From positions 1-64,000 of the forward strand of contig NZ_VOHQ01000014.1 in the NCBI RefSeq assembly GCF_009192765.1: DNA of 64,000 nt, read 5' to 3'. Under the pieces are notes generated by a model. The model had not been told where the DNA came from, did no database searches, and worked only from the letters and a program-made list of their open reading frames with translations. The position numbers and the translations under genes were made by a program. This document shows, in pieces, positions 1 through 64,000 of the stretch (positions are counted from its first letter, which is position 1; the number at the start of each line of letters is the position of its first letter). The DNA comes from Agriterribacter humi (lineage in GTDB: Bacteria > Bacteroidota > Bacteroidia > Chitinophagales > Chitinophagaceae).

Positions 1-1
1 A

Positions 2-193
2 ACAGCCAAAGCTATTACGGCAACAGCAAGAAAAATCGCTGTAATATTTTATATGATGCTGAAGAATAGAACCGAATTCAATCCTATACCAATTGAAAAA
101 TATACTGATAGCTTCAAAGAACAACAGCTTAAGAAAATAAGAAAGCAAGTAAAGCGGATGGGATTTAAGCTGGTTCCTGAATCTGTTACTTAA
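2..193 (+). CDS. IS110-type transposase, C-terminal fragment (cut by window edge)
   Basis: An open frame enters from the left edge and ends in TAA. The 63 visible residues begin TAKAITATARKIAVIFYMML and are followed by a basic helix (QQLKKIRKQVKRMGFKLVP). The A-A-R-K-hydrophobic-hydrophobic-Y-M-L pattern resembles the extreme C terminus of IS110/IS902-family transposases, where a helix follows the transposase_20 domain. Only the tail is visible, so the DEDD catalytic domain cannot be checked and it is unknown whether the element is intact. The AT-rich sequence to 385 shows no clear terminal inverted repeat, which fits IS110 elements because they usually lack one. The assignment rests on general resemblance only. 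Confidence 0.5.
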   Translation, partial: TAKAITATARKIAVIFYMMLKNRTEFNPIPIEKYTDSFKEQQLKKIRKQVKRMGFKLVPESVT

Positions 194-343
194 GAGAGAA
201 AAAGTAAAAAGAATATTTTATTAAAGAGATAAAAAGTAAAGGGTACGCTCTTTTTTATAAGGATTTGCGATTTACGTATTTAATCCTAATTTCAGATTTG
301 AGATGATCGGTAGTAACAGAATGGGATAAAAGAAGTATTGATT

Positions 344-351
344 TATTTTTG
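344..351 (+). promoter_or_regulatory. possible Bacteroidota -7 promoter element (TAnnTTTG)
   Basis: TATTTTTG fits the TAnnTTTG consensus recognised by Bacteroidota housekeeping sigma factor and lies 34 nt upstream of the TTG start of the DUF1080 gene. No matching -33 TTG is visible at the expected distance, so support is moderate. Confidence 0.4.
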
Positions 352-385
352 GCATTATATTCATCATTATAAATTATAAATTAAT

Positions 386-982
386 TTGAAAAAGATTTTT
401 TTATTGCTGACTGCGGGTATATTCAGCACTGCATTATTTGCACAAAAAGCCGTATCTATTTTTAATGGCAAAGATCTTACGGGATGGACAATCAATGGTA
501 CCGAAAAATGGTATGTAGAAAAAGGAGAGCTGATCTGTGAAAGCGGCCCGGATAAGGCCTATGGTTACTTGTCTACCGATAAAAATTACAAGGATTTTGA
601 TCTTACCCTGCAATTCAAACAGGATGCCGAAGGAAACAGCGGTATATTCTTTCGCTCAACTATTGATGGTGTGAAGATCAGCGGCTGGCAGGCGGAAGTA
701 GCGCCTCCGGGCAGCAATACAGGCGGTATTTATGAATCGTACGGACGCGGCTGGCTGATTAAGCCTGAGGCAGAAAAGGATAAATTCCTTAAGTATGGCA
801 AATGGAATACCTACCGTTTAAAAGTGGTGGGTGATGAAGTAACCACCTGGGTGAACGGCCATGAAATGATCCATCTGAAAGATGAAAAGATTGGTAAAGG
901 CGTGGGCTTTATTGCCCTGCAGATACATGATGGCGGCGGAATAAAAGTAAGGTGGAAGAATATAAAGATTAAAGAACTGTAA
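386..982 (+). CDS. secreted DUF1080 (3-keto-disaccharide hydrolase-type) protein
   Basis: 198 residues starting at TTG: the codons after it (KKIFLLLTAGIFSTALFAQ) form a classical signal peptide, and no ATG is available upstream in frame. The mature part is one DUF1080 domain (about residues 22-198), a concanavalin-like beta-sandwich with the typical opening SIFNGKDLTGWTI, the central SGIFFRS segment and the closing GGGIKVRWKNIKIKEL. The family is linked to hydrolysis of 3-keto-glycosides and commonly lies near sugar oxidoreductases in Bacteroidota; the protein should act in the periplasm or outside. No oxidoreductase partner is adjacent here. A second, longer DUF1080 lipoprotein lies at 9851. 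Family assignment is strong; the substrate is unknown. Confidence 0.85.
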   Translation: MKKIFLLLTAGIFSTALFAQKAVSIFNGKDLTGWTINGTEKWYVEKGELICESGPDKAYGYLSTDKNYKDFDLTLQFKQDAEGNSGIFFRSTIDGVKISGWQAEVAPPGSNTGGIYESYGRGWLIKPEAEKDKFLKYGKWNTYRLKVVGDEVTTWVNGHEMIHLKDEKIGKGVGFIALQIHDGGGIKVRWKNIKIKEL

Positions 983-987
983 AGTTA

Positions 988-1088
988 GTGAGTGGTGAGT
1001 AGTGAATGCCCGCCCGGCTGAACACCGTTCGGACGGGGTCAATGGTGAGAGGTGAGAAGTGAAACGTTTCCTATTCCCTATTCACCAC
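988..1088. repeat. TGA-phased 7-nt degenerate repeat array, converging halves
   Basis: Between two convergent genes lie units such as TGAGTGG, TGAGTAG and TGAATG (988-1008) and TGAGAGG, TGAGAAG (about 1044-1062) on the + strand. The complementary-strand version (read on - as TGGTGAATAGGGAATAGG) begins near 1088 and supplies the last codons of the epimerase gene. A 7-nt period with TGA in each unit gives a stop in every frame. Between the halves is a GC-rich inverted segment (about 1007-1038, CCCG..CGGG). Confidence 0.7.
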
Positions 1089-2096
1089 ATTTATTCCCAG
1101 TCCCGGGTTTTCTGTTGGCGTTATTTTTCCAAAATCATAATGCAAACCTTCGGCTATATCTTCTTCGAGGAGTAAAGGTCCATCGGCATCCACGTAATCT
1201 GCCTGTGGTGACAAATGAACAATAGCCGCGGCGCCAACCGTACTTTCATTCATGCATCCCAGCATGATCTTCATATCCAGTTGCCTGGCTTCCTCAATCA
1301 TTCGCAATGCAGGCGTAATGCCACTGCATTTGGTGAGCTTGATATTGATACCATGAAAATACCCGTTGCATTTTTTTACATCGGCCTCGGCTACACAACT
1401 CTCATCGGCAAACAGGGGCAGCGGCGATTGCTCGTATAATATCTTCATGCCTTCCCAATTTTCTTTAGCAAGCGGTTGCTCTACCAGCTCCACATTCAGT
1501 TGCTGCAAAACAGGTAATATTTCCAAAGCTTCTTCTACAGTCCATCCCGCATTGGCATCTACCCTGAACACCGCGCTGGAATGTTTGCGCAGGGCTTCCA
1601 TGATAGCGATATCTTCTTTTGTACCCAATTTTATTTTGTATACCGGCCAGGGCCTTTCCTGCATTTTTTCAATCATCTTTTCAATAGCATCAATGCCAAT
1701 GGTATAATCCGTTAATGGAGCATTGGCAATAACGGTATGCCACAACTGGTAAAGGGGCTGCTTCTTTAATTTACCATATATATCCCATGCGGCTATATCC
1801 AATGCCGCCACCAGAAAAGGGTTGCCCGGAAAAAGATGGTGCAGGTAATGCCAGTATCGTTCAGGATGCGTAAAAGAAAACTTTTCAATGAAAGGTTTTT
1901 TCCGCTCAATATCTTCTATCATTTTTTCAACCGGTATATTATAATAGGCTATAGCCGGCGCCTCGCCGTAACCTTTAATGCCGTTGAAATCTAGTTCAAC
2001 CAGTAAAGAAGGCTGATGTGTTTTTGTTCCTTTGGAAATGGTAAAAGGATACCTGAATTTTAAATTACTCTGCCAGTATTTTATTTTGATGGCCAT
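1071..2096 (-). CDS. dipeptide epimerase (L-Ala-D/L-Glu epimerase type, enolase superfamily)
   Basis: 341 residues from the ATG at 2096. A longer frame extends to 2198, but its extra 34 residues are encoded by the CACGGAGACACAG-type repeat, so I reject that start. The muconate-cycloisomerase layout is complete: an N-terminal capping domain (MAIKIKYWQSNLKFRYPFTISKG), the KxK catalytic lysine in VYKIKLG, metal ligands in FRVDANAGW, VELVEQPL and LFADESC, and the second catalytic lysine in INIKLTKCSG. Such enzymes epimerise L-Ala-D-Glu or related dipeptides in the cytoplasm during murein-peptide recycling. The last residues (VVNRE) are encoded by an intergenic repeat, so the natural C terminus may have been altered. 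Dipeptide specificity is inferred from overall similarity. Confidence 0.85.
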   Translation of the reverse strand: MAIKIKYWQSNLKFRYPFTISKGTKTHQPSLLVELDFNGIKGYGEAPAIAYYNIPVEKMIEDIERKKPFIEKFSFTHPERYWHYLHHLFPGNPFLVAALDIAAWDIYGKLKKQPLYQLWHTVIANAPLTDYTIGIDAIEKMIEKMQERPWPVYKIKLGTKEDIAIMEALRKHSSAVFRVDANAGWTVEEALEILPVLQQLNVELVEQPLAKENWEGMKILYEQSPLPLFADESCVAEADVKKCNGYFHGINIKLTKCSGITPALRMIEEARQLDMKIMLGCMNESTVGAAAIVHLSPQADYVDADGPLLLEEDIAEGLHYDFGKITPTENPGLGINVVNRE

Positions 2097-2099
2097 AGA

Positions 2100-2200
2100 A
2101 GGGAAGTTTGGAAGTTTGTGGTTTATGAGTTTATCGTTCCAAATGCAAAATATATCCAACACAGAACCACGGAGACACAGCGGCACAAAGACACACATAG
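2100..2200. repeat. intergenic low-complexity repeat (CACGGAGACACAG-type)
   Basis: The tract at about 2157-2200 is a degenerate series of ACACAG, CCACGGAGAC, ACAGCGGCAC and AAAGACACAC units. It is preceded by a second motif built on GGAAGTTTG (2101-2118). It lies between the two - strand genes and creates a spurious N-terminal extension of the epimerase reading frame. Similar CACAGAG-type tracts are known as dispersed intergenic repeats in various environmental bacteria. Confidence 0.65.
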
Positions 2201-2206
2201 AAAGCT

Positions 2207-4927
2207 TTATACTTTATCATTAATGGCCCTGCCGCTTGAATGGATATAACTGATCAGCTCATTATTGAAATCCTTCTCCTTTAAAAGTTGTTCCAGGGTA
2301 ATATGCATGCGGTAGCGCCAGTAGTACCGAGGTATGGCAGGAATATTAATCCTTTCTTTTGCCGGGTCTTCCCTCCGTATCTTTCCATCTATACCCATCA
2401 GGTCCTGCAATAAAAAAACGCTCCACATGGCTGGCGAATATAGGTGCTGGATAACAATGGCTTTGTTTATCCATGGTTCGCAATAATACGGAGCCAGCCC
2501 GGGATGCAGCATTTCATTATTGAAAAAATGCTGTGTTTTCTCCCGGTTCTCTTCCCACCAGGCGCGGATGGTGCTCATATCGTGCGTAGATGGCGTGATA
2601 ACAGACATATATGGAGCGTTGGCCGGATTAAAAAATTCCGCCCCCGCCTGTTTGGGCATTCTTTGAATTTCGAGACTTAATATGCCCAACTGCCGCATAA
2701 TTTCAGGTACGCAATGTGGTACCATACCCAGGTCTTCGCCGCAGATCAGCATATTGGTTGATCTCTTAAGGGCTGGTAGTTTATACATGGCATGCGTTGC
2801 CCAAACCTCGTCCTGCCTGCGGAAAAAATAATCTATATACAATGCTCTTAATTGCTGCTGCAGGTGACCGTCGAGATACCTGAAGGAACTTGTATTTTCA
2901 ATGGCTATCCTGAAATGAAATTGCTGCCGCTGCGATCCTTCTTCCTCAAAAAGAATAACATTGGAAATCAGATCATACAATACGGATTGAAGCAATATAT
3001 TTTCTTCATTTATCTCTAACGCCGCAAAATAGGTTTCTACCTTACGCTGTGTTGAAAATGATGCTTTAAGATTATAGGAGCCATCCTCGTTTAGTTCCAA
3101 AAAATCTTTAACCAGGTTCCTGTTCTCTCCCAGCAACTCATACAATACCGCATCGGTAATATAGGGTTCACAAAAACGCCTGTAATCAAAATGTATCCCT
3201 CTCTTTAAAAAAACTTCTGTGTCAACCGGAATAGCAGGCACAAAATGTCCCATTACCCCTTCTACCGCATGCGCGGGAATACTCCATATCCTGAAAAAGC
3301 CGAGTATATGATCTACACGAAAAGCATCAAAGTAATTGCTCATCTGTTTAAAGCGCCTGTGCCACCATTCGAATCCGTCCTGCTTCATGCGCTCCCAGTT
3401 GTAGGTAGGGAATCCCCAGTTCTGGCCTTTTACAGCAAAGTCATCGGGTGGAGCGCCTGCCTGCATATCCATATGAAACAGTTCCGGCTCCATCCAGGCA
3501 TCGCAACTATAACGGTTTACTCCAATGGGTATATCTCCCTTTACAATTATACCGTTCGCATGTGCGTAATCGGTAGCGGCCTTTAACTGGGCATGCAGGT
3601 GGAATTGTATAAAATAATATATACCAACTTCATCAAAATGTTTTTGACCTACGCCGGTCAATTTTTCTATTGCCTCCTTATTGTAGGTGCTGTATTGCTT
3701 CCATGCCGTGTATTTCGATGTACTGTATTTATCCCGCAGGTAACTGTATGCGGCATAAGGAACCAGCCAGTGCTGATTGGCTTCCTGGAACTGCCGGTAC
3801 GTTTCATCCTGTAAAAAAATATCCTTCTGCGCGTGGTACAGTTGTTTAATGATCTTCCATTTATAGCGCATCACCTCTTCATAATCTATTTCTACCAGGT
3901 CATTCAGTTGTTTCCTTTTTCTGCCCAGCGATTTTATGATCTGGTCATCTTCTTTCCGCGCTATGCTTTCCACATTCAGGTATAAAGGATGTAATGCAAA
4001 TGCAGAAATGGCGTTGTATGGATATGAGTCCTTCCAGGTATGCGTATCCGTTGTATCATTTACCGGCAACAACTGTATGAGCCGGATGCCTGTTTTTTTG
4101 CTCCAGTCAACCAGCAGCATAATATCGGTAAATTCTCCCGTACCCAGGCTTTTAGTGCTGCGTAAACCAAATACCGGGATAGTTACACCGGCGCCCCGCC
4201 AGGTGGTATCAACAAAATGCACAAAGCCATCATGCAGTATGATAAGCTTTTTTTCACCCGCGCTGTCATGCAGCAGGCGGTTGTCGCCATCTTCATACCG
4301 GATAAATTGTTTATGCTTATTGTTATAAACAGCATACTTATAAGCAACAGGAAATGTGTCTGTAAGGAGATTGATCTTTGTTGTCCACCAGTTGTTTTCC
4401 ATGCTCATGCATACCGGCCGGGCAGTATTCCATTCTCCCAGGAGCGCACTGCCGCCTAACAAACAAATCACCTCGTCTTTTTGAAGCAGGGGCGCTTTTA
4501 CTTTAAAAATATGTGTATTACCTTGGTAAGGCAGGGGTTTCACCGGCGATTTGGCACGGGGTAATAAAACTTCCCTGAATGGTGCAGTAAAAAAAACATT
4601 GTCGTATTGCCCGGCAAAATTCCAGGTGTCCTGCAGGTGAATTTCAGTGGCGTCAATCTTTTTAATATCTATTAGCTTGCCATCATTCCATTCTTCGGTA
4701 ATCCTGCCGCTTTTATCTTTAAAAAGGTATTTATATTGAATTTTATCAGGCAAATCTGCAGGGGCCGTATATAGTTCCAGGTCATAGCTCCAGTATTCTT
4801 CATTAAGGTAGTTCATGGTAACAGCAGCATCGGAAACCATATCGCCTAACTGCGGAATATTGCCCGAAAGCAGCAATGACTCCCCGAATTGAGTATTAAA
4901 ACGTATATAAAAATGAATCTTTACCAT
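2207..4927 (-). CDS. malQ: 4-alpha-glucanotransferase (GH77) with two N-terminal CBM20 domains
   Basis: 906 residues, much longer than the roughly 500-690 of ordinary bacterial amylomaltases. Residues 1 to about 110 and about 135-240 are two CBM20-type starch-binding modules (each with a G-N-x-P-x-LG or LGG-x-x-LG-x-WN turn), and GH77 runs from about 250 to the end. Catalytic motifs are present: nucleophile Asp in FRVDHILGFFRIW, acid/base Glu in ICGEDLG, and the third acidic residue in TPSTHDMST. No signal peptide, so cytoplasmic. It transfers alpha-1,4-glucan segments between maltodextrins or glycogen. The CBM20-CBM20-GH77 architecture is that of plant DPE2 and of some Bacteroidota enzymes. 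The start at 4927 begins directly with CBM20 sequence (MVKIHFYIRFNTQFG), so it is likely right. Confidence 0.93.
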   Translation of the reverse strand: MVKIHFYIRFNTQFGESLLLSGNIPQLGDMVSDAAVTMNYLNEEYWSYDLELYTAPADLPDKIQYKYLFKDKSGRITEEWNDGKLIDIKKIDATEIHLQDTWNFAGQYDNVFFTAPFREVLLPRAKSPVKPLPYQGNTHIFKVKAPLLQKDEVICLLGGSALLGEWNTARPVCMSMENNWWTTKINLLTDTFPVAYKYAVYNNKHKQFIRYEDGDNRLLHDSAGEKKLIILHDGFVHFVDTTWRGAGVTIPVFGLRSTKSLGTGEFTDIMLLVDWSKKTGIRLIQLLPVNDTTDTHTWKDSYPYNAISAFALHPLYLNVESIARKEDDQIIKSLGRKRKQLNDLVEIDYEEVMRYKWKIIKQLYHAQKDIFLQDETYRQFQEANQHWLVPYAAYSYLRDKYSTSKYTAWKQYSTYNKEAIEKLTGVGQKHFDEVGIYYFIQFHLHAQLKAATDYAHANGIIVKGDIPIGVNRYSCDAWMEPELFHMDMQAGAPPDDFAVKGQNWGFPTYNWERMKQDGFEWWHRRFKQMSNYFDAFRVDHILGFFRIWSIPAHAVEGVMGHFVPAIPVDTEVFLKRGIHFDYRRFCEPYITDAVLYELLGENRNLVKDFLELNEDGSYNLKASFSTQRKVETYFAALEINEENILLQSVLYDLISNVILFEEEGSQRQQFHFRIAIENTSSFRYLDGHLQQQLRALYIDYFFRRQDEVWATHAMYKLPALKRSTNMLICGEDLGMVPHCVPEIMRQLGILSLEIQRMPKQAGAEFFNPANAPYMSVITPSTHDMSTIRAWWEENREKTQHFFNNEMLHPGLAPYYCEPWINKAIVIQHLYSPAMWSVFLLQDLMGIDGKIRREDPAKERINIPAIPRYYWRYRMHITLEQLLKEKDFNNELISYIHSSGRAINDKV

Positions 4928-5050
4928 ATGTATGTATTTGCCCCGAGTGGCAATTCTTTTGTTTTAAGCAACATTGTAAATGTAATAAGACAAAAATACA
5001 GACAGGGTATAAATTTTCCCATTCTTCCGCTAAACAAAGCAAATCCTCGT

Positions 5051-5058
5051 TATATTTG
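5051..5058 (+). promoter_or_regulatory. -7 promoter element (TAnnTTTG)
   Basis: TATATTTG fits the Bacteroidota -7 consensus exactly and lies 20 nt before the ATG of the 52-residue membrane protein, so the mRNA leader would be short. It probably drives the small gene and the MutS-like gene together. Confidence 0.55.
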
Positions 5059-5078
5059 CCACAAATTAATGATCAGAT

Positions 5079-5237
5079 ATGGATACTGTTAACAAGAAAT
5101 CCCGTGTCGTGTACTGGCTCCTTTTCTTACTTTCCGTGGTTGTTTTTTTCTTGGTATACGCATTCGCCGGCAACTTTATTACGGTTACACTCCCTTTTGT
5201 TGTTTACTTTTTTGCCAAGTCACTTGATATCATATAA
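5079..5237 (+). CDS. small two-helix membrane protein (52 aa)
   Basis: A 52-residue frame, ATG to TAA, begins MDTVNKKSRVVYWLLFLL. It consists of a short basic N terminus and two hydrophobic segments (about residues 11-30 and 33-46) with a lysine near the C terminus (YFFAKSLDII). An exact TAnnTTTG element stands 20 nt upstream and the MutS-like ATPase gene starts 15 nt downstream, so the two are probably cotranscribed. I do not recognise a named family. The charge pattern, codon use like the neighbours and the fitting promoter argue that it is real. It may be a helper of the membrane-anchored ATPase, but only the position suggests this. Confidence 0.6.
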   Translation: MDTVNKKSRVVYWLLFLLSVVVFFLVYAFAGNFITVTLPFVVYFFAKSLDII

Positions 5238-5252
5238 CCTGCAGTCTTCAAA

Positions 5253-7040
5253 ATGACTGCGCATTCACTTTACCAGGAGAAGATTGGATCGTATACCGGA
5301 GCCGTTCAATCTTTTAAAAGAAAAATAGCGGTGTCGGCCCTGTTGCGGCTCATGACTTTCACAGCTTTCGCTGTAGCGGTATATTTCTTCTTTAAACACT
5401 GGTCAACCGGTTTACTGCTTCTTTCCCTGTTATTATTTGCAATATTCCTGCTGCTGGTACTGTACGCTTTAAGATTAAAGGAAAAGAAAGCGCTTCTTGA
5501 AAAATTATTATTGATCAATACCAATGAGCTGGGCATCCTCAGCAATGAACCTAACCGGCTGGATGATGGAAGCTCCTTTTCAAACAGCAAAGGATATGCG
5601 GAAGATCTTGATATTTTCGGACCCCGCTCGCTGTTTCATTTGCTTAACCGCTGTACTACAGCGCATGGCAAGGAATATTTAGCAACGCTGTTACAGCAAC
5701 CTTTATTAGATCCTGCGAACATTACTGCAAGACAACAAGCCGTTCAGTTCCTTTCAAACCAGACCGATAAAAGGCAACTTATTACTGCCCATGGCTTGTT
5801 ACATGCCGAAGCGGAAGGCAACCTGCACAGCATTGCGGAATGGCTGCAACCGGCAACGGACCTGCACAAAAAAAAATGGCTGCAGATAGTGCGGTGGATA
5901 CTGCCTTTATATACTATTCCCTGTTTTTTGTACTATATCGCCACCGGCAATATATTGTATGTAGCGATAGGTGTAATAGCCACATGGCTTATAACAGCCC
6001 GTTATGCAAAATATATACACGGGCAGCACCAGCTCATCAGCAAAAAGCAATCCATCCTGGAACAGTATGCCGGTATTTTAAAAACATTTGTAACAATTGA
6101 AACCGGCTCATCGGCTGTATTGAAACAATTACAGCAAACAGCAGGCAATGCCCACAGTGCCATGGGCAAACTGGCAAAACTTTCTTCCTTTTTTGACCAG
6201 CGCCTGAACCTGCTGGTGAATATTTTCCTGAACAGTCTTGCAATGTATGATATGCAATGCATTCTGGCACTGGAGCAGTGGAAAGACCGGCACAAAAACG
6301 ATTTTAATCACTGGCTTCATGCGGTTGGCGATATAGAATGTTTGAATGCGCTGGCGTGCTTTGCATTTAATAACCCTCATTTTGCTTATCCGCAGGTTAA
6401 TCAAAACGAAACATTGTATGTTAAGGCTGAGCAAATGGCTCATCCTCTTATTCCTGCCACTGAATGTGTGGCCAATGATTTTGAAGCAGGGAAAAACAAC
6501 AGGCTTTTATTGGTTACCGGTTCCAACATGTCGGGCAAAACCACTTTTTTGAGAACCCTGGGAGCTAACCTTATTCTTGCGCAATGTGGCGCACCTGTTT
6601 GTGCCACGGCTTTTATATTTACACCTATGGAAATACTTACTTCCATAAGGGTGAATGATTCCCTGCAGGAACATACTTCCTATTTTATGGCGGAGCTGAA
6701 ACGCCTGCAGCAGATCATACTGCAGCTGCAACAAAACAAACCCGCATTAGTGCTGATTGATGAAATATTGCGCGGAACCAATTCCGAAGACAAAACCCAT
6801 GGATCGGAACAATTTATTAAACAACTGCTTGAATACAATTGTATTACCCTCTTTGCCACACACGACCTTACATTGGCCTCGCTTGAAAACGAATATAAAA
6901 GCGTGATCAGCAATTACTGCTTTGAAAGTATTATACAAAATAGCACATTGTATTTCGATTACAAATTACAACCCGGTGTGGCCAAGAATAAGAATGCTTC
7001 TTTTTTAATGAAGAAGATGGGGATTATTGGTGAGAAGTGA
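5253..7040 (+). CDS. membrane-anchored MutS-family ATPase
   Basis: 595 residues. The C-terminal third is a MutS domain V ATPase: Walker A in VTGSNMSGKTTFLRT, the Q-loop-like NDSLQEHTSYFMAELKR, Walker B in ALVLIDEILRGTNSED and the switch FATHDLT. The DNA mismatch-recognition domains I-III of true MutS are absent. Instead the N terminus has a hydrophobic pair (about residues 35-75), and a second pair lies near 205-250. This layout is a known but uncharacterised Bacteroidota family often named simply DNA mismatch repair protein MutS. A role in mismatch repair is doubtful because the protein appears membrane-bound. Its last residues (GEK) and stop lie in a GGTGAGAAG repeat. It follows a 52-residue membrane protein by 15 nt. 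Confidence 0.85.
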   Translation: MTAHSLYQEKIGSYTGAVQSFKRKIAVSALLRLMTFTAFAVAVYFFFKHWSTGLLLLSLLLFAIFLLLVLYALRLKEKKALLEKLLLINTNELGILSNEPNRLDDGSSFSNSKGYAEDLDIFGPRSLFHLLNRCTTAHGKEYLATLLQQPLLDPANITARQQAVQFLSNQTDKRQLITAHGLLHAEAEGNLHSIAEWLQPATDLHKKKWLQIVRWILPLYTIPCFLYYIATGNILYVAIGVIATWLITARYAKYIHGQHQLISKKQSILEQYAGILKTFVTIETGSSAVLKQLQQTAGNAHSAMGKLAKLSSFFDQRLNLLVNIFLNSLAMYDMQCILALEQWKDRHKNDFNHWLHAVGDIECLNALACFAFNNPHFAYPQVNQNETLYVKAEQMAHPLIPATECVANDFEAGKNNRLLLVTGSNMSGKTTFLRTLGANLILAQCGAPVCATAFIFTPMEILTSIRVNDSLQEHTSYFMAELKRLQQIILQLQQNKPALVLIDEILRGTNSEDKTHGSEQFIKQLLEYNCITLFATHDLTLASLENEYKSVISNYCFESIIQNSTLYFDYKLQPGVAKNKNASFLMKKMGIIGEK

Positions 7041-7105
7041 GAAGTCAGGGGTGAGAAGTGAGAGTCTGTCCTGATAGCCGATAGCTCATAGCTTCTGATC
7101 AGAAA
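7033..7105 (+). repeat. TGA-phased repeat array and AGCTGATAGC-like repeat
   Basis: Units GGTGAGAAG, TGAGAAG, GGGGTGAGAAG and TGAGAG run from the end of the MutS-like gene to about 7063, then change to a different motif (CTGATAGCCGATAGCTCATAGC, 7065-7092, shown here in parts as CTGATAGC, CGATAGCT, CATAGC). The array overlaps the stop codon of the upstream gene. Confidence 0.6.
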
Positions 7106-7112
7106 AAGCATA

Positions 7113-7120
7113 TACTTTTG
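7113..7120 (+). promoter_or_regulatory. -7 promoter element (TAnnTTTG)
   Basis: TACTTTTG matches the consensus and lies 28 nt before the ATG of the MBL hydrolase gene. Confidence 0.5.
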
Positions 7121-7148
7121 CATTTCAAAAATTAACTATCGTTGCGGT

Positions 7149-8003
7149 ATGAAACTTTACTCCATCAACACAGGTTATTTTAAATTAGATGGTGGCGCTA
7201 TGTTTGGCGTGGTGCCCAAAAGTATATGGAATAAACTTAACCCTGCCGATGATAACAATCTATGTACCTGGGCCATGCGCTCCCTGCTCATTGAAGATGG
7301 CAACCGCCTTATCCTGGTAGATACAGGTATAGGAAATAAGCAGGACGCTAAATTTTTCAGTCATTATTATTTACACGGCGAGGACACGCTGGATAAGTCG
7401 CTTGCCAAACACGGCTTTCATCGCAATGATATTACGGATGTGCTGCTCACCCATTTGCATTTTGATCATGTGGGTGGCGCTATTGTAATCGAAAAAAACA
7501 AAATGGTGCCTGCATTTAAAAACGCTACTTACTGGAGCAATGAACAGCACTGGCAATGGGCCACCAAACCCAACGACAGGGAAAAAGCATCTTTTCTGAA
7601 AGAAAATATACAACCCATACAGGACAGCGGCAAACTGAAATTCATAGAAGTAAAAGAAGACATCGCATTCTCCGGCAATGTCACTATCCGCTTTGTTAAT
7701 GGCCATACCCACGCCATGATGCTGCCGCAGATCAATAATTACATGGGCAGAACCCTGGTGTATATGGCCGACCTGCTGCCTTCGGTGGGACATATACCCA
7801 TACCTTACGTGATGGCTTATGATATGTTTCCATTAACCACCCTCCAGGAAAAAAAAGCATTTCTGCAGGAAGCGCTGCAAAATAACTTCATCCTGTTTTT
7901 TGAGCACGACCATTTAAACGAGTGTTGTACGCTAAGCATGACGGAAAAAGGAATTAGAACAAAGGATACGTTTAAGCTGGAGGAAGCGGGGAGCGGGAAG
8001 TAA
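7149..8003 (+). CDS. MBL-fold metallohydrolase
   Basis: 284 residues, cytoplasmic (no signal peptide). It carries the complete metallo-beta-lactamase-fold metal site: LLTHLHFDHVGG (HxHxDH, about residues 99-110), GHTHAMM (third His), the bridging Asp in VYMADLLPS and the final His in FFEHDH. The N-terminal half has LILVDTGIGNK, typical of AttM/AiiA-like and related hydrolases. Lactonase, thiolesterase and phosphodiesterase activities are all found in the superfamily and the sequence does not decide between them. It has its own promoter-like element at 7113 and is followed by a repeat array and the D-aminoacylase gene, so it is probably monocistronic. Confidence 0.85.
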   Translation: MKLYSINTGYFKLDGGAMFGVVPKSIWNKLNPADDNNLCTWAMRSLLIEDGNRLILVDTGIGNKQDAKFFSHYYLHGEDTLDKSLAKHGFHRNDITDVLLTHLHFDHVGGAIVIEKNKMVPAFKNATYWSNEQHWQWATKPNDREKASFLKENIQPIQDSGKLKFIEVKEDIAFSGNVTIRFVNGHTHAMMLPQINNYMGRTLVYMADLLPSVGHIPIPYVMAYDMFPLTTLQEKKAFLQEALQNNFILFFEHDHLNECCTLSMTEKGIRTKDTFKLEEAGSGK

Positions 8004-8072
8004 GTGGTAGGCAGTGAATGGTGAATAGTGAAAAGTGAGGAGTGAGTGGTGAGGTGAGACGTGAGGTGAGAG
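8004..8072 (+). repeat. TGA-phased 7-nt repeat array
   Basis: A run of units including AGTGAATGG, TGAATAG, TGAAAAG, TGAGGAG, TGAGTGG and TGAGGTGAGACG starts directly at the stop codon of the MBL gene. The orientation is sense with that gene. The spacing of TGA trinucleotides places stops in all three frames. Confidence 0.65.
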
Positions 8073-8124
8073 TGCGATTCCTTAACCGTATCTTTCTTAT
8101 CTTCAGCTATCTAACGTTAAGCCC

Positions 8125-9696
8125 ATGTATAAGTGGTTTTTACTCCTTCTGCCATTATCAGCATTTTCGCAACAACCGGCATATGATATACTTATCCGCA
8201 ATGGTAAAATTATTGATGGCGCTGGCAATAACTGGTACTACGGAAACGTGGCGGTTAAAGACGGAAAGATCGTTAAAGCCGGAAGGGCTATTTTGGACAG
8301 CGCGGCTTCCGTTATTATTGACGCCACGGGATTGATTGTGGCGCCGGGCTTTATTGACGTGCATACCCATATTGAAGGTGATGAAACCAAAGATCCCACC
8401 GCCGCCAGTTTTATTTACGATGGTGTAACTACTGTTGTTGCCGGTAACTGCGGCGCATCTCATACCGATATAGGAAAATATTTAAGCTGGCTCGATTCGC
8501 TGCACCTGTCCGTTAACGTGGCCACGCTTATCGGCCATAACGATGTGCGTAAAGCCGTAATGGGGCGTGCTAACCGCGATGCAACGCCACCGGAAATGTT
8601 GCAGATGGAAGCAATGGTGGACAAAGCCATGCAGGATGGCGCGGTGGGTTTATCAACCGGGCTTATTTATATACCCGGTACGTATACCAAAACACCTGAA
8701 ATTATTGCGTTGGCAAAAATAGCTTCAAAATACAGGGGCGTATATGCCACACATATGCGCGATGAGGGCGACAGCGTAGTTAGCGCCATTAACGAAGCCA
8801 TCACGATCGGCAGGGAAGCCGGTATACCTGTAGAAATATCGCACTTTAAACTGAGCGGACAACAAAATTGGGGGCGCAGTAAAGAAACGGTGCAAATGGT
8901 AAAAGCCGCGAGAGAAAAAGGGGTGGATGTAACCATTGACCAGTATCCCTACACCGCCAGTAGTACTTCTATCAGTACGCTGCTGCCCGATGAAATATTG
9001 GCCGATGGACAGGACTCCATCAAAGCCAGGCTGCAAAATGAGGCTATAAAAAAAGATGTTATTTCTTATATGCTGAAACGGCTGAAGAAAAGAAAGCTCA
9101 AACATTTTAGTTACGCAGTGGTTACCAGCCATAAGGCAGACAGCAGCTATAACGGCAAAAGCATTGAAGCCATCAACCTTATGAAAGGAAGAAAGCACAA
9201 AGCGAAATATGAAGCGGAAACCGTAATTGACATCATGCTCAATGGCGGCGCAGGAGCGGTATTTCATGGTATGGGAGAGGAGGATGTGCAGCGTATTATG
9301 CAATACCCTTTCGGTATGTTCGCCAGTGATGCTTCTATCCGCATTTGGGGTGAAGGCATGCCGCATCCCCGCGGTTATGGTACTAACGCAAGGGTATTGG
9401 CGAAATACGTGCGGGAAGAAAAAATTATTTCTCTGGAGGAAGCCATACGCCGGATGACATCATTACCCGCTCAAAAATTTCAACTGCAGGGGAGAGGGCT
9501 GATTAAAGAAGGTATGTTTGCCGATATTGTTATTTTTGATGAGCAGGCGGTGCAGGATATGGCCACGTTTGAGAAGCCGCATGCCTATTCTAAAGGATTT
9601 AAGTATGTATTGGTAAATGGTAAGATAACGGTTGACCAGGAAAAACATACGGGCATAAGAAACGGCAAAGCATTGTATGGGCCGGGAAAGAGATAG
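8125..9696 (+). CDS. secreted N-acyl-D-amino-acid deacylase (D-aminoacylase)
   Basis: 523 residues. A signal peptide (MYKWFLLLLPLSAFSQQ) directs it to the periplasm. The rest is an amidohydrolase-3-type TIM barrel: metal-binding VHTHIEGD, the cysteine ligand in VAGNCGASH characteristic of D-aminoacylases, THMRDEGD, His in VEISHFKLSG, and the late Asp in MFASDASIRIWGEGMPHPR. These enzymes remove the acyl group from N-acyl-D-amino acids; related members act on N-acyl-D-Glu and N-acyl-D-Asp. Together with the dipeptide epimerase at 1071 it would fit degradation of murein-derived D-amino acid compounds, but the two genes are 6 kb apart and not in one operon. Confidence 0.9.
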   Translation: MYKWFLLLLPLSAFSQQPAYDILIRNGKIIDGAGNNWYYGNVAVKDGKIVKAGRAILDSAASVIIDATGLIVAPGFIDVHTHIEGDETKDPTAASFIYDGVTTVVAGNCGASHTDIGKYLSWLDSLHLSVNVATLIGHNDVRKAVMGRANRDATPPEMLQMEAMVDKAMQDGAVGLSTGLIYIPGTYTKTPEIIALAKIASKYRGVYATHMRDEGDSVVSAINEAITIGREAGIPVEISHFKLSGQQNWGRSKETVQMVKAAREKGVDVTIDQYPYTASSTSISTLLPDEILADGQDSIKARLQNEAIKKDVISYMLKRLKKRKLKHFSYAVVTSHKADSSYNGKSIEAINLMKGRKHKAKYEAETVIDIMLNGGAGAVFHGMGEEDVQRIMQYPFGMFASDASIRIWGEGMPHPRGYGTNARVLAKYVREEKIISLEEAIRRMTSLPAQKFQLQGRGLIKEGMFADIVIFDEQAVQDMATFEKPHAYSKGFKYVLVNGKITVDQEKHTGIRNGKALYGPGKR

Positions 9697-9850
9697 GATT
9701 TATGTATATGGATTGTCATTGTATAAAACCAAAGATGCCATTTGCACAGCAGATGAAGTGATTGCGACGCAACGAAGTTAGTATAAGAATATATAGCTGG
9801 TATCCACATAAATCGTTTTAAAACAACTTCTGATCTTCATAAAAATCAAT

Positions 9851-10717
9851 ATGAAAAAAATTATTTACGGGCTGATCTTAGCAACCATCTTATTGTATAG
9901 TTCCTGTGCCGTTCAAAAAAATACAGGCAATGCGGCTAAAGAAGAATGGATATCGCTGTTCAATGGCAAAGACCTTAATGACTGGATCGTAAAGATCCAT
10001 CACCATGAAACGGGTGATAATTATGGCAATACTTTTCGCGTGGAAGAGGGTTTGATTAAAGTGCGTTACGACCAGTACGACAGCTTTAATAACCGCTACG
10101 GTCATTTGTATTTTAAACAACCTTTCTCCTACTATCACCTGGTAGTGGAATACCGGTTTACGGGTATATGGCGTAAAGATGCGCCGGAATATACTTTAAA
10201 AAACAGTGGTGTAATGCTTCACTCGCAGGATCCGCGAACCATGCCGCGCGAACAGGACTGGCCCATATCGGTTGAAATGCAGTTCCTGGCGGGGCTGGGC
10301 GATGGGAAGCCGCGTCCTACGGGTAACATGTGTTCGCCGGGAACAGATGTTGTGTACAATGGCAAAATAGATCCGAGGCATTGCATCAATTCTTCATCCC
10401 AAACCTATGAAGGGGAGCAATGGATTAGGGCGGAGGCGATTGTATTGGGCGATTCACTGATCACGCATATTATTAATGGCGATACCGTTTTGCAATATAC
10501 CCAACCACAGATTGGTGGCGGGGTTGCCAATAACTATGATCCCAAAATTAAAATAGACGGGAAATTATTATCATCCGGATTTATAGCGCTGCAAAGTGAA
10601 GGACAGGAAATTGATTTCCGTAAAGTGGAATTACTGAACCTGGAAGGGTGCATGGATCCCAGATCGAAGCATTATAAAAGCTATTTTGTTAAGGATGATC
10701 CATCTGCGTGTGAATGA
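9851..10717 (+). CDS. DUF1080 lipoprotein (3-keto-disaccharide hydrolase type)
   Basis: 288 residues with a lipoprotein signal (MKKIIYGLILATILLYSSC; Cys19). The mature part opens with EWISLFNGKDLNDWIVKI, the standard DUF1080 start, and contains SGVMLHSQDP and VEMQFLAG, aligned with the lectin-like beta-sandwich. It is longer than the protein at 386 because of extra loops and a C-terminal tail with two cysteines (GCMDPRSKHYKSYFVKDDPSACE in outline: C..DP..C). It is probably surface- or periplasm-anchored and acts on glycosides oxidised at C3. The gene stands alone: repeats lie downstream and 154 nt without a clear promoter upstream. Confidence 0.85.
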   Translation: MKKIIYGLILATILLYSSCAVQKNTGNAAKEEWISLFNGKDLNDWIVKIHHHETGDNYGNTFRVEEGLIKVRYDQYDSFNNRYGHLYFKQPFSYYHLVVEYRFTGIWRKDAPEYTLKNSGVMLHSQDPRTMPREQDWPISVEMQFLAGLGDGKPRPTGNMCSPGTDVVYNGKIDPRHCINSSSQTYEGEQWIRAEAIVLGDSLITHIINGDTVLQYTQPQIGGGVANNYDPKIKIDGKLLSSGFIALQSEGQEIDFRKVELLNLEGCMDPRSKHYKSYFVKDDPSACE

Positions 10718-10729
10718 GTAAACGGAGGG

Positions 10730-10836
10730 AAAGTTTATAGTTTGGAAGCTTATGGTGTGTAGTTAAGGGTGTTGCAGGTTTCAGGTTACAAGGTGCAGGG
10801 GTGTTCCCTCTCACCTTTCCCTATTCACCTTTCACC
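10730..10836. repeat. composite intergenic repeat between convergent genes
   Basis: Left half (+ orientation) holds AGTTTATAGTTTGGAAG and GTTGCAGGTTTCAGGTTAC. The right half reads on the - strand as GGTGAAAGGTGAATAGGG and AAAGGTGAGAGGG. The arrangement (halves pointing at each other between convergent genes) copies that at 988-1088. Confidence 0.6.
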
Positions 10837-11631
10837 CTATCTAAACTTAATCATTGAGGTTAAAGGATAACGCAAATTGCGGTAGCCCATCATGTCGGCC
10901 TTTACATTACCTACAACAATCGGGCTTTCAATCCGCAGGGGAAGATGGTTGGCATCATCGCTTACCCACACCGTCATTTTTTCGCCACCTTCAAATACAG
11001 TTCCTTTAATCAAAAAAGGTTTGAATTTAATAGCCCTGAACTTTCCGTAACGGGTCTTGATGGTTTCCTTCCCAATATACCGTATGTAAATATCATGCAT
11101 TTCATCATCAAGGAATACGCTCAGGTTAATTTTATCGTTTGGCTTGTATTTTGAGAAGTCAATATTACGGGCATAGTACACCGCGCTGATGATGTCCTGA
11201 ATGCAATCGGGCGCCTTAAAAACACCTCTTGTGGTAACCACACTTTTTGCTTCGTGATTAAAACTGGCGTTCTCATATTTTTTATAGTTTCCTTCCTGTA
11301 CGTTTCGTATAAAACGGTAAGGTTTGAGCGTTGCCGTATCCATATAGGTTTCGTACCGGTCGCGCACTTTAAATATCCAGTCGTAAGAGGAGTTAGATCT
11401 CCCTTCGCCCACGGCATGATAAACGGTTTTACCGTTATAATTTTCCAGTTTTGCATTAAAAGTAGCCGTGCCTGCATCAACATATAAGCCTACCACATTA
11501 TAAAACACTTTAAGCGTTATACTTTCGCCGGAAGAAAAACTCGTGTTCCTTATCCCGCAAAAATCACTATCAGCGTTAAGCTGTACGCTGATCAATACCG
11601 ATAAAAAGGTACCAATGACTTTTCGCCTCAT
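10837..11631 (-). CDS. DUF3108 domain protein, secreted
   Basis: 264 residues. An N-terminal signal (MRRKVIGTFLSVLISVQLNA) is followed by a DUF3108 beta-rich domain: FSSGESITLKVFYNVVGLYVDAG near the start, DRYETYMDTATLKPYRFIRN in the middle and KMTVWVSDDANHLPLRIES at the end. DUF3108 proteins are periplasmic and related to lipoprotein-carrier-type beta folds; the function is unknown. The start codon overlaps the stop of the upstream flippase-like gene (ATGA), so the two are translationally coupled, which suggests envelope lipid or glycan transport as the shared process. The family call is good; the function is open. Confidence 0.8.
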   Translation of the reverse strand: MRRKVIGTFLSVLISVQLNADSDFCGIRNTSFSSGESITLKVFYNVVGLYVDAGTATFNAKLENYNGKTVYHAVGEGRSNSSYDWIFKVRDRYETYMDTATLKPYRFIRNVQEGNYKKYENASFNHEAKSVVTTRGVFKAPDCIQDIISAVYYARNIDFSKYKPNDKINLSVFLDDEMHDIYIRYIGKETIKTRYGKFRAIKFKPFLIKGTVFEGGEKMTVWVSDDANHLPLRIESPIVVGNVKADMMGYRNLRYPLTSMIKFR

Positions 11632-12614
11632 TGCTTAATATTAAAAAATTTATGTCTTATGGCAAGCAAACCACCTGCCAAAGCCGGTAATACCAGGTTG
11701 ACAAGCCAAATACCAGTAGACGCTGCATAGATTCCCACTGTGTTTGCACTGAAAGTTTGAAAGAGCAAAATGCCTGCTTTACCTCTTATACCCAGTTCAA
11801 GTAATGCCATAGTAGGAACAAACGCTAATATAAGATATAATACACTTATTAACCAGAAAGCGTTCCACCATCCCGCATGCACATGCATCACCTCCAGCAG
11901 TAATATATACTGGCAAAGGAATACAAGATAACGCAATGCGGACAGGGATAACACTCTTAACAAAATTGTAACACTCACCGTATGTAAAATCACAAAATGC
12001 TGCGACCATTTCTCGGGCAATTTTATTTTCTGTGCCGCACTCACTATCCAGCCTAACCGAAAATACAGGCAGGCGCAAAGCAGGGTTATCGCACACATGC
12101 CGGCCTGCGCTGCTCCATACCAGCCGGCAACATCCTGCTCAATGAATAAAAGACCCAGGCTGCCAAAAAACAAAGTAACGAGCAACTGGCTAAAACTGCA
12201 AACAACAGCCAGGGATACCGAACGCATCCGCTTTCCTTCGCTAACATACAGTGCCCGTCCGCTATACTCACCTATGCGGTTGGGTGTGTTGATGCCAATA
12301 GCCAGTCCGCCCAAAACAGATTTTAAAGCATGCTTTAGTGAAACCGCTTCCAAAGGGCGCAAAAGCAGTTTCCATTTGCCCGCTTCAATGAGCCAGTTAA
12401 AGAACATCAGCGCAACAGCCAGCCAGCATTTCCATGCCTGCGAACCATATATGGCTTCTTTAATATGTTGCAAAGACCGGTGAAGATCGGGCTGCTGTAA
12501 CAATTGCAGGTAAATGCTATAGCTTAGTACTATAAACAATAGCGGTCCTATTACCCGGTTGAAGAATATTTTGATACTTTTGTTTGGTACAATCATTTTT
12601 TTAAAGCGGTTCAT
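11628..12614 (-). CDS. lysylphosphatidylglycerol synthase TM-like / flippase-like integral membrane protein
   Basis: 328 residues from MNRFKK. A longer frame to 12704 would overlap ruvC extensively, so I choose 12614; a further internal ATG at 12596 is also possible. There are 8 or so hydrophobic segments. Family features are LGGLAIGINTPNRIGEYSGRALYV in the first third and FVPTMALLELGIRGKAGILLF near the C terminus, the conserved patches of the UPF0104/AglD/MprF-N family. Members flip or transfer lipid-linked groups. It is coupled by ATGA overlap to the DUF3108 gene. Its start lies 1 nt from the start of the divergent ruvC, so each promoter must lie in the other gene's 5' end. Confidence 0.8.
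   Translation of the reverse strand: MNRFKKMIVPNKSIKIFFNRVIGPLLFIVLSYSIYLQLLQQPDLHRSLQHIKEAIYGSQAWKCWLAVALMFFNWLIEAGKWKLLLRPLEAVSLKHALKSVLGGLAIGINTPNRIGEYSGRALYVSEGKRMRSVSLAVVCSFSQLLVTLFFGSLGLLFIEQDVAGWYGAAQAGMCAITLLCACLYFRLGWIVSAAQKIKLPEKWSQHFVILHTVSVTILLRVLSLSALRYLVFLCQYILLLEVMHVHAGWWNAFWLISVLYLILAFVPTMALLELGIRGKAGILLFQTFSANTVGIYAASTGIWLVNLVLPALAGGLLAIRHKFFNIKQ
12575..12582 (+). promoter_or_regulatory. -7 promoter element for ruvC, inside the divergent gene
   Basis: TACTTTTG matches TAnnTTTG and lies 33 nt upstream of the ruvC TTG start. It falls within the 5' coding part of the divergent flippase-like gene. Confidence 0.5.
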
Positions 12615-12615
12615 T

Positions 12616-13191
12616 TTGCAAAACAACAGCCAGATCATTTTAGGCATTGACCCCGGCACCCTTGTAATGGGGTACGGGGTTATTGCTGTAAACGGCAGAG
12701 CCATTCAATTATTGGAAATGGATGCCATAAAACTATCGGCTAAAAAAGATCATTACGAAAGATTGCACATTATACAACAAAGAATAGTAACCATCATCAG
12801 TACTTTTCAACCCCATCACTTTGCTATTGAAGCTCCTTTTTTCGGTAAAAATGTGCAAAGCATGCTTAAGCTGGGAAGGGCGCAGGGCGTTGCCATTGCT
12901 GTGGCTATGCAGGCGGGCATTCCCGTAACAGAGTATTCTCCCAGGAAGATAAAGCAAGCTATTACCGGAAATGGCAATGCAGATAAAGAGCAGGTATGGA
13001 AAATGCTGCAACGGATCGCCAACCTGCCATCCGCTTCACCTGCTTTTGATGCTTCGGATGCATTGGCCGTAGCGGTTTGCCACCAGTTTCAAATGACTTC
13101 TCCGCTCCAGGATAAACAGTCCAAAGCAGAACGGAAAACGAAAAGCAGTTGGGAAAATTTTGTAATCAATAATCCGGGTCGTGTAAAATAA
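12616..13191 (+). CDS. ruvC: Holliday junction resolvase RuvC
   Basis: 191 residues from a TTG codon; family alignment starts right after it (LQNNSQIILGIDPGT). An upstream in-frame ATG at 12559 would add a hydrophobic run not found in RuvC and lies before the promoter element, so I reject it. All four acidic catalytic residues of the RNase H-like fold are visible: Asp in ILGIDPGT, Glu in FAIEAPFFGKN, and the pair in FDASDALAVAVCH. RuvC cleaves Holliday junctions together with RuvAB. The C terminus (about 30 residues after the core, KAERKTKSSWENFV) is slightly longer than in E. coli. ruvA and ruvB are not nearby. Confidence 0.95.
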   Translation: MQNNSQIILGIDPGTLVMGYGVIAVNGRAIQLLEMDAIKLSAKKDHYERLHIIQQRIVTIISTFQPHHFAIEAPFFGKNVQSMLKLGRAQGVAIAVAMQAGIPVTEYSPRKIKQAITGNGNADKEQVWKMLQRIANLPSASPAFDASDALAVAVCHQFQMTSPLQDKQSKAERKTKSSWENFVINNPGRVK

Positions 13192-13225
13192 CCAGGAGTT
13201 AAAAATAACACCCTCAACGCCCCAC

Positions 13226-13960
13226 TTATTGAATGGCTCCTTTTAATATGCAGCCGCAAACGGTAAAGCCGGTCTTTAATAAAGTATATTTTGATATGAT
13301 ATTCCTGGTATTACAACGGGCTGCGGGCACTCTGCCCATTTCATAAGCCGCTTTCTTCAATTCCTGCACCATCAATGTTCCCAATCCTTTTTGCCGGTAA
13401 CTTTCGTTCACTTCATAATATATATCCGCATAAGGCATATTGTAATTCAGCATGAGTCCGCCGGTGGCGGCCACTTCATTATGGTATTGCAAAACATATG
13501 CGCAATCATCGGACCGGTCATGCGCTTCCGTTTCTTTCTTCTGAAAAATTACACCGGGGATACTAAAATCAGTCCGGAAATGATCTTCAAAGAGTATGGC
13601 CTCCGCATTTATATTTTGTGCATATTGGTATAACATGGAAGAGAGCAGTGGTTCATTGCTCTGGCATTCAATATAAACAGCGCCCGATACTGTATGCAAT
13701 TGTTTAAAAAAAGCATCGGCTAATTTTCTGTATGGTTGAATGATATAAAATTCAAAAATGGCATCCCTGTCTTCTCTTTTACTTTGTCCCCATACCGCCC
13801 CGTAACCCACCAGTATATCATCCACTTTACAGGCGTAGCAATCTGCCCATCCATACAAATGACATTTGTTGTGCACAAACTGAAAATGATTTTCCTGCAG
13901 AAATAAAATGCGCAGGGCTTCGATATCCTTTAAACCGGTTGGTATCACTTTTGTTTCCAT
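13226..13960 (-). CDS. GNAT-family N-acetyltransferase
   Basis: 244 residues from METKVIPTG (an ATG seven codons upstream is possible). The C-terminal half is a GNAT fold: strand VAATGGLMLNYNMPYADIYYEV, then the acetyl-CoA loop YRQKGLGTLMVQELKKAA (Q-x-x-G-x-G) and CNTRNIISKYTLLKTGF. The N-terminal half looks like a second, divergent GNAT-like lobe with no acetyl-CoA loop. The substrate cannot be read from the sequence. The gene is convergent with ruvC and divergent from glpK. Confidence 0.75.
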   Translation of the reverse strand: METKVIPTGLKDIEALRILFLQENHFQFVHNKCHLYGWADCYACKVDDILVGYGAVWGQSKREDRDAIFEFYIIQPYRKLADAFFKQLHTVSGAVYIECQSNEPLLSSMLYQYAQNINAEAILFEDHFRTDFSIPGVIFQKKETEAHDRSDDCAYVLQYHNEVAATGGLMLNYNMPYADIYYEVNESYRQKGLGTLMVQELKKAAYEMGRVPAARCNTRNIISKYTLLKTGFTVCGCILKGAIQ

Positions 13961-13985
13961 AACCTTTTTTAATTGATGCAAAAAA

Positions 13986-14040
13986 GTGAGTGGTCAGTAG
14001 TGAGTAACGCATTACAAACTATAAACAACAAACAACAAAT
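13986..14040 (+). repeat. TGA-phased repeat plus ACAAACTATAAAC-type repeat
   Basis: GTGAGTGGTCAGTAGTGAG (13986-14004) is followed by ACAAACTATAAACAACAAAC (14015-14034), the complement of the GTTTGTAGTTTAT-like motif also seen near 2110 and 10735. It occupies the spacer between the divergent GNAT and glpK genes. Confidence 0.55.
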
Positions 14041-14084
14041 CCAAATGTCTATTTTTCTTTACCTTCAAACCAAAAGTTTGCTTT

Positions 14085-15581
14085 ATGTCAAAATATGTTC
14101 TTGCATTAGACCAGGGCACTACCAGTTCCCGCGCTATTATTTTCGACCATAATGGTTCTGTAGTTTCAGTAGCGCAAAAAGAATTCAAACAAATATTTCC
14201 CCAGCCAGGCTGGGTAGAGCACGACCCTAATGAAATATGGAGCACCCAGTTGGGCGTAGCAGCAGAAGCCATCAGCAAAGCCGGGTTAACAACGGAAAGT
14301 ATAGCCGCAATAGGCATCACCAATCAAAGAGAAACAACGGTAGTTTGGGAAAGGGCTACCGGCAAACCGGTATACAATGCGATAGTATGGCAGGACAGGC
14401 GCACCGCGGCCTTTTGTGATGAACTGAAAGCCAAAGGAACCGATAAGCTGATTAAGGAAAAAACCGGGCTCATATTGGATGCCTACTTTTCGGCTACCAA
14501 AGTAAAATGGATATTGGATCATGTGGAAGGTGCAAGGGAAAAAGCCAGTAAAGGGGAACTTTGTTTTGGTACCATTGATACCTGGCTCATTTGGAATCTC
14601 ACCAAAGGACAGGTACATGCAACCGATGTATCCAACGCATCACGTACCATGCTCCTTAATATACATACCCTGCAATGGGATGGTGAATTGGAAAAAATAT
14701 TTGATGTGCCCGGCAACATGCTCCCCCAGGTAAGAAGCAGCAGCGAAATATATGGAGAAACACAAAATATTTTAACAGCGCATAAAATACCCATAGCAGG
14801 AATAGCGGGAGATCAGCAATCGGCATTGTTCGGACAAATGTGCACGCAACCCGGCATGGTTAAAAATACATATGGTACGGGTTGTTTTATGCTGATGAAC
14901 ACTGGTGAAAAAGCCGTTCCTTCGCAAAACAATTTACTCACCACCGTAGCATGGAAAGTAAATGGTGTTACCCAATATGCATTGGAAGGAAGTGTGTTTA
15001 TTGCGGGCGCCGTAGTACAATGGCTGCGCGATGGATTGGGTATTATTAAATCTTCCGCGGAAGTGGAACCACTGGCACTGAAAGTGGATAACAACGATGG
15101 GGTGTTCGTGGTTCCGGCATTTGCAGGACTGGGCGCTCCGCACTGGAACCAGCATGCAAGAGGAACAATAGTGGGCATGACAAGAGGAACCACCTCCGCA
15201 CATTTAGCCCGTGCGGCTATAGAAAGCATCGCCTATCAAACCATGGATGTATTGAAAGCCATGGAGGCCGATTCGGGCATTGCCATTAAAGAATTGCGTG
15301 TGGATGGCGGCGCCACCGCCAATGATTTATTGATGCAATTTCAAAGCGATATGCTCAACACCAAAGTTATTCGTCCTGAAATTATTGAAACAACCGCATT
15401 GGGTGCTGCATATCTGGCGGGGCTGGCAGTGGGGTACTGGAAAGACATGGATGAAATACAAAAGCAATGGCAGGTAGACAGGGTTTTTGAACCCGATATG
15501 AAAGAAGACGACAGAAGCAAATTATCAAAAGGGTGGCAAAGAGCAGTAAGGGCTGCGAAGGTATGGGCGGAGGGGGAGTAA
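14085..15581 (+). CDS. glpK: glycerol kinase
   Basis: 498 residues, the usual length. FGGY-kinase motifs: the phosphate-1 loop [15 protein letters not shown] at the N terminus, [10 protein letters not shown] and VWQDRRTA in the substrate region, the conserved catalytic Asp in [28 protein letters not shown], and the adenosine-binding [16 protein letters not shown]. It phosphorylates glycerol to sn-glycerol 3-phosphate in the cytoplasm. It is followed by glpD and glpF in the same direction, so glycerol is imported by GlpF, phosphorylated by GlpK and oxidised by GlpD. No GlpR-type repressor lies in the window. The spacers between the three genes are repeat-filled (197 and 362 nt), so an operon is uncertain. 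Confidence 0.97.
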
Positions 15582-15589
15582 ATTTGAAA

Positions 15590-15777
15590 ATGTGAGTAGT
15601 GAATAGTGAGTTGTGATTGTCTTCTGCAGGGGTTGAAATAACTTCGAAATCAACTTTTTTATTTTTCATCATAATATTTGATTTTGCGATCTTTTAAAAC
15701 ACTAACAGGAATGATTAATCGTACTTCCTGATGCTCACCATGGATCATTGACTATTGACCACTCACTACTCACTACT
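15590..15777. repeat. glpK-glpD spacer with inverted pair of TGA-phased repeats
   Basis: Downstream of glpK, GTGAGTAGTGAATAGTGAG (about 15593-15611) reads in the + direction. Directly before the glpD start the complementary version appears (ACTCACTACTCACTACT, about 15761-15777). The two halves could pair in RNA into a stem of roughly 17-19 bp around a loop of about 150 nt. Confidence 0.6.
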
Positions 15778-17337
15778 ATGCAAAGAGGCGAAATGCTTAA
15801 CAGGCTGGATACGGAAACCGAATGGGACATCATCATCATTGGCGGGGGCGCCACGGGTTTAGGCACTGCAGCAGATGCCGCATCACGGGGATATAAAACA
15901 TTATTGCTGGAACGTTTTGATTTTGCCAAAGGTACTTCCAGCAGGGCCACCAAATTGGTGCACGGCGGTGTGCGTTACCTGGCGCAGGGTAATATTAAAT
16001 TGGTAATGGAAGCCCTGCGCGAAAGAGGCATCTTATTAAGGAACGCCCCGCATCTTACCCGCATCCAGCCTTTTATATTGCCTTCTTATTCGTGGTGGCA
16101 AAAATGGTTTTACGGCATTGGTTTAAAGATATACGACCTGATGTCGGGCAAATTAAGTATTGGCAAAACCCGTGTCTTGTCTTCAAAAACGATCTTGCAA
16201 TATTCGCCTGCGGTAGCGCACACAAAATTAAGCGGTGGTATATTGTATTACGATGGGCAGTTTGATGATGCCCGCCTGGCGCTTAACCTGGCACAAACGG
16301 TAGTGGAACAGGGTGGTGTGGTATTGAATTATATGGAAGTATTTGATGTGCGCAAAGAAAATGGAAAGAGTAAAGGCATATATGCAGAAGATATGCTTAC
16401 AGGAAAAGAATACGAATTAAAAAGTAAAGTGGTAATAAATGCAACCGGTGTATTTACAGATGATGTTTTGCAGATGGATGACGATATGCAGCACAGCATC
16501 ATTTCTCCGTCGCAGGGTATACACCTGGTGGTAGATAAGAAATTCTTCCCCGGCGATTATGCTATGATGATACCCAAAACAGATGACGGCCGTGTATTAT
16601 TTGCCGTGCCCTGGCACGGTAAAGTAATTATAGGTACTACAGATACACCCGTTGCGGAAGCTTTATTTGAACCGCGTGCTTTGGAGGAGGAGATTGAGTT
16701 TGTTTTCAGAAACGTGAACCGTTATCTTAATTCCGGCATTACAAGAGCCGATGTAAAAGCAGTATTTGCGGGCCTGCGTCCGCTGGTAAAAGCGCCGGGA
16801 CAAAAAAAAACGGCGCTTATGCCCAGGGATCATACCATTATTGTGTCGAAGAGCGGGCTGGTTACCATTACGGGCGGCAAATGGACCACCTACCGCAAGA
16901 TGGCCAAGGAGGCAGTAGATAATGCACTGTTTGTAGGCAAACTGGAGCGCAGACTTTCTGTAACAGAATCCTTGCACATACATGGTTGGTGCGAGCAGGT
17001 GAACAGTGCTGATCCTTTGCATTATTATGGCGCCGATGCAGCGGCGGTAAAAAAACTGGCGGAGGAAAATGAAGCATGGAAGGAGCAGTTGCATCCCGGG
17101 TTTCCGTACATTAAAGCACAGGTAATATGGGCGGTGCGCAATGAAATGGCAATGACGGTTGAAGATGTGCTGTCAAGAAGAATACGCATGCTTTTTTTGG
17201 ATGCCCGCGCAGCAATGCAGGCAGCCCCGGAAGTGGCCAGGCTGATGGCGGAGGAGATGGGCAAAGATGAAAACTGGCTGCAGGATCAGTTACAAAATTT
17301 TACTGCGCTGGCGGAAGGGTATTTGCTGGGAATGTGA
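15778..17337 (+). CDS. glpD: glycerol-3-phosphate dehydrogenase, FAD-dependent
   Basis: 519 residues from the ATG at 15778; an ATG 30 nt upstream lies in repeat sequence and is rejected. Dinucleotide-binding motif DIIIIGGGATGLGTAADAA, then the family pattern GTSSRATKLVHGGVRYL, NATGVFTDDV and SPSQGIHLVVDK. The late segment GLVTITGGKWTTYRKMAKEAVD is the DAO/GlpD substrate and FAD region. The C-terminal about 120 residues form the GlpD cap domain (VRNEMAMTVEDVLSRRIRMLFLD in outline). It oxidises glycerol 3-phosphate to dihydroxyacetone phosphate at the inner membrane and passes electrons to the quinone pool. It lies between glpK and glpF. Confidence 0.95.
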   Translation: MQRGEMLNRLDTETEWDIIIIGGGATGLGTAADAASRGYKTLLLERFDFAKGTSSRATKLVHGGVRYLAQGNIKLVMEALRERGILLRNAPHLTRIQPFILPSYSWWQKWFYGIGLKIYDLMSGKLSIGKTRVLSSKTILQYSPAVAHTKLSGGILYYDGQFDDARLALNLAQTVVEQGGVVLNYMEVFDVRKENGKSKGIYAEDMLTGKEYELKSKVVINATGVFTDDVLQMDDDMQHSIISPSQGIHLVVDKKFFPGDYAMMIPKTDDGRVLFAVPWHGKVIIGTTDTPVAEALFEPRALEEEIEFVFRNVNRYLNSGITRADVKAVFAGLRPLVKAPGQKKTALMPRDHTIIVSKSGLVTITGGKWTTYRKMAKEAVDNALFVGKLERRLSVTESLHIHGWCEQVNSADPLHYYGADAAAVKKLAEENEAWKEQLHPGFPYIKAQVIWAVRNEMAMTVEDVLSRRIRMLFLDARAAMQAAPEVARLMAEEMGKDENWLQDQLQNFTALAEGYLLGM

Positions 17338-17650
17338 GAATGTGGGAATTTGAAAATTTGAAAATGAAGAAGGCTTCAGAATTTCTAATTTGTGGTTTAT
17401 CATTGCATCCGAAGGGGTTTGAGATTTGAGATTGATTCCGCTTCGGATTTCGGGTTTTGGTCTTCGGATTTAGCATTTGAAATTTATTTGGCTTTTGTTA
17501 TTTGATTTTTGGTACTTTATATTCCCTTCGGATTTCTAAATTTAGCATTCGTGCTTTGTCTCCGCCACGGCAGACAGGTTTTATTTGGTCCTTCTTATTT
17601 GTTTTTTAGTGCTTTTTTTCAGATTTCGTATTTCTACGCCGGGACTTTAT
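17338..17650 (+). repeat. long dispersed intergenic element, copy A
   Basis: The 362-nt gap between glpD and glpF has no gene. It starts with TGA/TGG-phased 8-nt units (TGAGAATG, TGGGAATT, TGAAAATT), then AAGGCTTC, several TTCGGATTT words (17436-17475), ATTTATTTGGCTTTTGTTAT, TTTTTGGTACTTTATATTCC, a GC-rich CCGCCACGGCAGACAGG box (about 17561-17577) and a T-rich end. The same sequence of parts, in the same order, occurs on the opposite strand at 34220-34594. Confidence 0.7.
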
Positions 17651-17699
17651 TAAAATTTATTTATTTTCCCTGAATTATTATTAATAAAATTGCTTGCAT

Positions 17700-18410
17700 A
17701 TGTCTCCCTTTTTGGCTGAAATTACCGGAACGGCTTTACTCATGATTTTAGGCGGTGGCGTGGTTGCAAACGTGGTATTAGATAAAACAAAAGGCAATAA
17801 CGGCGGGTTGATCGCCATCACCTTTGGATGGGCAGTGGGGGTGTTTACTGGTGTATATGCAGCGGCGGCGGCCAGTGGCGGGCATTTAAACCCGGCCGTA
17901 ACGATTGGACTTGCAGTGGAAGGCAGCTTCGACTGGGCGCTGGTGCCTTCCTATATACTGGCACAATTCATAGGTGCTATGCTTGGAGCGGTAATCGTAT
18001 GGGCATCCTATCGCCAGCATTTTAATGCTACGCAGGACGCCAATGCCAAGCTGGCTGTATTTTGTACAGCTCCGGCTATCAGGAGTGCAGAACACAATTT
18101 TATTACAGAACTGGTTGGCACTTTCATACTGGTATTAGGAGCCTTGTTGCTGTCCAAACCGGAGATGAAGCTGGGTGCGCTGGATGCTTTGCCTATCGCA
18201 TTACTGGTATTGGGTATCGGATTAAGCTTAGGCGGACCTACAGGCTATGCCATTAACCCGGCCCGCGATTTGGGTCCCCGCATTATTCATGCTTTACTGC
18301 CTATCAAAAATAAACGCGATAGCGACTGGAACTATGCCTGGATACCGGTAGTGGCACCTATTGCGGGGGGGGTGCTGGCAGCTTTGTTTTTTAGATTCAT
18401 ACTAAAGTAG
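17700..18410 (+). CDS. glpF: glycerol uptake facilitator (MIP/aquaglyceroporin family)
   Basis: 236 residues from the ATG at 17700 (an upstream TTG in frame is less likely). Six membrane helices and two half-helices. Both NPA boxes are present: GGHLNPAVTIG and YAINPARDLGPR. The Asp after the second NPA-R is the hallmark of glycerol-conducting members rather than strict aquaporins. It sits in the inner membrane and brings glycerol in for GlpK. The position after glpK and glpD supports the role. Family is certain; glycerol preference is likely. Confidence 0.93.
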   Translation: MSPFLAEITGTALLMILGGGVVANVVLDKTKGNNGGLIAITFGWAVGVFTGVYAAAAASGGHLNPAVTIGLAVEGSFDWALVPSYILAQFIGAMLGAVIVWASYRQHFNATQDANAKLAVFCTAPAIRSAEHNFITELVGTFILVLGALLLSKPEMKLGALDALPIALLVLGIGLSLGGPTGYAINPARDLGPRIIHALLPIKNKRDSDWNYAWIPVVAPIAGGVLAALFFRFILK

Positions 18411-18558
18411 TCAGGAAAAAGCGAAATTGAAAGAGTTACTGACAGATAACACGGATATTCACAGGCAAATAAAATTGTTTTAAAGCAGTTATTATTTACA
18501 TAGATCATAAAATATCGCTAACACCTTAATCTGTTAAAGCCTGTGAACCAAAAATACC

Positions 18559-19824
18559 ATGCTTCCCCCATTCCTTTATGCTACTGCCAATGAAGCGCCT
18601 GTTTATGAAAGCATCCTCAATAACAGGGCTTCAAAACTCATCAACAAAATCCAATCGGGTACTTACGTAACCATTACAGCCGAAGAAGGCGACTTTTATA
18701 AAGTAATAACTGCAGGTCCAAACGGGTGGATGCGCAAGACCGACCTGGCCGATACCATGGGCATTAAAATATTTTACTTAGATGTAGGCCAGGGAGATGG
18801 CGTTCTAATAGAAGTGGGCAATCTTCGAATATTAGTTGACAGCGGACCTTCGGTTAATATGCACAACTATCTTACCAAATGGCAGTATACCTACCTGCTC
18901 AACAAGGGGCAGCAGGTCCATATTGATTATGTATTTGTGAGCCATTTTGATGCGGATCATTATAAAGGGCTCATTGCCGTATTGAACGACAAACGGTTTA
19001 CATTCGGCACTGTTTATCATGCAGGCATATTAAAATTCGCGGAGAAGAACAATCCGTATAACACGGGTTTGGGAGATACCATACAGCACGATGGCGTTGA
19101 GTACTTAACCAAAATATTCGATAACCTGCTACGAACCAATGAAGCGGCCGCTTTTAACAGGGATATTGCCAACTTTATGGATGTGGTTAAAAAAGCCGCT
19201 GTGGAAAACAGGCTCGGTAAAACGAAGCGATTGGCTGCCGGTGATACAGCTATCAGCAAAACCATCGAAAATAAAAAATTTACAATAGATATACTGGGAC
19301 CGTTTACAGAAAAGATCGGCGGCAGGCATAGGTTTATATACTGGCACGATGAAGGCAAAACCATCAACGGGCATAGCTTAGTGCTCAAAATTACTTTTGG
19401 TGCAAGAACTTTTTTATTTGGGGGTGATTTGAATACCGCTTCGGAGCTTTACCTGCTGCAGCAATATGGAAATGCCAATCCTTTTATGGTGGATGTGGCA
19501 AAATCCTGCCATCATGGTTCTTCCGATTTTACGGAAGTATTCATGCAGCAGGTTAACCCGTTTGCCACTGTTATATCTTCGGGCGATAATGAAAGCTTTT
19601 CGCATCCCCGTGCCGATGCTATAGGATGTGCAGGCAAATACGCCAGGGGCAACCGGCCTTTGGTATATTCCACCGAGCTTGCCCGTTCGGTAAGTAAAAG
19701 TAAAATTTTGTTTGGCATGATCAACCTGCGCTGCAACGGGAACGATATTTATATGAACCAGATGAAGGAAACCAACCGGCCGGCCGATATGTGGGATGCG
19801 TATACTTTGCCACGTACGGTTTAA
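18559..19824 (+). CDS. SH3b plus ComEC-type MBL-fold hydrolase (soluble)
   Basis: 421 residues. Residues about 8-68 form a bacterial SH3-like domain (EAPVYESILNNRASKLINKI ... GWMRKTDL). From about 74 a ComEC/Rec2-type metallo-beta-lactamase domain begins (IKIFYLDVGQGDGVLIEVGN, then ILVDSG). The metal motif is VSHFDADHYKG, i.e. H-x-D-x-D-H instead of HxHxDH, as in part of the ComEC-like branch. Further ligands lie in LFGGDLN and in KSCHHGSSDF. No signal peptide or membrane segment, so unlike ComEC it is a free protein. A nuclease or phosphodiesterase role is plausible. The 3' end overlaps by 4 nt the end of a small convergent gene. No biological role can be stated. Confidence 0.75.
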   Translation: MLPPFLYATANEAPVYESILNNRASKLINKIQSGTYVTITAEEGDFYKVITAGPNGWMRKTDLADTMGIKIFYLDVGQGDGVLIEVGNLRILVDSGPSVNMHNYLTKWQYTYLLNKGQQVHIDYVFVSHFDADHYKGLIAVLNDKRFTFGTVYHAGILKFAEKNNPYNTGLGDTIQHDGVEYLTKIFDNLLRTNEAAAFNRDIANFMDVVKKAAVENRLGKTKRLAAGDTAISKTIENKKFTIDILGPFTEKIGGRHRFIYWHDEGKTINGHSLVLKITFGARTFLFGGDLNTASELYLLQQYGNANPFMVDVAKSCHHGSSDFTEVFMQQVNPFATVISSGDNESFSHPRADAIGCAGKYARGNRPLVYSTELARSVSKSKILFGMINLRCNGNDIYMNQMKETNRPADMWDAYTLPRTV

Positions 19825-20048
19825 TAATTATCGCTGATTATTTTATGTGCAGTTCTCATAGAAATGATTCCGCTTTTACGGCTGTCTTCGATTAGCTGCT
19901 TTAATTGTTTAGGGGTGAGCGGTTTACCGGGAAGATGATTATTATGCTCACTTTCATCCACCAGAGATAACTTTAGATTGTTTTCTTTGGTAAATGTTAA
20001 TAGGCTGTTTAAGCCTTCACGGTTTGTTTCATCTAATTGTAATAGCAT
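19821..20048 (-). CDS. small antitoxin-like protein (75 aa)
   Basis: 75 residues, charged, predicted helical. The C-terminal part (KPLTPKQLKQLIEDSRKSG, then ISMRTAHKII) resembles the partner-binding half of small type II antitoxin-like proteins of Bacteroidota. No toxin gene (RelE, HicA or PIN type) is adjacent on the same strand. Downstream it runs tail to tail, with 4 nt overlap, into the SH3-MBL gene. Codon use is like the neighbours and the frame is complete. The antitoxin idea is a weak inference; orphan or remnant status is equally possible. Confidence 0.5.
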   Translation of the reverse strand: MLLQLDETNREGLNSLLTFTKENNLKLSLVDESEHNNHLPGKPLTPKQLKQLIEDSRKSGIISMRTAHKIISDNY

Positions 20049-20105
20049 AACTAAAATTACAAAAAAAGTAACAATTTGAAATTGTTTAAAAAGTTAGCCG
20101 CCAAT

Positions 20106-20246
20106 TTATACCAACTGTGCTTTTGAATAGTTGAATTGCTCTATCCCTTTTTGGTTAATCGAAGTTATTGTTCCAAAAATCGAAGCATATCCGCCTGCCG
20201 GCGAATAAACTTTCACCGCCGTATGATGTTTACCATCTTTGTATTG
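20106..20246 (-). pseudogene. 46-codon gene fragment without start
   Basis: An open stretch on the - strand translates to a well-formed C terminus (QYKDGKHHTAVKVYSPAGGY, then ASIFGTITSI and SKAQLV, then TAA). It is preceded in frame by a TGA and has no start codon. The balanced composition suggests true protein sequence, so this is probably the 3' remnant of a degraded gene. I do not recognise the family. Confidence 0.4.
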
Positions 20247-20486
20247 TCAAAGTGATGCTAACCCTTTGAAAACCCAATCATCCATCATCCGCTGAAAAAT
20301 CAGCCACCCTTTAGAAAAGCCCAACCCCGGGAGAGTACATTCCAATTCCTGTAAAACCAAACAAATCCAATAGCCTAAAGAAGCCATAACCAATTTCCTC
20401 ATCCTTTGAAAATCCTGAGCCTCTGAAAATGCCACGAAACCATGTCAGTATCTTTCTAAAAACCTAACCATTCCTCTCACAAAATT
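20247..20486. other. non-coding spacer, repetitive words
   Basis: No supportable gene. The sequence contains recurring imperfect words such as CCTTTGAAAA(A/T)CC, CATCCATCATCC and ATCCTTTGAAAATCCTGAG. A 62-residue frame on the - strand here is low-complexity and I do not accept it as a gene. Confidence 0.5.
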
Positions 20487-21353
20487 TCAAATGACTGAAC
20501 CAGGCCCCGGGCCTGGTTTTTCCTGTTTCCTTTTGTGGAGTGCATTCCATCTTAAATCGAGAAACTTGGCTAACGGACCTACAAGGAAAAGCGCAAAGAA
20601 AGGCGCATATATAAGATTGTTAAGGCGCAAAACAAACTCTGCAATGGCCACCAGGATGGCAACGATAATTCTTCCCTTCCTGGAGGATACAGAGGTGGGA
20701 GGATCTGTGATCATAAAGAAGATAAAAAGCTGGTACATTGGCCCGGTCAGGGGAGACAGTTCCGCAAGAAAAGCATCACCCGTAATCAAACAACGAACAT
20801 AAGCAAGGATAATAAAACTTATTACATATGTAACGGTTACGTGTAACCGTTTTGCCCTGTTCACAATGAGCAGCCCCAAAATCCATATTACGGACATGGC
20901 AAGAAGATTACTTCCCCACTGAATACTAAGACCTGCTACATTCGCGCTATACAAAGCAAGCATCCACGAAATACCAAAGTTTGAAGGATTCCATAAGTGC
21001 CTGTCTTTATAGCGAAATACATATTTGGAGAGAATGGAAAGTAAAGACGTAACAACATAAGGCCAAATTACATTTGAGCGGATGAGTATGCCTACGCTTA
21101 TACCGGTTATATATGCGCTGGCAAGATTTTTCCATGTACCCAATACTATTCTGGCCAATATGATCTCGGCTATCATGGCCGTGGCTATTGCAGCTACCAG
21201 GGTTGTATAGCTGTCTAATATGCCAAACGTAAACTGTCCAACCAGCAGGATAAGCGTGATAAAGGCCGGGGGGATGTACTGAAAGTTATCTTTTAGCCAC
21301 TGAGAGCGGGAAGTTGTTGCGGGTATGTTTTCAAGCTTATATTCCTGCTGCAT
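20487..21353 (-). CDS. RnfD/NqrB-like integral membrane protein
   Basis: 288 residues, about 9-10 hydrophobic helices. RnfD/NqrB signatures are HLWNPSNFGI and MITDPPTS (the conserved NPSxF and TDP boxes of the NQR2/RnfD family). I cannot see a clear S-x-A-T flavinylation motif where RnfD and NqrB carry covalent FMN, so electron transfer is uncertain. None of the other Rnf or Nqr subunits is nearby. The gene's ATG overlaps the TAA of the upstream CRTAC1-type gene (TAATG), so the two are translationally coupled. The final codons (PGPGPGSVI) come from a palindrome. It probably sits in the inner membrane and works with its secreted neighbour. Confidence 0.8.
   Translation of the reverse strand: MQQEYKLENIPATTSRSQWLKDNFQYIPPAFITLILLVGQFTFGILDSYTTLVAAIATAMIAEIILARIVLGTWKNLASAYITGISVGILIRSNVIWPYVVTSLLSILSKYVFRYKDRHLWNPSNFGISWMLALYSANVAGLSIQWGSNLLAMSVIWILGLLIVNRAKRLHVTVTYVISFIILAYVRCLITGDAFLAELSPLTGPMYQLFIFFMITDPPTSVSSRKGRIIVAILVAIAEFVLRLNNLIYAPFFALFLVGPLAKFLDLRWNALHKRKQEKPGPGPGSVI
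20498..20518. repeat. GC-rich perfect palindrome at the gene end
   Basis: Two 10-nt arms (AACCAGGCCC and GGGCCTGGTT) around one C form a perfect inverted repeat. On the + strand it is followed by TTTT, like a Rho-independent terminator, but no + strand gene reads into it. On the - strand it lies within the last codons of the RnfD-like gene and may act as that gene's 3' end structure. Confidence 0.6.
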
Positions 21354-23164
21354 TAGTTATTGGGTTTGCTTTCTTTTATAATATGCAGTTTATTGATTTC
21401 CGGGTTTTCAATTTTGTCTGCATGCCCGGACGGCCAATAAATAACTACCCTGTCAATTTTATCGCTTTTGCCTATTCCAAAATGGAGCCTGTGCTGGTTT
21501 TGGGACGAAAACCCCATACCCCCGGTAACGATCTGCGCCTGTTTCTTTCCATCCCATTCCACCTCCACTCTTGCCCCAATGGCATCGGCATTGGAAATCG
21601 TTCCCTGCAGGTCAAAAGCTATCCAGTGATTATCATTTCCTGCATAATTTTTATAAACTAAAGGGATGTTGTTTTGATTGGCAACAACAACATCCAGTAC
21701 GCCTCTGTTCCACAGATCCGCAATGGCAACAGCGCGCCCATCGTACGTTATTGCAGGACAAACCTTGTCTGATACATCTTCAAATAAGCCATCGCTGTTA
21801 TTCAACCATATTTTGTCCTGCTCATATCCCGACTGGCTTTTGCCTTCCATGTCAGGCCAGTTTTTGGCATCGCCGATAATGGCGCTGTTGCCGCCTGTAA
21901 CTTTAGAATAATCGTACCAGTAGGAAGTATTTTCTTTTGCAGAAATAAAACCATTTGCTACGTATAAATCCATGAAACCGTCATTATTCAGATCGCCGAA
22001 TTGCGCACCATAGCTCCAGCCTGCATTTTCAATTCCTGAAATTTGTGCAAGATCTACAAACGAAGGCTGTTCTGCAGAGCGGTCACTCCTGGGTTGCCAA
22101 TAATTATTTCCCTGGATCAATATTCCCTTTTCCGTAATATTTGTAGTATAAACACCTATATTTCCGTCATTGGCAATATCGCCGAAAGATGCGTTCATGC
22201 CACTTTTGGGGATATGTCCAACGCCTGCCTCTCTGCCTTTTTCTTCAAATCTTTGTCCGTTTTTATTCAAATAAAACTCGTCTACATTATAATCGTTGGC
22301 AATGTATAATTCAGGGTAACCGTCCCCGTTAAAGTCTGCTGCCGCTGCGGCAAGCGTCCATTTGGTTGAAGTTAATCCATACTCATTGGTTACATCTTCA
22401 AATTTGCCATTACCTTTATTCTTTAAAAGAAAGTTCCTGCCGCCATTGTTGGCATACCGGAAGCTTTCAGGCATTATTTTAGTTGTATTCAGACTGTCTA
22501 AGTGAAAAATTTCTTTATAATAGCCTCCTATAAAAATATCAGGCAACCCGTCATTATTAAAGTCGAACCAGATGGCGGAATTGGCGTTTACCCATGCGGG
22601 AAGTCCGCTGCCTTCTGTAACCCGTTCAAATCTTTTTCCCTCTATGTTTTTAAACAACTCCGGTTTCCCCCACTTATACAGGAGCAGGTCTTTAAAACCA
22701 TCGTTATCATAATCGCACCAAACGGCGCCCATTGAAACACCGGAGCCTTTCCTGTTTACGTGTGCCAGTTGCATTTTACCGGCCACGTCTTCAAATTCGC
22801 CATTGTGCAAATTGCGGTATAAGGCATTCTTACTTCCAATTGCGCTGTTGGTAAAATAAATATCATTCCAGCCGTCATTATCAAAATCGCAAATGGAGAC
22901 AGCCGCTCCCATAGAGGCAATTTGCATTTTAATATTATTGAGCTTAGGATCAACTTCAGGAGCAATATGCCTGAATGATATTTTCGCTTCTTTATTTACC
23001 GGCTCAAGATAAAATCCAAATGCTTTTTCTGCTGCTGCTTTCTGCCTGCTGTTGCGCTTAATCGAAAAAAAATCATTATTGCGGGAGGCAACAAATGTTA
23101 TTGCAAGCAGGCAGATAAATATTGCGGTAATAATTATTTTGGTATATTTTTTTGAAGGACTCAT
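21353..23164 (-). CDS. CRTAC1-type protein: VCBS/FG-GAP propeller plus ASPIC/UnbV domain
   Basis: 603 residues from the ATG at 23164 (MSPSKKYTKIIITAIFICLL), giving an N-terminal membrane anchor or signal; a longer frame to 23221 has no such start. At least six VCBS/FG-GAP repeats with Ca-binding D-x-D-x-D-G-type loops: DFDNDGWNDIYF, DYDNDGFKDLLL, DFNNDGLPDIFI, DFNGDGYPELYI, DLNNDGFMDLYV. The ASPIC/UnbV domain closes the chain (GARVEVEWDG, TGGMGFSSQN, RLHFGIG, VVIYWPSG). Such proteins are secreted beta-propellers of unknown function. The stop overlaps the start of the RnfD-like gene, and a 1187-residue relative is divergent upstream. Confidence 0.88.
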   Translation of the reverse strand: MSPSKKYTKIIITAIFICLLAITFVASRNNDFFSIKRNSRQKAAAEKAFGFYLEPVNKEAKISFRHIAPEVDPKLNNIKMQIASMGAAVSICDFDNDGWNDIYFTNSAIGSKNALYRNLHNGEFEDVAGKMQLAHVNRKGSGVSMGAVWCDYDNDGFKDLLLYKWGKPELFKNIEGKRFERVTEGSGLPAWVNANSAIWFDFNNDGLPDIFIGGYYKEIFHLDSLNTTKIMPESFRYANNGGRNFLLKNKGNGKFEDVTNEYGLTSTKWTLAAAAADFNGDGYPELYIANDYNVDEFYLNKNGQRFEEKGREAGVGHIPKSGMNASFGDIANDGNIGVYTTNITEKGILIQGNNYWQPRSDRSAEQPSFVDLAQISGIENAGWSYGAQFGDLNNDGFMDLYVANGFISAKENTSYWYDYSKVTGGNSAIIGDAKNWPDMEGKSQSGYEQDKIWLNNSDGLFEDVSDKVCPAITYDGRAVAIADLWNRGVLDVVVANQNNIPLVYKNYAGNDNHWIAFDLQGTISNADAIGARVEVEWDGKKQAQIVTGGMGFSSQNQHRLHFGIGKSDKIDRVVIYWPSGHADKIENPEINKLHIIKESKPNN

Positions 23165-23367
23165 TGAACAGCTATCATTTGTGCGGACTAAAGATAGTAA
23201 TAATGATACTTGGTATTTCAAATCTTAGCATCATTTCTCCTCCTTACCACGAAAATTCAATGAAGTGAAAGATACCGGCCATAGAAAGGTTTGGGATGCA
23301 TTCTTCTGAATATAAGGGGATAATAATAATTGTTATCTTCGGTATATATAAAATACTCTCACCGGTA

Positions 23368-26300
23368 ATGACACATGCATTTCCCCACTTTACAATACGC
23401 TTATTGATCAGCGCTGTTTTATTTTTGATAATCACCCTGTTTACCCAATGTAAAACAAAAGATGAGGAGGCAAAAAATTACTATAATGACCCCCGCATAC
23501 TGGCCATTTCTTTTCTCCAGAAAAATAAATTTGATGAAGCGGAAGCTGCGTTTAAAAAAGCAATAAAAACCGATCCGGGAAATTTCCTGAACTATGCCGA
23601 TTTAGCCCTGCTTTACCTGGCAAAAAAGGATTATGATGAAGCGGAGAAACAGGTACAGGCGGGCTTAAAAATTCAACCCAACCATACCGGCCTAAAACTC
23701 ACTTTAGCGGAAGTGTATATACGGGAAGGAAATAAAGAAAATGCAGTAAAAGAGTTAAAAAGCGTATTGGCTATTGACTCCGGAAATGCTCCTGCCTGGT
23801 ATAAACTGGCTTTGCTGTCGGCTGCAGAAAAAAATTATCCGGATCAAAAATCCAGCTTATTGCAATTGCTGGATATTACCCCGTCCAATATTGTGCCCCG
23901 GCTTCAGCTATCCGAATTGCTTGCACAGGAAGGAAAATCAGACTCCGCTTTGTTCTTTATGCAAAGCATAAAAAAAATAGTTCCGGAATTTAACCTGGCA
24001 ACAGACAGCATTTACCGGAAGGCTGTAGCGTTGATCACCGCTAACAATCAAACCGCTGATGTTATTCAGTATATACAGAAGTTTCAAAATTTAATGCAGC
24101 TTACCAAAGCCTATGCAAGCGGGCTTGATGAAATAGATCAGCCGAGATTGCTAACAGGCTATGCAGCCTTTAACGACAGCAGGTTTAGCCGGGTTTACGA
24201 CAAAAACAGAATAGTTTCTTTAAACGATATAAAGTTTGAAGATGCTTCACCGATTGCCGGACTAATGATTCCAGGCATTTCCAATATAAAGTCTTCAACA
24301 TTAGCGCTTGCAGACGATGACGGGAAGGGTACCGCATATGTTTTTGCAAGTTTTTTACCTGAAGGCGCTTCGCTCTCAAAGCGTTATTTGTTTGAAGCAG
24401 AAATGTCGAACTTTAAAGACATTACGTCTTCCGTTGATCTTAATTATGAGGCTATTGATTTAGACGCCACGTTTGCAGATTATGATAACGATGGTTACCG
24501 GGATCTTTTTATTTCTACCAGTAAAGGAGTCTTTATTTATAAAAATAATGGCGATGGCACATTTTCCAGAATAAAACAAAAAACGGGCTTAGACGATATT
24601 ACCAATGGCAATAAAATACTGGTTGCGGATTTTGACCAGGATGGAGATCTTGACTTATATATCGCCTGTAAAAGCGACAATAAATTCTTTCGCAATAACA
24701 ATGATGGAACGTTCACCGAAAACGCCAGGATGATGAACCTCTCTGCAGGCACATCAGGAACTATGGATATGGATTATGGAGATTGGGATGCTGATGGAGA
24801 TTTGGATATAGCGGCTTTAACCGGAGAAGGACGGATACAATTATTTAATAATGAGCGGCATTCTAAATTTAAAGATTTTACCGAGGCCTTGCAGCTTCAA
24901 AATCCTTCATATAAAGGTAGCGCCATTGCTTTTGGTGATTACAATAATGACGGTATGCCGGATTTGTTTATTGCCGGGAGTAAAAATGAAAATTCATTTT
25001 TACTAAAAAATACCGGAGATCATGGGTTTAAGGTTGACACAGCATCGCGTGAGTTTACTACCTCATTAAAAGGCACAAAAGCCCATGCTGCCATTTTTTT
25101 TGATTTTGATAACGATGGTTACCAGGATATCCTCGTAACAGGAGTAAATGACGATACATCCAAAAGCGGGGTGCAGCTATTCCATAATAATCTTGCAAAA
25201 GGATTTGCCAATGTTTCGTACCTGCTTCCGCAAACATTAACCCAGGGCAATAAGATAGATATTGCCGACTTTAACTTAGATGGAGATGATGATGTTTTTA
25301 TATCAGGGTCTTCAGGGATATCTTTAATGAGGAATGATGGAGGTCATCTCAATCATTATATGCAGGTACAGTTAACAGGACTTTCCTATGGCAATAATAA
25401 AAACAACAGGTTTGGTATCGGCGCGCAGGTAGAGCTAAAGGCTGGTGACCTGTATCAAACTAAAACGATTAAACGCACACTTGTCAATTTTGGTGTGGGT
25501 ATGCAGGATTCACTTGATGTTGTTCGTATCATTTGGCCCAATGGAACACCGCAACTGATCAATGACCCATCCCGCTGGCAAAGAACACTTGAACAAGAGA
25601 AACTCAAAGGATCCTGCCCGTTTTTATTTACCTGGGATGGGGAGAAATATACTTTTTTAAAGGATATGATGTGGAGAAGCGCCCTGGGGATGCCTTTGGC
25701 GGTAAACGGAAAAGATACGACCTACGCCTTCAGCGATGCTTCGAAAGAATATTTGCTTATTCCGGGCGAAAAGCTGAAGCCAAAAAACAATACCTATTCT
25801 ATCAAAATAACCGAAGAGCTGTGGGAAGCGGTTTATTTTGATAAGGCTGCCCTGGTGGCGGTAGATCATCCCGATTCGGTTGATGTGTTTGCGGATGAAC
25901 GTTTTGTTGCGCCGCCTTTCCCCGGTAAGCAATTGTATGGGGTAGGGAAGAAGCATTTACCGGTTACGGCCTTCGATGGAAATGGCAATGACCTGCTGCC
26001 CAAAATTAAATCATACGATTTCGAACACATCTCCAACTTTGGTATGGGTAAATACCAGGGGCTTGCTGAAGATCATGATTTGATCCTTGATCTTGGAGAC
26101 AAAGCGGTGAGTGACAGTCTTTACCTGTTTTTGCGGGGATGGACCTTCCCTGCAGACGCCAGCATCAACACAGCAATGACCCAGTCGGCATCCTACAAAA
26201 GCAAGCCTCCGGCCCTGCAGGTGATGAACAAAAAAGGAGAATGGCAAACCATTATAGCAAATATTGGTTTCCCGATGGGAAAAGACAAAATGGTTATCGT

Positions 26301-26931
26301 TAACCTTTCGGGTAAATTTCTTATCCCGGGCAACAGGAAAGTAAGAATACGCACCAATATGCAGATTTACTGGGACGAGATATTCTTTTCAAACCGTTTA
26401 TCGAAAGCCCCGGTAAATATGCATGATCTTACCATGACAGGCGCGCATCTTGCTTACAGGGGTTATTCGGCTTCCTATAGAAAGGGCGGGCCTTTTGGTC
26501 CGCACTGGTTCGACTATTATAATACCACCGGCGGGCAGAAATGGAGAGACCTTACAGGATATTATACCCGTTACGGAGATGTGTTGCCGCTGTTGCAGCA
26601 GGCAGATGACGCGTATGTTATTGCCAACTCAGGCGATGAAATAACGATTGATTTTGATGCGGCCCGTTTACCTGTATTGCCGCGGGGGTGGAAGCGCGAC
26701 TTCCTCATTTACAGTGAAGGATGGGTAAAGGATGGTGATTTGAATACCGCCCATGGGCAAACGGTTGAACCGCTGCCTTTTCATAATATGCCTGCCTATC
26801 CTTATCGCGGTAATGTAAAATATCCTGCAGATGCGAAGCACAACCAGTACCGGCAGCAATACAATACCCGGTTAATAAACACCGATGATTTTAAGAATGC
26901 GCTAAAGCCGAAGGGAGGGATAAAACATTGA
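23368..26931 (+). CDS. TPR + VCBS/FG-GAP + ASPIC/UnbV lipoprotein, 1187 aa
   Basis: The ATG at 23368 gives a lipoprotein-like signal (SAVLFLIITLFTQC; the residue before Cys is unusual). Four or so TPRs cover about residues 40-190 (FLQKNKFDEAEAAFKKAIKT). VCBS loops follow at about 370-700 (DYDNDGYRDLFI, DFDQDGDLDLYI, DWDADGDLDIAA, DYNNDGMPDLFI, DFDNDGYQDILV, DFNLDGDDDVFI), then ASPIC/UnbV (GIGAQVELKAGDL, VVRIIWPNG). The last 430 residues begin with GSCPFLFTWDGEKYTFLKD and form a further beta-rich region seen in similar large proteins. It is divergent from the CRTAC1/RnfD-like pair, so a shared regulatory region of about 200 nt is likely. Outer-membrane or surface location is inferred; the function is unknown. 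Confidence 0.88.
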   Translation: MTHAFPHFTIRLLISAVLFLIITLFTQCKTKDEEAKNYYNDPRILAISFLQKNKFDEAEAAFKKAIKTDPGNFLNYADLALLYLAKKDYDEAEKQVQAGLKIQPNHTGLKLTLAEVYIREGNKENAVKELKSVLAIDSGNAPAWYKLALLSAAEKNYPDQKSSLLQLLDITPSNIVPRLQLSELLAQEGKSDSALFFMQSIKKIVPEFNLATDSIYRKAVALITANNQTADVIQYIQKFQNLMQLTKAYASGLDEIDQPRLLTGYAAFNDSRFSRVYDKNRIVSLNDIKFEDASPIAGLMIPGISNIKSSTLALADDDGKGTAYVFASFLPEGASLSKRYLFEAEMSNFKDITSSVDLNYEAIDLDATFADYDNDGYRDLFISTSKGVFIYKNNGDGTFSRIKQKTGLDDITNGNKILVADFDQDGDLDLYIACKSDNKFFRNNNDGTFTENARMMNLSAGTSGTMDMDYGDWDADGDLDIAALTGEGRIQLFNNERHSKFKDFTEALQLQNPSYKGSAIAFGDYNNDGMPDLFIAGSKNENSFLLKNTGDHGFKVDTASREFTTSLKGTKAHAAIFFDFDNDGYQDILVTGVNDDTSKSGVQLFHNNLAKGFANVSYLLPQTLTQGNKIDIADFNLDGDDDVFISGSSGISLMRNDGGHLNHYMQVQLTGLSYGNNKNNRFGIGAQVELKAGDLYQTKTIKRTLVNFGVGMQDSLDVVRIIWPNGTPQLINDPSRWQRTLEQEKLKGSCPFLFTWDGEKYTFLKDMMWRSALGMPLAVNGKDTTYAFSDASKEYLLIPGEKLKPKNNTYSIKITEELWEAVYFDKAALVAVDHPDSVDVFADERFVAPPFPGKQLYGVGKKHLPVTAFDGNGNDLLPKIKSYDFEHISNFGMGKYQGLAEDHDLILDLGDKAVSDSLYLFLRGWTFPADASINTAMTQSASYKSKPPALQVMNKKGEWQTIIANIGFPMGKDKMVIVNLSGKFLIPGNRKVRIRTNMQIYWDEIFFSNRLSKAPVNMHDLTMTGAHLAYRGYSASYRKGGPFGPHWFDYYNTTGGQKWRDLTGYYTRYGDVLPLLQQADDAYVIANSGDEITIDFDAARLPVLPRGWKRDFLIYSEGWVKDGDLNTAHGQTVEPLPFHNMPAYPYRGNVKYPADAKHNQYRQQYNTRLINTDDFKNALKPKGGIKH

Positions 26932-26955
26932 TAACAACTTAAAACGTAAAAAAGG

Positions 26956-26976
26956 AAATCCTGCAGGGATGTAACA
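26956..26976 (+). repeat. REP-like palindrome before the IS200-type transposase
   Basis: ATCCTGCAGGGAT (26958-26970) followed by GTAACAT stands immediately before the transposase ATG. The same motif, as ATCCCGTAGGGAT with GTAACA or ATAATA after it, recurs twice downstream of the gene. Confidence 0.7.
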
Positions 26977-26977
26977 T

Positions 26978-27440
26978 ATGGCTAACACTTACACACAAGT
27001 TCATCTTCAATTTGTATTTGCCCCCAAATACAGAGCATCTCTCATAAGTAGTAGTTGGGAGAACGACCTGCATAAATACATTACGGGTATCGTGCAAACC
27101 AATAAACATAAGCTGGTTGTTATAAAATGGAATGCCCGACCATGTACACATGCTTGTTGGTTTTAGAGCTACTCAATCTATGGCTGATTTTATGCAGGAC
27201 GTAAAAGCAGGCTCATCCAAATGGATAAATGATAACAAGTACTGCAAAGAGCGGTTTGAGTGGCAAGCCGGATATGGAGCATTTTCATATTCAAAATCCC
27301 AACTGCCTGATGTGATAAGCTATATCAAAAATCAAAAAGAGCATCACCGTAAGAAAACCTTTTTGGAAGAATATAAGTTGTTTTTGGAAAAATTTGAAGT
27401 GGAGTATGATGAAAGGTATGTTTTTCAAGAGCCGGAATAA
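26978..27440 (+). pseudogene. frameshifted IS200-type (REP-associated) tyrosine transposase
   Basis: The first frame (MANTYTQVHLQFVFAPKYR ... HKLVVIK) breaks at an A-run (27124-27127). One base too many there shifts the frame, and the product continues in the next frame with GMPDHVHMLVGF to the end (YDERYVFQEPE). Joined, the two parts give about 154 residues, normal for an IS200-type TnpA. The HUH motif (HVH in MPDHVHML) and the catalytic tyrosine region (DVISYIKNQKEHH) are intact. Slippage on the A-run could restore a little product, but the simplest reading is an inactivated copy. REP-like palindromes flank it on both sides, as expected for a REP-associated transposase. No TnpB is present. 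Confidence 0.85.
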
Positions 27441-27626
27441 GTATCATGCCTACGGCATTGGTGGGGGTGTGGGTTTGGTGAGTTACCGATGTGATATGCC
27501 TATCGGCATATAGGTGAGGTGTAAACGTGTGGTGCAAAAATCTTGTTATGGTAATATCCAAAAATCCCGTAGGGATATAATATAGGTAAGATGTAAATAA
27601 GAAAGTCTGATAATCCCGTAGGGATG
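27441..27626 (+). repeat. cluster of four REP-like palindromes
   Basis: Two palindromes of one type (ATGCCTACGGCAT at 27445-27457; ATATGCCTATCGGCATAT at 27494-27511) are followed by two of a second type (ATCCCGTAGGGAT at 27564-27576 and 27613-27625). The second type matches the motif ahead of the transposase. All have arms of 5-7 nt and a 3-4 nt centre with a TA/CG core. Confidence 0.75.
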
Positions 27627-27944
27627 TAACAGATAAGAATCTGCTTTCACGGCAAATACGAATAGACAAAGTATCGAATGAATTGTTTAACACGGCTCAC
27701 CATTATATTAAAGAGTATTATTAATGACCAATCCACCAAGTCAGGCACATTTGCAGGGCATATAGCCGACACACAAAAGCTAACCCTGGAAAAGAGCCTG
27801 CCTTGTTCTATACTTCCGGAACACACCCTGCTTCATTGGACACGGTATGAAGTTTGACCGAGCAAGATGAAGGGTGAACGTGCAACATGGGATCGAAGGG
27901 AATTCTATTGGCCCACTTCGGAAAGCCCTGTCCGGTAAGCTATA
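27627..27944. other. 318-nt spacer without a recognisable gene
   Basis: Both strands show only short frames with no family resemblance. The right part (27860-27930) has a higher GC content and looks like decayed coding or mobile sequence, but I cannot identify it. No terminator with a clear T-run is visible after the three-gene operon ending at 27945. Confidence 0.4.
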
Positions 27945-29459
27945 TCACAATGCGGCCACGGTATGATAATACATGTTTTTCGACAGCGGGTCTAACAACC
28001 CTGCTGTATTAAAAGGTTTTATCCTTTCTCTTACCATGCTGGTAAACTGATCTGCATCTTTTGCTGAGATGGTTCTTTGTGCGGTTAATTTCAGCAGATC
28101 CTTATATGTTGTTTGTACTATCTTTTGTACTTCCTGGTTATCAGCTTCAAGAAAATATTTAACTGGCTGATTCTTCAAGCGGCGTTGCTCATACAAAATG
28201 GTAAAAGTGAAATACAACATGGACCAGGCATTGAAAAGTTGAAAATGCTGCATGGTTGCGTAACATCCGGCAACAAGTATATCAATAAGCTTAAGCTCTT
28301 CAAAAGTAATATGCTCATATTCCTTCAACTGTTCAAATAAGCGTTCATCAAAGTTGCTGTTCTCAGAAAGCATCTGTACGATCCGTTCAATGCCGGCCAG
28401 GGAATAGGCTATGCCTGTGCTGAAAAGCGGATCTACAAACCCAATGGTATGCGGCATTGCGAGCCATCCATCGCCAAAACATTTTTCCAGCTTTCGCTGA
28501 AGTCTTCCCGTTTGTATAATGCGCCCCGGTTGTGGTGATAAAGAACCACTTTTGAGTATATGATCTATATCAGGATACGTGGCCCTCATTCTATCCCATA
28601 TCTCCGTTGTCTTCATTTTTTGAAATGAAGCATCATTGCCATTCAAAGCAAATCCCCAGCTTGTCCGGTTATTGTTAAAACGAAGCGCCCAAACCCATCC
28701 TTCATCCAGCACGTGATGTAATGCGGAATCATCAGGATCATAAGGATAATCCTGCGTTGGAATATTGTTTTGTTCCAGGAGCGTTGTCCATCGTGGAAGA
28801 TGATCAAAATGAGAGAACAGTGCAAAGGAGTTGGTAAGAAAACCGGCTGCGGATGACTTCGCAGCAAACAGTTTATCAGCCAGTATACCGCTACCCGTTG
28901 CATCTATAAAAAAAGAGGAATGAATGGATGGTATATTCCCCGGCCCATTTATATTGAACAGCCATTGCCTGTTGCTTCTTCTTGCAGAAGTGATCTCAGT
29001 ACAATCGAAATACTCTATATTGTATGCTTTAACCTTGCTGACTAAAAAAGCATCAAAATCTGCACGCAGCCAGTTGGTGTCGGACATGATATCATCTGCG
29101 CTTGCCGCAACAAGCAGCTCATTGGTATGCCCGGCATCCGTTGAAAATTGCTTCCCGGGATGATGCTTAAAATAACTAAACCCTCTTTTAATACCGCAAA
29201 CAATTTCGGGATGGGATTGTTGCCAGCTACCATATCTCGAAAAATCATATAACCAGGGCAAGTCATATTGTACGGAAAGAGAACGTAATATAATATCCGC
29301 GACAGGAGTTGAAGATTCGCCAATTGCAAAACGCGGATGCTTTCCCTTTTCAATTAAACAAACGGTAAGCCCGCAGTTGTGTAAGGCAAGAGCGGTGATA
29401 GCGCCCGTAAAACCGGAGCCGGCAATTACAATATCATATTGGTTGGAATGGGTACTCAT
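27945..29459 (-). CDS. flavin-dependent halogenase-like FAD oxidoreductase
   Basis: 504 residues from the ATG at 29459; 26 nt overlap with the radical SAM gene. N-terminal FAD motif IVIAGSGFTGAITALAL, then the halogenase-type IGESSTP box. A lysine at the position of the catalytic Lys of tryptophan halogenases is suggested by CGIKRGFSYFKH. The halogenase WxWxIP motif is degenerate (EGWVWALRF: both Trp kept, Ile-Pro replaced). FAD contacts late in the chain are in GFVDPLFSTGIAYSLAG. This places it in the tryptophan-halogenase/CmlS-like superfamily, but with doubt about true halogenation; monooxygenase or dehydrogenase activity is equally possible. It is the last gene of the operon beginning at 31711. 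Confidence 0.75.
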   Translation of the reverse strand: MSTHSNQYDIVIAGSGFTGAITALALHNCGLTVCLIEKGKHPRFAIGESSTPVADIILRSLSVQYDLPWLYDFSRYGSWQQSHPEIVCGIKRGFSYFKHHPGKQFSTDAGHTNELLVAASADDIMSDTNWLRADFDAFLVSKVKAYNIEYFDCTEITSARRSNRQWLFNINGPGNIPSIHSSFFIDATGSGILADKLFAAKSSAAGFLTNSFALFSHFDHLPRWTTLLEQNNIPTQDYPYDPDDSALHHVLDEGWVWALRFNNNRTSWGFALNGNDASFQKMKTTEIWDRMRATYPDIDHILKSGSLSPQPGRIIQTGRLQRKLEKCFGDGWLAMPHTIGFVDPLFSTGIAYSLAGIERIVQMLSENSNFDERLFEQLKEYEHITFEELKLIDILVAGCYATMQHFQLFNAWSMLYFTFTILYEQRRLKNQPVKYFLEADNQEVQKIVQTTYKDLLKLTAQRTISAKDADQFTSMVRERIKPFNTAGLLDPLSKNMYYHTVAAL

Positions 29460-30435
29460 ATTTGATTTTGCAGGTGCACGGTATGGTATCTTCAATCTGC
29501 TGGCTGAGGTTCATGGTTTCTAAGCGTCTTTTTCTCTCATCAAAACAATGAGGGCATTTTGATAAAAAGCCGATATCCCATGTATCTGCAAACACCTGTC
29601 CCTGTTGCAACAACAGCGCTTTTTCAAGAACCTCTTCCAGCATAGCCAGGGAAGGTGGTGTGTATTCATTGTTTTTCCACAACAGCTCCATTACACCGTT
29701 CCCGGGCCGTACAGGAATAACGGCACAGCGTATTGCTCCGCAGTCAAAGGCAAATTGTATGGTTTTAAGCGCCCATGCTACATTTTCACCGGCATCAGTG
29801 ATATAAGGAGGATTTAAAAGTACAAAGGACCTTACATCTATACCATGGTGGTTTAAAAATGCAGTTGCTTTTTTAAAATCCTCCGGCGTGATTTGTTTAT
29901 TGAGTTTCGGCAGCGACTTGGGATGAATCGTTTCCAGCCCCATTGCTATTTCCAGCTTTCCGTTAAGCAGGTTGTTAAATTCAATACAGGAATGATTGCA
30001 GAGTTTGGGGTGATTTTCTACAATCACCTTTTTATAATCCCTGAGTCGTTTGGATATTGCCGGGTAGTCCTCAGGAGAAATAGCTTTCGTGTCAAAAAAG
30101 TTTCCGTTGTTGTACAGCTTGATAACATCAGCCTTCGGTAATCTTTCCAAAGCATGATCAATCTGCTGCACAATGGTGCCTGCCGGTGCAGGTTCATCCA
30201 GCGTATTCTTCCACAAATCACACATCAGGCATTTAAAAGCACATTCTTTGCCGGTAAGAAAGATGGTGTTTACGGTTTCGATGTTACCCGGTAAACCGGG
30301 TTCCCGCTCATGCAAAAAATGATAAGGGACAAACGGGTTTAACCTGTTTTTGGGAGGGCGAAGTTCAGCTATAGTGCGACTGTCGTAACCATCATGCATA
30401 CAGCGAATGGAAATAGGTTCTGTATTCTTTTTCAT
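29434..30435 (-). CDS. radical SAM enzyme
   Basis: 333 residues from MKKNTEPIS; overlaps the upstream asparagine-synthetase-like gene by 44 nt and the downstream FAD gene by 26 nt. The CX3CX2C cluster motif is CAFKCLMC in NTIFLTGKECAFKCLMCD. A radical-SAM half barrel follows (KLYNNGNFFDT; the ELGLET-like MGLETIHPKSL; SFVLLNPPY). The C-terminal part has four more cysteines (KCPHCFDERKRR and IPCTCKIKY), which could bind a further Fe-S cluster or zinc. No SPASM name can be assigned with certainty. The substrate is unknown; the context points to modification of the product of the neighbouring amide-forming enzyme. Confidence 0.8.
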   Translation of the reverse strand: MKKNTEPISIRCMHDGYDSRTIAELRPPKNRLNPFVPYHFLHEREPGLPGNIETVNTIFLTGKECAFKCLMCDLWKNTLDEPAPAGTIVQQIDHALERLPKADVIKLYNNGNFFDTKAISPEDYPAISKRLRDYKKVIVENHPKLCNHSCIEFNNLLNGKLEIAMGLETIHPKSLPKLNKQITPEDFKKATAFLNHHGIDVRSFVLLNPPYITDAGENVAWALKTIQFAFDCGAIRCAVIPVRPGNGVMELLWKNNEYTPPSLAMLEEVLEKALLLQQGQVFADTWDIGFLSKCPHCFDERKRRLETMNLSQQIEDTIPCTCKIKYEYPFQPI

Positions 30436-31711
30436 TGTTGGCAAAAATCCCCGAAAAGGCGTCCGGTGGTACCGCGCCGGCCTGGAATCTTCGCTTTTCA
30501 AAAACGGGCATATCAAAACCGGTTACCGCTTTTATACCGCGGCTTACCACTTCGCCCTTTAATGCGTATAGCACTTCTTCATTCCAGTTGGTGAGCGCTA
30601 TAAAAGGAATACCTTCAGCTACCTCAATTACATTGGGTAAAGCATAAGGACTAAATCCTTTAAATCCATATTTTCTGGCGGGGGCGTAGGTGCGCACATG
30701 TCCGCGGCTCTGCCCGCCGGAATAGGTAAGGGAATGTTTTATTTTATCCACGCCCCATCCCTCCTGGTAAAGCATTGTATTACTCAGTACGCTGCGAATA
30801 GTTAGCTCGGGGTTTGCCTCTATGGGGTAATCCTTCAGGTTTTCGTCACCGCCCTCTCCATCTGCCAGGTGTTCCCAGTCGGGGTACAATTGCCGTATCT
30901 GCCTGCAAAGTGCCAGCGCCATAGTTGCAGATTCAAGGTCAAGCGTTTTATAATCTTCAATAACCCCGATGGCGTCTTTATAGTTAACGGCCGACAAAGG
31001 CACATCAATAACCTCAAGAAAAAGAGACAAGCCCAGTTGATCCATAAATGTATGCGCCTGGTCGGCATCCGCGCCGCCGTTTGCGGAAAGCGTAAAGGCT
31101 TTTAACCGCTGTGGCGACATCCCCAGCTTTAGCATTAAATGATACAGCACTAAAAAAACCGAACCGCTGTCAATCCCCCCGGAGAATAAAACGCCTACAG
31201 GCGCTTCTTCCGGAAGAGACAAAAGCCATTTCTGACATTCGTTGGATAATGTTTCAATGTATTTTTTGCCGATGGCATCAATATCTGCCGGAAGCGTATT
31301 TCTTTTGGGTTCAAAAAACCGGGTGTAAACAGGATTGGGATCGGGGCAACCGATAACCTCAAGCCTTACTACAAAATGCGCAGGAACCATCCTGGTGTAG
31401 GAAGGATGAAATTGTTTGTGAAGCCCTTTTTGCCTAAGGTATTCATAAATCTCATCCATGCGTTCGGCTACAATAAGCAATGGTCCTGAAGTTTGCTTGG
31501 CAAGGAAATAACGCATAGGGCGGCCTATTGAACGGGCCATAAATACCTGCTGCCCTACTTTTTCCACTATAGCAAACTGTCCGTCAATTTTACGTACGGC
31601 TGCGGGATCACCTGAAATAATTGCCGCAGACGCTTCTTCGGGGGTCATGTTAAGAATGATATTGCTGCTGTGGTCGAGAAGGCTTATAAAATCGGTTACA
31701 TACTGGTTCAT
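30392..31711 (-). CDS. asparagine-synthetase-like ATP-dependent amide-forming enzyme
   Basis: 439 residues from MNQYVTDFISLL (the ATG at 31738 would precede the likely transcription start). The C-terminal half is an Asn-synthase PP-loop ATPase: GVLFSGGIDSGSVFLVL and HLADGEGGDENLKDYP. The N-terminal domain (DGQFAIVEK..., ARSIGRPMRYFLA) resembles the glutaminase fold, but the nucleophilic Cys2 is missing, as in beta-lactam synthetase. It therefore probably uses free ammonia or an internal amine, forming an amide or lactam. It opens a three-gene operon with 44-nt overlap into the radical SAM gene. True AsnB is around 550 residues, so this is a diverged, shorter relative. Confidence 0.8.
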   Translation of the reverse strand: MNQYVTDFISLLDHSSNIILNMTPEEASAAIISGDPAAVRKIDGQFAIVEKVGQQVFMARSIGRPMRYFLAKQTSGPLLIVAERMDEIYEYLRQKGLHKQFHPSYTRMVPAHFVVRLEVIGCPDPNPVYTRFFEPKRNTLPADIDAIGKKYIETLSNECQKWLLSLPEEAPVGVLFSGGIDSGSVFLVLYHLMLKLGMSPQRLKAFTLSANGGADADQAHTFMDQLGLSLFLEVIDVPLSAVNYKDAIGVIEDYKTLDLESATMALALCRQIRQLYPDWEHLADGEGGDENLKDYPIEANPELTIRSVLSNTMLYQEGWGVDKIKHSLTYSGGQSRGHVRTYAPARKYGFKGFSPYALPNVIEVAEGIPFIALTNWNEEVLYALKGEVVSRGIKAVTGFDMPVFEKRRFQAGAVPPDAFSGIFANNEKEYRTYFHSLYA

Positions 31712-31735
31712 GACATCATATATTTTCTTCCGGAA

Positions 31736-31743
31736 CAAATGTA
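31736..31743 (-). promoter_or_regulatory. -7 promoter element of the three-gene operon
   Basis: Read on the - strand the sequence is TACATTTG, a fit to TAnnTTTG, 24 nt before the chosen ATG at 31711. It supports that start over the one at 31738. Confidence 0.5.
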
Positions 31744-31786
31744 GTGATCGCTGCTGAATTCTTTTTTAAAATACTCACTTTTCAAA

Positions 31787-31817
31787 TTGGACAATAATAA
31801 GCAGCACCTTACCTTTG
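31787..31817 (+). promoter_or_regulatory. atpD promoter (TTG, 20 nt, TAnnTTTG)
   Basis: TTG at 31787-31789 and TACCTTTG at 31810-31817 are separated by 20 nt, the expected -33/-7 spacing of the Bacteroidota sigma factor. The -7 box is 40 nt upstream of the atpD ATG. This is the most complete promoter I see in the window. Confidence 0.65.
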
Positions 31818-31854
31818 CCGCACATTTGACCTAACATACCTTAAAATAATTTAA

Positions 31855-33357
<1,503 letters not shown>

Positions 33358-33374
33358 CATCAAAATACAATTCA

Positions 33375-33629
33375 ATGGAATTAGAAATATTAACCCCCGA
33401 GCGTAAATTGTTTAGCGGAGAAGTGTATGGGGTGCAACTGCCCGGTATTACCGGGTCGTTTGAAATTTTAGATAAGCACGCCCCCTTGGTAAGCGCTTTG
33501 GGAAGTGGTAAAATAAAAGTGCTCAAAGATAAAACCGGCACAACCATACTGTACAATATCAATGGCGGGTTTGCAGAAGTGCTGAACAATAAAGTAGCCG
33601 TACTGGTGGAAGGCGCTGTTGAAATTTGA
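33375..33629 (+). CDS. atpC: F0F1 ATP synthase subunit epsilon (short form)
   Basis: 84 residues: only the N-terminal beta-sandwich domain (MELEILTPERKLFSGEVYGV, GITGSFEILDKHAPLVSALG, the late INGGFAEVLNNKVAVLVE). The C-terminal helical inhibitory domain of longer epsilon subunits is missing, a normal state for this phylum. It forms part of the central stalk of the ATP synthase. It is cotranscribed with atpD (17-nt spacer) and ended by a clear hairpin terminator at 33652. Confidence 0.95.
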   Translation: MELEILTPERKLFSGEVYGVQLPGITGSFEILDKHAPLVSALGSGKIKVLKDKTGTTILYNINGGFAEVLNNKVAVLVEGAVEI

Positions 33630-33651
33630 TTTAGATGAATTCATCATATTT

Positions 33652-33685
33652 AACCCGGTAAGCGCATTTCGTTTACCGGGTTTTT
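33652..33685 (+). terminator. Rho-independent terminator after atpDC
   Basis: Perfect 10-bp stem (AACCCGGTAA at 33652-33661 with TTACCGGGTT at 33673-33682) followed by T-run to 33685. Confidence 0.85.
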
Positions 33686-33727
33686 AATTTTGGGGTGTAC
33701 ATTTATTCATCGTTTAGCAAATTCTAT

Positions 33728-34255
33728 ATGTCAAAAGCACACCAATATAATACCCAACTGGCATGGACAGGCAATACCGGCGAAGGAACCCGTGCCTACA
33801 GTTCCTATGAACGCAGCCATATCATTTCCGTAGAGAACAAACCCGCTATACCCGGCTCGTCTGATCCTCATTTCCGCGGCGACAGTTCAAGATATAACCC
33901 CGAAGAATTATTGGTAGCATCCTTATCGTCATGCCATATGCTGTGGTTTTTGCATATGTGTTCTGCACAGGGTATTGTAGTAACAGCTTATGAGGATGCG
34001 GCCACAGGTTCAATGCTGGAAGATGCGGATGGCGGCGGGCGGTTTACAGCAGTAGTGCTGCATCCAAAGGTGTGGGTAAAAAATTATGACGGCAATGCTG
34101 AAAACATAAATGCATTGCATGCAGCAGCGCATAAAAAATGTTTTATTGCCAACTCCTGCAACTTTCCGGTAAAATGTGAACCGGTTTGTTATGAAGCAGG
34201 AGAAAGCATCAAGAACCAAATCACAAAAAACAAACCTGTCCGCCGGGGCGGATAA
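33728..34255 (+). CDS. OsmC/Ohr-family protein
   Basis: 175 residues from the ATG at 33728 (MSKAHQYNTQLAWTGNTGEG). OsmC fold: YNPEELLVASLSSCHMLWFLHMC with the first redox Cys, and the second in AAHKKCFIANSCNFPV. Members reduce organic hydroperoxides using these cysteines; some are general envelope-stress proteins. The last about 12 residues (ITKNKPVRRGG) are encoded inside the long dispersed repeat B, whose CCGCCCCGGCGGACAGG box supplies them, so the natural stop was probably earlier and the tail was altered when the repeat arrived. Confidence 0.88.
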   Translation: MSKAHQYNTQLAWTGNTGEGTRAYSSYERSHIISVENKPAIPGSSDPHFRGDSSRYNPEELLVASLSSCHMLWFLHMCSAQGIVVTAYEDAATGSMLEDADGGGRFTAVVLHPKVWVKNYDGNAENINALHAAAHKKCFIANSCNFPVKCEPVCYEAGESIKNQITKNKPVRRGG

Positions 34256-34594
34256 AACTCAAACCTTTCCGCTGCGGCGGGTATTAAATCCGAAGGCAGA
34301 AATCCGAAATCCAAAGAGAATACAAAGCACCAAAAAGCAAATGACAAGAACCAAATAAATACAGATGCTTCCTTAGTTATGACAGTAGGTAACGGTATTG
34401 AGCATTTACAATAAAAGCCAAACCGGAAGCCCACTGTTTGAAATGTGTTGGGCAGATGCTTCCGAAGCCGGATCCAACCATAAACATCAACCGATAAACA
34501 ACATATTAAAAACTCCGAAGCCTGCTTCATTTTCAAACTTCCATATTTCCACATTTCTCACATTTCCCTTATCTTGCAAACTCAATTATGGTAT
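34220..34594 (-). repeat. long dispersed intergenic element, copy B (opposite strand)
   Basis: Read on the - strand from 34570 downward: TGAGAAATG, TGGAAATA, TTTGAAAATGAAG, AGGCTTCGGAG, then further TTCGGAAG words, ATTTATTTGGTTCTTGTCAT, TTTTTGGTGCTTTGTATTC, TTTGGATTTCGGATTTCTG and the box CCGCCCCGGCGGACAGG. These parts match copy A at 17338-17650 in order. Its end overlaps the 3' end of the OsmC gene. The 339-nt gap to the next gene contains nothing else. Confidence 0.7.
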
Positions 34595-34843
34595 ATGTCT
34601 GAAAGAAAAGCAACCGGACTGGTATTCAATAAACAAAATTATATGTGGATGGCCATTGGCGCAGTGGTAATGATAATCGCGCTATTGCTGATGGCCGGCG
34701 GAAAAAATCCGGATCCCAAAGTCTTTGATTATAAAGAAGTATACAGTACCCGCAGAATTACTGTGGCTCCTATATTGCTTATGGTGGGGCTGATCATTGA
34801 AATGTATGCCATCATGCGTAAACCCAAAACAACAGATAAATAA
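34595..34843 (+). CDS. DUF3098 small membrane protein
   Basis: 82 residues from the ATG at 34595 (MSERKATGLVFNKQNYMWMA). Two transmembrane segments (about 18-38 and 58-76) flank a conserved short loop (KNPDPKVFDYKEVYSTRRIT, 20 residues). This is the usual layout and length of DUF3098, common in Bacteroidota. In other genomes of the phylum it often lies next to uppP, as here, where uppP begins 126 nt further on. Inner membrane; function not known. A hairpin terminator follows directly. Confidence 0.85.
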   Translation: MSERKATGLVFNKQNYMWMAIGAVVMIIALLLMAGGKNPDPKVFDYKEVYSTRRITVAPILLMVGLIIEMYAIMRKPKTTDK

Positions 34844-34870
34844 TTCCCGGAACAAATTAGTGAGGATACA

Positions 34871-34898
34871 ATGCGATGGAAAACCATCGCATTTTTTT
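34871..34898 (+). terminator. Rho-independent terminator after the DUF3098 gene
   Basis: 9-bp stem (ATGCGATGG with CCATCGCAT), AAAA loop and seven T. It separates the DUF3098 gene from uppP. Confidence 0.85.
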
Positions 34899-34969
34899 AA
34901 AGAACCATGCACACTTATTTAGAGATCAATTCGTTATTACTGCTGCTATTTCCCAAATTATTGTAGTCC

Positions 34970-35791
34970 ATGAGCATTATACAAGCCATTATTATTGCCA
35001 TTGTTGAAGGCATTACTGAGTTTCTTCCTGTTTCTTCTACAGGGCATATGATCATTGCCAGCTCACTGATGGGGATTTCGGGTAATGACTTTACGAAAAT
35101 ATTTGAAATAGCGGTTCAGTTAGGCGCTATACTTTCCGTAGTGGTACTGTACTGGAAGAAGTTTTTAGACTTTGGCAAGTGGCAGTTTTATGTAAAATTG
35201 TTTATCGCTGTTATTCCCGCCCTGCTATTGGGTTTATTATTTTCTGATGCTATAGATGAACTACTCGAAAGCCCCACTACCGTTGCTGTTGCTTTACTGG
35301 TGGGCGGCATCCTGTTATTGTATATTGACAGGTTGTTTAAAATGCCTGTTATTGCTGAAGATAAGGATATCAGCTATGGAAAAGCTTTTATTATTGGTAT
35401 ATGGCAATGCGTGGCAATGATACCCGGTGTAAGTCGCAGTGCTTCCAGTATTATTGGCGGAATGCAGCAAAAGCTTACGCGTACACTGGCAGCCGAATTT
35501 TCTTTTTACCTCGCCGTGCCCACCATGCTTGCTGCAACGGTGTACAAACTTTTTCTCAAAGATTATCCTGCTGCCGGTGGCAATATAAAAGGGTATGAAA
35601 TTGTATTCAGCAATTCAGCCAATACTACTGCTTTTGTAGTGGGCAACATTGTTGCTTTTATCGTTGCCGTTTTGGCCATTAAATTCTTTATTGTTTATTT
35701 ACAAAAGCATGGATTTAAATTGTTCGGCATTTACCGTATTATTGTAGGCGTAATACTGCTGGCAATGATCTATGCAGGTTACCTGAAATAG
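34970..35791 (+). CDS. uppP: undecaprenyl-diphosphate phosphatase (BacA type)
   Basis: 273 residues, about 8 membrane helices. Both family boxes are present: EGITEFLPVSSTGHMII (catalytic Glu/His region) and GVSRSASSIIGGM (phosphate-binding Arg-Ser). It recycles undecaprenyl pyrophosphate to the monophosphate carrier in the cell membrane for peptidoglycan and polysaccharide synthesis, and gives some bacitracin resistance. The start ATG follows 70 nt after the terminator of the preceding gene. The MFS gene downstream begins 27 nt after its stop, so the two may share a transcript. Confidence 0.97.
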   Translation: MSIIQAIIIAIVEGITEFLPVSSTGHMIIASSLMGISGNDFTKIFEIAVQLGAILSVVVLYWKKFLDFGKWQFYVKLFIAVIPALLLGLLFSDAIDELLESPTTVAVALLVGGILLLYIDRLFKMPVIAEDKDISYGKAFIIGIWQCVAMIPGVSRSASSIIGGMQQKLTRTLAAEFSFYLAVPTMLAATVYKLFLKDYPAAGGNIKGYEIVFSNSANTTAFVVGNIVAFIVAVLAIKFFIVYLQKHGFKLFGIYRIIVGVILLAMIYAGYLK

Positions 35792-35818
35792 CTGTTCCAA
35801 AAAATCATTTCCATCTTC

Positions 35819-37129
35819 ATGCAAACCGCCCCCCAAAAAGTAATTAACGGATGGGCTATGTACGACTGGGCCAACAGTGTGTACAGCCTTGTTATTACAA
35901 CAACCATTTTTCCGGCCTATTATGTAGGCATTACCAGTATGGGCAACAGCAATGGCAGGCATTATGTGAACTTTTTCGGAAAGCAATTTATAAATACCTC
36001 GTTATTGGATTATGCATTGGCGGTAGTGTTTTTGATTGTGGCACTGTCTTCACCCATTTTATCATCTATAGCCGATTACCGGCGCAATAAAAAAGTATAC
36101 CTGCGCTGGTTTTGCTTTTTGGGATCGGCCGCCTGCTGCGGATTGTTCTTTTTTACGCCGCAACGTATTGAATATGGTGTTATTTTGTTTTCATTAGCCG
36201 CTCTGGGTTACTGGGGAAGCCTTGTATTTTACAATTCTTATTTACCCGATATAGCGGCACCCGAAGACCAGGACCGTATCAGCGCCAAAGGCTATGCATT
36301 GGGGTATACCGGAAGTGTGGTGCTGCAAATCATTTGCTTTGCCATCATTGTAATGCCGGGATGGTTTGGACTGGATGGCAGCGATACAACCCTGGGTGTT
36401 CGTATATCGTTTTTGCTCACGGGCTTATGGTGGTTTGGCTTTGCCCAGTTTACCCTTCGTGTGCTGCCCCTGCCCAGCCTTAAGGAGCGGCAGGCAAAAA
36501 AAAATGTTTTGACCAATGGCTTTCATGAGTTATCCATAGTGTTCAAACAGTTAAAGCAGTTAAGGGTATTGCGCCGGTTTCTGTTGTCATTTTTTTTATA
36601 CAGCATGGGTGTACAAACCGTGATGCTGGTAGCCGCAGGTTTCAGCAAAAAGGAAATTTTTCCCCGTCCGGAAGATGAGCCCAAATTATTATTTACACTC
36701 ATCCTGATACAATTGGTGGCAATTATCGGAGCCATTGTTATGAGCAGGCTTTCAAAGCGCATGGGTAACCTCAAAGTGCTCATCATTTCTGTTTGTATCT
36801 GGATCGCTATATGCGTATGGGCGTATTTTATACAAACCCAAATGCAGTTCTATGCATTGGCAGCATCGGTAGGATTGGTGATGGGCGGTATACAGTCCCT
36901 GAGCCGCAGTACTTATTCTAAATTTTTACCCGAAACAAAAGATACTACTTCCTTCTTCAGCTTTTATGATGTTACTGAAAAAATAGCATTGGTTATCGGC
37001 CTGTTTTCGTTTGGATTTTTGGAAGATGTAACCGGCAGCATCCGCAATTCCATTATTGCTTTAATTGTATTTTTTGTGTTTGGCTTGCTTGCGTTGATAT
37101 ATACAAAAAGAGCGGTAAACAGAAGTTAG
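35819..37129 (+). CDS. MFS transporter, UMF1/Atg22-like
   Basis: 436 residues, 12 predicted helices. The N terminus INGWAMYDWANSVYSLVITTTIFPAYY is the signature of the UMF1 (Atg22-like) branch of the major facilitator superfamily. GGIQSLSRSTYSKFLPE and the FFSFYDVTEKIALVIG segment in the C-terminal half also fit. Substrates of bacterial UMF1 proteins are unknown (the yeast homologue exports amino acids from the vacuole). It starts 27 nt after uppP. Its 3' end converges with the PKS cluster with only 12 nt between stops. Confidence 0.9.
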   Translation: MQTAPQKVINGWAMYDWANSVYSLVITTTIFPAYYVGITSMGNSNGRHYVNFFGKQFINTSLLDYALAVVFLIVALSSPILSSIADYRRNKKVYLRWFCFLGSAACCGLFFFTPQRIEYGVILFSLAALGYWGSLVFYNSYLPDIAAPEDQDRISAKGYALGYTGSVVLQIICFAIIVMPGWFGLDGSDTTLGVRISFLLTGLWWFGFAQFTLRVLPLPSLKERQAKKNVLTNGFHELSIVFKQLKQLRVLRRFLLSFFLYSMGVQTVMLVAAGFSKKEIFPRPEDEPKLLFTLILIQLVAIIGAIVMSRLSKRMGNLKVLIISVCIWIAICVWAYFIQTQMQFYALAASVGLVMGGIQSLSRSTYSKFLPETKDTTSFFSFYDVTEKIALVIGLFSFGFLEDVTGSIRNSIIALIVFFVFGLLALIYTKRAVNRS

Positions 37130-37141
37130 TTGTGGCGCCTG

Positions 37142-38281
37142 TTAAAACGGTTCACCATGTGTTTGTTTTATCAGCCGGTCAACTATGGAGGGAAAAGGTT
37201 GCAGCGCCTGTATGAAATAATTGGTTACCCATTCCCTGCCAAACAGCCCCTGTATCCGGCGGCCGGCTTTCAACCTTTTTTTAAATGTATTGTTCCAGTT
37301 GATTTGATAGGCAATTTCCATTTCCTGGCGGCTTATCTTTCCCTGTAGAAAAGGATGGATTTGCCGGAAGGCTATCTTACTGCCATGCATCGCCATGCTC
37401 ATACCGTTACCGCATAGCGGGGCAATCATTCCGGCCGCATCGCCCGTCATAAGCATGTGATGCTCCAGTTGTGTTTTTTTATCAAAGCTCACCTGTGCAA
37501 TGGTAACGGGCGATGTATACAAAAAAGTGGAGTTGCCGAAGATCCTATTCAAATAAGGATTACGCCGCAATATATTTTGCTCTAACTGTGCAATGGAGTT
37601 ATCGCATTGCTGCAGGTTTTGTGCAGTGGTAAGATAGCAGAGGCAATATTTCTCATCCTCCACCTGCGATATGCCGCAATACCCGTTTTCAAAATTGTGA
37701 AGCGCTATAAGATCTGGCGGAAAATCCGTTTTAATATGATATTTGACGGCAATATAGTTATTGAGCTTACCCGGTTTCTTTTGAATGAAATCACGTTTCA
37801 GTTTGATATCCAAGTTACTGCGTTTGCCAAATGTGCCGCACACCAATTTGGCTTTGCACATATCCGTTCCGTATTGCACATGAAAATGCGCATCGCTGAA
37901 CCATACATTATCTACTTTTGTTTCTTCCATTATTTCGGCTCCTGCATTCCGGGCCAGTTCAGCGAGGAAGGCATCTAACTTGTAACGGCTGATACCGAAA
38001 CCACCCAGGGGCAGGCGCCGCTTAATCGTTTTACCCGAAGGGGAGGATACCATAAGATTCCTGATATGGGGCAGGTTCCAGTCGCTCAATGGCACGCCTG
38101 TTTCTTCCAGGAAATTCCAGCATTCAAAGCTTATATATTCGCCACACACTCTGTGAAAAGGATATTTTTCTTTCTCGAATAATATTACACGATGCCCCTC
38201 TCTTGCCAATTGAACAGAAAGGCAGAGCCCCGCCAGCCCACCACCCACGATGGCTACATCGTATATGTTATTTGTTGTCAT
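37142..38281 (-). CDS. FAD-dependent oxidoreductase of the type III PKS cluster
   Basis: 379 residues from the ATG at 38281, which overlaps the methyltransferase stop (ATGA). FAD-binding motifs: VAIVGGGLAGLCLSVQLAR, EKEKYPFHRVCGEYIS, and MTGDAAGMIAPLCGNGMSMAM near residue 270-290. It belongs to the geranylgeranyl-reductase/aromatic-ring hydroxylase (PHBH-like) branch. In the PKS context it is a likely hydroxylase turning a resorcinol ring to a quinone or hydroquinone, as SrsC does in Streptomyces griseus, or else a reductase of the prenyl chain. It is the last gene of the cluster. Confidence 0.82.
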   Translation of the reverse strand: MTTNNIYDVAIVGGGLAGLCLSVQLAREGHRVILFEKEKYPFHRVCGEYISFECWNFLEETGVPLSDWNLPHIRNLMVSSPSGKTIKRRLPLGGFGISRYKLDAFLAELARNAGAEIMEETKVDNVWFSDAHFHVQYGTDMCKAKLVCGTFGKRSNLDIKLKRDFIQKKPGKLNNYIAVKYHIKTDFPPDLIALHNFENGYCGISQVEDEKYCLCYLTTAQNLQQCDNSIAQLEQNILRRNPYLNRIFGNSTFLYTSPVTIAQVSFDKKTQLEHHMLMTGDAAGMIAPLCGNGMSMAMHGSKIAFRQIHPFLQGKISRQEMEIAYQINWNNTFKKRLKAGRRIQGLFGREWVTNYFIQALQPFPSIVDRLIKQTHGEPF

Positions 38282-38973
38282 GAAGTTGCTGTTATCAGCC
38301 ATCGGAAAGCCCATTTCCATTCAACTGAGCAGGATTTGATTCCTGCCCGCTGCATGATCGTTTCCCATTCTTTTCTTTTAAATCCGCGCCGAACGGAAAG
38401 CGGGGCGTCATTTTTTACAAGATAACTGTTTGACAACAATTTTGTGAGCCATTTAATCGAATAATACGCAAAAAAATTACGGTGCAGATCATTGACGAAA
38501 AAACCCATGCGGCAATTGTCATGCATCCATTGCATCATTAACACCAGCGCATCATCGCTGAAATGATGACAGAAAAGGGAAGAAAAAATAATGTCGGGTT
38601 TTTGATGAAAAAAATTCACCTGCTGATAATCCGAAACGATCCAGGTATATCTTGTATCAGCGGTTTTTTCTTTTGCAAAATCAATGCATTCTTTTTTTTT
38701 ATCAATGCCTGTCAGATGAACGGAGATATTGTTTTTTACACACCACTTGTCAATCGCCAGTAAATTATCGCCGCCGCCGCAGCCCGCTTCACAAATACGG
38801 ATGGGTTTACCGGTTGTTTTTGATGCGGATAGTATTTTCTGTACTCCCGATAGGGTAATGGAATGCCCGCCCAGCCAGCGATTAATGAAATCCAGTTCTT
38901 TCATGTTCTGTTTGATGTCTTCAAACGGAATATCATCATTATCTAATAGTTCTGTTTGGGTTGAACGCGACAT
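38278..38973 (-). CDS. SAM-dependent methyltransferase of the type III PKS cluster
   Basis: 231 residues. Class I methyltransferase fold: motif I is IRICEAGCGGGDNLLAI (E/DxGxGxG), acidic motif II region SVHLTGIDKKKECIDFA, then TRYTWIVSDYQQV and DIIFSSLFCHHF. It probably methylates the polyketide ring (O- or C-methylation). The stop overlaps the start of the FAD oxidoreductase gene (ATGA) and the start lies 17 nt after the PKS stop. The C-terminal about 70 residues (AYYSIKWLTKLLSNSYLVK...) look like a lipid- or substrate-specific cap. Substrate assignment is by context only. Confidence 0.85.
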   Translation of the reverse strand: MSRSTQTELLDNDDIPFEDIKQNMKELDFINRWLGGHSITLSGVQKILSASKTTGKPIRICEAGCGGGDNLLAIDKWCVKNNISVHLTGIDKKKECIDFAKEKTADTRYTWIVSDYQQVNFFHQKPDIIFSSLFCHHFSDDALVLMMQWMHDNCRMGFFVNDLHRNFFAYYSIKWLTKLLSNSYLVKNDAPLSVRRGFKRKEWETIMQRAGIKSCSVEWKWAFRWLITATS

Positions 38974-38990
38974 AAAAAGTATTGAGCAAA

Positions 38991-40079
38991 TTAGATAAGC
39001 TCTCCCACAAATGTTTCCATCGTTAGTCCCGGGCCAAAAGCGGCGCCTAATATTTTATGATTCATGCCCGATGGTTTTTGCATCATACGCTTTAATACAA
39101 ATAAAATGGTAGGGGAAGACATGTTGCCAAATTGTTCCAGTATATTAAAGCTATCATCCAGTTCGGTATCATCCAGGTGAAGGCATTTTTTAACGGCTTC
39201 CAGTATGCGCTTTCCTCCGGGATGTATGCACCATCCTTTGATCTGTTCCTTACGAATGCCTGCTGATTGCATCGCCCTGGCGATCAACAGTTCAAAATCT
39301 TCTTCTATCAGTTCAGGTATATAACCGCTTAAGGTCATTAGAAACCCGGAAGAAGACAATTCCCATGCCATATCCTTTTTGCCTTTAGGCATGATCTCCG
39401 CATAAAAATGTTGTAGTTCCAGTCCGGGCGAAGGGTATTGATCATGTGTTACCAGTGCCGCAGCGGAGCCGTCTGCAAACAACATGCTGGAAGTAATGTT
39501 ATCTATAGTAGCTTCCTTTTGGAAATGCAGCGTGCACAGCTCGGTGCAAACAATCATTACTCTGGCGGCGGTATCGTTTTTGCAAATGGCATCCGCTATT
39601 TTCAGCGCATGAATAGCGGCATAGCAACCCATAAAATTTATGGAAGTACGGTAAATGGTATTGGGCAGGTCCATGAGGTCTATGATCTGTAAATCAAGCC
39701 CGGGGGCACTCATGCCTGTGCAACTTACTGTAATCAAATGCGTGATTTGTTTTGCAGGCAATTTATTTTCTATACAATTTCTTATGGCATCAACCGACAG
39801 CGGAGCTGCATATTTGTTGTACAATGCCATGCGTTGTTCCAATGCCGGGAAGGGTTCTAAGTTTTCGCTCCGCGGATAAAATTTCCAGTCTTTTACAGGC
39901 CGGTTATAATCTCCAATAACAGAATACCTGTTTTGAATGCCACTTTGATGGTACAGGAACTTCATTTTCCTTTGTTCAGTGGTATTGGTAGCGTATACCT
40001 GCTGCATAAAGTCCAAAATGCCTTCCTGCTGGTGTTTATAATGCGGCAGCGCTGTTCCTATATGTATGATTTTACTCAA
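38991..40079 (-). CDS. type III polyketide synthase (chalcone/stilbene-synthase-like)
   Basis: 362 residues, normal length. The catalytic Cys-His-Asn triad is visible: Cys in LITVSCTGMSAPGLDLQ, His in WCIHPGGKRILEAV, Asn in LEQFGNMSSPTILFV. The C-terminal AFGPGLTMETFVGEL closes the thiolase fold. It condenses malonyl-CoA units onto an acyl starter, and bacterial members of this kind make alkylresorcinols or alkylpyrones. The start overlaps the UbiA stop by 8 nt, so the cluster is coupled from the first gene. Starter specificity cannot be read here, but the membrane-bound UbiA partner suggests a lipid-like product. Confidence 0.95.
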   Translation of the reverse strand: MSKIIHIGTALPHYKHQQEGILDFMQQVYATNTTEQRKMKFLYHQSGIQNRYSVIGDYNRPVKDWKFYPRSENLEPFPALEQRMALYNKYAAPLSVDAIRNCIENKLPAKQITHLITVSCTGMSAPGLDLQIIDLMDLPNTIYRTSINFMGCYAAIHALKIADAICKNDTAARVMIVCTELCTLHFQKEATIDNITSSMLFADGSAAALVTHDQYPSPGLELQHFYAEIMPKGKKDMAWELSSSGFLMTLSGYIPELIEEDFELLIARAMQSAGIRKEQIKGWCIHPGGKRILEAVKKCLHLDDTELDDSFNILEQFGNMSSPTILFVLKRMMQKPSGMNHKILGAAFGPGLTMETFVGELI

Positions 40080-40956
40080 AGTGGTTGATTATAAAAATAA
40101 TGATAAAAGCGATGTTTATGCATATGGAAGCGACCATGTTCATGCGCATCGTATTCCTGTAATCAGCATAGATATAATTGTGCCATACTTTACGGGCCCA
40201 CATTAAAAAGTAAACGATCACCGGCAACATGCACAAACTGAATATATAAAATGCTTTTGTTTGGAGTGTATAAAAAAAATAAAGCGCCAGCACCAGGAAT
40301 GCTGCTGTATATATAATTCCACAGTACACAAAAGTTCCCCGGTAACCCAGGCGGTAACTAATGGTTTTAACGCCGTCTTTAAGGTCTGCATCGTGCTGGT
40401 ATACTTGTGTGAGCGGGTAAAATCCTCCAATGAGCAAACTGGATGATATCATTGCCAAAACAGGAACCTGCAATGTTTTATCTGCACTGCAGCCATGATA
40501 AATTAATCCGAATGTTACGGCGCCCTGGAACAGGATAACGGTTATATAGCCGGCAAACGGGTATTTTTTTAAACGGATGCCCCTGTAGCTGTACGCTTTA
40601 GAAACCAGTATATACAATAATATTCCCAAAGCGAAATACAGGCTGATAAAACAACTCATGATCATAGCAACACTATCCATCAGCACCGTTGTATATAAAA
40701 GCTGACGCGAAGGTTGCATCGGGTGCTGAACGCCTCCAATGCTTTCCGTATCCCTGTCCATATAACTGTTATAGCCATTGCTTGCGGGGTACAGCAGCAA
40801 ATGCAGTATCATAAAAACCAGTACGGTGTGAAATATATTTACTTCAACCACCTGGCTCAGTGCGAACCAGTATACCGGCATCAGGAAAAAAGAAAAAGGA
40901 AAACGCAACAATTGAATAGTGGAGGGCAATAGGAATTGTGTTTTCGTTACCGGCAT
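40072..40956 (-). CDS. UbiA-family prenyltransferase
   Basis: 294 residues, eight or so membrane helices. The two Asp-rich substrate motifs are present in variant form: NGYNSYMDRDTESIG (first; N..N...D.D) and YQHDADLKDGVKTISYRLG (second). They coordinate Mg and the prenyl diphosphate. The enzyme is integral in the inner membrane and would attach an isoprenoid chain to an aromatic acceptor, most likely the polyketide made by the next gene. It begins the four-gene cluster. The upstream 217 nt hold no gene and I see no clean TAnnTTTG box. Ubiquinone or menaquinone biosynthesis is less likely given the PKS neighbour. Confidence 0.88.
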   Translation of the reverse strand: MPVTKTQFLLPSTIQLLRFPFSFFLMPVYWFALSQVVEVNIFHTVLVFMILHLLLYPASNGYNSYMDRDTESIGGVQHPMQPSRQLLYTTVLMDSVAMIMSCFISLYFALGILLYILVSKAYSYRGIRLKKYPFAGYITVILFQGAVTFGLIYHGCSADKTLQVPVLAMISSSLLIGGFYPLTQVYQHDADLKDGVKTISYRLGYRGTFVYCGIIYTAAFLVLALYFFYTLQTKAFYIFSLCMLPVIVYFLMWARKVWHNYIYADYRNTMRMNMVASICINIAFIIIFIINHFE

Positions 40957-41173
40957 AAAGGAAGCTATAGCCTTATTGTATAATTGTTTTTGTATAAAAG
41001 AGTGCTTGTGTAAGATAGGTTTTTTTATGTATATACGCTTTTTCAGGAATGTGGGTTGCGTTACCTCACCCCTGCGGTGGCGCTGTAAGGCAATATCTCC
41101 GTTAGCTGCTCCGATAAACTTATCTGACCGGCATGGATTGCGGGATTGATCAAATTTTATTGTTCTTTTGATT

Positions 41174-41692
41174 TTATGCCTGTTTATTTTTTAATATGCT
41201 TACGGTTACCAAAAGCTGTCCCAGGTGGCGCTGCGTATGTTCGGCTGCATGCGTTAATAATCCCAGTACAGTAGAAGGCAATTGGGCACGGCCTACGCCA
41301 CGGGCTGAAGTTAGGGTTGCTTCATCTGTAGCAGATAACTCAGCCAGTGCTTTATCTACCTGCCGGTTAAATTGTTCCACCAGCTCAACAACTTTACAGG
41401 ATGGGGAAGGAGATTGTTCTTCCTGCTTCAGGTATTGCAACTGGTCAGCATTAAGCATTTCACCTTTCGCATAGGTAAGCAGCCTGTCTATTACGCCTTT
41501 CATGTGCTGCAGGTGAAACCCGGGTGAAGCAACTCCCGCCGGTTTTTCCCAAAGCAGGGTTTCCGGAAAATCTTCCATTAATGTATTTACTTCTTCCCTT
41601 GCCTGTAAAAGGGAATGTGCTATGGGTTGCAGCAGGGCTGGAATATGATCCAGGGGTCCACGCAGCCAAACTTCATATTTTTTTTCTGCCAT
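41174..41692 (-). CDS. DinB-family protein
   Basis: 172 residues from MAEKKYEVWLRGPLDH; a longer frame to 41767 overlaps a terminator hairpin and is rejected. Four-helix DinB/YfiT-like fold with the metal-binding His residues: GFHLQHMKGVIDRLL (helix 2) and LTHAAEHTQRHLGQLLV (helix 4). DinB-like proteins include putative thiol-dependent transferases and DNA-damage-induced proteins of uncertain function; all are cytoplasmic. The gene appears to be alone. Confidence 0.85.
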   Translation of the reverse strand: MAEKKYEVWLRGPLDHIPALLQPIAHSLLQAREEVNTLMEDFPETLLWEKPAGVASPGFHLQHMKGVIDRLLTYAKGEMLNADQLQYLKQEEQSPSPSCKVVELVEQFNRQVDKALAELSATDEATLTSARGVGRAQLPSTVLGLLTHAAEHTQRHLGQLLVTVSILKNKQA

Positions 41693-41753
41693 GATTAATA
41701 GATATGTTTGAAGATACTGGTAATCTGTGCAACAGCAAAGAGCATCATGCAAT

Positions 41754-41791
41754 AAAAAATCCGCCAAACAAGCAACGCTTTATTGGCGGAT
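41754..41791 (-). terminator. Rho-independent terminator of the lipoprotein gene
   Basis: 9-bp perfect stem (ATCCGCCAA at 41759-41767 with TTGGCGGAT at 41783-41791). Read on the - strand it is followed by a T-run (complement of AAAAA at 41754-41758). It lies 45 nt beyond the stop of the lipoprotein gene at 41837. Confidence 0.75.
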
Positions 41792-41836
41792 ATAAAATTT
41801 TATTTCAGGTAATTATACCTGTATGCAGCCATTTAT

Positions 41837-42793
41837 TTAAAACTGTCTTCTGAATATTCCTGCTTTTCGTTCATCTATGCCAGGTTTTTCTGCCGTATTT
41901 AAAAATCTGCTGCGTAACGCAGTTCCCGAATGTCTTGGGCTTACCTGGTTAGCCGGTATAAGCACATATTTGGCAGTGACAGTAAAAGTATCTGTTGAAG
42001 TAATGTTTCCTTCTCCATCATAATGATATTCATAGTCTGTGTGCGATTCCTGCATTTTAAGGGAAGAACTGCTTAATTCCGTAATGGTTACGTAGTTATC
42101 ATTAGCTGGTTCCTCATCAAACCACCAGAAAACAAAAGTATCAGACAGGGTGGGGTGCCACTTCCAGTTAGCAATTTCTGCGGAATGAAGGGTATCGTCA
42201 CTGGAAAACTGAACCAGGTATGTGCCGGCGGCGGAAAATAAAATGGTTACTTTATCTGATGCAACCGGACCTTCCCCATAAACTGCTTCTCCCGATTCTG
42301 CCTGGGTTAGATACCAGTTCCTGCACAACAGCCGGGTATTATCTGTTAGTGGAATCGTTTCTGCCTTATTGGCGCTGATGACAATAACAGTGCCATTGGA
42401 AGATAACTTGAAATCCATTGCATTGCCGGCAATTTTTATTTCAGACAAATGGCCAAAACCTGAAAGATCTATAACAGCACTGTCCGAAACATTGTATTTC
42501 CCGGTCAGTACTTCGTTACCGCTCATTACTACAATGTAGGTACTGTCGCTTAAAAATTCGAGGGAAAGCACCTGGGAAGGTTCCTGTATTTTATGTGAAA
42601 CGGGGCTGTTGTTTGAATTTTGTTTAAGCCTTGCCGCTACCGGATGAATTTCCCATTTACCAACTATGGCTTCCTGCAGGGAAACAGGTACAGGTGGGGG
42701 CTGGTTGCTGCCCGTATCATCTTTTTTACAGGCGACAAATACTGAAATTCCAAAAAATAAAAACAGGGGACGGAAGTTTAATTTGATTTTCAT
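41837..42793 (-). CDS. lipoprotein with two lipocalin-like domains
   Basis: 318 residues with a lipoprotein signal (MKIKLNFRPLFLFFGISVFVAC; Cys22) and an Asp/Lys-rich linker (KKDDTGSNQPPP). The mature part seems to contain two tandem lipocalin-like beta-barrel domains, each opening with a Trp motif: GKWEIHPVA (about residue 47) and CRNWYLTQAE (about 168). Each ends with strands such as IDLSGFGHLSEIKI and SLKMQESHTDYEY. Such lipoproteins are common and uncharacterised in Bacteroidota. The C-terminal 40 residues (SGTALRSRFLNTAEKPG...) are unlike the barrel and may be a tail of no function. A terminator follows. Confidence 0.7.
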   Translation of the reverse strand: MKIKLNFRPLFLFFGISVFVACKKDDTGSNQPPPVPVSLQEAIVGKWEIHPVAARLKQNSNNSPVSHKIQEPSQVLSLEFLSDSTYIVVMSGNEVLTGKYNVSDSAVIDLSGFGHLSEIKIAGNAMDFKLSSNGTVIVISANKAETIPLTDNTRLLCRNWYLTQAESGEAVYGEGPVASDKVTILFSAAGTYLVQFSSDDTLHSAEIANWKWHPTLSDTFVFWWFDEEPANDNYVTITELSSSSLKMQESHTDYEYHYDGEGNITSTDTFTVTAKYVLIPANQVSPRHSGTALRSRFLNTAEKPGIDERKAGIFRRQF

Positions 42794-43015
42794 TAGATAT
42801 GGGTTTGTTAAAAATATACTTTGTTCCTTATGTATTGATTTATGCTAACAGGAAACAATACCCTAAAGATGCAAAGCAGCTATATCGGCTGTAGAACGGC
42901 CGATGACTTCCGTAATTGTGAATGTGCAAATGGTTTTAGACCAACAGGGGTGTAACAGGGATAAGTGCATACGATACCTGCTGAAGGGTTATCCCAAATC
43001 AATAAAGTGTAAGCA

Positions 43016-44185
43016 TTATTGCCGTGATTTTTTCCCGGGAGAAAAATACAGCCAGATATAGCCTGTTATCATTGCCATCACGGAAGCGATCAATACCCCC
43101 GATTTGGCTATATCCTGTGTTGCCGTATCTTCAAAAGCCAGCATGGTTATGAATATAGACATGGTGAAACCAATGCCTGCTAATATGCCAATACCGGTAA
43201 GCTGCATCCAGCTTATACCGCGGGGAAGTTCGCCCCATTTGAGCTTTACCAATAACCAGCAGGCTGCTATAATGCCCAATGGCTTCCCAATGAATAAGCC
43301 ACCAATGATCCCATAGTTTAAGGAACTGTTGAGAGCAGCAATAAATTCAGGTGGTATAATGATAGCGGTATTTGCCAATGCAAAAAGCGGAAGCATAATA
43401 AAATAAACGGGTATATGCAGGCGGTGTTCCAACTTTTCTAACCAGGATAGTGGAATGGTCAATGCAAATAGCACACCTGCTATGGTTGCATGTATACCGG
43501 AATTGAAAAAGCAATACCACAGTACTATACCCAGCGCAAAATTCCACCAGCCAAATTTAATTTTCAGCCGCGGAAATAAAAACAATGCAACAGCAATGCC
43601 AATGCCGCATAGCAGGTAGAGCCATTGAATGGAGCCGCCATAAAAAAAGGCGATGATGACAATAGCGCCGAGGTCATCTATAATAGCCAGCGCCATCAAA
43701 AAGGTTTTTAAGGAAGCGGGTACTTTTTTCCCCAGCATGGAAGCGATGCCCAGCGAAAATGCAATATCTGTAGCCATGGGGACGCCCCATCCATGCTGAA
43801 AAATGGTTTGTTTGTTGAACAATAAATAAATTGCGGCCGGAACGAGCATGCCTCCTATGGCGGCAAATAAAGGCAGTAATGATTTTTTGAGCGAAGAAAG
43901 TTCGCCAATAAGCAATTCTCTTTTGATTTCCATCCCCACCAAAAAAAAGAAAGCAGCCATCAGTGCATCATTGATCCAATGAAGCAGGGAATGGGGCAGG
44001 TGAATGCCGGGAGGGGCAGGAATGGCAGTATTCCAGAAAGCGATATATGCTTCACCGGCAGAAGCGTTGGCAATAACAATGGACAATACACTGCAGACGA
44101 AAAGAATAATGCCTACAGAGCGGCTGTCGCTTACCATGCGCTGTAATGGATTAACTATTATCTTTCGCAAAAATGTTTTTGCCAT
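43016..44185 (-). CDS. nhaA: Na+/H+ antiporter NhaA
   Basis: 389 residues, 12 predicted helices, standard length. The key residues are visible: the adjacent aspartates in LAIIDDLGAIVIIAFFY (equivalent to Asp163 and Asp164 of E. coli), the unwound-helix region GVPMATDIAFSLGIASMLG, and the Lys of helix 10 region (GKPLGIIAACWLLVKL). It exchanges cytoplasmic Na+ for external protons at the inner membrane, for pH and salt homeostasis. Neighbouring genes are unrelated. Confidence 0.97.
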   Translation of the reverse strand: MAKTFLRKIIVNPLQRMVSDSRSVGIILFVCSVLSIVIANASAGEAYIAFWNTAIPAPPGIHLPHSLLHWINDALMAAFFFLVGMEIKRELLIGELSSLKKSLLPLFAAIGGMLVPAAIYLLFNKQTIFQHGWGVPMATDIAFSLGIASMLGKKVPASLKTFLMALAIIDDLGAIVIIAFFYGGSIQWLYLLCGIGIAVALFLFPRLKIKFGWWNFALGIVLWYCFFNSGIHATIAGVLFALTIPLSWLEKLEHRLHIPVYFIMLPLFALANTAIIIPPEFIAALNSSLNYGIIGGLFIGKPLGIIAACWLLVKLKWGELPRGISWMQLTGIGILAGIGFTMSIFITMLAFEDTATQDIAKSGVLIASVMAMITGYIWLYFSPGKKSRQ

Positions 44186-44386
44186 ACTTCAAATATATGA
44201 TCATCTCATTAAGCTGCCGAATCGGAAAGCCACTTTCCAGTCCTTCTTTTCATAGCCAGCGGGATAATGGGAGTTGAAAGCTCTGCCTGGCGTTGGTATA
44301 TTGGCATAATAGTAGTACCAAAAAGATTATCTTTCATAAAGCTTTGATTTGAGCAGCCAGTATCTTTTCGTATTAATAATTTGTAT

Positions 44387-46084
44387 ATGAGGGCGATTCG
44401 TAACCGTATCAGGCAATCTACGTCTACACGCAGGGGTAAGGCGATCATGGCTGGTATTTTGCTGATACTGGTTATCGCGGTTACCCTTGCTATAGTATAT
44501 TGGAATGCGATAAAGAAGCAATTGATCCGCGACCAGGTTAAGTCGAAAGTGAGGGAAAAAACAGAGCGGCTGTATAATATTCATTATGACAACATGGAGT
44601 TAAACGAAGTGGGCGGAAATTTATCCATATCCAATCTTACCTTACAGTACGACAGCGCCAGGTATTTGGTGATGAAGGAAAAAAAGGATGAGCCTCCTAT
44701 GCTTTTCCGGATTGAAATTCCTTCTATAACCGTTACCGGCATACAAACGCCAAAGGCTTTGCTCACTCAGGAAATAGTGGGAGGGAAATTGCAGATCAAT
44801 CGTCCTGTTATTGAAATCCTTTATACGCATGGTGGAAAAAATGCCAGCAGGCGTGTGCCTCAGGAGGAAGTATATAAACAAATACTGGGAGAGCTGGAAA
44901 GGATTAAAATTGATACTTTGCTCATTGTGGGTGCACAAATCATTACCAAAAATATGCAAACCGGGAAGCAGGAACTCCAGCTTATGGATACGCATATGGA
45001 ATTGCGGGATGTGGCCATTGACAGTGTTGCCAGCCGCGACAGTTCGAGGGTACTCTTTTCGAAACAATTTTCCATTTCGTGCTCAACGTTATTATGGTCA
45101 TCTCCCGACCAGTTGTATACCTATAAGGTTGATAACATTGCTATGCATTCGGCATACCAGCAAATTAATGCAGAACGTTTTCGCATTATACCCGCTTTGA
45201 GTGAAACGAAGTTTGCTGCCAAAAAAGCTAGGCAGGCCGACCGGTTTAATATAGACATAAAACAAATTTCTTTTCACCGGCTCAATTTTCAACGCCTGGT
45301 GAAAGAGGAACTTATAGCCGACAGCCTTATGATACAATCCGCGTCATTTAAAATATACAGGGATATGACGATGCCCCCCGATCCCAGAAGTAAGATTGGC
45401 ACCTACCCGCATCAGAAAGTGGCCGGGTTACCTTTCCCGCTGGAGATTAAAAAAATGATTTTGAGAAACAGCTTCGTGGAGTATAAAGAGAAAGGACGAT
45501 TGTTGCAAAAAATTGGCAAGGTTACATTCGGGAATGTGAATGCCGTAATCAGTAATGTTACCAACAAAAAATCGGCGTCGCAAAAAACAATAACCGCCGA
45601 TATACAGGCGCGGTTTTTAAATCAATTTCCTGTTCAAACATTATGGACATTTTATTTGTTCAATACCAAAGGAAGGTTCGATATCAAAGGGCATCTTGGC
45701 GCTTTGAATGCAACAGCGCTTAACACTATTACTGAACCGCTCGGCGGCGCCCGTGTAAAAGAAGGCCGCATTCATGATCTGCGGTTCGATTTTAAAGGTT
45801 ATGATTATGGGATGGATGGAACAGTAAAGTTTTTGTATGATGATTTAAAAGTGGCGCTTTTAAAAAAAGATAAGAATACCAAAGCATTGAAAGAAAAAAA
45901 ATTGCTGAGTTGGGGAGCCAATATGATCATAAAAAATTCCAATCCTTCAAAAAAGGAAGCGCCAAGAATTGTTGATGTGCATTTTGACAGGGTGATTAAC
46001 CGCTCTATCTTTCATTTATCCTGGAAAACGCTTTTTGAAGGGGTAAAAGAAACCACAATTCCGCATAAAAAAGAAAAGGAATAG
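44387..46084 (+). CDS. AsmA-like/DUF748-type membrane-anchored protein
   Basis: 565 residues from the ATG at 44387 (MRAIRNRIRQSTSTRRGKAI). One N-terminal transmembrane helix (about 20-40) with a basic cytoplasmic flank and a large periplasmic region. The region is rich in beta strands and in the AsmA-type ladder pattern NLSISNLTLQYDS, VGGKLQINRPVIEILY, LGALNATALNTITEPLGGARVKEGRI. AsmA and TamB-like proteins bridge the envelope and carry phospholipids. The fit is by pattern rather than by a sharp motif, so a Bacteroidota-specific relative is possible. It is monocistronic; the 5' end is divergent from nhaA. Confidence 0.6.
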   Translation: MRAIRNRIRQSTSTRRGKAIMAGILLILVIAVTLAIVYWNAIKKQLIRDQVKSKVREKTERLYNIHYDNMELNEVGGNLSISNLTLQYDSARYLVMKEKKDEPPMLFRIEIPSITVTGIQTPKALLTQEIVGGKLQINRPVIEILYTHGGKNASRRVPQEEVYKQILGELERIKIDTLLIVGAQIITKNMQTGKQELQLMDTHMELRDVAIDSVASRDSSRVLFSKQFSISCSTLLWSSPDQLYTYKVDNIAMHSAYQQINAERFRIIPALSETKFAAKKARQADRFNIDIKQISFHRLNFQRLVKEELIADSLMIQSASFKIYRDMTMPPDPRSKIGTYPHQKVAGLPFPLEIKKMILRNSFVEYKEKGRLLQKIGKVTFGNVNAVISNVTNKKSASQKTITADIQARFLNQFPVQTLWTFYLFNTKGRFDIKGHLGALNATALNTITEPLGGARVKEGRIHDLRFDFKGYDYGMDGTVKFLYDDLKVALLKKDKNTKALKEKKLLSWGANMIIKNSNPSKKEAPRIVDVHFDRVINRSIFHLSWKTLFEGVKETTIPHKKEKE

Positions 46085-46250
46085 CCACCGGGCACGAAAA
46101 TAATTACGCGTTATGCTCAGCCGGAAATCTCATCTGTGCCACAGCCGTTTGAATATTTAATGTTTGCCGTTAAATAAAAAAGGCTTATAATTGTTAAGTA
46201 TTAGTAAACTTATTTTTTCTCTCTTTTGTATAATTCAGTGCTGTAAAACG

Positions 46251-46811
46251 ATGTCGCATGCTATCATCAATATCGCTGGTTTATTTAACCGGATGGCAGC
46301 CGGTGCCGATGAATCTGCTTTATGGGCCTTGCACAAAGCATACTTTCATCGCCTCTTTCGTTTTGTATATGCGTTTACAGGGGTAAAGGAATCAACAGAA
46401 GAGATTGTTAATGACGTGTTCCTGGCGCTGTGGCAAAAAAGGCATTTGTTGTATAACATCGCTAAACCCGAAATGTATTTGTTTATTTGTGCTAAAAATA
46501 AGGCACTCAAGCAATTAAAAAGGGAAAAGCGGTTAACCGAATCGCTGCACACACTTAATGATTTTGAGTGTATTCTCGACAGCACACCGCATGATATAAT
46601 GATCACCACCGAATTGCACCGGCGCATTAATGAAGCCATCGGGGCTTTGCCTCCCAAATGCAAACTCATATTTAGCCTGGTAAAAGAAAACGATCTGAAA
46701 TACCGCGAAGTAGCCGAATTACTCGGACTTTCTGAAAAAACCATTGAGAACCAGATGGGCATCGCTTTAAAAAAGCTCAGCCAGTCCATTCCACTTTCCT
46801 TTTCTTCCTGA
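46251..46811 (+). CDS. ECF-type RNA polymerase sigma factor (Bacteroides sigma-70 family)
   Basis: 186 residues from the ATG at 46251; a TTG 60 nt upstream is a less likely start. Region 2 is ESALWALHKAYFHRLFRFVYAFTGVKE with STEEIVNDVFLALWQKR (the -10-binding core). Region 4 is LPPKCKLIFSLVKENDLKYREVAELLGLSEKTIENQM, a helix-turn-helix for -35 binding. Such ECF factors in Bacteroidota usually control an adjacent SusC/SusD pair and are held by a FecR-type anti-sigma factor. Here the FecR gene starts 74 nt downstream and the susC-like gene 1.4 kb downstream, all in one direction. Confidence 0.92.
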   Translation: MSHAIINIAGLFNRMAAGADESALWALHKAYFHRLFRFVYAFTGVKESTEEIVNDVFLALWQKRHLLYNIAKPEMYLFICAKNKALKQLKREKRLTESLHTLNDFECILDSTPHDIMITTELHRRINEAIGALPPKCKLIFSLVKENDLKYREVAELLGLSEKTIENQMGIALKKLSQSIPLSFSS

Positions 46812-46885
46812 AAAATATATTATTCCCCTTTGGGGGTAAATGCCTGTTAAGGGTATCCTCTATATATAAATGTTAACTGAATAAT

Positions 46886-47983
46886 ATGCCCGATTCGAGG
46901 ATATGGGAGTTATTGGCCCGGAAATATAATAATGAGATTTCTGAGGAAGAACTTTCGGAACTGGGTCGTTTATTACAACAACCCGGCGATGCACATCATT
47001 TGAATGAACTGCTGGCCGACCTGCATGCCATACCGCTTAAAAAAATAACTTCCGGTGCCGATGAAGCAAAAAGTAAAGATGCGCTCCGGCTTTTGTTAAG
47101 CACCGATAGTGCTCCCGTTGAAAACAAAATTATAATGGTAACCGGGGAAGCTAAAAGAAAAAAGCGATACGCTTTATGGGTTGCCACCTCCCTTGTTATT
47201 ATGGTATCTGCCTGGTTTATGCTGAACAACAGCCGGCCAACTGCTCCATTAACAGTTCCTCTCAATGAAGTGGTAACCAATGGCGGATCGAAAAGCACCG
47301 TTCATCTGCCCGACGGATCTTCTGTTATTCTCAATACCGGCAGCAAACTTTCCTACAACAAAGATTTTGGCGCGGGTACCCGTGAGATTTATTTAAGCGG
47401 AGAAGCCTTTTTTGATATAGCAAAAAACGAAAAAATGCCTTTGGTAGTACATGCCGGTGATGTGGATATACTGGTAAAAGGAACCATTTTTAATGTAAAG
47501 GCATATACTGAAGATTCAACCGTGGAAACTTCGCTTATACAGGGCGTTATAGAAGTATTTTCAAAAAATGACCGGGAAAGAAAAATAATGCTTCGCCCCA
47601 ATGAAAAAATAATTATTGGCAAAACCTCAGCCGTTTCATCTTCAGAAGAAACAAAACACATCGTTCAGCCACCCAAAGAAGCTGTTTTCTTTCTGGGAAA
47701 GATAAAGCCCAACCCTGTTGACAGCAGCATTAGCGAAATAGCATGGATACAGAACAAGCTGGCTTTTTACAAAGAACCTTTTTCAAGCCTGGCTCAAAAA
47801 ATGGAACGGTGGTATAATGTGTCTATACAGTTTAATGATGAACGCCTGAAGAAATTCACTTTTACAGGATCATTTGAAAAAGAAGATATAACAGAAGCGC
47901 TTAACGCATTGAGGGAAATAGCCGCCTTTGAGTATACGATTGAAAACAGAAAGGTAATTATTGGTAAAGCAAAAAGCCGGTAG
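46886..47983 (+). CDS. FecR-family anti-sigma factor
   Basis: 365 residues. The N-terminal cytoplasmic part (about 1-85, ARKYNNEISEEELSELGRLL) binds sigma, one transmembrane helix lies at about 92-110 (ALWVATSLVIMVSAWFML), and the periplasmic FecR domain follows (STVHLPDGSSVILNTGSKLSY, REIYLSGEAFFDIAKN, FNVKAYTEDSTVETSLIQG). The C-terminal DUF4974 secretin/TonB-like domain (FTGSFEKEDITEALNALREI) contacts the N-terminal extension of the SusC transporter. It relays the substrate signal from SusC to the sigma factor encoded upstream. Confidence 0.95.
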   Translation: MPDSRIWELLARKYNNEISEEELSELGRLLQQPGDAHHLNELLADLHAIPLKKITSGADEAKSKDALRLLLSTDSAPVENKIIMVTGEAKRKKRYALWVATSLVIMVSAWFMLNNSRPTAPLTVPLNEVVTNGGSKSTVHLPDGSSVILNTGSKLSYNKDFGAGTREIYLSGEAFFDIAKNEKMPLVVHAGDVDILVKGTIFNVKAYTEDSTVETSLIQGVIEVFSKNDRERKIMLRPNEKIIIGKTSAVSSSEETKHIVQPPKEAVFFLGKIKPNPVDSSISEIAWIQNKLAFYKEPFSSLAQKMERWYNVSIQFNDERLKKFTFTGSFEKEDITEALNALREIAAFEYTIENRKVIIGKAKSR

Positions 47984-48133
47984 GGTAGTTATTATGGAAT
48001 TATTAAATCGGCATACAAAGAGCGCAAAAATTTTTTATGTAAAGGTAAATCAGCAATATTGCAATTGTTTTACAATTGCTAAAAATAAATTTAGTATTAC
48101 TAAACAAATATTTATGACTTAAAAATTAAAAAA

Positions 48134-48155
48134 GGGAGATGCGCCAACATCTCCC
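48134..48155 (+). promoter_or_regulatory. hairpin in the susC leader
   Basis: GGGAGATG, six-nt loop CGCCAA, CATCTCCC: a perfect 8-bp stem, 63 nt before the susC-like ATG. It is not followed by a T-run, so it is not an ordinary terminator. It may be a 5' UTR stem affecting mRNA stability or translation. Confidence 0.6.
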
Positions 48156-48218
48156 CCATTAAGCAAATGGGAACACAGTAATATATGTTCCCTATTATTC
48201 AACTCAACAATTAAAGGT

Positions 48219-51200
48219 ATGCATTTTTCCAAAACTAATTGGAACGGGCAAGGCTTGCTCTACTCCCTGAAATGGAAGGTTATTATGAAAGTTTCTTTCA
48301 TTATTACTACATTATTAAGTTTACAAATCGCTCTTTTGGCCAATGCGCAAAAGGAGATCTCTCTCTCTGTAAAAAAAGAGCCGTTAAGAAATGTGCTTAC
48401 ACTTATTGAAAAGCATTCGGGCTACCGCTTTCTTTATACCGATGATCCTGTTTTTGAAAACAGCAGGGTTACCATTAAGGTACAGAAAGCCGCTTTTGAA
48501 GAAGTGATGAACCGGATACTTGCAGGCACCGGCTTAGGTTACACTGTTAATAACAACGAACTGGTAGTGCTGAGCTTTACGCCTTCTGCCAGCCTGGCCA
48601 TTATTACCGGAAGGGTAACGGATGAAGAAGGTAACCCTTTATCGGGCGTTACTGTGCAGGTAAAAGGCGCCAATACATCCACTGTAACCAATGCTGAAGG
48701 CGAATTCAGCATAGATGCCGGAAACAGTGCTACACTGGTTTTTTCTTCTGTTGGATTTATAGCGAGGGAAGTTGCCGCTGATAATAATGCTACCGTAAAC
48801 GTGCGGCTTGAGACAGACAAAAAAGGATTGTCGGAAGTGGTGGTGACGGCATTGGGTATCTCCCGTGAAAAGAAATCATTAGGTTATTCTACTCAAAAGG
48901 TTGACGGCGCCCAGTTGAATGAATCGCCATCATCTAATTTTGTAAATGGAATCGCAGGTAAAGTGGCAGGTGTTCAAATTTCCGGCACCGGGGCGGTAGG
49001 CGGTTCATCACGCATTACCATTCGCGGAGAATCTTCATTAAATATGCAGGGCAACCAACCGCTGTTTGTAATTGATGGTGTGCCGGTTGGCAATGATGGC
49101 GTAAATAACTGGAGTGCCAACGCTGATTATGGCAACAGTGCGGCAGAAGTAAACCCGGCGGATATTGAATCCATGAACGTACTGAAAGGGCCGGCCGCGG
49201 CGGCTTTATATGGCTCGCGTGCGGCCAATGGCGCTATAGTAATCACTACTAAAAAGGGTAGCGCTAAAAAGGGAATGGACGTAAACTTCAATACTTATTA
49301 TTTTACAGAAGAAGTGGCCTGGCTGCCTAAATTCCAAAACCAGTTTGGACAGGGCAGAGATGGAAATTACGAAGGCTCCAATTTTGGCGCCTCCTGGTCT
49401 ATTTATCCTGACGGCGTTAGAGATTCCTATGATGAGAGCTGGGGTCCACGCTTAGACAATAATACGCTGGAAAAACAAGTTACTTCTCCCACTACCGGTG
49501 GTTTTAGGGGAGGCGATGTAGCGATTAATAACCGGGGTGATGTTATTGAAACACCCTGGGTATCACATCCCAATAATATAAAGGACTTTTTTAATACCGG
49601 AAGCAAGTTCTATAACAACCTTGCATTATCGGGTGGTAATGATAAAGGCACTTACAGGCTTTCGCTTTCATCACTTAATGATAAAGGCGTAATACCTAAC
49701 AATAACCTCGACCGTTACCAGGTAAGCTTCAATGGCAACTATAAATTAACCAATAAGCTTACTTCTTCGATCAACTTCAATTACATGAAGCAAAAAAGCG
49801 ATAACCGCCCCGATAATGGTTATGGCCGCAATACCTTCATGTACATTTTTACCTGGATGACAAGGCAGGTAGATATAAACGCCCTGCGCAATTACTGGCA
49901 GGCTGGTTATGAAGGTCTCAGGCAGTTTCAGTTTAATTACGGGGAAAATCACAATAACCCCTTCTTCCTGATGTATGAAAATACTAAAGGGCAGAATAAA
50001 GACAGATTATATGGTAACGTTGCCTTTGAGTATGCATTTACAGATAAACTGAAATTGAAATTGCGTACTGCGGAAGATCTCTATTACGATTTTCGCCCTA
50101 TGAAGACCGCAGTTAGTACTGCTGATCAGCCAAAGGGTGCTTATCAGGAAACAATGATAAAATATGAAGAAAGAAATACCGATCTGCTTTTAACTTATAA
50201 TGGAGAGGCGGCAGACGGTGATTTTGGCTATGTGCTGTCTGCAGGTTCTAATCGTTTCGATCAAAATGGAAGTAACCTTGGAGGCTATAATAATGGACTA
50301 TTAGTACCCGGCGTATATAATTTAGCCAATACTTCTGAGCTGTTAGGGGCAGGCAATAGCAGTTCCAGAAAAAGAATCAATAGTGTATACGGCATGGCAA
50401 ACCTTAATTACAAGGGTCTTGTATATTTAGATTTAACTGCGCGTAACGACTGGTCGAGTACGTTGCCTTCCAATAATAATTCCTATTTCTACCCTTCCGT
50501 GGGCTTAAATACCAACATCAAAGATATATTAGGTCTTCCTGCCGCTATTAGCCAGGCGCAACTGAGGTTTAGCTGGGCGCAGGTGGGTAACGATGCTGGT
50601 GCGTATTCTTTGGTAAATACTTACGGTTACGGGGCTCCATGGGGCAGCAATTACTCTTTGATTGGAAACAGTGAATTGAAGAACGCGAATTTGAAGCCGG
50701 AAATTACTTCAACTTATGAAGTAGGAACTTCGCTTGGTTTTTTTAATAATCGCTTAGGCTTAGATGTTACTTACTATGATATCCGTTCAAGGAACCAGGT
50801 ACTTGGTTTGCCAATGGTTCAAAGCTCAGGGCAGGGATCACGTGTAATTAACGCCGGTGAAATTAAGAATACCGGTGTTGAAATAATGTTATCCGCTACC
50901 CCTGTAAATACAGCGGGGGGCTTGAAATGGAACTTTACCATCAACTGGTCACACAATACTGGCAAAGTAGTATCATTAACAGAAGATGTGAAGAAGATTG
51001 TTCAGGCTGCCCCTGGTGAAGATGCTTCTATACAGGCTCGCGTAGGGGAAAAGATGGGCGCTATATGGGGACCCGGTTATCAAAGAGTACCCGATGGCCC
51101 GTTGAAAGGCCAGATCATTATCGGCACTAACGGAAGAGCAATGATCACTCCTGAAGAAATGTATCTTGGAAATGTTAATCCCGACTGGATCGGTGGTTTT

Positions 51201-51779
51201 TACAGCCAGGTTACCTATAAGAATTTTCATCTTAATTTTCTGTTTGCAGGACAGGTTGGCGGTAAATTCATTTCCCGTTTTTACAATAAAGCGGCAGGCT
51301 CGGGCCAGTTAATAGAAAGTGCATGGGGACGCGGCGAAAGGGCGCCCGGTACGGAATACGATGCACCTTACTATGCAAAAGGCGCGGCGCTTATGCCTGA
51401 CGGTTCTTATCAGCCTAACTCAACCGGTGATGGCGGCAAATTAGATGCCGGTGTATATGGTACAGATATCAGGAGCATGGTTAAAGGGCAACTGGATCAT
51501 ATTTCTGAAGCGCAATTGTTCAGTACTACCTATTTTAAATTACGTGAGCTGTCTGTAGGGTATAGCTTGCCATACAAGCTGATTAGCAGCACTTTTATCA
51601 AGAATGCGAAGATTTCTCTAACAGGCAGAAACCTTTTATTATTCAGGCCGAAAAGTAACCATCATTTTGATCCGGAAGTTGCTATAGCTACGACAGGCAA
51701 TGGCCTGATACCGGGTTTTGAAAACATGAGTGTTCCTTCTATGAGGGAAGTGGGCATTAGTCTTAACCTGAATTTTTAA
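48219..51779 (+). CDS. SusC/RagA-type TonB-dependent outer-membrane transporter
   Basis: 1186 residues. The start at 48219 gives a long signal region (the hydrophobic part is MKVSFIITTLLSLQIALLANA; an internal ATG at 48285 is possible). Domains in order: STN (secretin/TonB short N-terminal; ISLSVKKEPLRNVLTLIEKH) at about 45-118; carboxypeptidase-D regulatory-like (ITGRVTDEEGNPLSGVTVQV) at about 130-200; TonB plug (GKVAGVQISG, INVLKGPAAAALYGSRAANG region) to about 350; beta-barrel to the end. The STN domain is what contacts the FecR-type anti-sigma factor upstream. Imports an oligosaccharide or peptide substrate through the outer membrane. The substrate is not determined because no degradative enzyme lies alongside. 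Confidence 0.97.
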   Translation: MHFSKTNWNGQGLLYSLKWKVIMKVSFIITTLLSLQIALLANAQKEISLSVKKEPLRNVLTLIEKHSGYRFLYTDDPVFENSRVTIKVQKAAFEEVMNRILAGTGLGYTVNNNELVVLSFTPSASLAIITGRVTDEEGNPLSGVTVQVKGANTSTVTNAEGEFSIDAGNSATLVFSSVGFIAREVAADNNATVNVRLETDKKGLSEVVVTALGISREKKSLGYSTQKVDGAQLNESPSSNFVNGIAGKVAGVQISGTGAVGGSSRITIRGESSLNMQGNQPLFVIDGVPVGNDGVNNWSANADYGNSAAEVNPADIESMNVLKGPAAAALYGSRAANGAIVITTKKGSAKKGMDVNFNTYYFTEEVAWLPKFQNQFGQGRDGNYEGSNFGASWSIYPDGVRDSYDESWGPRLDNNTLEKQVTSPTTGGFRGGDVAINNRGDVIETPWVSHPNNIKDFFNTGSKFYNNLALSGGNDKGTYRLSLSSLNDKGVIPNNNLDRYQVSFNGNYKLTNKLTSSINFNYMKQKSDNRPDNGYGRNTFMYIFTWMTRQVDINALRNYWQAGYEGLRQFQFNYGENHNNPFFLMYENTKGQNKDRLYGNVAFEYAFTDKLKLKLRTAEDLYYDFRPMKTAVSTADQPKGAYQETMIKYEERNTDLLLTYNGEAADGDFGYVLSAGSNRFDQNGSNLGGYNNGLLVPGVYNLANTSELLGAGNSSSRKRINSVYGMANLNYKGLVYLDLTARNDWSSTLPSNNNSYFYPSVGLNTNIKDILGLPAAISQAQLRFSWAQVGNDAGAYSLVNTYGYGAPWGSNYSLIGNSELKNANLKPEITSTYEVGTSLGFFNNRLGLDVTYYDIRSRNQVLGLPMVQSSGQGSRVINAGEIKNTGVEIMLSATPVNTAGGLKWNFTINWSHNTGKVVSLTEDVKKIVQAAPGEDASIQARVGEKMGAIWGPGYQRVPDGPLKGQIIIGTNGRAMITPEEMYLGNVNPDWIGGFYSQVTYKNFHLNFLFAGQVGGKFISRFYNKAAGSGQLIESAWGRGERAPGTEYDAPYYAKGAALMPDGSYQPNSTGDGGKLDAGVYGTDIRSMVKGQLDHISEAQLFSTTYFKLRELSVGYSLPYKLISSTFIKNAKISLTGRNLLLFRPKSNHHFDPEVAIATTGNGLIPGFENMSVPSMREVGISLNLNF

Positions 51780-51799
51780 AACCTACAAAATTAAAAGTC

Positions 51800-53335
51800 A
51801 TGACAAAGTATAAACCAATCATATTTTTAGCCTTCCTTTTCCTGGCGGGCTGTACAAAGGATTTTGAAGAAATTAACACCAATCCCAACTCTCCTGATAA
51901 AATTACAAGCCCTGGAGTGTTGTTCACCAATGTTATCCGGGGATCTGTTAACGGTAATTTTGGAAGTTCCTACAGGATGGGTGTTATAGCAGGAGATATG
52001 AATTATAATGATTTTAGCGGCAATTTCAGCAATTGGACGCGGGCTGATGCGAGTGGACTTTTTTTATGGAACTATTATGATTACATCCGCGATTTAAACG
52101 AAGTGATCACAATAGCCGATGCCGATGGACTGAATAATTACAAGGGAGTAGCGCTGGTATTGCGGTCGTGGATGTTTCAGAACCTTACCGACTTATATGG
52201 TCCTATTCCTTTCAGGGAAGCCGCCAATGCTAAATTGCAGGGAATTGCCAGCCCAAAGTATGAGCAACAACAAGCGGTGTATGCAGGATTGCTGGCTGAT
52301 TTGGAAGAAGCCAATACGCTTTTGGGATCTACAAGTGAAAACGTAATAGGCGATATTATTTTTAACAGTGATATCAGCAGGTGGAAAAAGTTTTCTACCG
52401 GGCTGATGATTCGCTTATTGATGCGTCAATCCAAACAGGTTGATCCTTCGCCTGCTTTGGCCAATATTTTAAACAACCCTGCCAAATATCCTTTGTTTAC
52501 ATCAAATGCCGACCAGGCGGCCCTGGACTATATTGCTGACAGCGATGGTAATTCCATGCCATTGTTCACCAGAAGCGCCAGTGATTATGTAACCAGTACC
52601 CGTGTTTCTAAAAATCTGGTAGATAATTTAAAATTGCTCAACGATCCGCGCCTGCCCGTATATGCACTTCCTACACAGGTTAGTGTTGTTGGAGCAGATC
52701 CGGATCCGGCAAATTTTGAATACGTAGGAGGCGTGAATGGAAATGGACCATTGTCTGATCCCCGAAACTATTCCGCGCCAGGCATGCTTTGGGCGCCACG
52801 TTCTTTCTCCCCTGATTTGGCATCAAAAGATGCAGCCCAGGGTATTATATTAACCTATTCAGAAGAGCAATTTAATCTGGCAGAAGCGGCAGAAAAAGGA
52901 TACATATCCGGTGGCTCCACAGCAGCGGCGGATTATTACCTTAATGGTATTGAAGATCAGTTTAACTATTATGCGGAAAGAGTAGGCACCAGATATGCAG
53001 CATCTTATCTTAAACTGAATGGCGAGGATGTTATCCCTGATAATAGCTATTATACACAGCCAACCGTTGCCTACACTGGTACACAAGAGGAGAAGCTTGA
53101 AAAAATTGCACGCCAGAAATGGCTGTCACTCTATTTTGTAGGCTATGAAGCCTGGTTTGAATGGAGAAGAACAGGTTTTCCTGAAATTGTTATTGGCACG
53201 CAGGGGCCGGGATATATTGCCAGAAGAGCCTTATATCCTGCGGATGAAACGCGGATAAATGAAACCAATTATGCACAAGCGGTACAGTGGTTAGGTGCAG
53301 ATGATTTAAAAACCCGGGTTTGGTGGGATAAATAA
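51800..53335 (+). CDS. SusD/RagB-family nutrient-binding lipoprotein
   Basis: 511 residues; the lipoprotein signal ends in FLFLAGCTKDFEEINTNPNS (Cys19), the PF12771-type SusD-like opening. The helical TPR scaffold and binding loops follow (YKGVALVLRSWMFQNLTDLYGPIPF; LTYSEEQFNLAEAAEKG; YFVGYEAWFEWRRTGFPEI). It sits as a lid on the SusC barrel at the cell surface and captures the substrate. It starts 20 nt after the susC stop (no gap for a promoter), so it is cotranscribed. A strong terminator at 53402 ends the operon. Confidence 0.96.
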   Translation: MTKYKPIIFLAFLFLAGCTKDFEEINTNPNSPDKITSPGVLFTNVIRGSVNGNFGSSYRMGVIAGDMNYNDFSGNFSNWTRADASGLFLWNYYDYIRDLNEVITIADADGLNNYKGVALVLRSWMFQNLTDLYGPIPFREAANAKLQGIASPKYEQQQAVYAGLLADLEEANTLLGSTSENVIGDIIFNSDISRWKKFSTGLMIRLLMRQSKQVDPSPALANILNNPAKYPLFTSNADQAALDYIADSDGNSMPLFTRSASDYVTSTRVSKNLVDNLKLLNDPRLPVYALPTQVSVVGADPDPANFEYVGGVNGNGPLSDPRNYSAPGMLWAPRSFSPDLASKDAAQGIILTYSEEQFNLAEAAEKGYISGGSTAAADYYLNGIEDQFNYYAERVGTRYAASYLKLNGEDVIPDNSYYTQPTVAYTGTQEEKLEKIARQKWLSLYFVGYEAWFEWRRTGFPEIVIGTQGPGYIARRALYPADETRINETNYAQAVQWLGADDLKTRVWWDK

Positions 53336-53401
53336 AGTAAGTAAACTAATTCAATTGAATTGACCCTGACTCCACTAACCTGATAGCACTATTAATTATA
53401 G

Positions 53402-53429
53402 CGGGATGCGATAAGCATCCCGTTTTTTT
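53402..53429 (+). terminator. Rho-independent terminator of the SusC/SusD operon
   Basis: 8-bp perfect stem (CGGGATGC with GCATCCCG), GATAA loop, and seven T (53423-53429). 67 nt after the susD stop. Confidence 0.9.
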
Positions 53430-53510
53430 ATCCCTTTTTAAGACGTATAAAAAGAAGTATAAGCGAAAGCATATAAATTACATTAAAGAGTGTGATTAAT
53501 AATATTGTAA

Positions 53511-53544
53511 ACCAAAGCGCCGGGTAAACGGCGCTTTGGTTTTT
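53511..53544. terminator. second hairpin terminator, possibly two-way
   Basis: 11-bp perfect stem (ACCAAAGCGCC at 53511-53521 with GGCGCTTTGGT at 53530-53540) followed on + by TTTT. On the - strand the flank is TTTACAATATT, so it could also end the small gene at 53569. Confidence 0.8.
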
Positions 53545-53568
53545 ATGACCGATATTTTAACAGCAGAT

Positions 53569-53718
53569 TTATTTTACGCCGCACAGATATAAATATTCCT
53601 GCAGGGTAATTTTGCCGTTCATAAGATAGACGTATAATATATCAATATCTACTTTCTTTTTTTCTAAAGTACTCACCATCTCTTTGTCAAAATACAGGTC
53701 ATTGATCATTGTTTCCAT
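53569..53718 (-). CDS. small protein (49 aa), unknown
   Basis: Complete frame of 49 codons from ATG to TAA, too short for usual thresholds: it begins METMINDLYFDKEMVSTLEK and ends YLYLCGVK. Acidic and lysine-rich N-terminal half, more hydrophobic C-terminal half (LYVYLMNGKITLQEYLYLC), a single Cys near the end. A hairpin that can work as its terminator lies 28 nt downstream. No family recognised. Coding is likely but not proven. Confidence 0.45.
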   Translation of the reverse strand: METMINDLYFDKEMVSTLEKKKVDIDILYVYLMNGKITLQEYLYLCGVK

Positions 53719-54050
53719 GTTGTAATTGTTTTAACATGAAGCACGCTGCTGAGGCGTACCGGAATTGTGTTTTTACATTTTCAGCAAAATGTATCATTCA
53801 TATGGAACAATCAAAATATGATCTGGCAATAACGATCGTAATAATGTGTATGGCAGGAAGCGATCTAAGCGGCAATAAGCAAAAAGCCATTTTAAACATG
53901 GCTTAGCTGGTACATAGTGTATTATAAACGCAAAGGTAGTCCGTTTTATTGTAAAAGAAACAGTTATTGGTACGCGATACGTTAAGGAATCAACAAATTT
54001 TCAACATAAACTTATTATTATACTGATAATAATATTTATATAAATTATTA
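53719..54050. other. 332-nt spacer, AT-rich, no supported gene
   Basis: Short frames only. A + strand frame from 53802 (34 codons, MEQSKYDLAITIVIMCMAGS) is possible but has no supporting evidence. The right end (54010-54055) is a run of TTATTATA/ATAATAAT words. Confidence 0.4.
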
Positions 54051-54728
54051 TTATATTGAATTTATTTTACGGAGATGCCTTATGCTGGCTAAAACCAGCA
54101 GCAATTGAGCCGAACAGTACGTGAGCATTATTAGTGGAGGTAAAATTTTAAAGGGGTAAATAAACTGGTTTACCGCCAATACAGAATCGGAAAGGACAAA
54201 CTGGCCGGCTCCGCAAAAAAATAAAGCGGCTGTTTTTTTATCTGTTTTTCCAAACAGGTTAAGTGTCAGCGTCCAAAAGATGCAGATCACGGTGGCATAA
54301 ATAATTACAGGAATTTTAAGTGTATCCAAAAAGGGAAGAAGCAAACCTGATAATAATATCCCCCATGCCAGGATGGGTATGCCAAACAGGGGCTGAAATT
54401 GCAGCACTCCTTTTGCTCCGGGATTGATGCGAAGTGTATAAATAATATAACATACATGTGCTGCCAGGAAAGCCGATAAACCACCAATGAAAAATCCATT
54501 GAACATCAAAAGCAGGTCTCCGGACCAGGAAAACAATAATGCGCACAAAAATATTTTTGAAAAGGTTGATCTTACCCCGGTTTCAGCCGCATACATCAGC
54601 ATCAGCACTATCATCAATAATGGTTTGCTGATTAGCCGTTCCTGTTCATATGTATTGAACACAAAAAAAATATCTGCTATTGCAGCCAGCCCGTATATGC
54701 AGCCCAATGCAAACGAGATCCGCTTCAT
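54051..54728 (-). CDS. YhhN/lysoplasmalogenase-family membrane protein
   Basis: 225 residues, about 7-8 helices. Family pattern of TMEM86/YhhN: KPLLMIVLMLMY near the N terminus, CALLFSWSGDLLLMFNG with the conserved SWxGDxLL motif, and FFCGAGQFVLSDSVLAVNQFI (GxxxFxxSDxxLA). These residues form the active site of eukaryotic TMEM86 lysoplasmalogenases; the bacterial activity is known for some members only. It lies 4 nt after the SPOR gene, so the two are cotranscribed. Confidence 0.88.
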   Translation of the reverse strand: MKRISFALGCIYGLAAIADIFFVFNTYEQERLISKPLLMIVLMLMYAAETGVRSTFSKIFLCALLFSWSGDLLLMFNGFFIGGLSAFLAAHVCYIIYTLRINPGAKGVLQFQPLFGIPILAWGILLSGLLLPFLDTLKIPVIIYATVICIFWTLTLNLFGKTDKKTAALFFCGAGQFVLSDSVLAVNQFIYPFKILPPLIMLTYCSAQLLLVLASIRHLRKINSI

Positions 54729-54732
54729 GTAT

Positions 54733-55665
54733 TTATTTTAGTTCAATCCTGGCCTTTCTTCCAAAAAAACGGGTAATTGAATCGCGGCTGCGGCTTGTAT
54801 CGGATAAAGGGCCTGTAACCACTGTGTATAGTTTAAACGTGATGGAATCTTCCGTGCTGAGTTGTACATCGTACCCCATCTTTTGCAGATCTTTATGCCT
54901 GTTCAACGCTCTCTGGCGTTTGGCGGTTTCAATGACCACTTTATAGGTATAATCGCCATTGGTGTTTACCGGTGAAATGGTGGCCAGGCTGTCTTTTCCC
55001 GCTGCTAAAGAATCCTGTGCCTGGGCCGGAGAAGGAATGACAGGCTGAATATTTTCCAGTGTGTTTTCCTGCCCGTTTTTTTTATCCTGCCACTGTTGAA
55101 AAAAATAATACACTATCCATCCTATTATAGTAAGGCCAAGTACGAGCGCAAATAATATCAATAATTTGCGGAGCGCATTAGCAGAGGTTTTGGCAGGTTT
55201 CGGATATCCATCCTCAAACGACATATCATCGGTGTGTTCTTCTCTTTTTACAATGCGTTTTTTGGGATTTATTTCTTCAGGAGCCGTCGCCACCATCACT
55301 TCATTTCCCTGGATAAAATCATAGTTACTGCTGTCGTTTAAAATCAAAGTACCTAAGCCCTCAATATAAAACTGCTTGCTTACATTTAATAATTGCTTAC
55401 CAATATTTAAGAAATCTTCAAGATCAGATGAAGCCAGTGGTCTTATTTTTCCTGTGCGTTGCGAAATAAATTCAATAAGCCCAGTATCTTCCTTTGCTTT
55501 TTTATCAGGCGAAAATTGTATAGTATTTCCGGGAAGCCTGACCCTGCCCTTTTCATTTTCAAATGGATTTTCATAAAAATTATCCAATACAAATTCACCA
55601 ATGCCCTGTAACTGCATTTTTTTATTTTGGAGCAGGTATTGTCCAAGTAAATGTGCTATCTTCAA
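54733..55665 (-). CDS. HU-CCDC81 and SPOR domain membrane protein
   Basis: 310 residues. Two N-terminal HU-like CCDC81 domains (about 1-60 and 65-120: HLLGQYLLQNKKMQLQGIGE, GKQLLNVSKQFYIEGLGTL), a linker, one transmembrane helix (about 165-190, LLILFALVLGLTIIGWIVYYF) and a periplasmic SPOR domain at the C terminus (YKVVIETAKRQRALNRHKDLQ ... KLYTVVTGPLSD). SPOR domains bind denuded glycan strands at the division septum. The combined architecture is typical of this phylum and points to a cell-division or envelope role. It is coupled to the YhhN-type gene downstream. Confidence 0.9.
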   Translation of the reverse strand: MKIAHLLGQYLLQNKKMQLQGIGEFVLDNFYENPFENEKGRVRLPGNTIQFSPDKKAKEDTGLIEFISQRTGKIRPLASSDLEDFLNIGKQLLNVSKQFYIEGLGTLILNDSSNYDFIQGNEVMVATAPEEINPKKRIVKREEHTDDMSFEDGYPKPAKTSANALRKLLILFALVLGLTIIGWIVYYFFQQWQDKKNGQENTLENIQPVIPSPAQAQDSLAAGKDSLATISPVNTNGDYTYKVVIETAKRQRALNRHKDLQKMGYDVQLSTEDSITFKLYTVVTGPLSDTSRSRDSITRFFGRKARIELK

Positions 55666-55817
55666 AATGCCGGCTATTTTTTAGTAAAGGAATAAAAACA
55701 CAGAATCAGGGGCACAAGTTACAAAAATCTAAAAACTAACCGGTTGCAAGTTTTAATCTCCTTTTGCCTGTAAACGATAAAAAAAAAGAGAAGACAACTC
55801 CCCGTTAAAGGCTTACT

Positions 55818-55825
55818 TATATTTG
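55818..55825 (+). promoter_or_regulatory. -7 promoter element (TAnnTTTG)
   Basis: TATATTTG, exact consensus, 18 nt before the ATG at 55844; transcription would start just upstream of the coding region. Confidence 0.5.
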
Positions 55826-55843
55826 CATTTCAATCTTATTAGC

Positions 55844-56167
55844 ATGTTAAGTGAAGATGAAAAGGCGTTTTTAGTGTACTGGGAACAAAACCGGGCGAGG
55901 CAAAAAAGGTTATTTTACCAGTTACTGGTTGGGCTTCCGTTAGGGTTACTGCTTGCACTGCCTATACTTATCAATTATATGTCGGGATGGGATAAAAGAG
56001 CCGTCATGGTAGGCAATACGCAGTCTAATCCGCTGGTATTAATTATAGCGGTATTGGCTATAGCTGTTTTTTTTTCCATATTTAACCGGCGGCATAAATG
56101 GGAGATGAATGAACAGCATTATCTTGAATTAAAGGGTAAAGAAGCAGAGGATGTTAAAACCAATTAA
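55844..56167 (+). CDS. small two-helix membrane protein (107 aa), unknown family
   Basis: 107 residues from the ATG at 55844 (MLSEDEKAFLVYWEQNRARQ). An N-terminal amphipathic part, two transmembrane helices (about 24-44 and 62-82) and a charged C-terminal tail (RRHKWEMNEQHYLELKGKEA). A promoter element is present. It is upstream of the FKBP gene by 52 nt, so they may share a transcript. Not recognised as a named family; the frame and codon use look real. Confidence 0.7.
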   Translation: MLSEDEKAFLVYWEQNRARQKRLFYQLLVGLPLGLLLALPILINYMSGWDKRAVMVGNTQSNPLVLIIAVLAIAVFFSIFNRRHKWEMNEQHYLELKGKEAEDVKTN

Positions 56168-56219
56168 AGATGCAACGTTTTGATAAGTGTTTATATCATG
56201 GGTATAAAGGAAAATTAGT

Positions 56220-56723
56220 ATGAGAAAGATATCTTTTTATGGTTCTATGGTGTCCCTTGTTCTGGTATTTGGATCATGTTTAAAAAAGGAAACGGGTTGT
56301 CCTTACAGTGAGCTCAGTATAAAAGCCCCTGGTAGCGAAGTGCAGCAGGTTGAAATGTACCTGGCAGCTAAAAATATTACCGCCCAAAAAGACTCATCCG
56401 GCGTGTATTATGTTATAGAAGCTGCGGGAACGGGCAAAACACCTGAAGTATGTTCAGTGATCAGCGTAAATTATACAGGTTCATTAACCAACGACCAGGT
56501 TTTTGATAAAAGCAATGGAACACCGGTATCCTTCCGGCTGGGCGAACTGATTGCCGGCTGGCAAAAAGGGCTTAAACATATTAAAGCCGGTGGAAAAATA
56601 AAGTTGTTTGTCCCCCCCAGCCTGGGTTATGGCGATAAAGACGCGAAGGATTCCAATGGCAATGTGATTATACCTGCTAATTCGATCCTTGTATTTAACC
56701 TGGAACTGGCAGAAGTACAGTAG
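56220..56723 (+). CDS. FKBP-type peptidyl-prolyl cis-trans isomerase, lipoprotein
   Basis: 167 residues: lipoprotein signal MRKISFYGSMVSLVLVFGSC (Cys20), an about 50-residue linker, then one FKBP domain (about 75-167): VISVNYTGSLTNDQVFDKS, LIAGWQKGLKHIKAGGKIKLF, PPSLGYGDKDA and IPANSILVFNLELAEV. The aromatic pocket residues YTG, VFD, W and YG are kept. It assists folding of outer-membrane or periplasmic proteins. A hairpin terminator lies just after the stop. Confidence 0.93.
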   Translation: MRKISFYGSMVSLVLVFGSCLKKETGCPYSELSIKAPGSEVQQVEMYLAAKNITAQKDSSGVYYVIEAAGTGKTPEVCSVISVNYTGSLTNDQVFDKSNGTPVSFRLGELIAGWQKGLKHIKAGGKIKLFVPPSLGYGDKDAKDSNGNVIIPANSILVFNLELAEVQ

Positions 56724-56745
56724 TTAAAACGAAGTTTTTTGTTAG

Positions 56746-56785
56746 AGGCTTTGAGGTATTCGTATGCTTCAAAGCCTTTATCTTT
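56746..56785 (+). terminator. possible Rho-independent terminator after the FKBP gene
   Basis: Perfect 9-bp stem (AGGCTTTGA at 56746-56754 with TCAAAGCCT at 56769-56777), 14-nt loop, followed by a T-rich stretch TTATCTTT. Confidence 0.6.
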
Positions 56786-56801
56786 ATAGAAACGTATACC
56801 C

Positions 56802-58226
56802 TTGCCACACGAAGCCATTTCTGTATTTGATATGTTTAAAATAGGGGTGGGTCCTTCCAGTTCCCACACGCTGGGTCCATGGCGGGCGGCACAATTGTTT
56901 ACCGCTAAGCTGGCAAAGCAGCACCTGTTGAATGAAGTTTTATCATTGCAGGTGCTGTTGTATGGTTCTTTAGCTAAAACGGGTAAGGGCCACGGTACCG
57001 ATATTGCTGTTCAACTGGGCTTATGTGGCGAAGATCCCGAAACCTTTGCCGTGGAAAATATCCTTACCTGCATCAATGATATTGCTATTAATAACAGTTT
57101 GCTGTTACAAGGAAAGCAAAGTGTTGTGTTCCATCCTTATGAGGATATTGTTTTCCTGTCGAAAGAAGCGCTTCCCTTTCACCCTAATGCGCTCACCTTT
57201 TTAGTAACGCTTAACACCGGGAACAAAATTGCCGAAACCTATTACTCTGTTGGTGGAGGCTTTGTGCAGCAGGAAGGGAAAGAAACGGGAAAAGCCAATG
57301 TGGTGCAACTGCCTTTTCCCATCAATACCGCCTCAGACCTGTTGCATTGGTGCATGAAGGGGTTAAGCATATACGAGGTGGTGATGGAAAATGAAAGCGC
57401 CTGGCGGCCGGAAGAAGATACTATGAAAGGAATTTTACGGATATACCGGGTAATGCAGGATTGTGTATATAAAGGTTGTCATGAAGGAGGCATATTGCCT
57501 GGCGGACTAAATGTAAAACGCCGTGCCGCCGCGCTGAATAAAAAATTATTGCAGGGGAGAACATACAGTGATTACTCTACATGGATACAAGCCATACAGG
57601 AAGGCGGAAATGGGTTTAACTATATTTTAGACTGGGTAAGCTGCTTCGCGCTTGCCGTTAATGAGCAAAACGCTTCATTCGGGCGGGTGGTAACTGCGCC
57701 TACTAACGGTGCGGCAGGTGTTGTTCCCGCTGTGTTGCTATACTATATTATTTTCTGCAACGGGGATACGGAAGAAAATGTAATCCGGTTTTTATTAACC
57801 GCCTCTGAAATAGGAAGCATTTTTAAAAAGGGAGCTACCATCTCGGCGGCAATGGGCGGGTGCCAGGCCGAGATTGGCGTTTCATCGGCAATGGCGGCCG
57901 GAGCACTAACAGAAGCGATGGGCGGCACACAAAAGCAGGCCCTTATGGCCGCTGAAATAGCTATGGAACATCACCTGGGTTTAACCTGCGATCCTATTGC
58001 CGGGCTGGTGCAGGTGCCTTGCATAGAAAGAAATACCATGGGCGCTATAAAAGCCATCACCGCATCGCAACTGGCCTTGCAGAGCACTCCCGATTTTGCA
58101 AAAGTTTCTTTGGATGCCGTAGTAAGAACAATGTGGGATACGGCTGTTGATATGAACCATAAATACAAGGAAACCGCCGAAGGGGGCTTGGCCATTCATA
58201 TACCTTTGGGTTTGAAAGAATGTTGA
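56802..58226 (+). CDS. sdaA: L-serine ammonia-lyase, iron-sulfur type (single chain)
   Basis: 474 residues from a TTG ([23 protein letters not shown]); the family always begins [10 protein letters not shown], so the internal ATG at 56832 is too late. The N-terminal beta domain has [14 protein letters not shown], and the C-terminal alpha domain contains the Fe-S cysteines in [29 protein letters not shown] and [30 protein letters not shown] is the conserved catalytic loop. It deaminates L-serine to pyruvate and ammonia using a [4Fe-4S] cluster; the cytoplasmic enzyme is oxygen-sensitive. Downstream repeats begin at its stop codon. Confidence 0.96.
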
Positions 58227-58310
58227 TTGGGTAATTTGAAAATTTGAAAATGTGAAAATTTGAAAATGTGAAGATGTGAAAACGGTGAGATGTGGAAATG
58301 AGGGTAGTCT
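58227..58310 (+). repeat. TGA-phased 8-nt repeat array (TTTGAAAATGTGAAAAT type)
   Basis: Units TGAAAATT, TGAAAATG, TGAAGATG, TGAAAACGG and TGAGATG in a row. As the period of 8 is not a multiple of 3, successive TGA triplets fall in different frames. It starts 5 nt after the sdaA stop. Same motif as the first part of the long elements at 17338 and 34570. Confidence 0.7.
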
Positions 58311-58426
58311 GAAAGGTCTGCGGGATTGGTTTGTGTTGAACAGGCAGTACAGGTTAATCACTTTAATTTTGCATTTTTTAAATTAAACAATGTCCCACCT
58401 CGTTGAATATATTCCCATTTTCTAAA

Positions 58427-59836
58427 TTACCGGGGCTTTTCAGCTTCCAGTTTTGCGATGAGTTTTTGGGCTGCAGCAAGACGCAATATCTTGTTTTTCT
58501 CCACTATTTTATGCGTAACCAAATTTTCAGCCCGGTGGTGCAGTGGAACAATAAGGGCTGCTATTACTACCGAAATTAATAAAATTCCTAAAGGCGAATG
58601 ATGGGTGGCGTAGGATATATAGGGATGGATAAAAAGGTTGATAAATTCAAAAACAAACAACAAGCCAATGATGCCCAGGTACTTTATCCATTTTTCATTT
58701 ACAATCACAGAATTGCTTAATAAAAAAAACAGAATGGTAAAGCTTACAAGCCCAACGGCTATGAACATATTTTGAATATTAATATTTCGCTCCTCTCTTT
58801 TGGAAGTCGCTTCTTCTGATATTTCCTGTTGCCGAAGCATTTCTGTAAAGGAAAGATTCTGAATTTGCTTTGATTTCTCCTGGCTAAAAAGACTGTCTTT
58901 TGCAGCAACGGTAAGATTCAGGTATAAATAAGCACTATCAATTTTTTGGATGCTTTTATAATAATCAGCCAGAAAATTACCAGCATTCAGCAACCTTTTT
59001 GTGAATCCCCCTTTTTGAGCAGCAGCCGCCGACAAACGCGCATAATACAGACAGGAATCCTGATTCCCTTTTTTCTGGAAAAGGTTTGCCATACCAAGGC
59101 TGCACTCACAAATCGCATCGTCATCTCCGGCGAGACGAAGATTTGGCAGGGCCGAACGGTAAAACTCCATCGCAATTTCTGGTTGTTTCATTTTTGAATA
59201 AATGTTACCCATATTATTCAGGGTCATCCCAACAAAATCTGTATCCTGTAATTTCACTGCCATATCATGGGCTTGCTGGGTATAGATTCGGGCAGAATCC
59301 AATTGATTCGATTTCTCATAATAGTCGCCAAGGTTGAGTAAGGTACTCATAAAAAAATAAGACATATCACCGGACTTCTCAAATAGCACCCTGGCCTGCT
59401 GGGTATAATTAATGGCCAATCTGTGATCACCCTGGTAAAAATATACGCTTCCAATATTCAGGAGCGCCGACCCTATCCTTACAGGATTGTTGATACTTTC
59501 CCCTTTCTTTAATGCCTCCAGAAAGTATTCCAGGGCTTTGGGATAATTTCCGGTAATGTTAAATACCGAAGCAGTTTGATTTAACCCGATGGCTTCCCCG
59601 TTTATATAATGAATCTTTTTGGCCAAAGCCAGTCCCTGAAGGGATAATAAAAGGGCGGTATCCGGGTTCGAAATCATGTATTGTCCGCCTAGTTTGGATA
59701 ATACGAGGCTCCTGCTGCTGTCCGGCAAGTCTGTTAATAATAGTTTTTTCAAGCTATCTATTGTGCCTGATTGTGCCCTGATCAGAGCGGATTGGATCAA
59801 TAATACAAGGAGGAAAACGCAAGCTTCTTTTCTCAT
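58427..59836 (-). CDS. TPR protein with signal peptide and C-terminal membrane helices
   Basis: 469 residues from MRKEACVFLLVLLIQSALIRA (a signal peptide; the longer frame to 59899 is not used). Tetratricopeptide repeats from about 35 to 330 (GNYPKALEYFLEALKKGES, YYEKSNQLDSARIYTQQAH, YSKMKQPEIAMEFYRSALP). A charged coiled-coil-like stretch (TEMLRQQEISEEATSKREE) precedes three transmembrane helices (about 355-440) and a basic C-terminal helix (KNKILRLAAAQKLIAKLEAE). The layout is like TPR-sensor histidine kinases of this phylum cut before the kinase domain, with no kinase here. An uncharacterised membrane sensor or scaffold is the best description. Confidence 0.75.
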   Translation of the reverse strand: MRKEACVFLLVLLIQSALIRAQSGTIDSLKKLLLTDLPDSSRSLVLSKLGGQYMISNPDTALLLSLQGLALAKKIHYINGEAIGLNQTASVFNITGNYPKALEYFLEALKKGESINNPVRIGSALLNIGSVYFYQGDHRLAINYTQQARVLFEKSGDMSYFFMSTLLNLGDYYEKSNQLDSARIYTQQAHDMAVKLQDTDFVGMTLNNMGNIYSKMKQPEIAMEFYRSALPNLRLAGDDDAICECSLGMANLFQKKGNQDSCLYYARLSAAAAQKGGFTKRLLNAGNFLADYYKSIQKIDSAYLYLNLTVAAKDSLFSQEKSKQIQNLSFTEMLRQQEISEEATSKREERNINIQNMFIAVGLVSFTILFFLLSNSVIVNEKWIKYLGIIGLLFVFEFINLFIHPYISYATHHSPLGILLISVVIAALIVPLHHRAENLVTHKIVEKNKILRLAAAQKLIAKLEAEKPR

Positions 59837-59896
59837 TTTATAAGTATTAAATGGATGTAAAAAAAGCAATGACAAGTTTTTGCGAAATCTGCTATC

Positions 59897-59904
59897 CAAA
59901 TTTA
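59897..59904 (-). promoter_or_regulatory. -7 promoter element for the TPR gene
   Basis: Read on - as TAAATTTG, matches TAnnTTTG; 60 nt before the ATG at 59836. No -33 TTG is seen. Confidence 0.4.
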
Positions 59905-60197
59905 CATTTTTCGGGGTTCCTTTCTATGTGGGGTTTGGGCCTGCTTCGAAAAAAAATGCATGAACAGACCGGTGCCTTTTGCGGATGAATGGGTCACCAG
60001 AAACCCAGCGTGACCGGCGGGTAATCTATGCAAACAAGGATTTTAAGATGGTGGGATCCATTTTTGTGGTGAGATCCATTTTTATTAACGTCTGGTCACA
60101 CCTTCGTGGGAAAAATCGTCAGGGAATGTTTCTATGTAGCCGCCTGTTTACAAACAGGCAAATAGGATATTAGCATTGAGCAGGTTTGACAGGCATG
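59905..60197. other. spacer with tandem direct repeat and palindrome
   Basis: The 361-nt gap between the TPR and phosphodiesterase genes has no gene I can support; a 64-residue + strand frame (59979-60173) lacks family resemblance. It holds a direct repeat of 15 nt at an 18-nt spacing (GTGGGATCCATTTTT at 60051-60065 and GTGAGATCCATTTTT at 60069-60083). It also holds a perfect palindrome (GCCTGTTTACAAACAGGC, 60142-60159). Confidence 0.5.
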
Positions 60198-61004
60198 TTA
60201 CCTGAAGAATCGCTCAAATTCACTATCAACCTGGAAGTGATTCAATCCGGTAGCTTTTAAACGCTGCGCATCTTTTTCTGCTTCAGCCGCCGGGTTAGCA
60301 AACCGCCTGTATCGCCAGGCATTTATCACGCCCACCGCCAGTATATTGTTGCGCCTGGCCCATTCCACATCATCACGGGTAAGTTCGCTGCCAAACAGGT
60401 AATAATGCGAAGGGCGATATCCTGGCTTCAGCATATTTTCTTCTAACTGTTTCCTGGTGCAGCTTAATTTTATCTTACCTGTAAAAAAATCTGTTGATTC
60501 GTCCGTGCCAATCATCAATGCCGCTTTATCCAATTTGTATTTTTTTAGTAAGGCAAATACTCTTCCAAATAAAGCAGTATCGTTTCCCTGGATCTTATTA
60601 TCAATCATTACTTCAATTTTGCCGCTGCAATATTGTAATGCCTCTTCAAATTTCAACACCCTGCTGCCTGTATTGCTTTTTAATTTCCTTATCTCTTCCC
60701 AGTTCATCTCTGATACCGGCTTATCCAGTCCGAAGTATCGTTTAAAATTCATATCGTGATGAATGATCAATACACTGTCCTTAGTCAGCCTCATATCAAT
60801 TTCCACCATTTTGTATCCGCGTTCAATAGCTGCTTTAAGGGCAGGCAAACTGTTTTCGGCACGACTGCTGTCTACCACGCCGCCGCGGTGGGCAATGAGG
60901 TAATAATTCGTATGCGTTATGGGCGATGAAAACTGGCAAAAAGAGAATTGCGATGCAGTTGTACAAAAGATAAAAAATACGATTACAGTTTTATATTTCA
61001 GCAT
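60198..61004 (-). CDS. glycerophosphodiester phosphodiesterase, secreted
   Basis: 268 residues with a signal peptide (MLKYKTVIVFFIFCTTASQF, cut near FCQ). GDPD-family TIM barrel: IAHRGGVVDSSRAENSLPAL (His, Arg, Glu), KMVEIDMRLTKDSVLIIHHD (Glu, Asp, His). It hydrolyses glycerophosphodiesters to glycerol 3-phosphate and an alcohol in the periplasm. The function fits with the glp genes in the same window, although they are 43 kb away. It is encoded 41 nt downstream of the VCBS/ASPIC gene and could share its transcript. Confidence 0.9.
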   Translation of the reverse strand: MLKYKTVIVFFIFCTTASQFSFCQFSSPITHTNYYLIAHRGGVVDSSRAENSLPALKAAIERGYKMVEIDMRLTKDSVLIIHHDMNFKRYFGLDKPVSEMNWEEIRKLKSNTGSRVLKFEEALQYCSGKIEVMIDNKIQGNDTALFGRVFALLKKYKLDKAALMIGTDESTDFFTGKIKLSCTRKQLEENMLKPGYRPSHYYLFGSELTRDDVEWARRNNILAVGVINAWRYRRFANPAAEAEKDAQRLKATGLNHFQVDSEFERFFR

Positions 61005-61045
61005 TTTTGTGTTTTAATAAAAAGGAACAAGTACACTACAGCTAT

Positions 61046-64000
61046 TTAATGAGGTATATATTGTAATACCTGGAGCCTGCTGTTGTTTTTTGCGGCAAAA
61101 ATGATGATTTTGTTTCGATCTTTTATGCAAATCATATTCCTCACATCTCCATCAATGAATAATCCCGTCTGTTGGTATGGCTGAGCCGCGAAGCCGCCTT
61201 TCCCGTCTCCTTTTAATACCATCCCAATAGATGCATCCAATGGACCAACCTGTACGCGGAGCGGATAAAAATTTCCACTCAGTATAATATCTTTATTTCC
61301 ATCGGCATCAATATCTGCCGATACCATTCCATTCAATGCGCTCACCTGTGCAAAATTGGGCAAAGGATTAATGGTGAATTTATTATTCCCGTTGTTTTGA
61401 AGGTATATGGATTGAAGCATTTTGACTTCTATTGTAGAAGCATTTTTTAGTTGTTCTTCCGTAAAGAGATCTGTTATGCCGGCCCGGGCATAATCTTTAT
61501 ATGTTTGAAATTTTTTCCGGATGGTAGGAATCTGATCAGCTATTTCATCTTTCGAATACCAGGGATAATTTTTGCCGCTGTTATAATAGCATAATATGGG
61601 AATTGTAACACCCATGGAAAAAAAATCTCCGTAAGTAATGCTCAAGGGCTCTTCGGGAGTAGCTTTAAATGAGCTGTTAAGTCCGAGATTCCCAATCACA
61701 AAATCGGTATCGCCATCATTATCAAAATCATCTGCGAGTATCCGGCGCCACCATCCGTTTGTATTGGCTAAACCATAAGTACTTGTTGCATCTTTAAGCT
61801 TTCCCTGCTGGTTTTCGAATATGCGAACAGGCATAAACTGTCCCACTACTATAAGGTCTTCCCATCCATCTTTATTGATGTCTGTCCATACGGCATCTGT
61901 AACCATGCCCATTTTTTTTATTGAAGCATCGTGTGCAACCGAATCTTTTTCAAAGCGTATTTTGCCGGCCGTGCTTTTATTTTTAAGGATAAAACTTTCG
62001 GGCGCAACAGGAAAGCGGCCAGGTGTAAACATTCCGCCAACAAACAAGTCGGGCAACCCGTTTTTATCAATGTCGGCCACCCGGGCACATGATCCGCTGA
62101 TGGTTTCGCCGGGCAGGGCATTTTCCAACTGTTTGAAATTTCCTTTACCATCGTTTTCAAAAATCCTATCCTGATAATTTTTGCTTGCAGCGTTATATTC
62201 TGCCCCCCCGCTTACGAGATATAAGTCAGTGTCTCCATCTCCATCTGCATCAAAAAACAATGCATCTGTATTGGTAATTTCTTTGTGATTGTTCCAGGGC
62301 TGATTCACAGACCGGATAAAACTGCCTTTTGCAGTTTGAAGGTACAATCCGCTCTCCTGTCCCGAAGAAGCGCCAATAAAGATATCTTCGAGACTGTCCA
62401 GGTTTACATCAGCTTTTCCCAGGCATGGTCCTGTTTTAGACAACTGAAACGGAAGGAGTGGAAAAATTTTAAAATCTACAAATCCTGATTGCCGGTGAGT
62501 AAAATCAATTCCTGAAATTTCAGTAATATCGGTAAACATCGGCTTAGGAGCGGGAGACACATCCGTGGAGGACGGTATTGCTGCGCGGCTCTGGTAAACA
62601 GTTATAAGCGTATCTGCTTTCACCTGTTCAAATTGCGATACTTTTCCTCCCGGCCATTTTATTAACAGTGTGCTTACCATGCTGTCGCCACCAAGCCCAA
62701 TATGCATTACCGGATCTATTGTGGATTGGAATCCCCGGGTAAGATATTGTTCCTGCATTTGTGATGTGTGATTCGTTTTGATGAATACTTTAGCCCCTAT
62801 ACCCTGTGTATTATGACCTTCCCCTATAAAACGTATCTTTAAAAAATGCGTATTTTTATCGTTTGAAGCATTATTCCTGTAAACCAGCGCCTCGTCATTG
62901 AGCGTATTAATGATCAAATCTAAATCTCCATCATTGTCCAGGTCTGCATAAGCAGCGCCATTGCTTGAAGCAGTTTTGGTGATGCCCCAATTTTGTGTAA
63001 CATTGGTAAAACTGAGATCGTGATTATTACGAAAAACATGATTATTTAATGGGGGAGTAGGCATTTCCCTGATTTGTTCCCACATCTTCATTTTATCCTG
63101 CGTTTGCCTTTTTGATTTAGATGAATATACCAATGCATATTTTACAAAATCCAGATTGGTCATATCCCTTAAAATGCCATTTGAAACAAAAAGATCCTTC
63201 CAGCCATCATTGTCAAAATCTGCAAACAAAGGCGCCCAGCTCCAGTCGGTATTGGATATGCCGGCAAGTTGGCCGGTTTCACTAAATATGGGAACACCGT
63301 TTTTATCGTTGCCATTGTTTAACTGTAAAGTATTACGCATTTGTTGCCGGTGAAACCCAAGGCTAAGGCGTAGCATATATTTATCGTATTTATCTGGTCC
63401 TTTTAGTGTTTTTTGACGGTAATTGTCTTCCGGCAGCATATCCAGTACAATTAAATCAGGGTTACCGTCATTATTGTAATCTGCAATATCCGATCCCATC
63501 GAAGATTCTGAAATGTGCCGGGCTGCAGTATGTAATACTTCCCTAAAACTTCCATCCTGTTGATTCAGATATAAAAAATCTCTTTCATCATAATCGTTTG
63601 TAACATATATATCGGGCCAACCATCATTATTCAAATCGCTGACAGAAGCATTAAGACCAAAGTTCAGTCCACTGCCGTCTATATTCGCCTGTTCGCTGAT
63701 GTCTGTAAAAAAACCGTTTTCATTTTTGTATAAGCGGTTTCCAAATTTCGGATGTCTTGTTTTCCGGAGTTTATCCGAATTAAAAAAGGGGTTGTAAAAC
63801 ATGTCTGCATGATTTACCATAAACATGTCCAGGTCGCCATCATTATCCATATCAAAGAAATTCACCATGGTTGTAAATGTACCCGGAGCGTCCAGCCCGT
63901 ATATTTTTGCTGATTCTTTAAAATGGGGTATTCCATCCGTTATGCCCGTATTGATATACAGTTCATTGCTTCTTTCTTCATCTGTGCCGGGACCTGAATA
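61046..64000 (-). CDS. VCBS/FG-GAP and ASPIC/UnbV protein, 5' end beyond the window
   Basis: The frame is open from the right edge at 64000 to the stop at 61046 (984 residues visible), so the start and any signal peptide lie outside. VCBS/FG-GAP loops: DMDNDGDLDMFMVN, DLNNDGWPDIYVTN, DYNNDGNPDLIV, DFDNDGWKDLFVSN, DLDNDGDLDLIIN and, after an ASPIC/UnbV stretch (GIGAKVFIKTN, TRGFQST, LIKWPGGKVSQFE), a second propeller set: DADGDGDTDLYL, DKDKNGLPDLFVGG-type, DFDNDGDTDFVIGN. The order (propeller, ASPIC, propeller) is a common two-propeller architecture for Bacteroidota CRTAC1-like proteins. Surface or periplasmic binding function is likely; the ligand is unknown. Confidence 0.85.
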   Translation of the reverse strand, partial: YSGPGTDEERSNELYINTGITDGIPHFKESAKIYGLDAPGTFTTMVNFFDMDNDGDLDMFMVNHADMFYNPFFNSDKLRKTRHPKFGNRLYKNENGFFTDISEQANIDGSGLNFGLNASVSDLNNDGWPDIYVTNDYDERDFLYLNQQDGSFREVLHTAARHISESSMGSDIADYNNDGNPDLIVLDMLPEDNYRQKTLKGPDKYDKYMLRLSLGFHRQQMRNTLQLNNGNDKNGVPIFSETGQLAGISNTDWSWAPLFADFDNDGWKDLFVSNGILRDMTNLDFVKYALVYSSKSKRQTQDKMKMWEQIREMPTPPLNNHVFRNNHDLSFTNVTQNWGITKTASSNGAAYADLDNDGDLDLIINTLNDEALVYRNNASNDKNTHFLKIRFIGEGHNTQGIGAKVFIKTNHTSQMQEQYLTRGFQSTIDPVMHIGLGGDSMVSTLLIKWPGGKVSQFEQVKADTLITVYQSRAAIPSSTDVSPAPKPMFTDITEISGIDFTHRQSGFVDFKIFPLLPFQLSKTGPCLGKADVNLDSLEDIFIGASSGQESGLYLQTAKGSFIRSVNQPWNNHKEITNTDALFFDADGDGDTDLYLVSGGAEYNAASKNYQDRIFENDGKGNFKQLENALPGETISGSCARVADIDKNGLPDLFVGGMFTPGRFPVAPESFILKNKSTAGKIRFEKDSVAHDASIKKMGMVTDAVWTDINKDGWEDLIVVGQFMPVRIFENQQGKLKDATSTYGLANTNGWWRRILADDFDNDGDTDFVIGNLGLNSSFKATPEEPLSITYGDFFSMGVTIPILCYYNSGKNYPWYSKDEIADQIPTIRKKFQTYKDYARAGITDLFTEEQLKNASTIEVKMLQSIYLQNNGNNKFTINPLPNFAQVSALNGMVSADIDADGNKDIILSGNFYPLRVQVGPLDASIGMVLKGDGKGGFAAQPYQQTGLFIDGDVRNMICIKDRNKIIIFAAKNNSRLQVLQYIPH

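Follow-up and report, generated by a model that had tools for sequence, protein, structure and literature searches.

What does a cluster of three overlapping genes in Agriterribacter humi make, and what does the product serve? We have analysed a window of 64,000 nucleotides (contig NZ_VOHQ01000014.1), in which the genes, here called the trio, are arranged as follows.

30392..31708, minus strand: ASNB, an asparagine-synthetase-like ATP-PPase of 438 aa, its glutaminase half shortened and without the nucleophile Cys
29434..30435, minus strand: RSAM, a radical SAM enzyme of the RaSEA-like branch, 333 aa; the commonly shared start is at 30399
27945..29459, minus strand: FAD, a PltM/CtcP-type flavin-dependent halogenase-like enzyme, 504 aa

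The coordinates, the strand and the overlaps of 44 nt (ASNB/RSAM) and 26 nt (RSAM/FAD) given in a preliminary description of this DNA are borne out. With the alternative RSAM start at 30399 (MHDG..., common to many homologues), the ASNB/RSAM overlap becomes 8 nt. When the RSAM start codon closest to the ASNB stop is taken in each of the 27 loci with both genes, the overlap is 8 nt in 14, there is some overlap in 23, and the distance is at most 4 nt in 25. The GC content of the trio is unremarkable (0.443 vs 0.424 for the window). A promoter box had also been reported, and a -7-like box, TACATTTG, does lie at 31743-31736. The TTTG closest to it, however, stands another 39 nt upstream, off the consensus spacing, and the pattern TTTG-N17-23-TANNTTTG has no match anywhere in the window.

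ASNB matches Pfam Asn_synthase with 40.9 bits and TIGR01536 with 38.4 bits, the latter below the cut-off of 267.1. Its PP-loop begins at residue 176, and no full glutaminase domain is found. As read from the window earlier, the N-terminal Cys2 is absent and the PP-loop SGGIDSGS is kept: the alignment of 28 sequences has no N-terminal Cys, and SxGIDSGS is present in 28/28, invariant together with DG(D/E)GGDEN, K384 and KRR405-407. The PP-loop, the acidic residue in DG(D/E)GGDEN and the C-terminal Lys (equivalence judged by eye) are shared with asparagine synthetase B, whereas the shortened glutaminase half, the missing Cys2 and the low TIGR01536 score are not what that enzyme would show. Beta-lactam and carbapenam synthetases are AsnB-type enzymes without a working glutaminase, in which respect ASNB is like them, and in beta-lactam synthetase a catalytic Tyr takes the position of AsnB Glu348. 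The likeness to beta-lactam synthetases drawn earlier fails at this site, since position 285, where the Tyr is expected, is acidic in 28/28 sequences (Asp in 25, Glu in 3), as in asparagine synthetase. A lactam synthetase is therefore not supported, and this reading has been rejected.

In RSAM, the CxxxCxxC motif (C65/C69/C72) is found in 28/28 sequences, and the extra cysteines pointed out before are indeed there, at the C-terminus: C294, C297 and C320 (CxxC...C), 26/28 each, usually with a fourth. The score on Pfam Radical_SAM is 21.7 bits, below the cut-off of 29.5, and a PDB sequence search with the RSAM profile gave nothing credible. All 28 members match TIGR01210 RaSEA, and no other curated family is matched by every one of them. 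The window protein matches this model over positions 8-301 of 313 with 107.5 bits, about half the curated cut-off of 212 and thus short of an equivalog score. According to PMC11298593, RaSEA forms a complex with the lysine-transferring ArcS and converts preQ0-lysine to archaeosine, its substrate with ArcS being preQ0-Lys in tRNA; the ArcS of three species is described there as making no use of ammonia, Asn or Gln, and that of a fourth species as using them. RSAM is like the RaSEA-ArcS pair in its near full-length match and in being preceded by a partner that could attach a nitrogen donor. On the other hand, the partner is AsnB-like instead of ArcS, a halogenase comes besides, and, because RSAM scores half the RaSEA cut-off, transferring the RaSEA reaction to it is only a lead.

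The best relatives of FAD in the PDB are PltM (1.1e-41) and tetracycline 7-halogenase (3.6e-28), over residues 3-430, and PF04820 Trp_halogenase is matched with 49 bits, above its cut-off of 21. Residue K91, invariant in 25/25 sequences, aligns with PltM Lys87, and the K87A mutant of PltM is inactive according to PMC6424973. The GESSTP box and the degraded WxWxIP noticed at the outset hold throughout the family: GESSTP is present in 25/25 sequences, and WxWxLR stands instead of WxWxIP in 25/25, whereas the motif of PltM itself reads WLWVIP. Besides the catalytic Lys, FAD shares GxGxxG and the GESSTP-like box with the PltM/CtcP phenolic halogenases, but differs from them in WxWxLR, and no flavin reductase is seen in the operon. 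Judged by its best relatives and the invariant catalytic Lys, the enzyme resembles a true halogenase more closely than its degraded motif would imply.

Do the three genes form one unit? Over the window and 30 relative loci, ASNB adjoins RSAM in all 29 loci with sequence there, and FAD is adjacent in 26 of the 30 assessable loci, the exceptions being L032, L042, L043 and L044 (checked at the locus only). In a Gemmatimonadetes MAG (L045), the contig ends after ASNB and the beginning of RSAM. RSAM occurs in 8 of 98 relatives, ASNB in those 8 and no other, and a close FAD (at least 50% identity) in the same 8; in the window's class, RSAM is found in 2 of 395 genomes. All RSAM counts leave out one weak match (G700, E 1.3e-5). 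The trio is also present in what we call the Fodinibius class, i.e., the class assigned to the Fodinibius roseus genome G109, which also holds a Rhodothermales MAG (L041); we take it to be GTDB Rhodothermia, and NCBI places F. roseus in Balneolia. There, all three genes occur in 22/22 genomes inspected out of 51, contiguous in 18 and with one antisense gene between ASNB and RSAM in 4. These 22 come from 12 loci plus 14 loci, with 4 genomes in both, and three of the 12 (G109, G111, G108) belong to the 31 loci of the adjacency count as well. A scan of genome contigs with two peptide patterns missed most members later found in this class and is not a census.

The search for co-occurring homologues, proposed in the preliminary description, has thus shown that the trio stays together in distant taxa (Chitinophagaceae, Mucilaginibacter, Dyadobacter and the Fodinibius class), and scattering is not seen, though four loci are without an adjacent FAD. 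This supports the view that the trio is an old unit which would encode one pathway. Pairwise identities run closely parallel among the three proteins (correlations of 0.90-0.96, 22 loci), for which common species ancestry alone could suffice.

Recent transfer of the trio had been suggested from mobile-element remains next to it, which are as follows.

26932..27944, no strand assigned: RAYT transposase remnant and REP-like repeats, between FAD and the gene BIG (described below); outside the system

Both kinds of remains are real, with a partial Y1_Tnp ORF at 27132-27440 (profile positions 49-121 of 121) and four matches of the 13-mer ATCCCGTAGGGAT at 26958-27625. Allowing up to 2 mismatches, this 13-mer has 6 matches in the window vs 1.0 expected, and 6 were reached in 1/100 shuffles. 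In the congener G006, FAD and the next gene are ~20 nt apart and the stretch is absent; in the window, it has been inserted locally, as ~1 kb between FAD and BIG. In addition, atpD adjoins the trio in G000 and G001, and at the contig end of G006 a 97-nt match reaches the atpD start. Since the trio keeps its place beside atpD and the RAYT/REP stretch is a local insertion, recent transfer is not supported, and we have rejected it.

The preliminary description does not include a second module of the window (20487-26931).

20487..21353, minus strand: RnfD/UnbU-like membrane protein, 288 aa; PF03116 NQR2_RnfD_RnfE, 40.6 bits
21353..23164, minus strand: UnbV/CRTAC1-like protein with FG-GAP and ASPIC/UnbV; PF07593 UnbV_ASPIC, 80.2 bits
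23296..26931, plus strand: BIG, 1211 aa, with TPR, FG-GAP/VCBS and ASPIC/UnbV parts (Pfam) and its own C-terminal domain of ~450 aa

By eye, BIG is lipoprotein-like and probably exported, and the UnbV-like protein has an N-terminal membrane anchor. The latter matches cartilage acidic protein 1 in the PDB (4.4e-13), and its gene lies beside RnfD in relatives, while a PDB sequence search with the BIG C-terminal domain gave nothing credible. To our knowledge, the function of the UnbV/CRTAC1 family is poorly understood. In the enediyne cassette, UnbU and UnbV are part of an iodinating, desaturating pathway, and the RnfD-like protein here is presumably related to UnbU. The window resembles this cassette in having a UnbV_ASPIC domain and an RnfD-like membrane protein side by side, but it has no enediyne PKS: its longest ORF is BIG, whose 1211 aa are too short for such a much larger enzyme, and its only PKS is of type III (38991-40079).

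We have found the BIG C-terminal domain in 30/30 RSAM-carrying genomes reached, namely 8 of the 98 relatives and 22 further ones. Among the 98 relatives it occurs in the same 8 as RSAM, plus one weak match, and a close RnfD orthologue (at least 66%) is in exactly these 8; only close orthologues were counted, because more distant homologues (26-38% identity), which trio-less relatives have, are accompanied by other partners in both loci read. An RnfD match, partial ones included (G104, G111), is present in 17 of the 22 further genomes and missing in 5, the BIG and RnfD searches there leaving out L020. The two modules can be unlinked, lying on different contigs in G018 and 72-81 kb apart in G004. 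In the Fodinibius class, where some matches are partial, BIG is present in 47/51 RSAM genomes vs 38/193 others (Fisher p = 4e-22, in a test that ignores shared ancestry). The four RSAM genomes without a BIG match are G551, G559, G572 and G660; conversely, 38 of 85 BIG carriers are without RSAM, the 85 taking in short partial matches (G581, G582, G561 and G689 among them). G287 likewise has BIG without RSAM, and the window's class holds 3 strong and 5 weak BIG matches among 395 genomes. Overall, the trio is tied to a second module, whose large protein, by prediction located at the cell surface, is almost always present, sometimes elsewhere in the genome.

Based on the above analyses, the reading we tentatively prefer, at somewhat less than even confidence, is that the trio is one cytosolic small-molecule pathway serving the envelope module of RnfD-like, UnbV-like and TPR/VCBS/ASPIC proteins. 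The conservation of the operon and of catalytic residues and the co-occurrence of the two modules are shown by the data; we infer each reaction, the reaction order, the substrate and a product acting at the envelope as follows. The AsnB-like enzyme would activate a carboxylate to an acyl-adenylate and, without glutaminase, couple this to a free amine, for which an amino acid is the likeliest candidate. The RaSEA-like enzyme might then strip the amino-acid carbon skeleton by C-N cleavage, leaving the nitrogen behind, or else make another radical change on the adduct; the outcome of the two steps would be an amide or amine whose nitrogen comes from an amino acid. FAD may halogenate (or hydroxylate) an electron-rich, probably phenolic ring, a step not universal at the locus because of the four loci without an adjacent FAD, and the product would leave the cytosol and be used or oxidised by the envelope proteins. 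Counting against this reading are the BIG carriers without RSAM, the RSAM genomes without BIG or RnfD, and the cluster itself, in which neither a carrier protein nor a precursor peptide nor an exporter is fixed. Of the amide or lactam, radical and halogenation pathway first proposed, the single pathway and the halogenase-like step are kept, and the lactam synthetase is dropped. Among the matches listed, the open-access literature searched holds no description of this combination, and the trio looks like an undescribed small-molecule pathway.

Other readings have to be weighed against this one. It is unlikely, though it deserves some weight, that the trio alone makes a halogenated, antibiotic-like specialised metabolite, with the envelope proteins serving export, self-protection or nothing. 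The PltM-type enzyme with its catalytic Lys would suit such a product, as would the MFS gene near the trio in L022, L032, L036 and L038 (in L036, the copy scores below the cut-offs of the organic-cation and aromatic-acid MFS models that it matches). However, RnfD and BIG are co-retained even when unlinked, which suggests more than bystanders, and, besides the module genes, no protein family is common to more than 5 of 34 clustered loci (ORFs of at least 90 aa screened). Rather unlikely is a diffusible redox cofactor or prosthetic group, made by the trio and used by the VCBS-repeat envelope proteins BIG and UnbV, which trio-less BIG genomes would import, much as PQQ serves beta-propeller dehydrogenases. 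That RSAM is seldom without BIG and BIG often without RSAM is the asymmetry expected of maker and user, but it fits any optional accessory pathway too. The neighbourhood is in line with this cofactor: a SusD-family cluster lies near RnfD-UnbV-BIG in 6/26 loci read (Pfam identity tested in L089 only), and cupredoxin/DUF7133 and 3-keto-disaccharide hydrolase genes lie beside the module in L108, with cluster mates in L088 and L109. Against it, we know of no cofactor of UnbV/CRTAC1 proteins, and sequence comparison links the BIG C-terminal domain to no protein of known structure.

A comparison of BIG columns bears on this cofactor and on a maturase alike. No column is conserved in 25 carrier sequences yet changed in 13 non-carriers (labelled by absence of an RSAM match), and the only flagged one, 604, has Leu in non-carriers but a mixture of residues in carriers. 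A modified BIG residue lost together with the trio is thereby rejected, which agrees with a diffusible cofactor and speaks against a maturase; that the trio modifies residues of BIG or UnbV themselves is quite improbable. QhpD/QhpG build a cofactor inside a protein, and some AsnB-like enzymes, lasso cyclases for instance, have peptides as substrates; both these precedents and the co-occurrence with BIG would suit a maturase, and QhpG is the best NCBIfam match of FAD (57.8 bits vs a cut-off of 240). But an unrelated FAD enzyme at 37142-38320 scores more bits on QhpG, RSAM is RaSEA-like with no SPASM-type family in its Pfam and NCBIfam match lists, and BIG is probably exported. Finally, modification of tRNA or another nucleic acid, as by RaSEA and MnmL, is very improbable. 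The window RSAM has two NCBIfam matches at E <=0.001, each to a tRNA-modification radical SAM family, but both fall below their cut-offs, and a few members also match the PhpK (2/28) and HpnJ (1/28) models; the sporadic distribution (8/98 relatives, 2/395 in the class), the coupling to envelope proteins and the phenol-type halogenase partner are misfits as well.

A bolder reading, which we regard as decidedly unlikely, is that the product of the trio is a new cofactor, or a halogenated mediator, that acts outside the cytoplasm, with RnfD-UnbV-BIG as the membrane redox machine using it; its nitrogen would come from an amino acid through the AsnB-like ligase and radical C-N cleavage, a glutamine-free amidation. 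If this is true, the CRTAC1/UnbV family would have a biochemical role beyond enediyne clusters. The pathway is genetically tight and can be tested in named strains (Parafilimonas terrae, Mucilaginibacter lappiensis, Dyadobacter luticola, Fodinibius roseus and Thermoflavifilum thermophilum), and the trio links an archaeal-tRNA radical SAM branch, a phenol-type halogenase and the UnbV/CRTAC1 proteins.

The three minus-strand genes of the trio are indeed located and overlapped as the preliminary description had proposed, which was confirmed in the window sequence. In many homologues, the radical SAM gene starts at the MHDG codon (30399 in the window), giving an 8-nt ASNB/RSAM overlap, the commonest one among relatives (14 of 27 loci). 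As for the promoter box claimed for these genes, only half of a Bacteroidota-type promoter is present. The features considered are as follows.

20487-21353, minus strand: RnfD-like membrane protein, beside the trio with BIG
21353-23164, minus strand: UnbV/CRTAC1-like protein, beside the trio with BIG
23296-26931, plus strand: BIG (1211 aa), with TPR, FG-GAP, ASPIC/UnbV and its own C-terminal domain, adjoining the trio
27945-29459, minus strand: FAD, PltM/CtcP-type flavin halogenase-like enzyme
29434-30435, minus strand: RSAM, RaSEA-like radical SAM enzyme
30392-31708, minus strand: ASNB, AsnB-like ATP-PPase
37142-40956, minus strand: operon of a geranylgeranyl-reductase-like FAD enzyme, a methyltransferase, a type III polyketide synthase and a UbiA prenyltransferase-like protein

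RSAM was found in 8 of 98 relatives, and in all eight the three genes are consecutive, with a 333-nt gap ahead of RSAM in one (G018). A scan of genome contigs yielded 30 close loci, plus 3 that are distant and come from candidate-phylum MAGs. Including the window, ASNB adjoins RSAM in 29 of 31 loci, the remaining two ending on that side. An adjacent FAD is present in 26 of the 31; the misses comprise one contig end and four real cases (L032, L042, L043 and L044). RSAM is rare in the window's own class (2/395 genomes). In the class given for the Fodinibius roseus genome (the Fodinibius class), it occurs in 51 of 244 genomes; all 22 of these 51 that were inspected carry the trio. The genes are consecutive in 18, and in the other 4 (L094-L097) a single antisense gene separates ASNB from RSAM. 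The antisense gene is capsule Wzi-like in L094, the one locus where its identity was tested. An MFS-type transporter lies near the trio in L022, L032, L036 and L038 (only the L036 copy was tested). Distantly related radical SAM genes occur in MAGs of Microgenomates, Curtissbacteria and Peregrinibacteria (L046-L048), each adjoined by a shared ~290-aa protein.

A recent transfer of the trio had also been suggested, and both the synteny with atpD and the absence of the RAYT/REP stretch from the congener G006 argue against it. The atpD gene adjoins the trio in G000 and G001, and in G006 a 97-nt match reaches the atpD start at the contig end. FAD and BIG are ~20 nt apart in G006, which has no RAYT/REP stretch, versus ~1 kb in the window. 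In the window, REP-like palindromes flank a truncated RAYT transposase at 26957-27629, inserted locally where two genes converge. The FAD gene of the 37142-40956 operon is also near the trio in G006, and in no other locus read.

The RnfD-UnbV-BIG genes form an envelope module. Among the 98 relatives, ASNB, close FAD, close RnfD and the BIG C-terminal domain each occur in the same 8 genomes, the last with one extra weak match elsewhere. This holds where trio and module are unlinked, being on different contigs in G018 and 72-81 kb apart in G004. In 22 further RSAM genomes, BIG is present in 22 and RnfD in 17. Within the Fodinibius class, BIG occurs in 47 of 51 RSAM genomes versus 38 of 193 others, and several loci have the module genes as a separate cluster. 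BIG shows 3 strong matches in 395 genomes of the window's class, plus 5 weak ones, and one genome (G287) has a strong match without RSAM. From these counts, the trio accompanies the module, but the module is not always with the trio. No BIG column is conserved in 25 carrier sequences and altered in 13 non-carriers; at column 604, non-carriers have Leu and carriers a mixture of residues.

In the Fodinibius class, a SusD-family gene lies near the module in 6 of 26 loci read. In L108, a 3-keto-disaccharide hydrolase family gene, a cupredoxin/DUF7133 protein and a LacI regulator stand beside the module. The window itself has 3-keto-disaccharide hydrolases (PF06439) at 386-982 and 9851-10717, and another FG-GAP/ASPIC-UnbV protein at 61046-64000, continuing past the window end. 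UnbV is a protein of enediyne clusters, which have an iodinating cassette; searches of open-access papers found nothing on this.

Of the three proteins, ASNB varies least (mean pairwise identity over 22 loci: ASNB 0.76, RSAM 0.61, FAD 0.57). It matches Pfam Asn_synthase, and all 28 members match the glutamine-dependent asparagine synthetase model, with the score of ASNB far under its cut-off. With a PP-loop that starts at residue 176, ASNB has a shortened glutaminase half, which lacks a Cys nucleophile. SxGIDSGS, DG(D/E)GGDEN, K384 and KRR405-407 are retained in 28/28 members.

Of the 28 RSAM members, all match the RaSEA model (TIGR01210; best E-value 5e-32, with the window copy close to that) and 4 match MnmL/YtqA (TIGR01212); MnmL takes off the glycine carbons of cmnm5U. 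The window RSAM scores half the RaSEA cut-off and is under that of Pfam Radical_SAM too; CxxxCxxC is nonetheless invariant. RaSEA, the nearest curated relative, strips an amino acid's carbon chain while the nitrogen stays. It is described as converting preQ0-lysine in tRNA to archaeosine and as complexing with ArcS (PMC11298593). For the FAD family profile, the top matches are PltM (3.1e-61) and then tetracycline 7-halogenase (3e-50). FAD K91 aligns with PltM Lys87, described as required for activity (PMC6424973), whose CtcP counterpart is given as Lys98 (PMC12400496).

We infer the following reaction steps. RSAM would have a natural partner in an AsnB-like enzyme with no capacity to release ammonia from glutamine. 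ASNB would take an amino acid as nitrogen donor; RSAM, by analogy with RaSEA, would then strip the donor's carbon chain, and the PltM-type FAD would place halogen or oxygen onto an electron-rich ring. On the other hand, one ArcS is described as accepting ammonia, Asn or Gln (PMC11298593), which speaks against an amino-acid donor, and free ammonia could be an alternative donor for the AsnB-like enzyme.

The enzymes belong to known superfamilies, but the papers searched describe neither this combination of them nor its product. Overall, the trio is a real, widespread pathway unit whose association with envelope proteins was unexpected, and because it is co-retained with RnfD and BIG, its product may act at the envelope.
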